Of a stretch of 64,000 bases of DNA, positions 1 to 64,000 are shown piece by piece. Made by a program: the position numbers and the translations under genes. The notes under the pieces are model-generated. The model had not been told where the DNA came from. It saw only the letters and a list, made by a program, of their open reading frames with translations, and made no database searches. This DNA comes from Brachycybe producta. Taxonomy: Eukaryota > Arthropoda > Diplopoda > Playtdesmida > Andrognathidae. Positions within the stretch are counted from its first letter, which is position 1. The number at the start of each line of letters is the position of its first letter. Location of the stretch: positions 977,001 through 1,041,000 of the forward strand of contig JAUPFP010000006.1 of the NCBI GenBank assembly GCA_036925085.1, given 5' to 3'.

Positions 1-2365
1 ACATTGATGACCATGTTGACTGCTAGGTATCTTGTGATGAAATATACTAATCACGGTATTCAGCATTACTATATGGGTATTTGTATCGGAGCACCGGAAC
101 AGTCTGTATCCACCGAATCGTATCTACTGCCTTTCGAAATACAAGTTTGGGTCGTTGCAATTGTCATGCTTATTTTTTCGATTGTTCTTCTCGCCATCAC
201 GGTTGTTTTCACTCCTTTTTCTGATGCCGAAACTTTGCAGAGGACTTCGTCGCAAAGCACGGCTTATTGGATTTTTAGTGGAACGTTTTTTATAGATGGT
301 GTGTAAATAAGTTTGGTGTGTGTATGATGGTGTAAGATGTAAAAAGGTGTGTAAAAATAAGTTTGTTAGAAACTAGAATAGTAGGCGAATTTGCTAAAAA
401 TGTTTGCATGACGATATATCGCTTAAAGTTTATTTTGTTTGATATCGTTTTCGGGTTTTCTAGTTTCTAATAAACTTGGAAGTATTTTTCTTAAGCCGGT
501 TTTAAAGTTTAAAACACCTTCAAACTCTGGTTATTCCATTTTTTTCGGGAGGAAATTTGAGAAAAACTTAAAAGTGTTTTAGAAACTAGAAGAGGAGCTC
601 GATCCCATAAGAGTTTGATATACATTATTTTAAAATAAACTTTTTATGTCAGTTTTAAAATTATATAACTTTAAACAAACGATACTTTCTAAAATTTTCG
701 TCTATAAAAAGCTTATTTTGAAAGATATCAACATGAAAATACTATGAAGTGATTCCGTTACCGTTTCTAGTTTCTTCTTAGCGTTGCTCTTATGAAGCAC
801 AAGATTTTTACTTCCAAATCAACTACCACTTTTCGATTGCAAAATGAAGTCGCAGGTGTTTGGACTGTGGCCACAATATGTTTTCTATGAAAAGGCTCAA
901 AGTGGTCAGTTTCGATGACAACTCGACTTCATTTTGCAGGACTTGGAAAAGTGGTCAACAAGTGATCTGTATGCCAAATAGCCTTATACATTACATCTAA
1001 AAATAATGTATTTGATTTAGTTTTTGATGAAACACCGAGCACGTCAGTGAAGATCATTCTGAGGACATTGCAGGTGTCCATCATGGTCACTTTCATTTAT
1101 TATACATCGTTGTTCACATCAGCGTTGGCGTATCGTGGTGACGATCATCTAGTCAAAACTTTGGAAGATGTTTACGATAGTCACGAATATGGAGCAATCG
1201 CGATACCACATGCACGTTTTTACGATCACTTTAGAGTAAAAAAAAAACAAAATTAAAATTTGATTTTTCTATTAATATTTTGTTTTAAAATTAAGGCTGC
1301 TAACAGTGGAGTCTATGCTGATATTTGGAGGAGCAAATTGTCCAAAATGAAGATCGGCGATCTTCCAAAGGACACTGCTGAAGGTCTGAAAATGGTCAAA
1401 CGTAAAAAATACGCTTTTCTTCATGATAGAATTGCAATGGTGTACGAAGCTGGCAGAGATTGTAGCATAATTATCAGCAATTCCAGATACAATTCGGAAT
1501 ATTCTTACGTTGGTGCTCGAATGGATTTTCCCTACACGAGAATTATTTCTTTTCAGTAACAACTTTTTTCTTCTCCTAACTTAGTTGGTTTACAAACGGC
1601 TGATTTTTTTAACTCTAATTGTTCTGTTTCTAGAAGAGCAAAATGAAGAGAAAATAATATGGGTAGCTCAATTTTATGTTGATATCAAAATAAACAAGAG
1701 CTTATTTTGACACTATAAACACCATCTTGATCCTTGTAGGGTGGCAATCACTGCTAACAGTGACTCTTGCTCAATGTTAACAGTGATTGCCACCCAACAA
1801 GGGGAAGAAAAATGAAAACTAAATTTTTCTATTTTTATTCTTAATAATAACATTTTCATGTTAACATTTTTCAAAATAAACTTTTTATAGACCAAAAAAT
1901 TAAAAAAAATATTATCTGTTTAAAGTTGGCTTATTTTCAAACTTACATAAAAAGCTTATTTTGAAAGAAATCAGCATAAAAATACCCTTAAGTGATCGAG
2001 CTACCCTTCCGATTTCTTTAACTTCTTAAACTGTTTGCATCTGAAGGACAGAATAATCAATAGTTAGAAAAACCCCGTTTACATTTTAAAACAACTTTAA
2101 GAAAGTGTATTTAAATTATTGTTTATTTTTTTTCAGATTATTACTTATGAATGAAAAGGGAATTTTGGATCATATCAAGAAGAAGTATTTTCCCGATTAC
2201 CGAGAACTATGTAAAACATTACCAAATGAAAATAGTTCACTGAGTGTAACTCAAGTTATTGGATTATTTTTCGTAATCGCTGTTGGAGTCACGGGGTCAC
2301 TTTTCGCTCTTTTGATAGAAATATTAGTTTTCAAGTTGAAAAATGATCGAATACGTTTAAAGTAA
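1..2365 (+). CDS. Ionotropic receptor copy 1 (partial, 5' end outside window)
   Basis: 3' half of a ligand-gated ion channel of the ionotropic glutamate receptor/IR family, expected in the plasma membrane. Exons join(1..298,1021..1235,1296..1555,2137..2365); all boundaries are GT/AG and keep frame with copies 2-5. It encodes the end of ligand lobe S1, M1 (PFEIQVW onward), the pore loop, M3 (YYTSLFTSALA, in place of the classical SYTANLAAFLT), lobe S2 (KYAFLHD) and M4 with a short Lys/Arg-rich tail. The S1 arginine (TARYLVMKY) is kept; the S2 position that is Glu in the other copies is Asp, and the Thr position is Ala. It is clearly the most diverged member of the array. Two foldback repeats lie in its first intron and one in its last. 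Upstream exons are off the window. Confidence 0.85.
495..800. repeat. Family-A foldback MITE (intron 1 of receptor copy 1)
   Basis: Family A is a long inverted repeat of about 300-450 bp. The left arm reads TTAAGGTGGTTTTAAAGTGT, then ATTCTGTCTTTCAGG, CTAGAAGGGTAGCTCAATCA, TATTTTCATGTTGATATCTT and TCAAAATAAACTTTTTATG; the right arm is its reverse complement. Ends at or near TTAA. No open frame, so non-autonomous. This copy keeps most of both arms. Confidence 0.75.
800..1000. repeat. Family-G palindromic repeat
   Basis: GATTGCAAAATGAAGTCGCAGG and the inverted CTTCATTTTGCAG around AATATGTTTTCTATG. Related copies near 5440, 18930 and 21725. Confidence 0.6.
1605..2104. repeat. Family-A foldback MITE, interrupted by a small hairpin (intron 3 of receptor copy 1)
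   Basis: Both arms present. An unrelated palindrome at about 1725-1801 splits the left arm. Confidence 0.7.
1725..1801. repeat. Small palindrome nested in a family-A copy
   Basis: GGGTGGCAATCACTG and CAGTGATTGCCACCC are perfect inverted repeats around a short loop. Family unknown; one copy seen. Confidence 0.7.
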
Positions 2366-3706
2366 CTTAGTCACATTGGATGATTTGTATTCATTTTATC
2401 AGTTTTCAAAAAAAAAATACATTGCATATTGAGATTGCACATTTAATGTGTAAATTATAGCCGTTTGTCATTTCAACTTATAAGCGTTGACGTTGTCATT
2501 ATTTTTGTAACAGACATTTATGAAAAAAAAGCGATAATCGAAGAATATAGAGAAGTTACTATGAGTAATCGAGTCAATGTTAAGAACACATTATAATTAC
2601 TAATAAGTTAAGATCTTTTATGCAAATGAAAATAAAAAAAATGTGCAAATTCTTTTTAAAAATTATGCATTTTATGCAAATAAAAAATAATCCCCCCTCC
2701 AGAAAGAAAATGCAAAACATACAATTTTTATGCAATAAAAAATCTATTTTACAAAAACTCAATTAATTAAATGTCTAAAGTAATTAATAGCCACAATCAT
2801 GAAAAGCAATAATACAAAAAATAGAAAATGAAAACGATTTGGTCTTTTTTAGAATTTTTCTTTTCTGACCAAAAATGTGTTTTTAAAGAAATAAGTGAAA
2901 CTATGCATTTTTACTTTGTATTAAACTGATCACATGTATTGCAAATATGACAGTTATTTGGCATCATAGTTAACCCAAAAGGGGTTAGACCTGTCATTAT
3001 GTGTTTTGTTTGGATTTTATGCAAACGTTTGGCCTTAGTAATTAGTAATTACTAATTTGTAATTATACCAAAATGTTTCATGGTTACTGCATGGCCGTTA
3101 TTATTTACGGTATGCTAACCGTTTTAGGAATACTGCTAAACCTTGTTATAAATTTAATTAATTTTAGTACAAATTTGTAATATTTTGTGTAGAGTGTGGT
3201 AGTAATTTGAATATCAACTAATAATTTTGACAACTTGCATTTTTAATCGTTAGAAGAAATACATTATTTTAGCATTGATATTGTGAGAGTGACAAGAGAC
3301 CGTAAACATGTTTTCCAACTTGATGAAGCAAACCAACAATTATTAATATTTTTTATTTAATAATCGACACTTGTCATATTAAAACAAAAACATACACATG
3401 ACTAATATATATAATTAGTCATATTATATTATTCAGTAAAATGTTTTCCTTATAATGATCCGATTAATTGGTTTGTTATTGAGTTGGAGTAAAAATTGTA
3501 ATTTGTTGAATATGTATTTTGTTATAGGCAGCTGTCGTCAAGGGATTTATACCCTTTTGCCGGTTTATTCAATAATAATAATTATAATGAATTAATGAAT
3601 TTTAATAGACGTTTTGATAATGACTTTTCAAAGAAGCCACTTCAAAATTGGGTATATCATCATTCATCACGGTTAGATTCTTTTATTGGTCTTTCATTTG
3701 AATAAC
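2366..3706. other. Intergenic, between receptor copies 1 and 2
   Basis: AT-rich (homopolymer A/T runs) with no convincing coding signal. Short blocks resemble the intergenic DNA after copies 2 and 3: ATTTAATGTG(T/C)AAATTAT followed by TTTGTCATTT near 2440-2480 and 11950-11990, and TAATTACTAATT near 3045-3060 and 12115-12130. These look like remnants of the duplicated unit or shared 3' ends. Confidence 0.6.
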
Positions 3707-6700
3707 ATGTCCAAATTTCTTACGAAGCCTTTTATTTTTTCGGTATTGTATTTTGTGATTTTGGAAAGTTTTGTTATAACAGGCAAACAACGAGGTATAT
3801 AAATGTATAAATATCACTATAAATGTTTGTTATAATTAGTCTTCTTTTATTATTTTATTTTAGATTATTTCTGCCAAAACACAGATGAAAAATTTCATTC
3901 AAATCTTTCAAACACGATGTGTAGACATGAAGATATTTTACGAACTCATCACCTTCAATCTGTTTCATCTTTTCATCAAATTCATTACGTTGTTCAGAAT
4001 GCTGTAATTGAAAGTATTGCCGATTTGATGATTTATTGGAAGAGATTCAGAGGAGTTTTATTGATGGACGATCATTATGGTGAAATTTTTATTATTTAAA
4101 GTTTGAATTAATTATTATGTAAGTTAAAATGTTCTAAAATGAACAGCTGATTATCGAATTCTGGTTATTGTGCGGATTCGGAAGAAATTGAAAGTGTCTT
4201 AGAAACTAAAATGGTAGCTGAATTACTTAAGGTGGTTATTCTGTCTTTCAGGTGCCTTATACTGTGTTTTAGAAACTAGAAGGGTGGCTCAATCACTTAA
4301 GAGTTAAGAGTAAGAGACCCGTTGATATCTTTCAAAATACCCTTTTTATGTCAGTTTGTAAATGACCAAATTTTAAGTAGATGACACTTAGAAGACATTA
4401 TATTTAAATTTTTGTCTAGGTATTTTTGTCAAGTATCACCATGAAAATACTCTTGAGTGATTGAGCTACCCCTCTAGTTTTTAAAACACTTTCTAGTTTC
4501 TCCTAATTTTGATCCTCAAAGACAGAATTAATTAAGAGTTCGAGAACCGTTTATACTTAATAGGATTTATTTTCTTATTTTCTAAGGTTTACAGTTGTCT
4601 TTCTCAAAGAATTACTTAGAGAATCGAAACATCAATGCCGCTGTCTATTTGGTGAATTCTACTATGATTTTTGAAGATCTAATCGAAGAAATAGCCACAG
4701 AACGTTCAGATATTGTTGTAATTTGCAACCAGTTTTATACAACATCCATAATGAATGTGGTAATGGTAGCATTAAAAAAATTTACTATTGAGCCACCAAA
4801 CACAGTGATTCATGTTATGAAATGCCTTTTTTCAGGCAATTCGACTGAATATTTTCAACCGTACGGTCAGTTGGATTATTGTTGGTGCCACCGTACCAGA
4901 GCCATTGCTTCGAGTCGAAATAAAGATCAATTCGCAAGTGACTTTAGCAGTTCCAGTGTTTCATTCTTCGATGATGGATGAAGTTCACTTTCGAGATGTG
5001 TTTTTTGGTCACGATACAATGAAAACTGAGTCTGTGAAAATCGCTTCTTGGAACGTTTCAAGCCGATTATCCATTCTTGAGTTTCTTGACTATAGGGAGA
5101 AAACTGACGGTCTTTTTGGTCGAATGTCTTCCGCTGTAATCTTTGAAGTAATTCTCTAAGTATCGCCCAAGCAGGGCCGTAAGGCCGCATCACACGAATA
5201 CCGTGTATGCGTACCCTTGTTACGGCGCTGATCGCAAAGCATTGTGAGAAGTAATCTATGTTTTCTTGTATTATGGTAGCATGCTCCTTTTTCGATGGTT
5301 TCTTACAGTGAGAACGGTTCTCTTGTGACCAGAGGATTCGTACTGGACTTAGTCTCTGAGATCTTAAAAAGCTTGAACATGCAGTGAGTGAAATATAAGA
5401 TTTTTGCAGGATTATTTAATATGACTCTTATGTTCTTGGCACACAAACCACATTTCGACTACAAAATGAAGTCTGGTTCTCCTCAAAATCGACCACATTG
5501 AGTCGTTCCATAGAAAATACATTGCAACCACAGTCTGCAACCACCTGCGACTTCATTTTGTAGTCGAAAAGTAGTCTGTGTGGAAAGGGTCTTATTCATA
5601 ACATGAATTTTTTTTATATATATATAAAGGTATACAGTAAGGAAAGTTAAGTCGGAATTTGGAATTTCAGTGAATGGAACTTTCACAGGATTTGTCGGGT
5701 TGCTCAACCGAAAGGTGTTGTTTTTCTCTTGTAATTCTTCCTTCCTCGTAATTTATTTTTGTTTCATGTGTCGTATATAATTTCAGGAGGCCGATTATGC
5801 TTTAAATGTGTTGGCCATGCTTTCTTCTCGTATGCTTGCTGTTAGATTTGTAGGTGTCTTTTACAAAGGATACATAGGAATTGCTTACAACCGACCGGAA
5901 CCTTTCATGCCTCCTACGGCTTATTTTCTTCCGTTTAGTTTTCGTGTTTGGATTGTGACTTTTGCCACTTGTATTGTTCTAATTGCAGCAGTGGCTCTAG
6001 CGTGGTTTATGTCACGATTATATTACGAGGATGGAACTGAGCACCGTTCAAGATCTACTCTTTCGATGATTTTCTGCGGAGACTTCATCGTGGAAGTGAC
6101 GGATAATCCTCGTAGTCTCCTTACGAAGATTTTTTACGGAACGCTTCTCGTGACGACCGTATTATTGTTCACCTACTACACTTCGGTGTTCACTTCGTTT
6201 TTAACGCATCGTGAAGTGGATTTGCCATTTGATGACATGGAAGGAGTTGTTACGAATCAAGCGTACAAAGTTCTACTTGTGAGAGATACAAGATACGAAG
6301 ACATTATGGCAGTAGGTGGTATTTTATAAGAAGTGATTGACTTTCATAATTCTCATGATTCTTATAATTTTTAGTATAAAGCAAGAAAGGTATGTAGGTC
6401 TGCATTTCTTAGTTATGAAATTGCTTTAATTTATTTTCAGACTGCAACTTCTGGAGTTTATTCAGATATTTGGAAGAAAGTGATGAAGTCTGGTGGTAGA
6501 GATTGGTTTCCAAAATCTTTCAAAAGAGCTTACGATGTGATGTTGACTGGAAAGTACGCTTTTATAACGGAAGGTGTTTCGACAACGTATCTTGCTTTCG
6601 ACAACTGTACCGTCTCTTTCACCTCAAAAATATATAATAAGGAATTTTATTTTATGGCTGCTAGACATGATTTCCCCTTTTCGAGCTTCATACGTTTAGG

Positions 6701-7022
6701 GTGATTTTTAAACGTGTTAATATCATGTTTGTTTATTGGAACTTGATTATTGTTTTGTTTTGTTAGATTGATTAGGTCCATGGAAGGAGGACTAATCGCT
6801 CGGCTCTCGAGGCAGTATAAGCTAGAAGGGAGACCACCGTGCTCGACGGCAAGCAAAAGTTCTACTCTGGGTCTCAACCAGGTCGTAGGTGTTTTTGTCT
6901 TATGGAGCTGTGGGGTTTTACTTTCTCTTCTGAGTTTAATCTTAGAAATGACTGTCTTAAGAAAGTATGCTGTATCGGAAATCAATATGTTGACCACTTT
7001 ATCTGCAAATGGGAACTTTTAA
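3707..7022 (+). CDS. Ionotropic receptor copy 2 (complete, 672 aa)
   Basis: Exons join(3707..3794,3864..4079,4587..4759,4836..5147,5280..5383,5630..5714,5787..6311,6441..6700,6767..7022) give one open frame of 672 residues with GT/AG introns. Order: signal peptide (1-26), an N-terminal domain of about 240 residues, S1, M1 (about 380-402), pore loop (about 418-430), M3 ending YYTSVFTSFLT (456-466), S2, M4 (about 626-650) and a short tail. Arg341 (SSRMLAVRF), Thr494 (RDTRYED) and Glu545 (KYAFITE) align with the glutamate-binding Arg, Thr and Glu of AMPA receptors. The pore has GDFIVEV where AMPA receptors have the Q/R site, so Val-Glu sits there. Like other IRs it should act as a sensory cation channel; the ligand is unknown. 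A MITE sits in intron 2. The start is the only Met giving a signal peptide in the exon. Confidence 0.9.
4145..4562. repeat. Family-A foldback MITE, composite (intron 2 of receptor copy 2)
   Basis: Both arms, plus a second left end (TTAAGGTGGTTATTCTGTC) near 4228, which suggests one copy partly overlaid on another. Confidence 0.65.
5440..5590. repeat. Family-G palindromic repeat (intron 5 of receptor copy 2)
   Basis: TTCGACTACAAAATGAAGTC and inverse CTTCATTTTGTAGTCGAAA. Confidence 0.65.
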
Positions 7023-7920
7023 AAATGCAGTGTATTTTCAGTTTTAATTTTATTGTAACTAATTGAAAATATTGGTTACGAATTTTTTTAAACCTTATTG
7101 AAAATGAGGGCGCATTTGTCAAAATCTATTAATAATTCATTAAAAGACACATCAAATTGATGATTTGATGACCAGTCAATTTGTCTTGTTAATGTGCATC
7201 TTGTTATTGTAGCACTTGTCAATATTTGGTTGTAGTTTATGAATAAGTGATGATCGCAAGAATTGTTTCTATTGTTTAATAAATGAGCAAGTCCATCAGT
7301 GTCGGCTTTAGGTCAGGGCAACATGGGGCACCAACTCTGGGCATAACTTTTGAGAAAGCCATTAAAAAAATTTGTTGAAACGTTCTAAGAAAATGATTTT
7401 AACTGGTTTTGTAATTACTTTTAAAATTATCATTTATCACCAACTATTCTAGTTTGAATTTCTTTGTAATGTTTTTTTTGCTGAGCAACGTTTACTAGAA
7501 AAATAATAAATTTTCTCAAAACCGCGTGTTGGGAGAAGAGACCTCCTATAGAATATAATAACCACGTAGGCCATGCGGGGGACAAAACAAAATAAATATC
7601 TATTCAGCCACCTTAAATAAAAAAAAAAACAATTTTGAATTATTAACTTTATGTTATGTCAATGAAAAATAACTGTCTGAATTTTTGACATTTCATAGAT
7701 TATGGTCATTTATTTCTAACATTTGTCACCCATTAGTTTAATGATGAAAATGATTGCTTTTTATTGAGTTGTAGTAAAAATAAAAATAAATTGGTGGCCC
7801 TTGGAACAATCTTGATAAATTGTAAGAGAATTGAAGTTTGACATTAAGACAAAGTATTTGTGTTTGCGTGTCTGTAGTTTTTAAATACCGGTATGGTTTA
7901 AGAAATTCGAATAACTTGAA
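7023..7920. other. Intergenic, between receptor copies 2 and 3
   Basis: No gene seen. A stretch at about 7300-7610 begins TGTCGGCTTTAGGTCAGGGC and contains GGGGCACC- and CATGCGGGGG-like patches unlike its AT-rich flanks; it may be an old transposon end, unproven. Confidence 0.5.
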
Positions 7921-10900
7921 ATGTTGTATAATAATTCATTTTATGTAATTGTTATGGTCTTTATCATGATACATTGGCTTATCATAGCTGAATTACAAGG
8001 TTTAAACAAATTGTTGTGGTTTGGGCTACTTGAAATTGACGTTTGTAATTAATTTTCATTTTTTATTCTGTGTTAGATGATTTGTGCTCGAATACAAATG
8101 GAGTAATTTATTCGACATTGTCAAGTGGTACTAATGGCTCCACTTGCATACGTGAAAATAATTTACGAAGTCATCATCTTCGGCCAGCTAGATTCTGGCA
8201 TGAAATTCATTATGTCGTTCAGAATGCTGTAATCGAAAGTATTGCGGATCTAATGCTTTATTGGAAGAGATTTGAAGGAGTTTTTTTACTGGATAGTAGT
8301 TATGGTAATTATAATTTAAGATGGTTTATGAGCAGCTGATTTTCGAACTCTTGATTGTTTTAGCTTTCAGAAGAGCAAAATTAAGAGAAATTAGTGTTTT
8401 AGAAACTAGAAGGGTAGCTCAATCACTTGAGGGTATTTTTTGCATAGTGATTTTTTTTTTCAAAATAAACTTTTTATAAACGAAGTCTATAAAGTCTGAT
8501 AAAAATTGGGTTACTTTCAAACTCACATAAAAAGCTTATTTTGAAAGATATTAACATGAAAATGTCCATAAGTGATTGAGCTACTCTTCTAGTTTCTAAA
8601 ACATATCCAAGTCTTTCTTGATTTTGCAACTAAAAGGCAAATAATCAGTGTTCGAGAGGCATTTACACTTTAAAACAACTTGAATATAATTTAGTTTAAC
8701 TTTTTGTCTTTAAGGTGTGCAGATTTCCTTATTGAAAAATTACTTTGAAAATGTAAACATTGTCGCCGAGGTTTATTTCGTTAATACTTCCATGGTATTC
8801 GAAGACTTAATCGAAGAAATAACCAAGAAGAGTTCAAACATCATCGTGATTTGTAGCCAATCATGTACAAAATCCATTCTGAATGTGGTAAAGTCTGTTT
8901 TGAATGACAAGATTTGTATGTTGAGTTGATTAGTATTTTTTTAGGCAATTCAACGAAACCTTTTTAACTATACAATTAGTTGGATAATTGTTAGTAGTGC
9001 TTCTGTTCCGAAACCTTTACTTGAAGTAGAAATAAAGCCGAATTCTCAAGTGACTTTAGCCGTTCCAGTGGCTACAAACATGATGGACGAAGTTGTCTTT
9101 TTGGATGTTTTCTTTGGCTCCATTACAAATAAAACCGAGTCTGTAAAATTCGCTTCATGGAATGTCACGAGAAGATTGTCTGTTCTAGAATTTCTGGATC
9201 ACGAAAATAGAATTCACGGTCTTTTAGGTCGTGTTTCATCTGGAGTAATTCTTGATGTAAAATTTATAATTTATGAATTTGCTGATTCCATAATTTAAAT
9301 TATTGCATTACAATTCTCAATACAGCATGCTCCTTTTTCGATGGTTTCTTGCAATGTTTGCAGCACAACTCTGGCTGAGGGATACGTACTGGATATAATG
9401 GCCATGGTTCTGGAAAGTCTCAACATGCTGTCAGTGAGAGATGTGATTTTGGTTGTTTCAGGTGATGTCCTTTAAGTAATTGTTTGCTTAACTTATAAAA
9501 GGTACACAGTTACAGAAATTAAAACTGAATATGGAGTTGCAGTGAATGGTTCCTTCACTGGAATCATTGGTTTTCTTCAGAGAAAGGTAATTAATTGAAT
9601 TTTAATTGGAAATTAATCAATAAAGTTATCAATACTATAATTAATACAATTTGATGAGTGATTCAGTGAGAGACTGTATGTTGTTAGAAACTAGAATAGT
9701 AGGTTTAAGAATCTTAATTTTAACTTAAGATGCAAAAAAAAATGGTATTTTTAAAATAAACTTCTTAAAAGCAATTTTGAAATAAAATGATTTTAAAATT
9801 GTTTTTAAGAAACTGGAAAAACATGTTAGAAACTAGAAGGGTAGCACAGTCACTTAAGAACATATTTGATATATTTTAAAATAAGGTTTTTTATGGCAGG
9901 TGATCACGTTTTAATTTTTGTCTATGAAAAGTTTATTTTGAAAGATATTAACATGAAAATACTACTAAGTGATTCAGCTGCCCTTCTAGTTTCTAACACA
10001 CTTTCAATTTCTCTTTAGTGTGTTGCTTCTTAAATGCAGAAATGCAAGAGTTTGAAAATGACCTATTCATATTTCATAAAACAACTTAAGAAGAAACTTG
10101 AAGAGTAATTTGAATTACGCAGAATAAATACTACGTACGTTCTAGTTTTTAATTAAACAATTAAAATGGGAAAAATATTGTTGAATGGAGACTTTCAACA
10201 TACTTCTCGGTTTTGTACATTTAATTTGCTATTGTTGTGATTTTTACATTTTTAGGAAGCTGATTTCTCTTTGAATGTTTTAGCCATGATTACGGATCGC
10301 GTAAATGCAGTTCGATTTGTAGGCGTTATTGGAAAAGGATTTTTAGGAATTGCTTACAATCGACCTGACCCATTTATGCCACCAACGGCCTACATTCTCC
10401 CGTTCAGTTTTAATGTGTGGATTCTGACAATTGCCACTTGTGTTATTCTAATCACTGCAGTGGCTTTAGGGTGGCGTTTGTCTCAAACATATTACGACTG
10501 TTCGTTAAGTCGTTATTCTGTACGAAATCGTTCGTGGTCAGTTTTTGCTAATATAGTCTCTGGAAACTTTATCTTGGAAGTCTTTGAGAATCCTCGTGGT
10601 CTTGTTACAAGGATATTTTACGGAACTCTTCTCGTAACTGTCGTCTTGTTGTTCTATCATTACACTTCGGTCTTCACTTCGTTTTTGACACAACATGAGA
10701 TCGATGTGCCGTTTGATGATATGGAAGGTATCGTTGCTAATCCGCATTACAAGGTTCTGGTAGTGAAAAATACAAGATACGAAGTTTTGTTGTCGGTAAG
10801 TATATACATTATAAATCCTTGGTGCCCACCGTAATGAAACATTAATTATGTTATTTTAATGTTGTTTCATGTGGACTGCAACTGATGGAGTTTATGCTAA

Positions 10901-11814
10901 AATCTGGAATAAAGTGTTGAGGGCAGGGGGCAGTTCGAAGTTTCCAACCTCATTCAAAGACGGCTACAAGATGATGTCCACCGGAAAATACGCTTTTGTA
11001 ACGGAAGGTTCTTCAACTATATATATGGCTTACGGCAACTGCAGCGTATCGTTTATTTCAAAAATATACAACAGAGAGTATTATTACATGGCGACTAGAC
11101 TCGATTTTCCTTTTGCGAGTTTGATTCGTTTAGGGTCAGTATAAATTTATCTCCTGAGAACTCAGTTTAATTTTTTTATTACTAATAGGACTAAAGATAT
11201 TCAGAAACCAAATGCATATTTTTCTTTTTCTGCACTTGTGGACGAACCACTGTGAAGTGCCGTTCATGTCAAAATGTCCCAATTATAGATATCCATAATA
11301 CCAGTATTTATTTAATTATGAATATTTGTAATATCCATAACTGAATTGTGGATATTCATAAATGAATTATAGATTTTGCCATTTTGCTATTTTGCCATAA
11401 ACGGCTCTTCATACTGGTCACTATTATTTAGAAATATGAAAAAAATAGAGAAAATTCTGAGAGAAAAAAAATACACATTAATAACATCGGGTTATTTTCA
11501 AATTTATTTATTAAAATATTACTATATAGTTAAACTATATAATAATTAGCTTTTCAGTGTTTTCTTCCAGCCAACTTAACTTATTCTTTTATTGTTTTTC
11601 AAGGCTGATGAGAGCCAGGGAAGGTGGAATCATCGCAAGGCTTTCGAGACAGTATAAACTAGAAGGACGACCACCGTGCTCGACGGCCGTCACCAGTGCT
11701 ACTCTCGGTTTCGATCAAGTCGTAGGTGTTTTCTTTGTGTGGGGTTGCGGAGTTTTGCTATCACTGTTTTGCTTAATTGTAGAAATGACAATTTTAAGTA
11801 AGTACGCAAAATAG
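7921..11814 (+). CDS. Ionotropic receptor copy 3 (663 aa; needs one non-AG acceptor)
   Basis: Exons join(7921..7999,8077..8304,8715..8887,8945..9256,9326..9429,9502..9586,10256..10795,10875..11134,11604..11814), same plan and phases as copies 2, 4 and 5. Arg342, Thr500 and Glu551 keep the glutamate-contact pattern; M3 ends HYTSVFTSFLT. Two oddities: the donor of exon 5 is GTCAGT, and exon 8, placed by homology at 10875 (TATDGVYAKIW), is preceded by TGTGG rather than an AG. The 79-bp intron before it (10796-10874) has no AG except at its own fifth base, and reading through it meets a stop. So the gene is either spliced at a non-canonical site, gives a truncated protein, or is a young pseudogene; the rest of the frame is intact. 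Two Mets are in frame in exon 1 (7921 and 7954); the first gives the length seen in the paralogs. Confidence 0.8.
8336..8692. repeat. Family-A foldback MITE (intron 2 of receptor copy 3)
   Basis: Arms with CTAGAAGGGTAGCTCAATCA and its inverse; nearly whole. Confidence 0.75.
9670..10090. repeat. Family-A foldback MITE, composite (intron 6 of receptor copy 3)
   Basis: Two left-arm starts (near 9685 and 9825) and one right arm. Confidence 0.65.
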
Positions 11815-12751
11815 TATTGTTTTCAAGGTGACCTGAGACCTGTACAAATTTGGGCGTTATGAAGATGTCGCAATTGGTGGCGTAGGACTGCATTGAATTT
11901 TTTCGCAGTCTCTTTACACTGAATAATTTACATTTATAAGTTTTTTGCATATTTAATGTGCAAATTATGAGTCTTTGTCATTTGTCAACTTGTCCATTTC
12001 ATTGTTGTGGCTGTTTGTATCAACTGTCAATATTTAGCGCTAGTAAGTCTGTTTCATCAGTCTAATTATAATCAATTTGGAACGAGCCGTTTCAATTATG
12101 TTAATTAAGCATTCGTAATTACTAATTACGATGAATGTATATTTTTCCACTTTCAAATTATTAGTTACCGTCCATTATAATTATTCAGTTTAGACAATGC
12201 GGTATTATTTCAGTTGCACCAGAACACATTGCAATTGTTATTGGGTATTTATATATTTGGAGTTTGAAAATGCATTCATGTGCAAAAATGGAACTTTCGT
12301 ACCTCTGTCACAGGCCTACTTGGCTGCTTGCATACTAATTTTTTAAATATTTTATGCCAGGAATATTTATAATGAAAAAGGATAAATTTTATAACAATTC
12401 TTCATTAAATTTTATAAGGAGATTTCAGGGAAAAAACACTGGAACGGTCTTTCCCAAGTAAATAATTTCAAAGCTTTTACGACTCTTTTATGTTTTTTTA
12501 GCATATATTTCCCTGCATTAAAATTATTACTGCTGTTTTAGCTTTTTTTATATTTTGAGTAAGATATAAAATTGATTACATCCTATTTTATGGACACTAT
12601 TTATGACACACAAAGGTGTCACGGCATTCCGTTCACTAGAAGTTTTAGTACTTATTTTATGTTTTATTTTCAGAACATAAAATTTCTAGGTTTAACAAAC
12701 TGTGCTAGCATATAGCTATTATATGGACAGTTGGATATATTGTATTATAGT

Positions 12752-13336
12752 CAGGGCTTGGAAATTCAGGAACAGAAAATAGCCAAATTCGTGAGGGATT
12801 CGGGATTCAAAATATTGCAGAAATCGGGGGGGGGGGGGGGGGAGGGGGGGGGGGAATCGAGAAAAAAAAATACACTTTTTTATGAAAAATATCAAAAATA
12901 GATAAAATCGGGAATTCGAAACTTATTTATACAAAATTCAGCATAATGAAATTGAATAACAATTTTTTTATGTTTTCTTCCAGCAAACTTCACTAGCCTC
13001 ACATATATGGTGCACGTTTGTTCATATTATAAAATGTTTTATATATATAGTCTTTCTTTATATTTTACTTAGTTAGAAATTATAAATTTGAGTACATCAT
13101 ATATGCTGTTGCAATGACAAAAAATTACAATTTAAAAAACAACCTGAAAAATTAAGGAATAATAAAAAGTGTAAAATCGGGAATTCAGGAATAAAACCAT
13201 TTTTTTCGGAATAATAGGAATTTAAATTTTGAATGCAATCAACTTAATTTTATGCAAACATTCTATTGCACTTTAATTCCTGCCATTGTGAAACTTTTGC
13301 TGTTTCCAGAAAGTTTCCTAATTTTTCAGCCCTGAT
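12752..13336. repeat. Possible DNA-transposon relic with short inverted ends
   Basis: Starts TCAGGGCTTGGAAATTCAGG and ends TTTTTCAGCCCTGA, which are inverted with respect to each other over about 10 bp. The inside repeats ATCGGGAATTC-like phrases. CAGGG ends are common in hAT elements. No clear target-site duplication and no open frame. Confidence 0.35.
12828..12854. repeat. Poly-G run
   Basis: 27 bases, all G but for one A, inside the relic at 12752-13336. It may be a sequencing or assembly weak point. Confidence 0.8.
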
Positions 13337-14038
13337 TACATTTATAGTACAATAGTTTCCAAAAGGGAAGGCTGCAAAATTTTAGTTGTTGAACTTGTTC
13401 GTATTTTAATATAATTTAATAAGTTTTAGTAAATTTTAAAACTTTATTTAAAAAAAGCAAAAGAAACAAGAAATTGCACTAAACTCGCAAAGAAAGTTTG
13501 TATCTAACTTTAAATGTTCATGCCGTGAGCAAAAACAGTTTGTGAGCCACTTCTGTAGCGAAAGCCGCATTTGTGAAAATATCGTGATAATTAATCGTTA
13601 ACCTCGATAAAGTTCGAAAGGAGTTATTTAAACGAACGTTAGCTCGTAAATGCAAGACCAAAAAATAAAGTAGGCCTATATATCAATGTGTACAATATAT
13701 AAGCATATTGCAATAAATAAATATAAATTAACCCGGTTGACCGACAGACAACTCTTCCAAGTTACAACAATATAGTCAAATAAATAATTAATAAAAAATA
13801 TGACAACCATTTTGTTGTTGAAAGAATTGCATATTTTTGTCGGGTATACTTTTGAACAAACACATCATGTTCAATTTGAATAGAAATTTAGAATACATTA
13901 ATGTAATGATATTGATTTTGTTGTGCATTTTATTTTACAATTGATGGATTGGTTGCAAAAAAATTTAACTTTATATCTATTCACCAAAGTTTGATTGTGT
14001 TTTACTAGCAAATTTATTGTCATTTTAATAGCCTAACC

Positions 14039-17000
14039 ATGTTTCTTGCTAAGTCTTTTATTTTTCTCGTATTGGAATTTGCAATTTTGGAAGGTTTTCT
14101 CATAAAAACTGAGCAAAGAGGTAGAAATTTAACTTTGACATTTATAAAATTAAAAGTGTAATTAATTTTTGTTTTTAATTTTTGTGTTAGATTGTTCTTA
14201 TCGAAAGAAAGATGGAAATTTTCTTTCAAATCTCTCGGACAGTTCAAATGGCTCTAGTTGCAAAATTAGAGATATTTTACGAAAACATCACCTTCGATCC
14301 GTTTCTTCTTTGCAACAAATTCATTACGTCGTTCAGAATGCCGTAATTGAAAGTATTGTTGATCTGATGGTTTACTGGAAGAGATTCAGAGGAGTTGTCT
14401 TGCTGGATGATCATTCCGGTGCTATTTTATTATTTAAAATAAATATTACTGATTTTGATTTTCTAAATTTCATTTTTAAGGATTGACGGCGTCTGTGTTA
14501 AAGAATTATTTTACAGAATTCCAAATTAATATCAAAGTTTACTTGATAAATTCAACAGTGGTTCTTGAGGGCCTCATTGAAGAAATAGCCACGACACGCT
14601 CAAATATTATTGTGATATGCAATAAATCTTATACAACATCCGTTTTGAATGTGGTAATAAATTAGAAACAATAATGTTAAAACATGAAAAGCAAATTTTA
14701 AATAATTTTTTTCAGGCAATTCGACAGAACCTTTTTAATCGTACAGTCAGTTGGATTATTCTTGGTGAATCCGTTCCGGATCAATTGTTTCATGTCGAAA
14801 TAAAGCCCAATTCACAAGTTACTTTAACAGTTCCAGTTTCAACGGAAGCCGGTTCGATCAATGATGAAATCCACTTCTTTGATGTTTTCTTTGGCTATGC
14901 AACAAGAAGAATCGAGTCTATAAGATTCGCTTTGTGGAACGTTAGGAGGCGATTGGCCGTTCTTGAGTTCCTTGATTGCAAAGACAGAGCTCATGGACTT
15001 TTAGGTCGACTTTCATCAACAGTAGTTTTTGAAGTAAATTTTAGTATGCATTATTACTAGAAAGTGAGCAAAACCACTAATTTGGGAGTAAATCTGCAAA
15101 ATAAATTTAGGCATTTTTTAGCAATATTGGGAAGTAATTTGCCAAAAGTAATGAATTACTGTAAATAAATTACTTTTTTCCTGTAATTAATAAATCACCA
15201 CATTACTTTTTAAACCGTGTAACTGGGTGCAATGCATTCACAGTGAAGCCTGCAAGACAACATGATCTTCATATTCATTATTTGAAGTTGCAGAATTGAC
15301 ATTTTTTATATACATGTTTATATGTCAATGCAACTTCAATAATTCTTTGTAATTCATTACTTTTAAAAGTAACACTGAGTTCTTTTGCATTTAACAAAAT
15401 TTACAACAATGATTTTCTTAATTCTTGCATATAGTATTACTGTAAATATTGTATAATTTTTACACAATGTCTATCACTATGATTTTGAAGATTTGCTAGC
15501 CAGTTCGTGATTTTGCAAATTTTCAACAGTGATTCCGAAGAATTGATTTGTCACTTTGTTATTACAGCTATAAAATTGGAAATTGTTTTATTTTGTAGCA
15601 TCCTCCATTTACAATTTTATCTTATGATAAAAATGGTACATTACAAATCACTGGCAATGTACTGGATTTCGTTTCTATGACACTTCAGAGTTTGAAAATG
15701 CAGTGAGTAAAAACAGTTTTGGAAATTTTCTTCAGTGTGACTTATAATAATTATTTTTACATTGTAAAAAAGATACACTGTTAGAAAAGTTGAGCCGGTG
15801 TTTGGAATGGCGGTTAATGGAACATATACCGGGTTTCTTGGAATGTTGTACAGAAAGGTTTGTTGTTGTGGGTGTTTTGCGAACTATTGAGTTATTTTGC
15901 AGTTTCAGAAGAGCAGCACTAAAAAGAAATGAAAAATGTGTTAGAAACTAGAACGGTTCACTGAATATTTTTTTTATAGAACACAAATAAAAAATATTGT
16001 TTGCTTAAAGTTGGGTTATTTTGAAAGTGACATAAAACTTTTATTTGAAAAATGTCAACATGAACATACCGTTTAGTGATTGAGCTACCTTTCTAGTTTC
16101 TAAAACAATTTAAAAAGATATTTAACATTTTGAGTGACTTTTCTAGTATGTTAAATCTTTTGAAACTTCTTTTTGATGGTCATTTGTACTTGAATTGTAT
16201 ACATTTACTGTAGCTTGCAATTAATTTTACTAACATAATTTTAACGGAATTCATGATTGTTTTAAAGCATTTCAACATTTCATCAATTTAGTCACAACCA
16301 CCAAAATTATTGAATATTTTTACATTTATTGTTTTTGTTGATCTTTCAGGAGGCCGATTTTAGTTTCAATGTATTGGCAATGATCTCCTCTCGTCGCGTT
16401 GCGGTTCGATATGTTGGTCCCGTTGTAAAAGGATACTTAGGAATATTTTACAATCGACCAAAACCCTTTATGCCACCTACGGCCTACTTTTTTCCGTTTA
16501 GTCTTCAGGTCTGGATTGTAACTCTTGTCATTTGTGTGGTTCTTATTGCAGCTGTGGCCGTGGCGTGGTTTATGTCACGAGTCTATTTTGACGGGCAGCA
16601 TTGGTCGAGATTGACTCTTGTTAAAATTATTTCCGGAGACTTCATCGTTGAAGTCTTCGAGAATCCCAAAGGTCTTCTTACGAAAGTTGTTTACGGGACA
16701 CTTCTCGTTACGGTTATTTTGTTGTTCAATTACTACACTTCGGTGTTCACTTCTTTCTTAACTCATCGTGAAGAGGATTTGCCATTTGTTGATTTAGAAG
16801 GTGTCGTTGCAAATCCAGACTACAAGGTGCTACTTGTGAGAGATACCAGATATGAGGTTTTGTTTTCGGTAGGTGTCAATTCCGTATCTCATATGTGATG
16901 TCACTGATGTGTGATTTATTTTAAACGATTTTTTTTTCTCAGAAACAAAATTTCTTCCACAAATTTTAGAAAAAAAGCTTCGCCACTATGTAGAAAAAAT

Positions 17001-18291
17001 GAGAGAAATATTTTTTTTTAAGCCAAATTCTGAAATATTTCAAGATTTAAATTATTCTGCGTTTCAGAAGAACAACACTAAGAAAAAATTGAAAGTGTGT
17101 TAGAAACTAGAACGGTAGCTGAATCACTTAATAGTCTTTAACTGTTGACATTTTTCAAAATATTATATTTCACAAAAAGTTTATTTTAAAGTATATCAAC
17201 CTAAAAATGCAATTATGTGGTTGAGTTCTTTTCTAATTTATAACACACTTTCAGGTTTTTTCCTAATTTTTCTCTTGAAAGACAGAATAACCAAATAAAA
17301 TCATGAAAATGATCTATGAGCTTTTCTTTATTTTTCTAGCTTGAAATAAATCTTGAAATCATTTTTGTAAATAGCTTCAAGAAATCTTGTTGTCTATTCA
17401 GAATGTCAACAAATAAGCAAAAGATTGATGACTCTTAAACATATTGTTTATTTTTTAAAATATAGACTGCAACTTCAGGTGTCTATTCAGATATTTGGAA
17501 AAAGGTGTTGCTAGCCGGAGGCAGAGACTGGTTTCCGTCCACATTTCAGGAAGGATACGAGATGATGACCACCGGAAAATACGCTTTACCAACCGAAGGG
17601 TCCTCGACAATGTATATGGCTTACGACAATTGTAATGTTGCCCTCGCTTCAAGAATTTATAGCAAGGAGTTTTATTTTATGACAACTAGACATGATTTTC
17701 CGTTTTCCAGTTTTATACGTTTAGGGTGACGTCAATTTATATTATTTCTAATTAATACGTTTTGTGAACAACTTAGTTGCGAACTCTAATTATTCTACTT
17801 TTCAGAAGGGCAACACTAAAACGAAACTGAAATTTGGTTAGAAACTGGGCAGCTGAATCACTTAAAAGTATTTTCATGTTTGATATTTTATCATTTTTAA
17901 ACTGACATATAAAAAACTTATTTTAAAAGATGTCAACGTGAAAAATACCCTTAAGTGATTGAGCTACCCTTCTAGTTTCTAAAAAAAAAACTTTCAAGTT
18001 TCTCTTAATTAATTTTGCTCCTGAAAGACTGAATAACTGGCATTCAAGCGGCGTTCACTGAAATATATCATTTTTGTTTAAAGGTTATTGAGAGCTATGG
18101 AAGGAGGAATTTATGTTCGGCTCTCGAGAAAATATAAACTAGAAGGAAGACCACCGTGCTCGACGACCACCAAAAGTTCTTCTCTTGGTCTCGATCAGGT
18201 CGTTGGTGTTTTCTTTGTGTGGGGTTGCGGAATTTTATTATCGGTTTTTAGTTTATTATTAGAAATGACCATCTTAAGAAAGTTTGCCTAA
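14039..18291 (+). CDS. Ionotropic receptor copy 4 (complete, 658 aa)
   Basis: Exons join(14039..14120,14191..14418,14481..14653,14716..15033,15599..15702,15773..15857,16350..16868,17466..17725,18084..18291); every junction is GT/AG and the phases match the other copies. It encodes a signal peptide (MFLAKSFIFLVLEFAILEG), N-terminal domain with the family motif HYVVQNAVIES, S1, M1, pore (GDFIVEVFENP), M3 (YYTSVFTSFLT), S2 and M4. Contact residues Arg345 (SSRRVAVRY), Thr496 (RDTRYEV) and Glu547 (KYALPTE) are kept. Three family-A foldback repeats occupy introns 6, 7 and 8, which are longer than the same introns in copy 2. It should be a membrane cation channel like its neighbours. All eight introns lie exactly where they do in copy 2, so it arose by tandem duplication with introns. 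Confidence 0.9.
15885..16112. repeat. Family-A foldback MITE, diverged (intron 6 of receptor copy 4)
   Basis: Both arms are recognisable, shortened. Confidence 0.6.
17050..17305. repeat. Family-A foldback MITE (intron 7 of receptor copy 4)
   Basis: Both arms, ends near TTTCAGAAGAAC and GAAAGACAGAATAACC. Confidence 0.65.
17770..18062. repeat. Family-A foldback MITE (intron 8 of receptor copy 4)
   Basis: Both arms; ends 21 bp before the last exon's acceptor. Confidence 0.65.
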
Positions 18292-18800
18292 TAATTTTCT
18301 TATTTAATTAACAGGGTATTAAAAAATAATTGCAGCAAACTTGCTCATATTTTTGCAGTTTATTTTATCTCTTCTTATTTATAGTTAGAGGTTGTCGCAT
18401 CAATTAATGTTATTTATCATTTCCTGATCGTAAAGTCGTACGTGACAATTAGTCATTACCATTACTGAATCAATACCATATAATAAAACATTTTTAAACA
18501 GATAATAATCTTTTTAATAGGAAAAAAAAAGAACCAACTCAACCACCGATTATTACTCGTATTAACAAATGATGAATTCTTTTTTGTCATCAGTGGATAA
18601 TTAGTTGTTTTATTATTATTGATTTATTTGATATACTCTACTGTATATATATTTATTTATTTCATAGTTTTTTGGGGTTTTTATTGAGATATGACAAAAC
18701 GTTTACGATTGGTGGAAGTCCTCCTCACATATGAGATTAATTGTGTGAACATCAACATTTTTTCTTAGCACTTTTTTTGTTTTTTCTACTAAGTGCCATC
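18292..18800. other. Intergenic, between receptor copies 4 and 5
   Basis: About 500 bp of AT-rich DNA; nothing recognised. It presumably holds the 3' end of copy 4 and the promoter of copy 5. Confidence 0.5.
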
Positions 18801-21800
18801 ATGTTTCAGAATAAGTCATTTTTTCTTCATTTTTTAGTTTTGACATATTTAGATTTGCTTATAATAGGAGAACAACAAGGTAGATATATATTTAAAAAAA
18901 AATGTTGAATTTTTGGGTTAAAATACACAAACGTCTTTTGGAACACTTTTTGACTGCAAAATGACGTCGAAGGTGTTTAGGTCCCTTGGTTTTTGTTATG
19001 TATGTAATGTGGTTTCAATGTATATTCTATGGAAAGACTCAAGGTGGTCAGTTTTGGTCGGTTTTTGATGTTCCAAAAGTCGCCTGTGTGCCAAGGACCT
19101 TAATATAATGTCATAATTAGTTTTATATAAAATTGTTGATTTATTGTTAGGTCACTGTGAGAGCACAAATGGAAGAATTCATTCAATATCTTCATCGAGC
19201 AATACGACGGACTCTAGTTTTCTATTACGAAATCATCATCTTCGACCAGTTTCATCTTTGCGTCAAATTCATTACGTCGTCCAGAATGCCGTAATTGAAA
19301 GTATCTCCGATCTTATGATTTATTGGAAACGTTTCAGAGGTTTCTTTTTACTGGATAAATATTCTGGTAAGTTGTACATGTAATTGTGATTGCGATTGTA
19401 AAATTGATTGTGATTGTATATTTTATTTCCATTTAAGGATTGAAGGTGTCTGTTTTAAAGCAATATTTAACGGATGTCAATATTGATGCCGACGTTTACA
19501 TGATCAATTCTACGGTTGTCATTGAAGATTTAATTGAATACATAGCCACTGAGCGGTCAAACATTATTGTCATCTGCAATGAATTTTTTACAACAAAGAT
19601 TTTGAATGTGGTAATGTGGAATGTTTGCATTTGTGTCTATTTCTGTTGTCGGTTAAGCATTCCCGAGGCCTTTTCAGTGCTTTTTTTTACAGCATTTAAA
19701 CTTTTTGTTTTCAATTTTTGGCCGCTTTTTATATTTTTCAGAATTTTAAAACTTTTAAACAATTTTTTGAAGCTTTTCGGAACTTGTAAGGCTAGTTCAT
19801 CCTCCCTAATGTTTTTTTAGTTTTTTTCAGGAGGTTTTAATTTTTTTTTGGGGGGGGGATGTTTGACCGTTTTTCTTTTAATTGATTGCTTATAAATGCG
19901 TCACGTAATGTTCTGTGACACTTTAGTGTGTCGTGAGTTTTGCTAGAGGTGCCACGATTTCTCAGTCAAAAAATACTGTGTCATGAGCAAAAGAAGTTGG
20001 AAACCAAAGATCTAATGGCTATTTTTTATTTCTTTTTTGTTCAGGCAGTTCAACAGCACATATTCAATCGTACTGTCAGTTGGATGATTGTTGGTGCCAT
20101 CATACCAGATTCATTGCTTCGAATCAAAATAAAGCTAAATTCTCAAGTGACTTTAGCCGTATCTTTAACAACAAAAACTGATTCTCAGTTCTCTTCGATC
20201 GTTGATGAAGTTCACTTTCTAGATGTATTTTTCGGCTACGTAACGATGAAAACAGAAGCTGTAAAATTTGCTTCGTGGACTGTTTCGAAGCGATTGTCCG
20301 TTTTTGATTTACTGGACCGCAAAGACAGAATTCATGGTTTTTATGGCCGAATGACATTAGGAGCTGTTTTTGAGGTAAATTTAATTACAACGCAATGTAT
20401 TTATTTTTAATAATTTATTGTCAGAAATTTAATTTACAGCATGCACCTTTTTCGATATTTTTCCGTGATAACAATGGTCATCTATTGGTTGAAGGATATT
20501 TGCTAGATTTAATTTCAATGGTGTTAAAAAGTTTGAACATGTTGTAAGTGAAATAAAGTTTCTCTTCGTTTTATGTTCAGATGTAATTCTTTAAAAATAA
20601 ATATTTTATAACATTTTAATAAGCAAAGATTCAAATTTGATGTTTTATGATTAGCAAAAATGTGAAAATTGTAAAAAAAAAAAAAAAAAGAGATCTAACT
20701 ACCATAAAATACATTCATGAAAATTCTCAGTGTAACTTTTTGCTACTCTTCTAGTTTCAAATATTGAAATAAATTTATTTTAAGGTGCAACACTATAAAG
20801 TGTTTTAGAAACTAGAACGGGTAGCTGAGTCATTTAATAATATTTTCATGTTGATTTATAGACCTTTTCATAAAACATCTTAACAAAAAAACATCAAATG
20901 CTTTTATAAATTAATTGCTTTATTAATAATTAATTAAAAGGTACGCAGTAAAAGAAGTTGAACCAATCTATGGAATTCTAGTAAATGGTTCGTACACTGG
21001 ATACGTTGGTGTACTTTACAGAAAGGTAAATAAACCAATTTATAAATTGTTTGTCGATTTTTATTTGAATTTACAAAAAAAAATGTTTCATGTTTCGTAT
21101 AGGAGGCTGATTTCTCTTTCAACGTGCTCTCCATGCTTAATTCTCGTATGGCCGCAATTCGTTACGTCGGTATTACTTCGAGAGGCTATTTAGGAATTGC
21201 TTACAACCGACCAAAGCCTTTTATGCCTCCCACAGCTTACATTCTACCATTCAGCCTCGATGTTTGGATTCTAACTATTGCCACTTGTATCATCCTGTTT
21301 GCGGCAATTGCCGTAGCATGGTTTATATCTCGAAAGTATTCAGATAACACTCTCGATGATGGTTCTAACGAACAAGATATGAGATCGGTCTTTGCAGAGA
21401 TTGTCACCGGTGACTTCATCGTGGAAGTTTTCAACAATGCTCGTGGTCTCCTTACGAGAATTGTTTATGGAACACTTCTCGTTACGGCCATACTTTTGTT
21501 TAATTACTACACTTCGGTATTCACTTCGTTCTTAACACATCGTGAACTGGATTTGCCGTTTGTTGATTTGGAAGGTGTCGTTGCAAATCCAGATTACAAG
21601 GTGGTACTTGCAAGAGATTCCAGATTCGAGATGATGTTCGCAGTAGGTTTTTACTATGGTGTCATTTGAATGTTATTTTTAGCCCAGATAGATACATGGA
21701 GGTGACGAAACTAAGCGCCTAAAATGGCACACACACACAGACCACCGTTGGTGGTAGAGTTCGACTGTGAAATGAAGTTGAATTATCGCTTGTGTCCCAA

Positions 21801-22607
21801 GGTCCAGCTTCTGTCCATAGCAATACATTGCAACCACAGCCTACCCACCCACCTGTGACAACATTCGCAGTTGAAATTGACCACCGAAAGTGGTCTGTGT
21901 TCCAAGGAAGTATAAGTTTTACCTACGAAGCGTTCCGTACCATGGTTGAGTGTGGCCAATGGATCGCAACACCTCTACATGGACCACCTCTATGAACCAC
22001 CTGATCGTCATAAAATGATTATTTATTGATTGATTGGTTTTGATTTAGTATGATTTTTCTATAAAATTGCAGATTGCAACAAAAGGTGTTTATAAGGAAG
22101 TATGGAAGAAAGTGATGAGGACTGGAGGTCGAGATTGGTTTCCAACCTCATTCAAGGAAGGTTACAAGGTGATGGCCACCGGAAAATACGCTTATCTCAC
22201 CGAAGGACCATCGACTAATTATCTTGCTTACGACAACTGCAGTGTATCATTCATTTCTAAAATATACAACAGGGAATTTTATTTCATGACAGCTAGGCTA
22301 GATTTTCCCTTTTCAAACCTTATACGTTTAGGGTAAGTAATTCTGTGTTTTTTTGTGTGTTTGTTTCTGTTTTAAAAGTTTAAACACTGTTTAAAGGTTG
22401 ATTAGAACTTTTGAAGGTGGAATAGTGTCTCGTCTTGCTAGGCTTTATAAGCTAGAGGGTCGGCCACCGTGCTCAACTACGAGCGGCAGTTCTACATTGG
22501 GTCTCGATCAAGTCGTGGGTGTTTTCTTTGTTTGGGGATGCGGTGTTTTAATCTCATTGCTCGCTTTAATCTTAGAAATGACCATTAAGAGAAAATACAC
22601 CAAATAG
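18801..22607 (+). CDS. Ionotropic receptor copy 5 (complete, 665 aa)
   Basis: Exons join(18801..18879,19151..19366,19438..19610,20045..20374,20440..20543,20941..21025,21103..21642,22073..22332,22397..22607), one frame of 665 residues. Same domain order as copies 2-4; exon 4 is slightly longer (330 bp) through extra residues in the N-terminal domain. Arg344 (NSRMAAIRY) and Glu553 (KYAYLTE) are kept, but the Thr position is Ser502 (RDSRFEM). Pore GDFIVEVFNN and M3 YYTSVFTSFLT match copy 4 closely. It is the last member of the array and ends about 3.5 kb before the next gene, which lies on the other strand. Introns 1, 5 and 7 carry short inverted-repeat elements. The ligand cannot be told from the sequence. 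Confidence 0.9.
18925..19105. repeat. Family-G repeat (intron 1 of receptor copy 5)
   Basis: GACTGCAAAATGACGTCGAAGG with the TATTCTATGGAAAGACTCAA inner phrase. Confidence 0.55.
20690..20900. repeat. Family-A fragment, rearranged (intron 5 of receptor copy 5)
   Basis: Arm pieces occur in a changed order (CTACTCTTCTAGTTTC before GAAACTAGAACGGGTAGC). Confidence 0.5.
21725..21995. repeat. Family-G repeat, diverged (intron 7 of receptor copy 5)
   Basis: GACTGTGAAATGAAGTTGAAT and CAATACATTGCAACCACAGC inner phrase; ends with repeated GACCACC words. Confidence 0.5.
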
Positions 22608-22628
22608 TTAATTTTAATTTAGTATTAT

Positions 22629-22948
22629 TAGGGCTCGGATTTTTATGCAATATCAAGCAAATGTTTCTCAATTTGTGGCTCGCGTGCCAATTGTGATTAA
22701 TCATAATCATCATTAGAACAACTGCAATTATGCTTTTTTTCTAATAAAAAAGGCTTGTTAGAGAGGCTAGATGTCTAGTTAATATCAGTTGTCAACTAGA
22801 GTTCTAGCCTCTAATCAGTGTTTATGATTGAAAAAAAAAACATAATTGTTGGTTGATCTGATTGGAATAATATTATTACTTCACTATTGGCTCTTGGGCC
22901 ATAGATTGAGAAACAGTTTCTTGATGTTGCATTAAAATCCGTGCACTA
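22629..22948. mobile_element. Family-C hAT-like MITE
   Basis: Ends TAGGGCTCGGATTTTTATGC and GCATTAAAATCCGTGCACTA. Flanks AGTATTAT and ATTATTAT differ at one of eight bases, as an old 8-bp duplication would. Inner parts AACTAGAGTTCTAGCCTC match the other family-C copies. Confidence 0.75.
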
Positions 22949-23689
22949 ATTATTATCATTAGAATAGAGCTACAAAAAAGCCAAATATATCTAAATTTAT
23001 TTTATCAGAAATTGTTTTCATTTTTTATGTATTTAAAATATTTTTTTTGGTCAGAGAAATGTATACAAAATTGATTTATTATTGATTATATTATTTTATT
23101 CAAATTTCGCGGGCTTGTAACATCGATCGTAATTAAACGATCGATGTTATGATAAATATCATATCGATGCGTTTGTAGAAATCGATATAGATTGTGGATT
23201 AATACTTGTATAGTGACGTCATGTGTGTAAACAAAATAATATAAACTGATTTTAATATGGTTGATCTTATTTAATAATAGTTTTATATTTCGTTAGAAAT
23301 GATTATATTACACATTTATTATAAGTGTAGAATTATAGAAACCCAGTGAAATATAACATTCATTAAGGAACTATTTTCTGAACATCGCGGATGTACTCAT
23401 TATTCAGCCAACTCACAACATAATATTGGCGCGTATTTTTACCTTTCTCTTTCATTTGCGGTCACATGTTTGTGTCTTTTTTTTCTTCTTCGTGATTTAA
23501 CGACGTTAATTTAACGAAAAGTTATCATTTTATAATTGTGTAAATGTTTAACGATAGTAGTGCAATGATTTTCTACTGTTCTGAAGTTGGCAAAGGCCGT
23601 TGTTTTGTAAGGTAAGCCGGCTTTTTAACGGCTCATAGCTGCAACTTACAAAATTATTACCGTTTACGTTATCCGTAAGCCTCCGTAAG

Positions 23690-23890
23690 CAATCTCAGCG
23701 TGACAGTCATATTCTCAGGTTACAAACTTACGTGTTAAGTTAGGCATCACGGTATAATGACGTATAATTGACGTCACAGCCAACTATTGAATACATTACT
23801 TAGTGACGTCATTTTGACGTTACTATTTTCCTTAGACGTAAGTTTGTAACCGGAAGTTTACGTTATCTTGCGGAGCGTTACAGAGATTGC
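23690..23890. repeat. Foldback element with TGACGTCA-like centre
   Basis: GCAATCTC...GGTTACAAACTTACGT at left and ACGTAAGTTTGTAACC...GAGATTGC at right; several GACGT words inside. Confidence 0.7.
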
Positions 23891-24039
23891 GTATATTTTT
23901 TAGAAAACAGATGCATTTCGATAATTTTCAGTTTTTATTTGTCGTTTTTTTTAACATATTTTTCAATGATTTCTTATTTGAACGTGAAATATTTCGTTTT
24001 TAAGAATTGCAAGAATGCTCTTTTATTTTGTCTCTGTAG

Positions 24040-24262
24040 CGTTAGATGGCGCCACTAGCCCTCCTCCCATAGAAACGTACTAAAGACACTCTTCAACTCT
24101 TGACTCACCTTTTCCTTTTTTTTTTTCACGTGGCAAACTTTTAATTGCGTCATTGTTATTTCTCTACACGTGCTCTCTCATCACATATGTCTTCTGAGTA
24201 AGTTTGTCACGTGCTGAGTGTATTTTGCCACCTATAGAGGTTGCAGGCGCCATCTACCCTGC
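24040..24262. repeat. Foldback element, diverged
   Basis: GATGGCGCC at left and GGCGCCATC at right, with CACGTGGCAAAC and its counterparts between. Confidence 0.5.
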
Positions 24263-24609
24263 CACTTACACAAGTATTTTTTCTATGGAGTCCTCTTAAT
24301 TCGTCGTTTTCTCGTTTGTTTTCTTTCCCATGATTTTATCTTTCAGACCAATTCCTTGTACAAAAAAAAATCATACGAAATGACGTCATAATCAGGTGAT
24401 ATTTCAGCTATAAATATTCACATTTTTTACCTTTTGACATCTTGATGACCTTTTTGAAGCCAAAAAAAACTAATTTGGTTGAAATTCCATCCACCATGTC
24501 ATCAATATCGTCTTCCTTTTCTTCTTCTTCTTCTTCATTGTTGTAATTCTTTTTGTTTTACAAATAGAAATACATTTTGATCAATCTTGATAATTATATT
24601 TTAAGAAAG

Positions 24610-24852
24610 TTTCTCAGGAACAGCTGACTTTCAAACTCAGGTTGATTAATTCTGTGTTTTAAGAGCAAAATGAAGAGAAACTAGAAAGTGTTTTACAAAC
24701 TATAGAAGGGTAGATCAATCACTTACAGTTGAAACCTTTAAGTGATTGAGTTAACCGTTCTAGTTTCTAAAACACTCTTCTAGCTTTTCAGTTTTTGCAA
24801 CTGAAAGACAAAAATGACCATAGTTCAAAGAGCGTTTACACCTTCCAAACCG
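24610..24852. repeat. Family-A short copy
   Basis: Both arms with most of the centre missing. Confidence 0.65.
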
Positions 24853-25174
24853 CTAATAAAGTGTTTCCAATACAAACATTAACTACAGTTAAAAAGTTAA
24901 CCACAGTTAATTTTCCAGTGGAAACGAATGTGGTTACATTAACCATGAAATAAAGATGGTTACATTAACCATGAAATAAAGGTGGTTACATTAACCATGA
25001 AATAAAGGTGGTTACATTAACCATGGTTAAATTTCTGATCAATGAAGTTAACTCAACTGCATTGGATACTATGGCGGACGATGAGAGCACTCCATTTTTG
25101 ACTGTGTGAATGAGTGAAATTTTCACAAAATACGCAACCGTTTATCAGGAAGTGACGCAAAAATCATTTATCTA

Positions 25175-25648
25175 ACAGGCAATTAGAAATCGGGACAAAC
25201 AGAAGTTGGCTCCGCCCTTGTTTTGACGACCGGCAACTTCTAATTGGTTGGTTATGTAGTCTGACGTCACATGCTCCGCCCCTTTTCAACGTCGAACCAC
25301 ACAACAAAACAGGCAATTAGAAATCGGGAAGAACTTCAGTTGGCTCCGCCCTTGTTATGACAACGGGCAACTTCTAATTGGTTTGTTGTGTGGTTCGACG
25401 TTGAAAAGGGAGGAGCATGTGACGTCAGACTACATAACCAACCAATTAGAAGTTGCCAGTCGCCATAACAAGGGCGGAGCCTACTGAAGTTCTTCCCGAT
25501 TTCTAATTGCCTGTTTTGTTGTGTGGTTCGACGTTGAAAAGGGAGGAGCATGTGACGTCAGACTACATAACCAACCAATTAGAAGTTGCCCGTCGTCATA
25601 ACAAGGGCGGAGCCAACTGAAGTTCTTCCCGATTTCTAATTGCCTGTG
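25175..25648. repeat. Family-B (Mutator-like) MITE cluster, copies nested in inverted order
   Basis: Three starts or ends of the 206-bp palindrome ACAGGCAATTAGAAATCG...TTCTAATTGCCTGT lie end to end. A whole copy (about 25309-25516) sits between a left and a right half at the phrase CACAACAAA/TTTGTTGTG. It contains GGCTCCGCCC and TGACGTCA boxes. Confidence 0.8.
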
Positions 25649-25920
25649 TTTTAACCACAGGTAAGCCTTTATTAAAATGGAAACACATAAAAGTGTACAA
25701 CTTCTATAGCTTGTATGCAGTTAACAAATAACCTTAGTTAAGTAACTGCCGTTAATTTTTGCAATGTGGAAACGAGGTGTAAGTGATTCATTTCCTCTTC
25801 TAGTTTCTAAAATACTTTGAATTCTTAAAAGTTGTTTCTAAAAACGCGTTAGTATCAAATAAAAGAATTTTGATTCCAGTTAAATGGATTCGGTGGCCAT
25901 TTTTTATGGTAGAATTTAAT

Positions 25921-26126
25921 ACAGGCAGTTAGAAATAGGTGAAAACTTCAGTTGGCTCCGCCCTTGTTATGACGACTGGCAATTTATAATTGGCTGGTTA
26001 TGAAGTCTGACGTCAAATGCTCTGCCCTTTTCAACGTCAGACTACATAACCAGCCAATTAGAAGTTGCCAGTCGTCATAAAACGGGCGGAGCCAACTGAA
26101 GTTTTGACCTATTTCTAACTGCCTGT
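25921..26126. mobile_element. Family-B Mutator-like MITE, 206 bp, with 9-bp target-site duplication
   Basis: Inverted ends ACAGGCAGTTAGAAATAGGT and its complement. GAATTTAAT is present on both sides (25912-25920 and 26127-26135). A 9-bp duplication fits Mutator-type elements. The right duplication touches the stop codon of the small gene. Confidence 0.85.
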
Positions 26127-26134
26127 GAATTTAA

Positions 26135-26967
26135 TTAACTCACATCCAAGATGAGTTGAGTATCTTTTCCCTTCCATTTTGATGTGTCAGAGTTGAGACA
26201 TTCGGTGAATTTAGAAATGTCATACCATCCATTACGAGCCATTGCACTGTCACCACTTTTCTTGACGTGGCTCTTAATGACGCAAGTAAGGGTGGCCTCT
26301 TCACCGTAATCTTCCTGTGACACTAGAATACCATAGAAATTCAAACATTTTGTATATTCTGCTTGGTCCACTTTGCAAAAAACTGACCAGTGTCCATTCG
26401 TTTCATGATTTGATCAATGCTCAGATTGGAATAGTATTGAACTTCGTAGTCTCCTTCGGCTCTTAGCTTCATCGCTGTTGTTTCGGTTTCGTCCGGCTCT
26501 TTACGTAAAACATCGTAATTCTTGTCGTCGAAGTTGTCGTTGACGAAATACACGATTAACCCTTTGACTTTACGATTTGAGACATAATTAATAAGCTAAT
26601 AATAAGCATCTTTCAGAAACTATTTGACTGGCTTCACACGGACCACTTTGTGGTGCTACAAAGTGGTTGACGCCGCTTTGCTTGACACGAATCATTGAAA
26701 GCAATGGCCTCCTGCTTCAGTGTGGGTCACAGTGGCCACTGGTATAACAGTGATCACCACCATTGACAAACAGGCGGTGGTCGCCACTTAAAACACGACT
26801 CAACCACTCGTTGCCATTGTGGTGCAAAAAAATAATGGTGGCTTGTGGTTCCTGTGGTCATTAAGTATGCTAAAAACGAACACGTTATGCTGCGCCACAA
26901 AGTGGTTCGTGTGAAGCCGACCTTAAATTGACGATGAAGTTAACTTACTTTGCCTGGAGTCGGCCAT
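26135..26967 (-). CDS. Small conserved-looking protein of unknown function (126 aa, 3 exons)
   Basis: Model complement(join(26135..26322,26388..26561,26949..26967)): Met at 26967 (MADSRQ), then a 174-bp exon and a 188-bp last exon, with GT/AG introns of 387 and 65 bp and matching phases (381 nt in all). The product has no signal peptide or membrane segment. It is rich in acidic and basic residues (DNFDDKNYDVLRKEPDE) and ends in KWKGKDTQLILDVS, so a soluble intracellular protein is likely. I do not recognise the family. The 65-bp intron joins two overlapping open frames that would otherwise break; its length is in line with the 51-79 bp introns nearby. The gene lies 1.6 kb downstream of the C3-like gene on the same strand. 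A foldback element is inserted right at its stop codon. Coding nature is inferred from the open frame and clean splicing only. Confidence 0.6.
26632..26925. repeat. Palindrome with CACAAAGTGGT ends (intron 1 of the small gene)
   Basis: GGCTTCACACGGACCACTTTGTGG at left and CCACAAAGTGGTTCGTGTGAAGCC at right are inverted; the inside is rich in GTGGT words. Distantly like family G. Confidence 0.65.
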
Positions 26968-27397
26968 TTTGTTGTTGCTTTGCATGCGAAATAGAAGTTG
27001 AGTAAAATTAAAAAACTCTTGCTTAAACGCCAGTTAAGAATGTAATAAGTTTGAAAGTAGAAATTCACTTTAATTTATATGATTTGGTTTTTGAAACGAA
27101 ATTAAAAGCAAAAATGGGAAATTTATTTTCTTTTTGCTTTTTTTTTTAAATCGAAAGTTTTATATTGAAAACGAAAATATCTATTTCGATCGATGATCAA
27201 TTTTAAACATCCTTTTTTTTTTGAAAGAGAGGAGGGTGGGTTGGGTGGAATATTTTATTATTTGGAAAGTTTGCCATAAAAGATTAATCATTTTAAAAAG
27301 TTTACTCGTTGATAAAGAACTTTGCAAAGTTTGGTCGAAGTTTTGGCTGAGCCCGGGATAATCCACTCGCGGACACTTACCCCTTGTAGACACACGA

Positions 27398-27600
27398 GTT
27401 AAATGAATTCAAATTAAATGTGTTTAGGTGAATAATACGGAATCCACTTAAGGACATGAACCAAATAAAAAATTGACTTCAATTATTAATATTTTTAAAT
27501 TGAAATACTAAATCAATATTTTAATGTCAATAGTTTATCTGATTATATTTAAGTTAATTAACTCAATATTTTCAGATTATTAACTGAATAAATTAAAATC
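27398..27600. repeat. Family-F dispersed repeat
   Basis: Shares more than 150 bp with the window's right end, for example TTAAATGAATTCAAATTAAA and ATTGAAATACTAAATCAATA. Confidence 0.8.
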
Positions 27601-28051
27601 GACATATTGTTTGTTTGTCCTTCACAGGACTCTGTAGAAAACACTTATTTAAATGCATTTAAAATATCAGGTGTGTGTTTTCTCGACACATTCCGTATTT
27701 AAGTATTTACCGCAATTTTTTTTTGACGATGATTCATTTTCGAACTTAGTTCTTATCAACATTTCATTTAGATTAAAATCGAAAAACATTTTTATTTCAT
27801 ATTTTGTTTACATAAAAATATAATATTTTATTCAAATTTGAAGTTAAACACAACTTTTACTTACTTTTTTACCTTTTTTTCATTTACCTCATTTTAACCT
27901 TTATTATTTAACCTGTAACCTTTGGCTTGTCCAGCCTGAATTGTCTTTCAAAATCTAAACAGAAACGGTTCAAAACCATTTCTGTCTTATTTTTCTTTGG
28001 GTTTTTTTTTGAAATTGTACGTGAGAAACAGCCTTGTTTTTCTCTTTTTAG

Positions 28052-28418
28052 GGTGGGTCCAGAGACTCCAGACTATAGAACAGAACAACGGACAGAACAC
28101 ATTGTTCGTAGAACAGTATGAACGGTTTTCCTAACATTTCTCTGTAACAAATTTTGTTTGAACCTGTTCTGTTCGGCTTCGATCCACCAGTTGTCGTTTT
28201 TTGCCCGTCACATGAAAGGATGTTCGTGTTCTGGCCAGGAGTAGTTTAATTGGACGTCTCAACGAACATTTGATTGAACATCGATCAGTCATTGGCGGTT
28301 CTGACAACAGCTGAGGTTACCAATTAGGAACATGTTCTCTTTAAGTTTGGATACTCTTGTCACAGTAAACAGAACAACGAACATGTTCTGTTCTAGTCGG
28401 AACAATCCCCCCCCCCCA
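28052..28418. repeat. Family-E foldback
   Basis: GGGTGGGTCCAGAGACTCCA and TAGAACAGAACAACGGACAG at left; AACAGAACAACGAACATGTT and GTTCTAGTCGGAACAATCC at right; inner part shared with 48.5-48.8 kb. Confidence 0.7.
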
Positions 28419-28594
28419 ATCATTGGGAAATATTACGATTTGAATAAATGCCACACTCGTTCCATTTTAACTCCAAGATTGAAGTGAAAATCTGGCCGAA
28501 CACATGGTTTGAGAGCAATTAAAATTGGATTGAATTAATAAAAATCCAGGATGGACAAGCCACAAATTAATACTGTGTACGTGGTCGAAGTAGT

Positions 28595-31500
28595 TTATGG
28601 TTGATTGACAATGGGCGAGCACTGTTCCTTTCGAACTTTCTCAATGGAGTTCATTAGGGTTTTTCCAAAATAGGTGCTTCGAAAGGAGGTCTTGTCAGGC
28701 CAAAGAGTCACCCAAACATTTTCATCCAAAATATAAAGAAAACTAAAAAAAACAAACAATAAGATTATCATTTGAGTGAATCTAAACGATATGAAACCCT
28801 AAAAAAAGCCTAAAAAGGACATAAAGGGATATGTATAGTCACCTGTTAGAATTATCCGGATTTTTATACTGATGAGAACTACTTCCAAACACAAGGTAAG
28901 TATTTTCAGGTTCCATTGTTGGACATTTGCAGGTGGATCTTCCATAAAATGTTTTGTTATCTCCTTCGGATGTATTTTTATCTTCTGTTTCTGAAACATT
29001 CCACGAAGAATCAACAACAACAACAATTACCATTCTTCAAATCAATTGTCCTCAAATTATTGACTGACCATTAAGCAGAACTTCATTGATGACGGCTGTC
29101 ATTTTCATCAGTGGAATGGACTGTTCAATGGCTTTACTTTTAACAGTGATGATCCATCCTAAACGAATGAAAAGTTTGTATAAATTGATGGTCTTCAGTG
29201 AGGCTTTTGAGCACATATTGTTACCGTATATATGCGTATTGCATATCATTTGGTAGATATCTTCTGCTGTTCTTTGGTGAACTGCACTTTCAAAGGCGTT
29301 GCAAGGTGGACAATCTCCTGTAAGGAACACATTGTTTGCTAAGTACTGTATTAATTTACAACTGAAGGGAATTGCAGAGCTGTAACTAAACAAGGACAAT
29401 GTGATCATTGTGATGTCTCAGGCCCTAAGCGATCAGGATGCAAAAATAGGGGCACCAGTTTTGTTCTTGCCTCGGGTGTAAAATTAGCAAAGTTACGATT
29501 CTTGAAAAGTGCAGTCTTTTCTCACCCTGAATGCAGCTGCACAGGTCGTCGTTACACTCAGCTGGATCTTCTTCCTCTCCAGTGATGAGAGAGTAGAACG
29601 TCACAGTTGATATTTCTGGTTCGTAGTAACGGTACACTTTGATTCGAACAGGTTTCAAATCGGCAACCATGTTCTCTTGCCGAAAACGTACTGGAATGAT
29701 GATGAAGTTTGGTTCTATTGGAACCTGAAAATAAAAATGCCGATCATTGGAAGTTATGTGACAGTCAGATGTAACATGTTTTCGATTTTTTTTTGCCTCG
29801 TTCAAGTACAGAATTAGCGACAGTTCGAGGATTTCAAAGTGAGTAATGAGTCTTTGGCTGTCTTTTGAATCTCGAATCTGAATATAGATGTTAAATATTA
29901 GTGATTGTGCTGCTTTTGTGTAGCATTAAAACTGGTTTTATATAATTGTACTTTCAAAAGCTGAGATCGATCCGGAATGAAACCAGTTGGAATTCCAACG
30001 TCCACTACAACCATACCGGATTTTTCTTTCAGTTGCGTATCGTATCTTAAAAAAAGTTTCCTAACTTAGTCCTCGTTCGTACATTTGTTTTGTCATAATT
30101 ACCCAATTTTAATATTAAGTGTTGAAACATGAGTGCTGATTCTTTTGAAACCGGTTTGTCTTCTAGAACGACTCGGAACTTCTACTTAAAAAAAAAGCTT
30201 AGTATGTTAAATCGAAGAAGCGGCTTCTTTTCAATTATCTTTACCCGCTCCATCGCTGATTGTTGTGCTTATTTTTAGCTAAAATTGAAAAGAGGGCTCA
30301 TTTATTGTTTAAATATTTCTACTACAAAACCGTTCTTACTGGTGACTCAGTTTTATTGGACTCGATGGTGTTGTAACTTATGTCCAGTGTGGCAGAGACT
30401 ATTCCATTGCCCTCAGCTTCTACTCTCACCGTGTTTCCAGTTGGCACCTGTCGAAATTTGAATTTGAATAATTAATGTTTAAGCACCTCCAAAGGGGACA
30501 ATTTAGTCCAAAAACTGCGTAAGAAATATGCATTGTCACACATGCCATTGGTTTGCAAACCTCAATTTTGTTGAGAACATTAGATGACCTTTCGTCTATT
30601 GACACATTGCTGATGAGGACATTTCCTCCATATACTCTTATTTGGCTTTTGGTGCCATTAAGTTTGGTCATTTTCTTTCCGTATGCTGCAAGAGCTTGTA
30701 AAGTAACTATCGTGTCCTGTGTACAAGTATTTTTTGCATCATTGAATTTATTTTGTACTTCGATGTGCATTATAAAAAACTAGGGCTCGTACGTGAGTTG
30801 AGACGAAAGATCCTTTGCTGTTTCGCTGGGAATTTAACCAGGAGACAGTTGAACCGGCGTTATGGCTCTGGTTAGCATACACTTGGCTCAAAAGGGCAAA
30901 GGCTGTTATTTCAACAGCTATGGCTGTGGAGTGAGTAGCGTACGTCCATGGTTTATTGGCTTTAATCAAATCTAATTCTTCTTTGCTACTAACCCAGTAT
31001 CGATATCCTGAAATTGTGCCGAAAAAAGGTTCCTATAAACTCTGTTACGACTCACTGCAAATACTTTAACCTTTATCATCAATGGAGAGTTTCTCGAGAA
31101 GTGTGAAAGCTTCGATTCCTTTTTTGCTGTTGGCCTCTAGAAGTGCCGTTGTTACAAGAGCTAGAATGTATGGTTGTTTGGTTATGTTCGCCAGGTTGCT
31201 CTCCATAAATGTAACAGCTTTTTCTAAAGCTGTTTCATAATTAACAACCTGGATATATTTAAACATAAGAATGTATAACTATTCAACAACAACCAATTCT
31301 TCAGATTTTGAACTTCACTTGCCACGTCTTTGTATAGTTTACATGCAACGAGAGACCTCACGACAAGTGCCGTTTGAGGCAGTGGTCCACTTAGTTCGCC
31401 CTAAATTAATCGGAAGTCTTTTAGTTAGTTTGTGTGGGTATGTTTGGTCAGTTGCATCTAACATACCAGTGTGGGATGAGGCACAGAATCTATTTTGTCA

Positions 31501-34500
31501 AAAATGGCACCATCAGTTGACTGTTTTGCGAGAATCCTGTCATAGTCTTTCTGGATAGTGTCTTTATTTAGTGTGATGTAAGGCGATGCATCACATAAAA
31601 CCTTCATTGCAAATGCTGTTAACCTGTAATGATTATAATTATTAGTAAAAAAAAAAAAAGTAACTTGTAATGCCAAGTGATAACTTTTATTTTACCAGAT
31701 GGTGGCAGGAGATTCCTTCCAAACAGAGTACCCTCCATTTATCTTTCGAAACTTCAACGCGTTTGCATAACCTATGCAATGCAACATCTTCAAAATAATT
31801 GGTTATAAGAATGCAACAGGCAAAAATTTACCCGTGCGCAACAGTTCTCTGGTTTGTTCTCGAGTTTCGTTTGTAAGCCGTTTCGTGTCTTCTAGATATC
31901 TTGTGACGTACAGAACACCAGCCATTGTTGCAAGTGTCTGTTCGCCACAACCTGTTGGCATTTCGAACAATCCATCTAGACCAATAATGTTTGTATCGAC
32001 GGCAGGTCCAACGATGTCTCCTATTTTAGAAATTGACGTGTATGAAGAATGTTTCTATTGGTTGACAGTTATTTACGAACCAATAAGGTACAAATGACTT
32101 TGAATAGTTCCAGGGATTGCATTTTTTGGTGGTATGACATCCCACTCGATGAATGATTTGTTTGGTTGTGTTGCTGTATCCACTGTAACAATTTAAAAAA
32201 AAAAATTGGATCCAGTTCGAGCAGATACACCATGACCACATTGTGGTCACTAACTCTGAATTCCCAGTGAATGTTGAACAATCTTGGATGATCTTTGAAG
32301 AGAATTTGAAGGATCCAACAAAGCTGTGGAGAACTTATTTTGCCTGATGCCTTCAAACTGAAGAGTGGAAACGACAATAAATGGAACATGGCTTGAATTA
32401 TATTTTGAAAATGGAAAGTTTAGTATTTTACTATGACTGTCAGTTGTCTTATGACTACGTCTGATCCCAAAAGCGATAGTGCTTCAACACGAATGTCGAA
32501 CTTTCCTGTCTTAGTAGGCACTAACTGAAATTTGTGAGATGCTTCTCCTTTAGGCAACACGATCAATCGGTGTTGTTTCCCTCTCACTCCATTTTTGGCA
32601 GCCTCGCAACAGATCCCATCAATACCATAGATTGCAACTCGGACCTGTGTCCATACATACACTGATTATTCAATTATAGGAATTTCTAATTATTCATCTA
32701 ATGTATAGTGCCTACAATTGCTCTTTCGTTGCCGTAATTGAAAACGGTTGCTATCAATTCTAAAGTTTCCGATCGAACTGCTACATAAGGCAATTTGACC
32801 TGTATGAAAAGAGCTTTCTTCACTGTCATTGAAAGCTCATCACTTACACAGAAACCTGCAAAATCATAAATTATTTTTTTAGTAATCCACGAGATAAATT
32901 ATGTTTCGAAAAGATATTACCAGTTTTTTGAGAAATGGCAAGAGACTGAAACGACCAAGTGGTGATACTGTCCGGAACTATAAATGGAAGGTGACAAGAT
33001 GCAAATTCGGAATTATCGAGTTTGCATTTAGAATCTCTAAAAAAAAATGAACAAAAAATTAAGCATTTCTATAAATTTTGCGCAAGTGTCAAGTCTCACC
33101 CAACTTCAAAGTCTTCATAAAGCCACGTTTCTGGGAATTGTTTTCTTACGTCCAGTTCATCAGCTTCTACTTCATCCAGTCCTTCTTCATCATCAATTGC
33201 CGAGCTTCTACCCCAAGAGTGAGGTATTCCCGAGCGGGGCACAAAGGGGGTCATGAAATCTAATTTAGTAAGCGTTCCTTCACTTTCTTCGAGACCTGTG
33301 AATAAAAATATTAGCAAAAGAACACCAAAAACAGTAATTAGCTAACAGTTTGCTAATTAAACTTCACTACTGCTTACAAGATGTCATTGCCGTTATAACA
33401 TTTTCTACAGGACAGCATTCTTCGTACGCATTCAGACAAGTTTCGTCTGCTCCATACGTGCAATATACGTCTTCGGAGATAAAACATATTCCGATCTCTT
33501 CATTAAAACCTGATTGAGCTTCTTCGCAACAGATTGATCGTATAGTGCCTTAATAAAAAAGTAAATATTATTCGGTTCATGATTATTTTACGATTAAAGT
33601 ACCGGCATCTCTTTTTCGACGACTACGACCATTGTTGTTGCTGTTATACCGACTATTATGGTTGTTAGGAAGAAGGACCACAACTCCAGCATTCTAGAAT
33701 AAAACGAATTGTGGTTCAGAATGTTCAATTTTTAACAATATAATCATAAACATCGAACACAAACTTTTAGGACGTCTGTAACTGTTACACCTCCTCCAGG
33801 ACCTCTTCCCAAGTCGCATTCATCCATTGCCTGAAAGACCTGCCACGGAAATCGAAGAATTTTTAACAATGTTTAATAGTAGTACGTCTATGTGATATTA
33901 TATGCACCTTTGGCTTGGTTAGAGTTGAAGTGTTTCGTAAAAGGAAGATCGATTTATCCACAGCCATCACACCAACGTGAGAGTTCTCTTCTCCGATCAC
34001 GTTAAGCCATCCTTCTTCTTTGGGTACATATTGAGCTCGGTTCTCCCATAAGCTAATTTGTAACTAATGAAATTGTGCAGTCACTAAATTTCAATTCAGA
34101 TATCTTTGTTTGTCGTATACATACTTCTTTCCGTTGATTGTATTCACATCTATGTTCTACTTCGAGTCGAAGGCTGTCCATTATAAGATGGCCATCGACA
34201 AGAGAGTAAACGACAAGACGAGACGAAGGTGCCATCTGAGCAGTTACTTCAAAACGGATTATTCTCGTGTACGTTTTGCCTTTGATTTCTGGTTCACCCC
34301 AAAATGTTATTACTCCTCGAGTAATTATCTATAGAATGGTTGTTATAAGTCAACAGTGACTTACTACAGTCGAATACGAACACGGGTCAACATACGAAAT
34401 AGTGAACTTGATCGTTGTTACTAGCTGGTGTGAAAAACACTTCTGTGTGAAAGATGGATCCGACACGCAGAACCTTATCTGCTGGACGTATCCATAAATA

Positions 34501-36934
34501 TCCAGCTACGGCTGACTGATGTTCAATTACGATCAGTGACCCTCTGCCGTTGGATTCGTCTGGAAGTTTCGTATCTTTCGTGACTATTTGGGCCATCAGT
34601 TTCTTCGTGTTGAGTGGAACTGATATCGTGAAGCTTGCTGCTCCGTTTTCATCCGTTTCTTGCAGAAGAGGAGGGACTGATGCAGAGTGTTGGGCATTGG
34701 GTGTCTTCAGTTCTAGTTTTTCGAGGACTACATTGACACCCACAGCCGGTTCTCCATTAGGGTATTTTACGTCGACCTGTAGTAAAATCATGTAACATTT
34801 GAGCTTGTTTTACGTTAAGCCAAGTCAACTGAACCTGAATGCTGTAAGAAAATCCAGGTTTGAAGTCTGGAAGTGACCGTCCAAAGGAAATGTGGTATTG
34901 AGATTTGACGAACATAGTTTCTTCATTTCGTCTTGTTTCCTGTGTGCCTGTTGCCACTTCCGTAACCATAGCCTCAATCACGAACTTGTAGTTGTGAATA
35001 TTCGGAAACCATGGAATGGAAGTCATACTTTGAAGGTCTAACATGTTCACGGTTGATATGGTTTCTCCTCTTGCTGCTATAGTTCCAGGAAGTGTACCGA
35101 TTTTCACTTCGTTACCCGATTTATCTTTGACGTAATATGTAAGCGAAACGATAGCATTTACTGGTTCTCCATAAACATATCTAGAAATTGAATTACAGAA
35201 CAAATTTTTTTTGCTAGAATGAAAACCATTACTACATTGTAACGTATACTTCGAGATTATTCTGCATTCGATGGTTTTTGTATGTGGCAGAATATATTTT
35301 GGCACTTCAATTTTGACTTCAAATGTTGGCAACACTTGAAATGACAAGTGGAAATGTTTTCATTGGACATGAATATGAAAATTTCTAAACAAAAAAATAT
35401 TCACCATATTCTCGAACTTCGAAGGTGATGTTCTTTTGACATAAAAACTATTTTTTTTTTTAAAAAAAGAGAACAGAATTGTGAATTTTGATGAATTCAT
35501 GTTTATGTTTGTGAATTGTCAGTTACTTTGTAGCCATGTTTGATATTCATTGTCCACATTCCTAGGTTAGGATCTGTTGGTATCGAATAAGAAAACGGTA
35601 GAATTCCGTTGGATTTTTGATAATTCATTTCATCTCGTTGAACTGTAATCCGATGCGGATTCTATCGAAAAGATTAGGCGTTAATTAATAATGTGCATTG
35701 TTTTGCATAATTGAGGGTCTGGACTAACCAGAATTTCAATTAACATTGGACTTCCATTTCCATATGGTTTCAGAAAGTTATCTGTTAAGATGATTCTAGC
35801 TTTTACTGTGAAAAGCAGAAAGTTTCCATCATTAATTAAGCATTGAAAAATTCAGAGTGTCCAAAGTGACCAATCAATGTTCATGCAGTTACTCGATAAA
35901 CTGCATAGCAGCAACAATCACACATACCTTGTTGTCCAGGTGTGTAAATCGGTTTGTCCAGTTGTATGAAAACGTTACCGTAACATAGTGTTATTTTGAC
36001 GTTAGAAACCGATCGAAATGCCAGACCTTGATGTTTAAAATAACACAATGAGTGATGTTCCATGATTATACAACACCTGAACGCTATTATTAATTTACCT
36101 TTCACTTCGGCTTCCAATTCTGCCGAAATCATCAGAGTTTTTGAAGGAGCAATACTGTTACGGTTTGCTTCGATTATTGGAAGTGACAAAGGCATCGTAC
36201 CAAAATCGATAGTTAATACCGTCTTCACGGTTTCACCTGTAATTAGTTACGAACAACATTTAAACAATGGCATACACATTGAATCCAAATACGTCAAGAA
36301 TGAACACTGGCCAATTTTAATCCCGATCGTTTTAGTCATTAACGGTGACGCGAATTGTGGCGATGTCACACGGACGATCACTTCGGAGTCTTTGCGTAAA
36401 TTGATCGCTTTTAGCAAAAGAGTTTCTTCGGCTTCCAAGTGGAATGTGTCTGGTGCCAAAACAAGAACTCCACTAAGTTCCTTGACGTTTCTTCTACGGT
36501 TCGTGTTGATGGTTCTACTTTCCATGTTGAAAGCACCAGGATGCCACACTGGGCTGGAAATAAACATTAATTAAAGGTCGACATTGGATCTCATTTTAAA
36601 AATGTAAATATACGGCGGCTCGTAGATACATATTTTGTCGACTTGCAGCATATTGCGATGATGGTATCACATTTGGTCTTCTAAAAATGGGCGAAGGCCT
36701 TGACCATGGCCAAAGACGAGTTGTTGTTCTGGCATTTAAATCCAAACGGCTACATTCAAAAAGAATAAAATCCATCAATTATATATGCAAAGTTGCAACA
36801 ATATTTTTTGGTATAATTTCTTACTGGTTTAGTATCGGAGTTCTCGGATTTTCGAATGAAAACATACCAAAACATTGCAGTAATTGTAAATAGATGAATG
36901 TGAACACACAAAAATTAGACTTGACCATCCTCAT
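28595..36934 (-). CDS. C3: Complement C3-like thioester protein (complete, about 1785 aa)
   Basis: About 38 exons on the minus strand. First exons 36934..36868, 36548..36276, 36236..36099, 36026..35928; last 29158..29069, 28990..28843, 28742..28595. In order: signal peptide; macroglobulin domains (FIQLDKPIYTPGQQ); furin site RRKR at about 715-718; anaphylatoxin domain 727-766 (CC...C...C...C...CC); CUB; thioester domain with GCGEQ (Cys about 1092) and the matching His at about 1205 (SVPHPT), spaced almost as in human C3; receptor-binding domain; C345C/NTR domain (CKCP) to the stop. These are the parts of C3/C4/C5, which bind microbes covalently after cleavage; the protein should be secreted. 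A second basic site RSRR lies at about 1473-1476. Two micro-exons (28 bp at 35432..35405; 34 bp at 30278..30245) are needed for frame. A 51-bp intron at 29775..29725 is probable; without it the protein has 17 more residues. The donor at 31313 is weak. Confidence 0.9.
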
Positions 36935-38711
36935 GATTATTATTGCGGTTGACTCAACCTAGTGTTGATTGATAAATAAGATATTCAACACTCTTCGTCT
37001 GTTCTGAAGCACTTTTATGTTGGTCGTCTATATATTATAAATTGACTGAACATCAACTGTTTTGATACAAAGGTCAAAAAGTAATATGATATCTTTATGA
37101 GTTAACGTTTCTTTTGTATGGTTGAATCATTTTTTCGAAGAACTGTTCACTGAGGAAGAAGACAAGCATCCAAATATTAATAAAAATAACTTCCAAAACT
37201 TAATATATTGTTGAAAGTATTATTGGTTAAATGAAAGCTACTGAAGCTAAATTTACTGTCTCATTAACTTTAAGTATTATTACTGAAGTTATTATTACTT
37301 GAAGTTAATAAAACAGTAAAATAGTCTAAAAAGTAATTGTGTAACAATTACTCAATTACTTTTTAGACCTTTTTCAGTATATGACAATAGCTCAATCCTA
37401 CGAGCAGGGAGCGAGTGTATTTATGAGTTACTCTTTTATCTAATGTGATTTTCAAGTTAACTTCTTCACAATTGTGTGAACAGCCACATTTGATTGTACG
37501 TGATTAAGTAATTATGTGAAAGAGTAACTGATAAATTATACATTTTCAGTGTAACTGAACTTCAAAAAAGTTATTAGTTACTTCTGTTTATTTTTTTTTA
37601 TAAACCACTGTTCAGAGATGTGTAGTAATTGAGATAATTAATAAGTTACATGTGATTAAAAGTAGCTCGTAACTGTAAGTTGGGTAAAAATCAGGGTTGT
37701 AGAAAGGTAGTTTAATCACTTCAGGGTATTTCATATTGATATCTTTCAAAATAAAGTTTTTAGTGACGCTTCTAGTTTCTAAAACACATTCAAGTTTCTT
37801 TTCATTTCAAAGAAAGAATAATCAAGAGTTCGAGAGGCCCCGTTTACACTTTAAAACAACCTCTTAAATTAGTGATTTGATTTAACTTGAAATCAATCTC
37901 GCTGCAATCAAAGAAAATAAAGATGTGATTTCAATGTTAGAAAAAGTTACGCATTTTACCTAATTAACAAGATATGTTTAGAGGCTAAAATTTTAAGATA
38001 AATCTTTATTACGTGATTAGTATTTCTGAAAGAACTCTAGCCTATAAACAGTCTTTTTTAATTAAGAAATAATGCATAATTTTTTTCGCCTTAAACATTA
38101 TTTGATTCAATGATTTCTTTAGCAGTGTGTGACATCACGTCCATAGAAATACACATATGTGACGTCACACTGCTGAATAAATCGGATGAATAACGGGGAA
38201 TAGGCATTAAGTAAAATAAAAACAAATTGTAGTTTTACTTACAAATCATTCAACACAAAAAAAATAAACTAAACGAAGATACATATTCACAAAAAATAAC
38301 CTTTATTAATTACATCTTGTTTAAATAAATTATATCCGAATTTTTTTTTTTTTTTTTCGGTTTTACATTTTGATTTGTTAGAACTTTCAACTTAATTTTT
38401 TACAGGCACAATTGTGTACAAAAAAAAAGAACAATTTCAATTCTCGAATTGTGAAGTTATCTTTCGAGAACAACAAAGATTATTAATTTTACATTTAAGG
38501 TGAAACAGGTTTTTAAGTAAATTGTTTAAGATTCAAATTCCTCGAATCTTAATAACGATGCAAACAAACAAAATATCACAAAACATAACAAAATCACGTT
38601 GCAAAAATGAATTAGTACCACAAACAAACAACAAGTACAATTGCATTATTCTCGAGAGTTGGTTGGTGTTTTTTTTTTCACAGTCCGGGTTATAGTTTAA
38701 TGTATGTATTG
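36935..38711. other. Intergenic, between the C3-like gene and the two-CCP gene
   Basis: The promoter of the C3-like gene should lie just above 36934. Around 37200-37700 are several AGTAATT/AATTACT phrases of a dispersed repeat also seen at 15100-15420, and a partial family-A copy at 37690-37868. No gene seen. Confidence 0.5.
37690..37868. repeat. Family-A partial copy
   Basis: Shortened left arm joined to a right arm. Confidence 0.55.
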
Positions 38712-41700
38712 TCACGAGCTAGCTGTTCTGGTCGCTTCTTCATAGCTTGGAGGTGCTTCTTCGTATCTAGGTGGCGGTGTCTGAAAACCATAACAAAAGG
38801 ACCACATGTCAGTAAATCTTCCCGAGGTTTTGTATTTTTCAAAAGTTGTTGTTTTGCAAACAGGATGAAACAGATGATTTTTACAAACTGCGGTTATTAT
38901 GCGTTTCAGAAAGCAAAATTAAGGAGAAATTGAAAAGTGTATTAGAAACTGGCACGGGTAGTTGAATAATGGTATTTTCATATTGATATCTTTCAAAATG
39001 AACTTTTTAGGGACCAAAAATTAAAAAAATAGTCATCTTAAAGGTCATTTTGAACACGACAAGCTTATTTTGAACACGAAAAGCTTATTTTGAACACGAA
39101 AAGCTTATTTTGAACACGACAAGCTTATTTTGAACACGACAAGCTTATTTTGAACACGACAAGCTTATTTTGAACACGAAAAGCTTATTTTGAACACGAC
39201 AAGCTTATTTTAAACGATATCATCCTGAAAATAGCCTTAAGTGATTGAGCTACCCTTGTAGTTTCTAAAACACTTCGAAAGTATCTCTTAATTTTGCTCC
39301 CAAAAGACACAATAATCTGAATTTGAGGTATATGTTTACACTTCAAAACCACTTTAATATAATACTCACTTGCGATTTCATCATCGTATCCAACGGATGT
39401 TGAGTAAAATCAGCAATGGATCGAATGTCCGTCATAGGCACTTGTCGGTTGTCATGATAACGATCGGTCGTACGTCCACGGTTATTATTTCCGGTCGAAA
39501 GAGGAAAATCACCCGCATAATCGTACGATCCTGCATGTGTTCCGTTGGGATCTGGACGACATACACCTCCTTTACGAAACCCACAGATCACAGCTCCGGC
39601 TACGACAGCAATACCGAACATGACGACGGCAAACTCTGTCCTTCCATCATCGTAATCAAACGAGCTCGTTCCGTTTCTGTCAAAGTTGCGTTTCACGCCT
39701 GTCGTAGGTACATCTATGTAGAAATGAAAGTTGTTACTTTTAAACGTAATAAAGAACGATAAAAACAATCACAAGAAATTGAAACAAACAATCATCGTCA
39801 CTGGATCCAAATGTTGGGATGCATTTCGGTTTCGTCCATTCGGAAGTGGAGTAACCGAATCTCCACTGTCCTTTAATGTTGCAGTAAAGTGCAGCTCTGG
39901 AAGAGGGTATCGTGTAACCTTCTTCGCAAGTGTAACGAACTCTCGTTCCGATCGGATACGTCTTCTGGTGGAATACATGGGTCATTCCGTTCTCTATCGA
40001 TGGCGGTGGTCCACACACTAAAAGAGTAAAGCAGGGATACACCGTTGAATAAACAGTCAACAGTCGTTTTAAGATGTGTTCAGTTAATTAAGGTGGATTT
40101 TAAATGTAAATGAACCTCAAACTCTTATTATTCTGTCTTTCGAGAGTAAAATTAACAAAAACTTGAATGTATTTAAGAAAGTGGAAGCGTAGCTCAATTA
40201 CTTTAGGCTATTTTCATGTTGACATCTTTCAAAATAAGCTTTTTTATGTTCAAAATAAGCTTTAAGCGGACGATATTTTTTAAAATTTTTGTCTATAAAA
40301 AGTTTATTTTGAAAGATAACAACCATGAAAATACCTTTTAAATGATTCAATTACCCATTCTAGTTTTTACCACAATTTCTATTTCTCCTTAGTGTTGCTC
40401 TTCTGAAACGCAGATTAACTTTGCGAGATCTTTGTTTGATTTAGTGTTTAGTTGTGGAAAGAAAAGCTTTTGAAAAAGTTTCGTAAAAACGTACTTATCT
40501 GTTCGCATATCGGGAATGCGTTGGACGACCACCGTCCGGTGTCTTCCATGCATTCGTACGTATCGATCGGACCCTGAAGAGCGTACTTGAAGAGACAACG
40601 GTATCGTACTACAGTTCCTAATGGGACTCCCGTCTCTCCAGTTTCGACTATCTTGAAACTGTCTTCGATGCTCAAGTTGTGAAGTGAATTCGGTATTCTC
40701 GGTAAAATACAGAATTCATCTGAATTGAGAGAAAGACAGAGAGAGAGAGAGAGAAAATAAGATTACGACAATCTCAATCCAATCTCGGCTGTCTTAAATC
40801 CCAAAAATTAAAGAAGAAAACTTAGAAAACTGGAACTTCAACTTGAATTCTCTAAGCAAAGGGTTCCAATATAGTAAAACCCTGTTTTATTGAGTATCTT
40901 TGAAAAAGGTTTCTCTGTTTTAGGCTCGATACAGATGATTAATTATGTGGATTGCCAATCCTGGTTTTTCAGTTGAAAACTTGATTGTGTATGTGGTGGA
41001 TTTCGGTATTTCAGTCCAACTTTTGGAGATTTCTTTCGAAACAGTAGACACTTAGCCTTTATGTACAAGGTTGCAACTTATGAACAGCGGATTTTCTGTT
41101 TTTTAATAACAAAATTAAGAGAAACTGTAAAGTATTTTAGAAACTAGAAGGGTAGCTTAATCAATTAAGGGTGTTTTAATTTTGATATTTTCAAAATAAA
41201 CTTCTTGTGGGCAAAAAATTAAAACATCATCTGTTTAAAATTGGGTCATTTTCACAAACTGACATATAAAAACCTTATTTTGAATGACATCAACATGAAA
41301 ATACCCTTAAAAAGATTCAGTTACCCATCTAGTTCCTAAAACACATTCTTGTTTCTCTTCATTTTGCGCCTAAAATACAGAATAATCATAGTTCGAGATA
41401 CGTTTACCCTTTAAAACCACCTTAATCAGAAAAAAAAAATACCCGAACTTCTATTGTTCTTCAATCTTGACTTGGACGATCAGTGGTGATTTTGAGAAAC
41501 GATCAAGGAATGACAAGCCAGGATCGATCAATCGCCTGCAATTATAGCTTTAGAACCCCTATACTCAAGAGGGTTTCAACGGCACAATATGTTTTCTTCT
41601 TGAATTTGAGGCGTTATTTCTCATTGTTTTCGAAACAGAAATGAACTTATAATGGTGTATACCAGATGAATTCGTTGACGAAGTGCTGAGGAGAACGTCA

Positions 41701-41783
41701 TCGTCAGATCGACACTTCCAAGGACCATTGATAAAACTCATTACTAGTAATGGTATTACTGAAAACGGTATCGATGGCAACAT
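38712..41783 (-). CDS. Type I membrane protein with two CCP (sushi) domains and a PPxY tail (324 aa)
   Basis: Exons complement(join(38712..38780,39370..39713,39802..40017,40495..40719,41663..41783)); GT/AG boundaries, phase 1 between the domains. Signal peptide 1-20; CCP1 about 44-112 (CILPRIPNSL...PFPIC type, four cysteines) and CCP2 about 117-182 (CGPPPSIENG start, four cysteines), each in its own exon; a short spacer; membrane span about 215-233 (FAVVMFGIAVVAGAVICGF); and a cytoplasmic tail of about 90 residues ending TPPPRYEEAPPSYEEA, with two PPxY motifs of the kind bound by WW domains (Nedd4-type ligases). CCP pairs are typical of complement regulators and receptors. The gene lies 1.8 kb upstream of the C3-like gene on the same strand, so a complement role is plausible but inferred. 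Family-A repeats fill introns 2, 3 and 4. Confidence 0.85.
38860..39358. repeat. Family-A MITE with internal 20-bp tandem expansion (intron 4 of two-CCP gene)
   Basis: Both arms; the centre holds the tandem repeat listed separately. Confidence 0.75.
39041..39213. repeat. 20-bp tandem repeat inside a family-A element
   Basis: Unit AAGCTTATTTTGAACACGA plus C or A, seven full units at 39061-39200 and partial units on each side. The unit is the family-A arm phrase AAGCTTATTTTGAAAGA... altered and amplified. Confidence 0.95.
40083..40440. repeat. Family-A foldback MITE (intron 2 of two-CCP gene)
   Basis: Begins TTAATTAAGGTGGATTTTAA; both arms present. Confidence 0.7.
41070..41425. repeat. Family-A foldback MITE (intron 1 of two-CCP gene)
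   Basis: Both arms; right end CTTTAAAACCACCTTAA. Confidence 0.75.
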
Positions 41784-42698
41784 CGTTTTATCCCGCCCAG
41801 TTTTGGATTCTGAAGACTTTTAATTTTTTTTTTAACCTTCTAATCAAATCCTATATAGAAAACAAAACGATTGATTGATTTAAATCTAAATTACGATCGT
41901 TGTAATATTTTAAGGACATACGGTGTCCAATTCAGAATATTTTTTTTACCTTTGAGGATCTTCTCTTTCCTACGTTATGTTTTCATTGTTGTGTAATTAT
42001 TATTATCCATATGTTTCTACGAAAGTCCATTCCATTCTTTAGAATTGCGATTACAATTGGAAAATTTTTTACCTAATAATGATAATAATATAGGTGGAGC
42101 GCGAGGTTTTTTCTAAGTAAAAGTCAGTCTGAGGAAATCCCTCTAGTGTTTATCGCAAACGTTTTTTCATTGGATGCCATTCAGCCTGATTGACGTCATC
42201 GGAAGTGGTTTCACACCGATTGTACTAATTTTCACAACCATCGTCTGCATACTTTTGACTGCCCCTTGAAAGCAGCAATCACTCAACATCATTATCATCG
42301 GGTCTCTCTTTAAGATTGGTTTGGTGTAAACGTAGCATATTAGAATGCTATAGAGTTGTATTTCAGATGGAATTTTTTTTTGTTTTGTTTTCGAATTTCA
42401 TCTTGAACTCTCTCCACATATGAAAAAAATTGCGGTTTTATTCAGTATTTATTTAAAAAGGGTTATTTCTATGTTCAAACCCTGCTCGGAGAGTAGGCAG
42501 AGGACTTAAAGGGACACGTTTTCCTTTTGAATTTGAGTCCCTTTGTCATTCTCCTGATGAAATGTGAAAACTTAAAATGCTTAAAATAAAGTTAAACTTA
42601 AACACTGTGATGCAAGACAAAACTCCATAGAAAGTCTATGAAGAGTTTTTAAGTTTAGCTTTAAGTTTTACTTTGGCTTAAGATAATGCTTTAGAATA

Positions 42699-43100
42699 GG
42701 GTCAGGATAAAAAGATGAACGAATGAACGGGATGAACAGTGGGGTAACTCTAAAACCCGACACAGAATGCATATATAATAAGATGAACACTATATCATGG
42801 ATGAACACACATTTTAAAGGGATGACCAGAGAAATAAAAGGATGAACATGGTTTTAGGTTAGGTTAGATAACCTAACCTAACCGAACCAAACCCCATAAA
42901 ACCATGTTCATTCCCCTTAAACCCATGTTCATCCCTTTAAAGTATGTTCATCCTTTTATTTCTCTCTGTTCATCCCTTTAAAATGTGTGTTCATTAATTA
43001 AAATATAGTGTTAATCTAATTCTATATGCATTCTGTGTCGGGTTTTAAGAGTTACCCCACTGTTCATCCCGTTCATTCGTTCATCTTTTTATCCGGACCC
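42699..43100. mobile_element. Family-D foldback, 402 bp, with 9-bp target-site duplication
   Basis: Arms GGGTCAGGATAAAAAGATGA and complement, repeating AACGGGATGAACAGTGGGG and GATGAAC phrases. TTTAGAATA on both sides (42690-42698, 43101-43109). A 9-bp duplication again suggests a Mutator-like family. Confidence 0.85.
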
Positions 43101-43169
43101 TTTAGAATATGACCATTAGAGTTGCTTATAAACCTAGTGATCTCTCAAAAAACAAAGTGAAATTCATAA

Positions 43170-43265
43170 AATTACCATCATAAAAGGTTTATTTTGAAAG
43201 ATATATCGATTTGAAATTATATTTTAGTAATTCCTTTACTCTTCTAGTTTGTAAAAAAAAAAAGA
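43170..43265. repeat. Family-A right-arm fragment
   Basis: AGGTTTATTTTGAAAGATAT then CTCTTCTAGTTTGTAAA. Confidence 0.5.
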
Positions 43266-43795
43266 TTAAAAAGACGATGATGAAATCCACTAGTGTCCTC
43301 TGGTCCTTTCTAATGTTTGAACGATTGTTTCAAAATAAAAAAAATTACAGAATATACACAAAAAAAATGAATTTATTATAATGACAAATGATTATTTTTA
43401 TTAATTTTTCTTCAGCCCGAATAATATACAAAAATGAAATGAAAAGTTAATACACAGAAATATACAAGAAATTATAAAATTCTTAAGTGTGAGATTCAAG
43501 ATTTTGTTCATTCTTATTAAATACGAGGGATGAATTTTATGCTATTTAAATATATTTCTTAAAAAAAAAACACACACCAATAATAATTACAAAGTAATTT
43601 AAGTAACAAAAAGTTCAAAATCTTTGAGTCCAGCTATTTACTTAAGTGTGTTTCACACACAATACAGATAATTTTTTTAAAAAATTACAAGTCGAAATAG
43701 AAAAAAGATAAAGGCACGCCGCACACACAATTACACTCAAAAGTTAATTTAACTTTTAGTTAATTTTTGAATTTTACAAAAGTTTATACTGTATA

Positions 43796-44022
43796 TGGGT
43801 TTGGGTTTTTATGAAAAATATCAAGCAAAAATGTTTCTCAATTTGTAGCTCAAATGCCGATTGTGAAGTAGATCAACTGTAATATTATGCTTTTTTTCTA
43901 ATCAAAAAGGCTGGTTAGAGCCTAGAGGGGCTAGATGTCTGGTTAATATCAGTTGTCAACTAGTGTTCTGACCTCTAAACAGTGTTTGTTGGTTGATATT
44001 GCATAAAAATCCGACCCCTAAT
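43796..44022. mobile_element. Family-C hAT-like MITE, diverged
   Basis: Shares GTTTCTCAATTTGTAGCTCA and AATATCAGTTGTCAACTAG with the other copies; ends eroded and no clear duplication. Confidence 0.7.
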
Positions 44023-44788
44023 GATTACAAATTGAAATTTGGAAAAAACGAGTGCAAATATCTGTATGTCAGGGTAGATAAAAGTCACGATTTTTAAAAA
44101 AAAAATAGTTTTAAAAATTAGTTTAAAAATTTCATAAAATTGTTCCATTATCAATCCATCAAAATTCTGTTTGTTAATAGTTCCTTTCTTTTATTTGTCT
44201 TTAAATGAAACAGAATGTGCCATGGACACAACCTGGTAACCATCCGTTTGACAAAACCCACCTGTTTACACCAAATATCAAGTAAATATGACCGAGAACT
44301 GTACGTGAATTCGAACATTGGTTCTATACAAATCTATTACTTATAAATAAAAATGTACACAAATATTTCCGAGCATTTTTGGAACATTTTTTGGTCCCAT
44401 TTTGCTTTTTGTTAAAGGGATATATGACTATATACACAGACTAAAACATTAAAGACATGGTGAGGTAGGTTTACAGAATATTGTTTTAAAAAATGAAGCC
44501 AACATTGAATCTAGAATCGGAAGCAATTTTTTTTAAAAGAAATTCAAAGTTTACTTGAAAGTTGAAACTAGTATGGCATTTTTTAAAAAGACGAGTATCG
44601 TTGTTGTAATTTACTTTTTAAATTGCAATTAAAAGTTTTACTTTAAAAAGTTATTGTAATTTCGGGTAATTTCATTTGTTTTACTTCTCTGGTTTCAAAT
44701 AAAACTGTGAATTCATTTTAAAAGTTGCTTTATAAAAAGCTTAGGGAAACCTCATGTCTAATTCTAAAAAATGTCCTCTGGATACATC

Positions 44789-46498
44789 TTAAACAGCGGC
44801 TGGAGTTGTGGTTGGTTTATAAACGACTTCGGTATGAGTTGCAGGTGGTACCTGAAAAGTAATAAAAGTAAAACAACAATTTGAATGAAATAACATCACA
44901 AAAAGATGATCGAAGAAAGTATGTTACTTGATTCAGAGGGTATGATTCTGGTGGATACATTCCTCCTCCTTGTCCATCTGGTGGTGGATACGGGTAATTA
45001 GTTCCCGGTGGCGGATACGAACCTTGTGGTGGATACGAACCCGGTGGTGCATACATTCCAGGTTGAGCCGGATAAGAACCCGGAGGTGGATACATTCCTG
45101 GTTGAGTTGGATAAGTTCCCGGTGGTGGATGCGACACAGTAGTTGTGATTGTTGCTCCACTTAAAACCATAGCCTGTTGTCTAGCTTTCAGTCTGTTATA
45201 GCGAATGTATCTAATGGCCGAACATACTCCAAGCAATGCGACGATAATTACGATGGCAATGATACTCTCACCGGCCGACCAACTTTTTCGTTTCTTGTAT
45301 GGTTTCGTATTGCTATTGGGAAAGCCGTCGTCATAATAATCTGTTGTTCCAAAATAAACGGAAATAAGTAACCAGACAATTAGTTTTGTTAATTTGCAAA
45401 GCATTTTATTATAGGGAGTTAATGCAATTTTTGCATTGCAGTTTCAATAGCAACACTAAGAAGCAATTGAAACAAACTAGAACAGTTTAGTATTTTCATG
45501 TTGATATCTTTCAAAGTAAACTTTTTACAATTACAAATCTTTAAAAAAAAAACATACTGTTTGCTTAAAGTTTTAGGTTATTTTCAAACTCAACATGAAA
45601 AGCGTAGCCTACTTTGAAAGATATCAGTATGAAGATACTTTTAAATGATTGAGCTACCCTTCTAGTTTCTAAAACTTTTAGAATTTCTCGTAATTTTTCT
45701 TCTGAAAAACAGAATAATTATAGTTCGATGGGGGTGTTTGAACTTTAGGAGATTATCACTTCTAAACTAAAGAAGTTCGAACAGAGTTACTCTTCTAGTT
45801 TCTAAATATGCTTCGAATAATTTTCTGAAAGTTGCTTTCAAAACGGGTCAGGATAAAAAGATGAACGAATGAACGGGATGAACATTGGGGTAACTGTAAA
45901 ACCCGACACAGAATGCATATAGAAACAACTTTAAAAGTTTAATTCTACGTTTGTTAGAAACTAGAATAGTTCGTGGGGGGAAAAGAGTGACGGGTGATAT
46001 CTTACAAAATGTACTAACAAATGTTTATTTTCAAAGATATCGTTATGAAAATATTAATTCATTCGTTTTCTTGGACTCTTCTTCTAGTTTTAAAACAAAT
46101 CTTGAATTCTGTTCTAAATCTCTTTACCGTAATCTGTCATGTTGCCGTAATAATCAATTACACACTTTGGAAACTCCACATTTGGATTTTGCTGTCCATT
46201 CTTCGAAACAACTTCCCAATTGTTTCCAATACAAATAATTCTATTGTATCTAGAAGATATTTTGTAGTTTTCGTCACAGACATAAAAATAATGTTCTCGT
46301 ACTTCATAGTTTTCATTTTTAGAACTTGGCACTCTTATGGCATTACCGTGAGTAATGGTTGGAGGCGTGTCACAACCTTAATAAAATAACAAAATTGATA
46401 TTAATAACGGTATCATTTTGATTATTACTTGTTATATACTTACCATTTGCTATGGAGGCTAGCATTGCAAAAAGCAATGCATAAAACAGCAATGACAT
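44789..46498 (-). CDS. Type I membrane protein with one CCP domain and proline/tyrosine-rich tail (259 aa)
   Basis: Exons complement(join(44789..44851,44928..45340,46128..46376,46444..46498)). Signal peptide MSLLFYALLFAMLASIANG; one CCP domain from CDTPPTITHG to FPKC (four cysteines); juxtamembrane segment rich in Asp/Tyr then Lys/Arg; membrane span about 127-145 (SIIAIVIIVALLGVCSAIRY); then a tail of about 110 residues made of repeats such as PPPGSYPAQPGMY and ending YKPTTTPAAV. Gene plan, phases, the LASIANG/LVSIANG signal ending and the small separate last exon match the neighbour at 49-51 kb, so the two are paralogs. The same exon also opens further upstream (Met at 46573), but that extension has no signal-peptide character, so I start at 46498. 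The tail resembles those of Shisa-like and other PY-rich adaptors. The ligand is unknown. Confidence 0.82.
45410..45770. repeat. Family-A foldback MITE (intron of one-CCP gene)
   Basis: Both arms present, central part AT-rich. Confidence 0.7.
45780..46125. repeat. Family-A pieces split by a family-D fragment (intron of one-CCP gene)
   Basis: Arm pieces at 45780-45845 and about 45945-46120 flank a family-D piece at 45846-45921. The last piece reaches within a few bases of the CCP exon donor at 46127. Confidence 0.6.
45846..45921. repeat. Family-D fragment
   Basis: GGGTCAGGATAAAAAGATGA to GACACAGAATGCATAT, the outer part of one arm only, inside family-A pieces. Confidence 0.75.
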
Positions 46499-47284
46499 AT
46501 AACGGTCGAGAACGGTAGAACCGAGCCTAATTTTGGCTACGGTGGAGGTGGCCCACAAATCCATACCTTGCATGTTTGTAATCTGTTAGGAAATTGTGAT
46601 TTGTGTCAAAAAAACACTTGCGATGTGAGCTGCAGCTCAGCTGCCCCTCCTTTCTACCCTATGAAGGATACATATAAGACTCCAGAATGTCGTTGTTTGC
46701 TTGTTTTTTGGATTCAAACGAGTTTTATCGATTCTCTGCTAAGAGTGTCCTTCAGTATTATAGCCTCTAACTCATGTCTCTCTCCTTGGTTTGTCCTTTA
46801 TTCGTGTTGCCATGTTGTCTGTGATGTCATGAGTTTGATGTCCTCTTGTTTTAGGGCCCAAATTCAAGAAAGAAAACGGTATAATACTTATATAGTGGGT
46901 CCTCGCTGTTTTAAATAAACTATAGCTCGTTGGAAAAGTCTTGTCGAGTTGAGTACGTATATGTTAAAATTTTGTTTGAGGAAAATCTCAAAATGGGCAA
47001 AAAGCGCGTGTAAAAGTTAAAATTTACATATGGAGGTCTATGGCATTTTTTTTTTTAAATAAAAGTAATTATGCCTTAAATGTATTGAGGGTAATTAGCT
47101 AGATTACGTTAGGTTAGGCTTTGGGAGTAGTCCCCCCCCCCCCAAGTCCGTAATAATAATTATCATTTGATTTAAAAATGATAGGTTATTCCGCACGCAC
47201 TCATGTTAACATAATTCCAAAAAAAAAATCTTTTCAAATGACTAAAATCAATTTATGCAATTTCAATTATAATTATTATTACGT

Positions 47285-47645
47285 TTTAATTAAGGTGGTT
47301 TTATTCTGTCTTTCAGGAGAAAATTTAGGAAAATTTGAAAGTGTTTTAGAAGTTAAAAGGGGTAACTCCAATAACTTATGAGCATTTTCATGTTGATATC
47401 TTTTAAAATAAACGTTTTGTCTCAGTTTGAAAATTACTCAACTTTGAATGGACGAGGTATTTTATACCCTGGCATTTTTTTTTTAAATCTTCGTCTATAC
47501 AAAGTTCATTTTGTAAAATATCAACATGAAAATGTTTGTAATTACACATTCTAGTTTCTAAAAACACTTTTAATTTTTCCTTGTTTTTCTGAAATGCAGA
47601 ATAAGCAGAATTCCAAAATCACCTGTTCATAAAACATCTTAAGAG
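47285..47645. repeat. Family-A foldback MITE
   Basis: Begins TTAATTAAGGTGGTTTTATT; both arms. Confidence 0.75.
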
Positions 47646-47760
47646 AAATGTAATAATGTTCAGTTTTGTTTATCTTAAGTTTAATTGCACTTTTAATTAA
47701 TACGAAAACATGAAACAATATGATGATTATGACAGAAAGAACTGTAAATTAGGTGATGAG

Positions 47761-48041
47761 TAGGGCTCAGATTTTGATGCAATATCAACCGGAATGTTTC
47801 TCAATTTCTGGCTCAAGAGCCAACTGCAATTATGTTATTTTTAATCAAAAAAGCTGGGTAGAGAGGCTATAATGTCTGGTTACTATCAGTTGTCAACTAG
47901 AGTTCTAGCCTCTAACCATTGTTTTTAATTAAAAAGAACAATTTTTTTTATTATCTAAACGAGATTGTTACTTCACAATTGGCACTTGGGCCACATATTG
48001 AGAAACATTCCGGTTGATACTGCATCAAAATCTGAGCCCTA
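47761..48041. mobile_element. Family-C hAT-like MITE, 281 bp, with exact 8-bp target-site duplication
   Basis: Ends TAGGGCTCAGATTTTGATGC and the exact complement. GTGATGAG on both sides (47753-47760 and 48042-48049). TAGGG ends with an 8-bp duplication fit hAT elements. Confidence 0.88.
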
Positions 48042-48509
48042 GTGATGAGTCAGTATGTTTCTGTTAACAATACTTGTAATTAACATAACATTCTTTGGTA
48101 TCTGATGAAAAAAATATTAACAAAATATCTAGAAAAAAAAATTAATATTTCTAAACAAAATAAAAGCAAATACAAAAGCGATTTCTAACTTTTAGAAAGA
48201 GTTGTAAATATTAACAATAACAGTAATAACATTGTAAATGTAAGTATCAATATTAAATTGATTTTTGTTCATATAAAATATGAAAATCAATATGAGATTC
48301 AAAACTAAGTTTTAAGTCTTATTTGTAAAACATTACATAAAAATATATTTGGAACATCGAAATTTATTAAATCATAAACAAAAACAGTCATAAAAAATCA
48401 CCGAGATACTAAAATGAAATGACAAGATCATTGGAAGACTGCATTTAGAAATAACAGGCGAACCACCAACTTACGAAATAGAATGTCTTCTTTAAAATGT
48501 GTTTGTAGC

Positions 48510-48838
48510 AGTGGGTCCAGGCATATAACAGAGCACTGTTCGCAAATAGTGTTAGCGGTTTTCCGAAACATTTCTCTAACAAATTTTGTTCGAACCTGTT
48601 CTGTTTGCCCCCGATTCACCAGTTGTTGGTTTTTGCCCGTCACATCATAGGATGTTAGTGTGTTCGGGCCAAGAGTAGTTTTCACGTCTGGGCGAATATT
48701 TCCTCAGCATTCATTATTAGGCTACCAACTGGGAACACGTTGCAAACATGTTCTATTCAAGTTGAACACTCCGGCCACAGTGAACAGAACAACAAACATG
48801 TTCTGTTCGTTGTTTTGTTCTAGTCTGGACCCACCCTA
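48510..48838. repeat. Family-E foldback
   Basis: AGTGGGTCCAGGCATATAAC to TAGTCTGGACCCACCCTAAG; same inside phrases (TTGTTCGAACCTGTTCTGTT) as the 28-kb copy. Confidence 0.7.
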
Positions 48839-49018
48839 AGATGCACTGTTAAACTTGTGCTTCATAAGATGTCTATAATAAGCGCGGAAGGTTCAGTGTT
48901 CGTTAAAAGAATTGCGAGTCGCAACGTTCGTAAATACTAATTGTTTATAAGTTGAGGTTCGACTGTACGTTCGTAAAAAGAAAACCAAGGACGGTGATCA
49001 GTAAGGTGCCGATGGAGT

Positions 49019-51399
49019 TCAGGTCGATTTATAAACTGCGTCATTGTAAGGTGGTGGTGGTGCCTAAAAATGTATAAAAACACAAAACTTGAATTCAAAC
49101 TTAAAACGCGAGAAAATAAACAAAAGCTTGCTTACATCTAAATTGAAACTATCGTTTTTCGATGATTGTGAAGTCAGAGGGTAAGTTTCCATTGGATCTA
49201 TTCCTCCTTGCATTGGATAAGATAATCCTTGCGGTGCAGGTGGTGCACTGGCAGGAGCAAAGACAACAGGCCCAGTGGTCAGCATAGGTGGAGGACCAGT
49301 GTAATTGGTGGGAGGGACGTATTCGGTTGTCGCTATACCGTTGACGATAATGGCACGGGTTCGGCTACTTTCTCTGCAACCGCGTCGCATATGCCAAAAG
49401 ATTATGATCATAACGAAAGCGATGGTCACGGTAATGACGACATATTTTAATGTAGTCCGTTCAGGCTTTTTTTTCGCGACGGTATTGTAGAAATCTGTGT
49501 CTGTTGCATCATATAATTTAACAAAGCAAATAACAGCATGTTTTAGTTTTTTCTCATTTTTCGGAAGAGTAAACGAAAATACATTGATGTTTTTCACAAT
49601 AGTATTTTTGAAAATAGACTTTTTTCTTCTAATTTTTAGTTTGCTAATTAGCTGTTAAAGTGGTTTTAAAGCGTAAAAGTCCATTGAAAAAAGCAAAATT
49701 TGGAAAAACTTGAAAGTATTTCGGGAAGCTTAGAAGGGTAGCTCAGTCACTTAACGGTATTTTCACGTTTGATATCTGTTAAAATAAACTTTTTATGTTA
49801 GTTTGAAAATGACCCAACTTTAACTGTAAAAAGTTTATTTTGAAAGATATATTCAACGTGAAAATTCAAATGTAATTCAACTACCCGTTCTAGTTTCTGA
49901 AACACTTTCTAATTTTTCTTTATTTTGCACCTAAAAGATAGAATAATCAAGAATTCGGTAAAATGCGTTCTCGTCTTATTTTCTGTACAACAAACGTTCG
50001 ATCTTTGGGATTATATACTTATTAATATACCAGAAGACGAAGAGGTAGGCTGCTTCTTTATACACTGTGGAAAGTCAAGCTGCACATAACTAGGTCCAAA
50101 TCCCACAGTAGTTTTCCATGTAAGATCACTTTCGCAGCGAACTGTGTCCAAAAGAACCTTTTCGTAGCCGTAGTTGCAGATATATTTGTACTGCGTTCCG
50201 ATTTTATTTGTCGATTCCCAACTGAAGACCTTCTCGACATAGCCATTTTCAATTGTCGGAGGAGGTCCACATTCTATATGAAATTAATAAAAATGAAGCC
50301 AAACTGAGTCTGATTTTTTTTTATTAATTTCTCATTTCTGTGGAGGACCTTTTTGACGACATATCGTGTGAACCTTCGGAGACCATTTTCCACCGTGAAT
50401 ACATTCAAACGGTCCAACTGTAGAACCACTTTCCAGAAAGTAATCGTTCTCGCAATTGAATTTAACGCCGGTTCCAACACCGTATGCTGTTTTTTTATTA
50501 TTGATCGAAAAGCTTTCGTCTCCAGCCACAATGTCTGGACTGGCACCACTGACGTGTGGTAAAATGCAAAATAAGTCTGGATCTGAAACAAAAATGGAAT
50601 CATCAATACGTGTACGAAGGCAACATTTAAATTGAATTGACATTTACCTATACAAATTTGTGATTTACAGCAACGTAATTTATCCGCATCACCCGTCCAC
50701 TTCCCATCGAGGCACGTAAACGTTCCGCTACTGTCCTTTCCTTTGGTGAACCCCACGCCACAGGTGTAAGTGACATTTGCACCGTTCTTGTATCTTCCAT
50801 TTGGAAGTTTTAGTCCCTTGTATTCGTAAGTGGCATCTTTAATGTCTCGAGGAGTGTCACAGTTGGAACCTGTTACGAGTACGAGGATACAAGTTGAAAT
50901 GGTTTATGAAACTCTGGTTATTTCTGTTTTTCATAGGAGTAAAATTAAGAAAAACTAGAAAGTGTTTTAGAAACTATAGAAGGGTGGGCACCTTAATCAC
51001 TGAAGACGTTTTTTCATGTTGCTATCTTTCAAAATACACTTTTTATATTACAAAAATTTAAAAATAATCGTCTGCTTAAAGTTAGATCATTTTCAAACTG
51101 ACATGAAAAAGTTTATTTTGAAAGATATCAACTTTGAAGTGATTGAGCGACCCTTCTAGTTTCTAAACCACATTCAAGTTTATCTTCAATTTGTACCTGA
51201 AAGACAGAACAATCAAGAGTTTGAGAGGCGTTTATACAGCTTTAAAACCACCTTTTAGTATAGTTGTCCACTGCTTTGTAAATCACAATCATGCACACAC
51301 AAACACATAATTTACATAATTACCATTTGCAATGGACACCAACATTACAAGACACAGAGTTTGGAATAGCAATGTCAGATTCAATCTGACAGTGTCCAT
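49019..51399 (-). CDS. Type I membrane protein with three CCP domains and PPPY tail (394 aa)
   Basis: Exons complement(join(49019..49063,49136..49500,50031..50273,50349..50582,50648..50869,51324..51399)); total 1185 nt, all introns phase 1 until the last. Signal peptide 1-26 (ends LVSIANG), then three CCP domains, one per exon (starting CDTPRDIKD, CILPHVSGA and CGPPPTIENG, four cysteines each, plus an extra CC and C after the first), a membrane span about 276-294 (TLKYVVITVTIAFVMIIIF), a basic stop-transfer (HMRRGCR), and a proline-rich tail ending APPPPYNDAVYKST, where PPPY is a WW-binding motif. The order CDTP, CILP, CGPPP matches the domains found singly or in pairs in the two neighbours, as if the cluster shuffled one ancestral set. 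The frame is open upstream of the chosen Met through a low-complexity repeat, so the start is a judgement. Confidence 0.85.
49648..49960. repeat. Family-A foldback MITE (intron of three-CCP gene)
   Basis: Both arms; left end GTTAAAGTGGTTTTAAAGCG. Confidence 0.7.
50900..51256. repeat. Family-A foldback MITE (intron 1 of three-CCP gene)
   Basis: Both arms, right end CTTTAAAACCACCTTTTAG. Confidence 0.75.
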
Positions 51400-51505
51400 G
51401 GTTTTGGTGCCCGTGGTTTTGGTGCCCGTGGTCTTGGTGGTGGTGCCCGTGTTCTCGGTGGTGGTGCCCGTGGTTTTGGTGGTGTTGCCCGTGGTGGTGA
51501 TGGTT
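51400..51505. repeat. Minisatellite above the three-CCP gene start
   Basis: Degenerate units of about 18 bp, GGTGCCCGTGGTTTTGGT and variants. On the minus strand one frame reads Thr/Gly-rich (joined to the CCP signal peptide frame) and another reads His/Gly-rich. Confidence 0.85.
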
Positions 51506-51767
51506 GTAACCATTGTATGCAAATCTCGCTGATAAGCTGAAATTCAGCCAAACGATAATCTCAATCGTAGTCACGGTAAAAGTGACGTCTGACGATGGAT
51601 TTAATTAATAAATTATCCACGGATTTGTGTTGCTTTCAAGGTACTCTCTAAACCACCACCCACTCTCATACAAAGTTACATTGGACAAGTATCATTGTAT
51701 GAGATAAATTTTACTGCAGAGAAACCACGTGGTGTCTCGTGATGTCACGAGTGGGACGTCTCTGTTT

Positions 51768-51978
51768 TATGCTCTGGCTAACTATAACCTAAATAAGTGA
51801 GAAGAAAGTATTAATAAAAAGGAATGATGTGATGAGAACAGGATATATCGTTGTGGTAAATAACGACAAGGCTCATTTTAAATGCAACAATTCCGGGCCA
51901 TTTAATGTCACAGGGCCGGATTGCTGATGTTGTTACTCTCTTAACCTATTCTGGTTATAGTTAGCCAGAGCATTAAAG
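51768..51978. repeat. Foldback element, about 210 bp
   Basis: GCTCTGGCTAACTATAACC at left, GGTTATAGTTAGCCAGAGC at right. No copy elsewhere in the window. Confidence 0.75.
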
Positions 51979-52059
51979 TGTCGTCTGCTTAGAAATGATT
52001 AGTTTCTTTCAACGTTAATTTTGTAAAATAACATGACTAAAACTGTAAACGCGCCTGAA

Positions 52060-52345
52060 TTGCTTGTTATTCTATATTGAAAGTGATTTAGAAACTAGAA
52101 GGGTAGTTCAACACTTAAATGTATTTTCATGCTGATATCTTTTAAAATAAACGTTTTTTGTGTCGTTTTTAAAACATTTTTATCTATAAAAAGTTCATTT
52201 TGAAAGATATCAACATGAAAATACTGTCGTTTCATCAACCCATTCTAGTTTCTAACACACTTTCAATTTCTTCTTAGTATTGTTTACCTGAAACGCAGAA
52301 TAATCAAGTTTCAAAGTCACCTGTTCATAAAAACATCTAAAATGA
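52060..52345. repeat. Family-A foldback MITE
   Basis: Both arms, shortened left end. Confidence 0.65.
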
Positions 52346-52476
52346 AACATTTCAAATTGAAATGTTATATAAAATCAAACAAGAACACATTTATTCTACT
52401 TTTTTTAAAAAATAACAATACACATTTAAGTACATTCATTATACATAATTATAGTCTTTTTTATCATCTTTGCATG

Positions 52477-52743
52477 TCAAATTTTACATAAAAACCAAAA
52501 CAAGAACCGACTAAATAATACATTAAAAAAACTTTCAAGACGTCGTGGTGTCGAGAAACTGACTGAAAAAGTCCGTTGCTGTTCGTTTAGTACGAAAGAA
52601 CATATCGAATTTAAGGCTAGCACTTTGGCAACAATGTTATCTCTCTTGAAGTAGACAGTGTCACTCGAAAGAGACAAGAGTCCTCTAGAGAAACTGTCAT
52701 GGAAGGGCCGATCACCGAAATCGACAGACTCGACGGTGTCCAT
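52477..52743 (-). CDS. Doubtful 88-aa open frame
   Basis: Single open frame starting MDTVESVDFGDRPFHDSF and ending in a hydrophobic stretch. An AATAAA-like signal on the same strand lies about 80 bp beyond the stop, near 52400. Base composition over the first 200 bp is more balanced than the flanks. I recognise no domain and see no paralog in the window. It could be a terminal exon of a gene whose other exons I cannot find, or chance. Confidence 0.25.
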   Translation of the reverse strand: MDTVESVDFGDRPFHDSFSRGLLSLSSDTVYFKRDNIVAKVLALNSICSFVLNEQQRTFSVSFSTPRRLESFFNVLFSRFLFWFLCKI

Positions 52744-53139
52744 GAAAAGAAAAAGAGAAAACTAATATTTTCTTATCCGTCTTTATAATGGTGGCCACAC
52801 ATCAGAACAGAAATTAACATTGGAAAAAAGGGTGACGTCATCCGTTTTGAGAAAGTGGTCCCCTCACCCTTTACATCCGTAAAAATGACCTTTAGGCTTT
52901 AGGGCACAACCTTTGCACCACTCTCTTTATTAAAAAGTAAGGGGTTGATTTTATTAGGTGATTTGAGCTGCTCTAATTGGTCAGAATATTAAACAAGATA
53001 ACAACAAGAACAGGAACCAGAAAATCGGCCAGAATTTGAAATTCTTTCGAAAATTCTTTTTTTGGCCTTAAATTCTTGGCTGATTTTCCGTATGTGTGTC
53101 CTCCGCTTTAGACTACTACTTTACAGTATTAGTAATAGT

Positions 53140-53270
53140 CTAAGATTGAACTACCGTTCTAGTTTCAAAAAAACACTTTAAAATTTCTAGTAAATGTTAC
53201 TCTTAAAATATAGAATAATCAGAAGTCGAAGGGAGTTGTACACTTTAAAACTACCCTAACAATTTCGTGC
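53140..53270. repeat. Family-A right-arm fragment
   Basis: CTACCGTTCTAGTTTC to CTTTAAAACTACCCTAA. Confidence 0.55.
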
Positions 53271-54152
53271 ATTTTTTTACATCATAATCCGAAAATGACG
53301 CATTTTTTTCTTTTATTCAAAAGGGTTTCAAAAATCACCACGAAACAAGTGTAGGGATCCTCCTTCCTTTCTCCGTCAAAAAAAAAAATGGTTTAGAAAG
53401 CACCAAATGACATTGGTTTCCACAACTAATTTAGCCATGTAATAAAATTATATATCAGGAAACTTATTGAAATTTATTTTTCATTGATATCCGAGTCTTT
53501 TATTTGGCTATTTTTTTTTTCTTTTGTCCAATTGTGTTGGCCCAGTTTCGTGTTTCATACACTTTTTTTTTGTTTATACTCTTTTACCATTATCGTATTG
53601 TAATTCATTTGACCCCCTCAGGCTGGTAACATAGAGAATTATTTAGGACGCTTGTTTTGGAGTGGATTTTTCTTTTCTTTCTACCTGACTTTCGAATAGT
53701 TTTTGAGTCGGTTTACAAGTTATAAAGGGGTACTTTTACTATACTTGTTCTCTTAATTGTCCTGCAGGCAGTGAAATCGGTTTTTACCAAGAAAATTTAA
53801 GTTTTCCTCACTTGTCAATCTCAGCCATTCTCTACTATGAAACAACCTATCGAACATTTTATAGAAATTTGTTTCTAAACAAGTACTAAGTTATGTTTCG
53901 GACAAAAAGTGTCGTCCAATTACTCCTGCGTTTTTATACTTATTTTCTTGTAACTTGACCTTCTGTGGTGGTTTTTTTTTTTAGAAAAACTCGTTCTTCA
54001 ATATCAACAATTCAGTAAGGTATCACCTTAAATTCAAAGTGGAAGGACGAGTGGACTTTCTCGAGAAGTTTTATATGTTGTTGTTTTTTTGACACATATT
54101 ACATGTAATTTCATTTCATTCATTTTTAATACAAAAGATAACTTTAATTAAG

Positions 54153-56194
54153 ATGGCAGATCAAATTGTTCCATCTGAAAAACTTCGATTCTATGTCTGG
54201 AAAAATGTTTTAGTTTTGAGTGTGGGATGGTTTTTTCTTTTCATGGGATTACTGCCACTGTTGACCGTCCAGAGTTCGTTGAACTCTGTCGATGGGTTAG
54301 GCACCGTGTCGTTGAGTGTCCAGACTGCTATGGCCATTGTTGGATCTGCTTTTCTGACCACTAGTGTCCTCGGCAAGATCGGTACCAAATGGGGTGCAAC
54401 AATAGGAGCTTTCTTAAACAGTTTTTATGTTGCGGCCAATTTTTATCCGTCCTGGGGAACACTTTTGCCAACCTGTGCTCTAACTGGATTATGCGGTGCG
54501 ATCATGTGGCCTTCGCAGCTGACTTATTTAACGATGTTGGCTAAGATTTACTCGGAACACGTAGGTGCCGAACATAGTCAGATGAACAATCGTTTCTTTG
54601 GCGTTTTTTATACAATATTCTACAGTAGTAACATTTTAGGCAATGTGGCCTCGTCACTGATTCTCGGTTACGATAGACCTAAAACGTCGGTTCGTTCTTT
54701 CTCGTACGATCCAGATCTCGTGTGTGGTTCGTATTACTGTAACGAAGATCTCGGAACAAACTTCCGACCGGAGTTACCGAACACTATGACAGACATTTTT
54801 AATGTTACCAATTTTAGTGGAAATGTTTCTCTTTCTGCATCGTTAAGCTCTTCGAGTAGACCAAATACAGCCAATGTATATGCATTGTGCACCTTTTGTA
54901 TGGTATGTGTCCTTGTGTCTTCCTTACTCTTGGCATTGTTCTTGGATCCTCTGACACGATTCGGAATTGTCGAAAAGAATGATGGTGAGACATCGGCTTT
55001 GAAGGAGTTCGGAGCTGCATTTGGAAACCTTAGAGATCCCAAACAACTTTTGCTTTTGCCACTCACATTCTATAATGGAATGGATAACTACTTCTTAAAC
55101 ACCGACTTTACAAAAGTAAACATTTGGGTTTTTATGGGGAAATTAGAAATCGTTAGTTATTTTTTGGGGGGGATGCAGAAAAATCGCTAAAACCATTTAA
55201 ATCACTAAAAAAAGGTTAACGAATTTGCATTAATGTTGATAATGACATTTTGATGTTTGTAAATTGTCATGTTTTTAAATTGTAAACGTCTCTGGAACTC
55301 TGCTTATTCTGTTTTTTAAGAGGAAAAGGGAAAGTTTGAAAGTGTTTTTAGAAACTAGAAGGGTCAGCTCAATCACTTAAGAATATTTACATGTTGAAAT
55401 CTTTTAAAATAAGCTTTTTATGTTACTGATTCGGTCTTTTTACTACTCAACTTTTAGCAGATTGATATTTTTTAAATATTTATGCAAATTCGTTATCTAT
55501 AATAGTTTCAAATGAATTTTGTGGTTTCGTTGTTATAAAAAGTTGTTTAAATTTTTTTTTTTCGCTTTGAAGGCCTTCATAACGTGTCCTCTAGGAGTGG
55601 AACACATTGGATTCATTACGGCTAGTTCCGGATTATTTGGGTTAATGTCTGCATTTTTCGGCGGTTGGTTTACATCTCGAAGAACCAGACCTATTCCTAT
55701 TGCAATAGGAGCCCTGTCACATTTGATTCCTGCAGGATTTCTCCTCTACTGGAGACCATCAACGAACGATTCGTTACCACAATATATCATTTCTTCATCT
55801 TGGGGTATAGGGACTGGAATCTGGAGTTTTCAAGTAGCTGGTAATATTAATTTATTAGTCCTACAATGATTTCGTAATTCTTATAATTAAAAGTCCTTGT
55901 TGTATGATTACAGCTTTTTATGGAGTCGTATTTGCTGATAATTTGGGTCCAGCTTCAGCGAACGTCAGCATCTGGAACTATTTGGCTCAAATGCTTATGT
56001 TCGGTTTCAGTCACAAACTTTGTGTTTATATAAAAATCTACTTCGTTTTGATTGTTCTCAGTCTCGGTGTCATAGGTTATGCTGCCATAGAAATAATTTT
56101 GTGGCGCACTTCTGGTTCAAAGACAATTTCGACAATGACCATTACGAATAATGTGGACTCGGGCAATAATGGTCAAGTTATGACAACTTTTTAA
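54153..56194 (+). CDS. UNC-93-like major facilitator protein (503 aa, 3 exons)
   Basis: Exons join(54153..55115,55573..55840,55914..56194), 1512 nt. A multi-pass membrane protein of the UNC-93/MFSD11 branch of the major facilitator superfamily. Family marks visible: the first span (VLSVGWFFLFMGL), AHSQMNN-type loop (HSQMNNRFFGVFYTIFYSSNILGN), an N-glycosylated extracellular loop with several N-x-S/T sites (NVTNFSGNVS), LLPLTFYNGMD and DFTK before the second half, then TCPLGVEHIGF and a C-terminal span VLSLGVIGYAAIE. C. elegans UNC-93 works with a two-pore potassium channel and human UNC93B1 moves Toll-like receptors; which role, if either, applies here is unknown. Intron 1 (457 bp) carries a family-A repeat. 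The Met at 54153 is the first in the frame and gives the usual short cytoplasmic start. Length fits the family. Confidence 0.9.
55275..55520. repeat. Family-A partial copy (intron 1 of UNC-93-like gene)
   Basis: Left arm clear, right arm poorly kept. Confidence 0.6.
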
Positions 56195-56374
56195 TATTGT
56201 CTGGCAATTTTACCGGCAATTAACTAAACTTTAAATGAATTGCAGGTAACAATTATTTTATATTAAATATATAAATTAGGTTTTATTATTTTAAAATGTT
56301 TTTAGAATTTTTATTCATTTTATTTATTTCTCAACTTTTTTTTTTTTCGTTTTCTAATTTTCTGTTTTCGTTTA

Positions 56375-56600
56375 AAGTAGTTGAAACTATTTTATTTTGT
56401 CTTTCAGGAGCAAAATCACTTAGTTTTGATATCTTTTAAAATCAGCTTTTTATGTGTATTTAAAAATGACTCAATTTTAAAGCAGATGATAATTTTTATT
56501 TTTGTCTATAAAAAGTTTATTTTGAAATATATCAACGTGAAGATACTATTAAGTTATACAGCTACCCTTCTAGTTTCTATCATACGAAACATAGAAGGTT
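56375..56600. repeat. Family-A diverged copy (downstream of UNC-93-like gene)
   Basis: Shortened arms with TTTTGTCTTTCAGGAGCAAA at left and CTACCCTTCTAGTTTC at right. Confidence 0.6.
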
Positions 56601-56730
56601 GAAAGTTTATTTTATTTTTTTAAAAAAAAGTTCATAATTGCAAACAAAAGTTAATTGTGTAAAACGTTTTCTGCCATTTCTGGGCTATTTTCAAGTGCCT
56701 TCAGATTTGAGCATAGCGGGTATTTTTTAG

Positions 56731-57310
56731 TATGACGTCATATACGTGAAGGAAAATATTTCGAGTATTATTTGCTGTGGCGCTCCATGTTACGATAGAA
56801 TTATGGTATCCATTTTTTATTATTGCGTCATGGATTTAAGGGATATCACGGTTGTGATTGGCTATTTTTCGTTCGGGACAGTCATTATCAGTTAAATCAT
56901 TTATTTTACGAGAAGCGTCTTTATTGGAATTGGCTGTTTAAGGGGGGGGGGGGGGGGGGGGGGTGGGGGTTGTGCATTTTTACATTGCTCATTATGTCGT
57001 GACTCTTATTGGCTGTTATTGTATATCGTAGGATTACGTCATTTTTTAAAGGAAGTGTTACGATTTTTATTGGCTGTTTGTAAATAGTAGCGTATTTTAT
57101 GTTACAACGTCATTAATGAAGGGAAGTGTCTCGTTTATGATTGACTATTGATCCTTAGGAGCCGTCATTGTTAGAAAATCGTTTATTTTACAAGAAACGT
57201 CTCTATTATAATTGGCTGTTTAGGGAAAAAGTATCCATTTTAAGCAAATGTTTGATTATGATTGGCTGTTACGTTGTGACCGGCGTTTGACGTGTATTGT
57301 GTGGGAGTGT
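56731..57310. promoter_or_regulatory. Actn: Degenerate repeat array with ATTGG (inverted CCAAT) boxes upstream of alpha-actinin
   Basis: ATTGG followed by CTGT or CTAT occurs at about 56857, 56929, 57008, 57069, 57211 and 57261, with a mutated box near 57139. Two longer units (56875-56941 and 57158-57222) share GTCATT, TCATTTATTTTAC-like and AATTGGCTGTTTA parts. CCAAT boxes bind NF-Y in animals; a role here is inferred from position. Confidence 0.45.
56942..56968. repeat. Poly-G run
   Basis: About 27 bases, nearly all G, within the ATTGG array. Confidence 0.85.
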
Positions 57311-57713
57311 CATTAACAGCACTTTACCGCGGTTGTTCATTGAAGGAAAATCTTCTATTTGTTCGCTGTTTTCTAATTTTCTAGTATTTTTTTTTTTGTT
57401 CATTATTTCAACCGATTCGAATTGTGAATTTTTCCGTTTCTTTAATCATAACGATTCGAGCCTCGAACAGAGAAGGACGCAACAAAATCAGAGCTACTTT
57501 TAATGTGTATTTACGAATAAGTTTTTGTTGGGGTTTTTCTCTTGTGTCCGTTGTTTGTTTTTTTTTATATAAGTTTTCTCTCGCGCGGCTTCTTCGGTAG
57601 CGGCGGCGGCGACGTTTTTTATTTCTCTTGTCTCATTTTTGAGAGCCCTTTAAGAAGGAACTGTTTTGTGTGTCTTTTTATTTGATTGTTCTCCTTTGTC
57701 AACTGTTGACAAA

Positions 57714-57864
57714 ATGAACAATTCCGTGAGTGTGATAACAAATTCGTACTCAAATATGTACGTGAACGAGGAAGACGCAGACAATGCAACGTATATGGAA
57801 CAGGAGGAGGAATGGGCGAAGGACGGGCTTCTCGACCCCGCCTGGGAAACACAACAGAGAATAA
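57714..57864 (+). CDS. Actn: Alpha-actinin, first coding exon (gene continues beyond window)
   Basis: Starts at Met 57714 (MNNSVSVITNSYSNMY) and runs to YMEQEEEWAKDGLLDPAWE followed by TQQRI. This matches the conserved alpha-actinin N-terminus just before the first calponin-homology domain (in Drosophila YMEQEEEWEREGLLDPAWEKQQ, from memory). The exon ends at a GTCAGT donor in phase 1. The protein is the antiparallel actin cross-linker of the cytoskeleton and muscle Z-line: two CH domains, four spectrin repeats, EF hands. No CH-domain exon (TFTAWCNSHL-like) is found in the remaining 6.1 kb, so the first coding intron is at least that long. Just upstream is a GC-rich, pyrimidine-rich stretch (57545-57620, CTCTCGCGCGGC and GGC repeats) fitting a promoter or 5' UTR. 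Confidence 0.85.
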
Positions 57865-60150
57865 GTCAGTCATTCTTCTTCTCCTCCTTTTAATCCGCTT
57901 TCATTTATGTCATTTATTCACTATTTTAACCAATGGCGTGGTAGCCATCTTGTGTCCTAGTCATTACATTGAATTTTTTTGGATAATTATGCAAGGTTTT
58001 TTTTTATAAACTTCGTAATATATTTAACTCTTTTGTTTTTAATAGTATAATAAGACTAGATTACAATTCAAAATGCCCTTGATTGTTGCTTGAAGGTTAA
58101 AATAAGTCTTGAGTTGATGAACAGTTTATTATTTTTTTCTGATCATATTCCTGCCTCTTCGCAAGAAGAAGCTTGTGACGTCAATGGGGTTGACGTAAAA
58201 CTTAAACTTTGTATCATTTTGTCATAATGAAAAGGGATAATAACAAAAAAAAATCCAAGAATACTTATTTAAACTGTTTATATCACCCGTTTAATATAAG
58301 ACTAAATGACAATATCCTCAATTATATGTTAACCCCTCTGACGTCACAAGTTTCTCTTTACTATGAGGCAGGTATACAATTAATGTTGATTAAATCGCTT
58401 ATTAAGAATCAAATGTGTGGTGGCCATCTTGTGTCCTTTTAAAATTACATTTCTCGGTTTTGTTTTTATTTCTTTTATATTTTTTATTATTCAGATTTTC
58501 TCGCGATTTTTTTTTCTTTTCTCAGATATTAATTGTTTTTTTTAAAAACTTCTTTAGTATCTTTGATTATCAGTTAGTTGTAAAAATAAGGTAATAAATT
58601 AACAATAATAATGAAAACCGGAACCGGAAGTTACCTGTTTTAAAACACCGTTTTTGTTGATCTATTGACCAGTAAGAGAAAAAAAAAAGTAGCAAAAAAA
58701 AACCAGAACAAAACGTTTTTAATGTAAATTATGTCATCGGAAATGAAAGATTTTACTGCGTAATTTTGTTATAATTGACCTCTAGCCATCCTAAATTTCC
58801 ACTAAATTGTTGTTTTTTTTTTTAAAGTCATTTTTCAACTTATTTCAGCATTTTTTTCTTTCATAAAATTGCATAAAATTAAACCTCAACTGAGTCCCTG
58901 ACCCTCGGTTATGACCCTCTCTTTGATTCCCCCCCCCCTTCCCTTCTCATTCTTCCCAATTACAATTACAGAAAATACTCTGCAAGCAGCTGGTTTGGCC
59001 TATAGCAGAGGGATCTTAAGATCCAAGTACTGCTAGATGCATTGTCAATTTATTATGAACATATAATATCTTGTTATAAAATACTTGTGATTTATTAAAA
59101 AGAAATTATTCATATAGTTTAGTTTGGGAGGGGTGGGGTGGGGGAGACTTTTAAAAGAGGTTGTGGAATTGGTGAAGTTAAGGGGGGTGGGTGGGTGGGG
59201 CTTTATTTTTTTTATTGGGTGGAGTAACCGGAGGTTATTTTCGATCATGTACCGATCTTTTAACCACTTTGTATACAATAACTCTTGTTATCCGTATGCG
59301 TACGTACGTACGTTTTAGTGAAACATGAGTTTGGAATGCGGCGACATAAATTCGGCATTGGGATGGGTGGTGGGTGAGGTTCTTTTTTTGGAGGCTGTGT
59401 GTGTGGTTCAAAAGCATTGATAGAATAAGAAGAAAAAGACCTTCGAATTTAAAATTCAACATGTAATTTAACTATTATGTAAACAAGATGTCAACTTCTA
59501 TTCATTTTTGTATCTTTTTAATATTAATAGTGATCGGATTTTTGTCATCACTTGTTTTGAGGCGTCTTTAGGACTGAGGTTGATGATGATGATTAAGGCA
59601 TTATGTATTTTGCAATCAAAGAGGTTGGTTAGAGGCTATAATTAACCTACAATTCGAATCCAGCTGTAGTTTTTAAATAATAGAAGAGAAACTCTAGCCT
59701 CTTAACTAGTGACTTTTGAGTGCAAAAAGTCTATTTCTTGGAGGAGGAGGAAGGAGGATGGGGATCAGATTGAGATGTTCTTCTCCATTCATCCCCACCT
59801 TCTTCTTCTTCTTCATCGTCGTCACATTTCCTAAAATGGAACTCATCTCATCTTTTTTTTAACCTCTTGTATTTTGTCTGTAGTTAAAAGATTCTATCTT
59901 CTCTTAACTATTTTCTGTTATGTCTCTTGTTTTCTGCATCTTCATTGCTTTTTTTGTCTGGAATTTTCAATCGGAGGTTCTTCTTATAACATTTCTAGTT
60001 TTAAAAGTTGCAAACTTTAGAAGAAAACACAAATAATCATCTTTGAGAACAGAGAGAAATCCTGAAAAATTCATCCTCAAATTTTATTTAGTAGAGAGAA
60101 CAAATAAATTTCTGATTCGATTTCGTAATGTAGGAACCATTTTTCAAGGT

Positions 60151-60184
60151 TTAGAAGAAGAAGAAGAAGAAGAAGAAGAAGAAG
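60151..60184. repeat. GAA microsatellite
   Basis: About ten AGA/GAA units in the alpha-actinin intron. Confidence 0.9.
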
Positions 60185-60222
60185 GGTGCAACAGGTTCAT
60201 AAGGATGTAAAATCAAAAATGG

Positions 60223-60428
60223 ACAAGCGATTAGAAATCGGGACGAACAGAAGTTGGCTCCGCCCTTTTTATGACGACCGGCAACTTCTAATTGGTTTGT
60301 TGTGTGGTTCGATGTTGAAAAGGGCGGAGCATGTGACGTCAGACTACATAACAAACCAATCAGAAGTTGCCGGTCGTCATAAAAAAGGCGGAGCCAACTT
60401 CTGTTTGTCACGATTTCTAATTGCCTGT
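60223..60428. mobile_element. Family-B Mutator-like MITE, 206 bp
   Basis: Same length and ends as the 25.9-kb copy. AAAAATGG flanks both sides (8 bp exact; the ninth base differs). Confidence 0.85.
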
Positions 60429-60474
60429 AAAAATGGGGCTCAGAAATCATCTTCATGACCCCTTTTTCTTGGTC

Positions 60475-60860
60475 CAACAAGGATTTCTGCCTTTCAGATG
60501 CAAAATGAAGAGAAACCTGAATGTGTTTTAAAAACTAGAAGAGGTAGCTCATTCACTTATATGGGTATTTTCATGTTGATATCTTTCAAAATAAGCTTTT
60601 TATGTTCAGTTTAAAAATGGCCCAGCTTTTAAAGTAGATGATTTTTTTTTAAATTTTTGCCTAGATATAAAAAGTTTTAATTTTGAAATATACTAGAAGG
60701 GTAGCTATATCACTGAATGATATATATTCAGTGATATAGCTACCCTTCTAGTATCTTAAAACACTTTATATAGTTTCTCGTAGTTTTGTTCTTCTTCCGA
60801 AAGACAGAAATAATCAAGAGTTCGAAAATCTGTTGTTCATTAAACCATTTTTAACTTTGA
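60475..60860. repeat. Family-A foldback MITE with local inverted duplication
   Basis: Both arms; in the right half CTAGAAGGGTAGCTATATCA is followed at once by its own inverse, a small extra hairpin at about 60690-60755. Confidence 0.65.
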
Positions 60861-61309
60861 ATTAGAATAATTACTTTGCAAGCAGCCCAAGAGGGCCTGT
60901 GACAGATGGACTATTTAGTCCGAAAGTAGCGTTGTCAAAATAAAACATTTATTTCCTGAATTTGTTGAAATCAACGTTTTACATGCCGTGTTTATAGTTT
61001 GCTTTTCATGATGATGATGATGATGTTTCTACAAGATTTGTGTCCACAGATGACGTAAACGCGGTTAATTCGACACAGGATAAATTGAGCTTAAATGCAT
61101 TTATAGGATAAACATTTTCTAAAATGTTGACTTTTTGTTTTTCATTTGAAATTGATCTAAAAATGTCAAAATTTGGTCATTTTGAAGTTGCCATAAATGA
61201 TAAAGATATCATATGTTTATTTGTTGTGAAAGATAACGGTTGTGAGAACAAATAGTCGCTAAAAGGAAGTTAACTTTCAATGTTTATACAATTATTTTTG
61301 ATATACACC

Positions 61310-61338
61310 ACCCCTCCCCCTCCCCCCCCCCCCCCCCA
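61310..61338. repeat. Poly-C run
   Basis: C-rich run of nearly 30 bases. Confidence 0.85.
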
Positions 61339-61425
61339 AAAAAACCTACACCATTTCTCCTTCACTTGTCCCCTCTCTACTCTCTCAAAAGGAGAAAAGT
61401 AAGGCTTATTTTTATCTGTCATTAT

Positions 61426-61703
61426 TAAGGCTCGGATTTTTGATTGCAATATCAACCGGAATGTTTCTCAATATGTGGCCCAAGTGCCAATTGTGAAGTG
61501 ACAATCTCGTTTAGATGATTAAAAACAATGGTTAGAGGCTAGAACTGTAGTTGACAACTGATAGTAGCTAGACATCTAGCCTCTCTACCCAGCTTTTTTT
61601 TTGATTAGAAAAGACACAATTGATGATGATTATTTCACAATTGGCTCTTGGGCCACACATTGAGAAACATTCCGGTTGATAGTACATCAATATCTAAGCC
61701 CTA
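61426..61703. mobile_element. Family-C hAT-like MITE, 278 bp, with exact 8-bp target-site duplication
   Basis: Inverted orientation inside relative to the 47.8-kb copy. GTCATTAT on both sides (61418-61425 and 61704-61711). Confidence 0.85.
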
Positions 61704-61894
61704 GTCATTATTGTCCTGGTAACTTGATTGATGTTTTCAATTTCGGGACCTTTTCGCCACCTTCTACAGTGTGTACCCTCCACCCGTCGTTTCACTCAAC
61801 AGAAATCCCGTTAACTCCAATCATCAACAACGATTCTCCTAAGAAAATGTAGGACAAAGTGTCCCATCTAAAGATAGACATTAGGATTAGAGCT

Positions 61895-61985
61895 TTTTTC
61901 ACACGAACCACTACTTTCAGTGGTCGACTTCGATTGTAAAATGTTGTCGTCGTCGGTGGTTGAGTTGTGGTTGACAATGTAATGC
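61895..61985. repeat. Short repeat fragment like the 26.6-kb palindrome
   Basis: TCACACGAACCACTACTTTC then GACTTCGATTGTAAAATG. Confidence 0.45.
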
Positions 61986-62339
61986 TACGCTCGTATTGTA
62001 GGAATAATGTATATTAGAATGACGTCATGATGATACATATTTCGATAACTTAATCTATTGGAGAGACAAGTATGGAAAATGGCGGCGGAGGGGGTGAAGA
62101 AAGGGGGAGGGGAGGGGTGAGATCAGAGTAGGAAATAGAACATCTGTTCAACTTTCAAGTCCAAGAGCACAGGTGTGTTTTGTTGATTTATTCCGAAACG
62201 GGACAGTTTTTTTTTTTTACTTCTTTTATTTCCCGTGTTGTTGTTAGTCATTGACCGAGTCCGGTCACTTGCATATTATATCAATGTGATTTTATATATT
62301 GTCACAATAAATAAGATTATATTTGATCGAATTAAAGAT

Positions 62340-62340
<1 letters not shown>

Positions 62341-62409
<69 letters not shown>
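62341..62409. repeat. AT dinucleotide microsatellite
   Basis: About 34 AT units; it creates false open frames of repeated Tyr-Ile. Confidence 0.95.
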
Positions 62410-62411
<2 letters not shown>

Positions 62412-62899
62412 TATAATAAGTTTTACATTGAAATTTGTATTCGGTTTTTCTTTTCGTTTTTTTTTTTTTACTCTTTTGAATTGTAGAATAAGTGGTCAAC
62501 TGTGTCCACTTTTTTGTGTATTTTCAACTCAAGAGAAAATACAATTGTGTTAACGCTAAAATGAATAATAAGTAATTCTACAGGTCAACATGCAAAACTA
62601 ATTAATTCGGTAGTAAAATTAGCCCATTTTTTACTAAGCATTTAGGCAATTTAAACATCTAAAAAAAAAGTTAAGAACCATTAACACACACTCTTAATTG
62701 GAACTACTATTGAATCTTTCATTGCACACAGGAAATGAAGACATGTGTGTCTTGCATACTTCACTGGGAATTTATCGCATCCACTATTTCTATTTTCGCT
62801 CTTCTGGTTCACTTCCAATGATGTTTCCAAGTTGCTTTTTTCATAAACATCTTATAGAAACACCCCGAACCACGTCCACTCTAAACGACCCGCAAGTGA

Positions 62900-63035
62900 T
62901 ATTGGGCTTACCCTTCTAGTTTCTAAAATCACTTTAAAGTTTCTCTTCATTTTGCACCTGAAAGACAGAATAACCAAGAGTTTGAAAGGAAGCATTTACA
63001 CTTTGAAAACCACGTTCAGAGGAATCCTGCTCAGA
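62900..63035. repeat. Family-A right-arm fragment
   Basis: CTTACCCTTCTAGTTTC to GAGTTTGAAAGGAAGC. Confidence 0.55.
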
Positions 63036-63796
63036 ATGTTTAAATTGAAATGACAAAGTCTTATTGAATTTCGGACCTTAAAATGAAACATGCAAATTTG
63101 TTATGTAAACAAACATGTTTATTTCATCTAATCTTATTAGAGAGTGGAGGGTGGAATGATTTTTTAGTTATTTCCTTGGCCGTTTTTTGTGTGAGCACTG
63201 TATGTTTGTGTATTGCATAAAAGAATTCGGTGTTCATTTGGCATAATAATTATTAATGGAATTTATATTCAATGGCTGTTGATTGTTGGTCAGTTGGGGT
63301 CACCTTACGTAATAACCTCACCTCTCTCCCCTCCTCCTCCCCCGACCTAAATAAAGAATTGAATGATGAGATAGATGGAAAGAAAAAAAAACAATAACTA
63401 GAACTGTGCTGCTCCTTCTTGTGTTTGCATTGTTATATTTTAACAACAACAACATTCAACGTTGCTAATTAATATTGTAATATTCTTAATTAAACATGCT
63501 TTAATAATATTAAATATCCTTTCTTCAGGTGTAGGTTTTTTTTGTTGTTGTTGAAATTACGATTTTTTTTTTAAAAGTTTCTTTCGGAATTTAAAAGACT
63601 AGGGGGAGGTAGGTGGTTATAAATAATGCAAGTATCAGTTTATCACTGTGTCATTATTAACTTAAATTGAGTTCTTAAAAGATAACTACAGTTAAGATAC
63701 ATAGTGGCTGTGTCCGGAAACTTAAGCCTATTTACTGTAAAAAATAGTCTTGGAAGATAAGCGCTACCTATTGGAGAACTCTTTATACCTTGTACA

Positions 63797-64000
63797 CACA
63801 TTGAGTTAAATGAATTCAAATTAAATGTGTTTAGGTGAATTGTACGGAATCCAGTTAAGGACACGTAAACCAAATAAAAATTGACTTTATTATTAATATT
63901 TTAAATTGAAATACTAAATCAATATTTGAATGTCAATAGTTTCTATAAATTATATTTAAGTATTAACTCAATATTTTCAGATTATTAACTGAATAAATTG
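63797..64000. repeat. Family-F dispersed repeat, cut by window end
   Basis: Near-identical to 27398-27600 over the visible part. Confidence 0.8.

Follow-up and report, generated by a model that had tools for sequence, protein, structure and literature searches.

A full C3-like gene and three genes for CCP-bearing membrane proteins (CCP-A, CCP-B and CCP-C) lie in a row on the minus strand within 64,000 nucleotides of the Brachycybe producta genome, the whole stretch analysed here and referred to as the window; such a neighbourhood is unlikely by random placement. Two of the membrane proteins have PPxY motifs at the ends of their tails, a new observation beyond the earlier sequence-only reading of the locus. 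We tentatively propose that the locus comprises a C3-like opsonin gene together with tandem type I CCP receptors acting as opsonin receptors or co-receptors. A receptor role is our best functional guess for the CCP proteins, a chance neighbourhood being about equally likely. The order and strand of the four genes were as that reading had them, and the rebuilt models gave the same outer ends (28595 and 51399).

The C3-like gene

The features of the C3-like gene, each with its basis in brackets, are as follows.

28595..36934, minus strand: C3-like gene; spliced model of 39 exons, 1,814 aa in a single frame (Pfam domains, PDB matches)
33603..33693, minus strand: exon with the basic site RRKR (aa 751), candidate alpha-beta processing site (sequence)
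33378..33548, minus strand: exon with an anaphylatoxin-like cysteine pattern (sequence; without a Pfam ANATO match)
31832..32020, minus strand: exon with the thioester motif GCGEQ (aa 1127) (sequence)
28595..29317, minus strand: C345C/NTR domain, the last four exons of the gene (PF01759, 2.8e-14, aa 1680-1789)

The predicted protein scores above the Pfam cut-offs for TED (2e-68), A2M (1.1e-21) and NTR/C345C (2.8e-14), and also for A2M_recep, A2M_BRD, MG2, MG3 and MG4, while MG1 reaches 16.7 bits, below its cut-off of 23.6. The splices of exons 1-3 are the least certain part of the model, and one intron has a GC donor. The earlier description of a full C3-like gene is borne out by this model and its TED, A2M, MG and C345C domains. 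The best phmmer matches in PDB were C5 (399 bits), C3 (359) and C4 (358), with CD109 (322), A2M (250) and TEP1 (208) below them, and judged by these scores the protein appears nearer to C3/C4/C5 than to A2M, CD109 or TEP1.

The protein resembles complement C3/C4/C5 and the arthropod C3-like proteins in its MG domains, its TED with GCGEQ, its A2M and C345C domains, and a basic site before an anaphylatoxin-like stretch; here RRKR precedes a cysteine-rich stretch of this kind. The cysteine spacing of the stretch is close to that of human C3a, and nothing but this spacing suggests an anaphylatoxin domain. ANATO gave no match to the protein in Pfam up to E 10 and none in NCBIfam. Unlike in C3/C4/C5, there are approximately 65 residues between the signal peptide and MG1 in the model, whose exons 1-3 are uncertain, and the anaphylatoxin-like stretch is missed by Pfam and, judged by eye, carries one extra cysteine.

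The three CCP membrane genes

The CCP genes lie upstream of the C3-like gene, CCP-C at a distance of 1.8 kb from it.

38712..41783, minus strand: CCP-C gene; 5 exons, 324 aa; signal peptide, two Sushi domains, transmembrane segment (TM), tail with PPRY and PPSY
39370..39713, minus strand: CCP-C transmembrane exon (hydrophobic peak 2.57 at aa 215)
38712..38780, minus strand: CCP-C last exon with two PPxY motifs (sequence)
44789..46573, minus strand: CCP-B gene; 4 exons, 284 aa; signal peptide, one Sushi domain, TM
44928..45340, minus strand: CCP-B transmembrane exon (hydrophobic peak 2.61 at aa 151)
49019..51399, minus strand: CCP-A gene; 6 exons, 394 aa; signal peptide, three Sushi domains, TM, PPPY tail
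49136..49500, minus strand: CCP-A transmembrane exon (hydrophobic peak 2.37 at aa 275)
49019..49063, minus strand: CCP-A last exon with the PPPY motif (sequence)

All three genes share one exon plan, consisting of a signal exon, phase-1 CCP exons, a TM exon and a short phase-0 last exon. The domain start CDTP is found in CCP-A and CCP-B, and CILP and CGPPP in CCP-A and CCP-C. The proteins had been described as three alike combinations of signal peptide, CCP and membrane segment; the exon plan and the domain starts agree with this, but the number of domains differs (three, one and two in CCP-A, CCP-B and CCP-C). In BLAST comparisons among these three paralogues CCP-A matched CCP-C at approximately 1e-18 over CCP2-CCP3-TM, and CCP-B at 1e-5 to 8e-8. 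Sushi is the sole Pfam domain of all three proteins, and a home-made profile revealed no further CCP within the window at E < 0.05.

PPxY occurs in the tails of CCP-A and CCP-C and LPxY in none of the three; the tail of CCP-B is rich in proline and tyrosine, with no PPxY. Through their PPxY motifs these two tails point to trafficking or a receptor role no less than to regulation. Among PDB entries, where the CCP proteins listed are mostly complement proteins with factor XIII B and beta-2-glycoprotein I also among them, CCP-A was closest to CD55, with CR1, C4BP and factor H also among its nearest, and the best matches of CCP-C and CCP-B were CR1 and factor H module 15-16, respectively. A search of CCP-A against a set of 5.8 billion proteins gave 3,927 word candidates and none at E <= 0.001, which is uninformative on novelty since the set seems poor in animal proteins.

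Linkage and relatives elsewhere in the genome

Genome-wide, Sushi matches were found in at least 22 loci, a lower bound as the search recovered five of the six known CCP exons of the window, the missing one being CCP2 of CCP-A, and TED matches in seven places. At the sensitivity used, the TED gene of the window is the only one of the seven with a Sushi neighbour, and where the two share a contig the next nearest Sushi match lies 2.5 Mb off. Under a uniform model applied after the fact, the probability that a single named gene has any of the 22 Sushi loci no more than 10 kb away is 0.0026, or 0.0005 for any of the four CCP-TM-PPxY loci, and over all seven TED places the probability is approximately 0.015.

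The surroundings were also scanned with two home-made CCP profiles. The first gave nothing at E <= 0.1 in the 40 kb on either side of the window, nor at four of the other TED places, where 20-kb stretches were scanned; the stretch on contig C5 starts within the gene and covers one side of it. The second, run on the same flanks and stretches, gave just three weak readings (E 0.12-0.77); one of these (L024:5869-6189) came at E 0.053 and 0.099 in two control runs. When the domains of each gene were held out in turn, all six CCP exons were recovered (E <= 6.3e-4). Another C3-like gene with no CCP neighbours may be among three of the other TED places (C5, C26 and C78).

Relatives of the CCP genes also occur away from the locus. 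Contig C1 carries a full paralogue of CCP-A, 61% identical and with a PPxY tail, as well as a second CCP-TM reading, neither of them beside a TED gene. Similar readings with PPxY tails are present on C56 and at 1.78 Mb of C6, the latter 0.77 Mb from the TED gene of the window, and no TED gene adjoins either. The dN/dS between CCP-A and its C1 paralogue is 0.43, which suggests that both have been kept.

Receptors, regulators or chance neighbours

The vertebrate regulators of complement activation (RCA proteins: CD46, CD55, CR1, CR2) have CCP-only ectodomains at the cell surface and genes in tandem, as in the window. Unlike them, the window proteins have one to three CCPs and two PPxY tails, a C3-like gene adjoins, and the CCP genes have paralogues on other contigs. 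The vertebrate SUSD4, which has more CCPs than the window proteins, is likewise made of CCPs, one TM and a tail with PPxY, shared by two of the three window proteins; unlike SUSD4, none of the three has LPxY, and thus none combines both motifs. Insect scavenger receptor C (SR-C), with two CCPs and further ectodomain modules (MAM), is likewise a CCP-bearing membrane receptor, but in the window proteins Pfam matched no domain besides Sushi. The accessible text on SUSD4 reports that its tail binds NEDD4 ligases and that PPxY contributes (PMC7972451), and that on Aedes SR-C that it binds AaMCR, a TEP-family protein without the thioester (PMC3983052).

In the proposed receptor system the C3-like protein would be secreted, cleaved and, by way of its thioester, fixed to surfaces. 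Blood cells would carry the CCP ectodomains, which might then bind the fixed C3-like fragment, the microbe or both, and the PPxY tails would recruit NEDD4-type WW-domain ubiquitin ligases, leading to uptake and sorting of the bound cargo. The CCP proteins would thus be opsonin receptors or co-receptors rather than decay-accelerating or cofactor regulators. The architecture of the C3-like protein, the linkage, the PPxY tails including that of the paralogue, the SUSD4 and SR-C precedents and the PDB matches speak for such receptors; the paralogues with no TED neighbour, and CCP-B with its single CCP and no PPxY, speak against them. On balance we hold the receptor reading possible, somewhat short of an even chance.

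Neighbouring position of animal genes is often functionally meaningless, and the CCP-TM-PPxY proteins could belong to a general surface family with roles in adhesion, at the synapse or in trafficking, whose genes duplicate in place and also move, and share no function with the C3-like gene. The relatives on C1, C56 and C6, none by a TED gene, fit this, as does the existence of neuronal CCP membrane proteins such as SUSD4, as far as described in the accessible text (PMC7972451), but the low random-placement figures, after the fact and uniform as they are, speak against it; we regard it as a serious contender, a little under even. That the linkage reflects function had been suggested before: it is real and the sole one in seven TED places, yet a partnership of the C3-like and CCP proteins is plausible and no firmer, as relatives of the surface genes also sit far from the locus.

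True regulators, shielding self cells by dissociation of the C3 convertase or by cofactor activity like CD46, CD55 and CR1, seem quite unlikely. To our knowledge, PPxY tails have no role in decay or cofactor activity, which counts against them. CCP-A has three tandem CCPs, with CD55, CR1, C4BP and factor H as its closest solved structures, and the accessible text of one study reports the five-motif pattern of regulators (M5-M3-M1-M2-M4) from a number of invertebrate phyla including Arthropoda and states that most complement regulators need at least three CCPs for a regulatory unit (PMC6683126), but CCP-B and CCP-C, with one and two, fall below this number. Of the two roles suggested earlier for the membrane proteins, that of receptor gains from the SR-C/AaMCR precedent, and that of regulator is the less likely. 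The further idea that this cluster corresponds to the one of the vertebrate regulators found no support: CCP-TM-PPxY genes lie at three other loci with no TED gene, including the 61% paralogue of CCP-A, two of the three proteins have fewer than three CCPs, and the tails fit trafficking or reception as much as regulation. Homology of the two clusters is unsupported.

Little is known of the receptors and regulators of protostome C3-like proteins; in the literature searched, as far as its accessible text goes, Aedes SR-C, with AaMCR as its partner, is the sole CCP receptor of an arthropod for which binding of a TEP-family protein has been demonstrated. The cluster provides three concrete candidates, with the CCP-A paralogue available as a control from within the genome, and it suggests a connection, open to experiment, of complement-type modules with ubiquitin ligases of the NEDD4 type. 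Should the linkage prove conserved, it would join a C3 gene to genes for CCP membrane proteins, and among the literature results listed no such arrangement appeared. It is rather improbable, though conceivable, that an arthropod lineage which retained C3 clustered the opsonin gene with its own PPxY-tailed CCP receptors, coupling C3 fragments to NEDD4-type ubiquitin sorting, and arrived independently at complement reception with the very module found in vertebrate RCA proteins.

Nowhere in the window does the kappa-B pattern GGGRNWYYCC occur, hence there is no sign of common NF-kB control, a point against the receptor reading. The 1 kb before each of the four genes contains four, three, two and three WGATAR sites, the window mean being 1.8 per kb.

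The C3-like gene and three adjoining CCP genes

The genome comprises 295.3 Mb in 442 contigs, and the window corresponds to C6:977001-1041000. A C3-like gene next to three minus-strand genes for proteins with a signal peptide, complement-type (CCP; Pfam Sushi) modules and a transmembrane (TM) stretch, all three on a common exon plan, had been proposed in the sequence-only reading, and the arrangement was recovered when the four gene models were spliced by hand (splice-site consensus and frame) and their domains assigned by Pfam.

Gene models in the window
28595-36934, minus strand: C3-like gene, 39 exons, 1,814 aa, hand-spliced model
38712-41783, minus strand: CCP-C, two Sushi domains (Pfam)
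44789-46573, minus strand: CCP-B, one Sushi domain (Pfam)
49019-51399, minus strand: CCP-A, three Sushi domains (Pfam)

The C3-like model is free of stops, and Pfam recognises MG2, MG3, MG4, A2M_BRD, A2M, the thioester domain TED (2e-68), A2M_recep and NTR/C345C (2.8e-14). The thioester motif GCGEQ is found at aa 1127 and an RRKR basic site at aa 751, and a further basic stretch at aa 1509 may, judging from the sequence, represent an alpha-gamma site. The closest solved structures are those of C5, C3 and C4, ranking above CD109, A2M and TEP1. An anaphylatoxin-like stretch, unrecognised by Pfam, is placed solely by cysteine spacing.

From the C3-like gene through CCP-C and CCP-B to CCP-A the intergenic gaps are 1.8, 3.0 and 2.4 kb. 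The shared exon plan runs from a signal exon through phase-1 CCP exons and a TM exon to a short final exon. CCP-A matches CCP-C at ~1e-18 and CCP-B at 1e-5 to 8e-8. The C-terminal tails contain PPPY in CCP-A and PPRY and PPSY in CCP-C, motifs absent from the earlier account, and the tail of CCP-B is proline/tyrosine-rich without PPxY. The last intron of CCP-C contains a 20-bp tandem repeat (window 39041-39220; AAGCTTATTTTGAACACGAM).

Relatives of CCP-A and other TED genes

Searched against the genome, CCP-A gave 11 matches: five in the window, four at C1:18.48 Mb (L055) and two in a long CCP-repeat gene on C21. On C1 the paralogue is complete: it shares the six-exon layout, encodes 454 aa, agrees with CCP-A at 240 of 392 aligned positions and has the tail EPPPSYNDVIYK; dN/dS is 0.43 in one pairwise estimate. 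Gene conversion between contigs C1 and C6 over the 5' part of the two copies is likely from the sequences, since dS rises from 0.30 in CCP1 to 0.99 in CCP3; the CCP1 exons (L055:3296-3517 and window 50648-50869) are far more alike than the CCP3 exons. A second CCP-TM reading without PPxY adjoins the paralogue (L055 about 645-1316; by eye). Close to both copies lies a similar reading, SVDFGDRPFH..SFSRGLLSL.. (window 52477-52761, minus; L055:5114-5347, plus), a shared repeat or duplication relic.

A CCP ectodomain, one TM stretch and a PPxY tail can also be read at C56:440k (PPSY and PPPY, one open frame) and at C6:1.78 Mb, 0.77 Mb from the TED gene of the window (PPTY; pieced together solely by eye from separate open frames). 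At C7:145k and at C3:1.432 Mb there are a CCP and a TM-like stretch, with no PPxY within the frames shown. Such CCP-TM-PPxY loci number at least four, because the 21 Sushi loci elsewhere in the genome were covered in part: open frames were listed for 14 (3-7 kb each), C21 and C48 were compared by tblastn only, and C2:9.2M, C3:3.49M, C33, C79 and C127 were left out.

Genome-wide, 121 Sushi matches form 22 loci when grouped at 50 kb, the total being a lower bound. Matches with identical scores at C47:1090768 and C48:146877 are probably a single locus assembled twice. The 19 TED matches fall at seven places taken as genes, among which only that of the window has a Sushi locus nearby, with 9 kb between the lowest TED match and the first Sushi match. 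The next-nearest distance is 2.5 Mb, on C2, and the contigs of the other five, some of them short (C52, 1.34 Mb), carry no Sushi match. TED genes on contigs C5, C26 and C78 were left out of classification; the genome thus has at least one C3-like gene, and that of the window cannot be claimed as the sole one.

A TEP gene at C16:3.085-3.105 Mb (L019-L020) has, by eye, four alternative copies of an FPETW/FPESW exon, resembling the hypervariable exons of insect Tep2. The C52 sequence suggests an MCR, because it has an LDL-receptor A stretch (23.6 bits, slightly below the cut-off of 24.1) and a TED without GCGEQ (by eye). The MCR clade is reported from eight of eight arthropods studied, and C3-like genes from Strigamia, Tetranychus and Parasteatoda (PMC4833078); their loss is reported in Hexapoda and Crustacea (PMC8960428). 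Taken together, these distributions make a chelicerate or a myriapod the likely source of the sequence.

Receptors, regulators or chance neighbours

The component genes are of known kinds and their arrangement is a variant; among the papers listed in literature searches, judged mostly from titles and abstract openings, none describes linkage between C3 and genes for CCP membrane proteins. That the genes are neighbours by chance is quite possible, still short of probable. The CCP family is not tied to C3. Against chance neighbourhood stand figures for uniform placement, calculated after the fact and with a Sushi count that is a lower bound: a Sushi locus would lie no more than 10 kb from a single named gene with p = 0.0026, any of the four CCP-TM-PPxY loci with p = 0.0005, and any Sushi locus across the seven TED places with p ~0.015. 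About equally possible is that the CCP proteins are receptors, a reading inseparable from chance neighbourhood on present data. By analogy, the PPxY tails would favour receptor uptake or sorting: the SUSD4 tail is reported to bind NEDD4-family ligases in HEK293 cells and synaptosome extracts, binding being abolished by LPxY mutation and partly reduced by PPxY mutation (PMC7972451). The Aedes CCP membrane receptor SR-C reportedly bound the N-terminal part of the TEP-family protein AaMCR (PMC3983052).

The sequence-only reading had seen a possible counterpart of the vertebrate complement-regulator cluster; that the CCP proteins are true complement regulators appears unlikely. By analogy CCP-A could be one, and CCP-B and CCP-C less so, because in most regulators the minimal regulatory unit is described as three CCPs (PMC6683126).

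Other features of the window

A repeat pair (87%), perhaps a non-autonomous transposon, has one copy directly behind the C3-like gene (28141-28229) and the other directly behind CCP-A (48573-48661). Downstream of the C3-like gene, 26135-26595 (minus) is a possible extra gene, with no Pfam match for the two open frames tested. A tandem run of four or five ionotropic-receptor-like genes, which look like divergent ligand-gated ion channels, occupies 1-22700 (plus); of five open frames tested, four matched Lig_chan with 26-29 bits, slightly below the cut-off of 30.8, and the fifth (1-303) gave no match. An UNC-93-like membrane gene (54093-56194, plus; PF05978, 6e-8) stands head to head with CCP-A.
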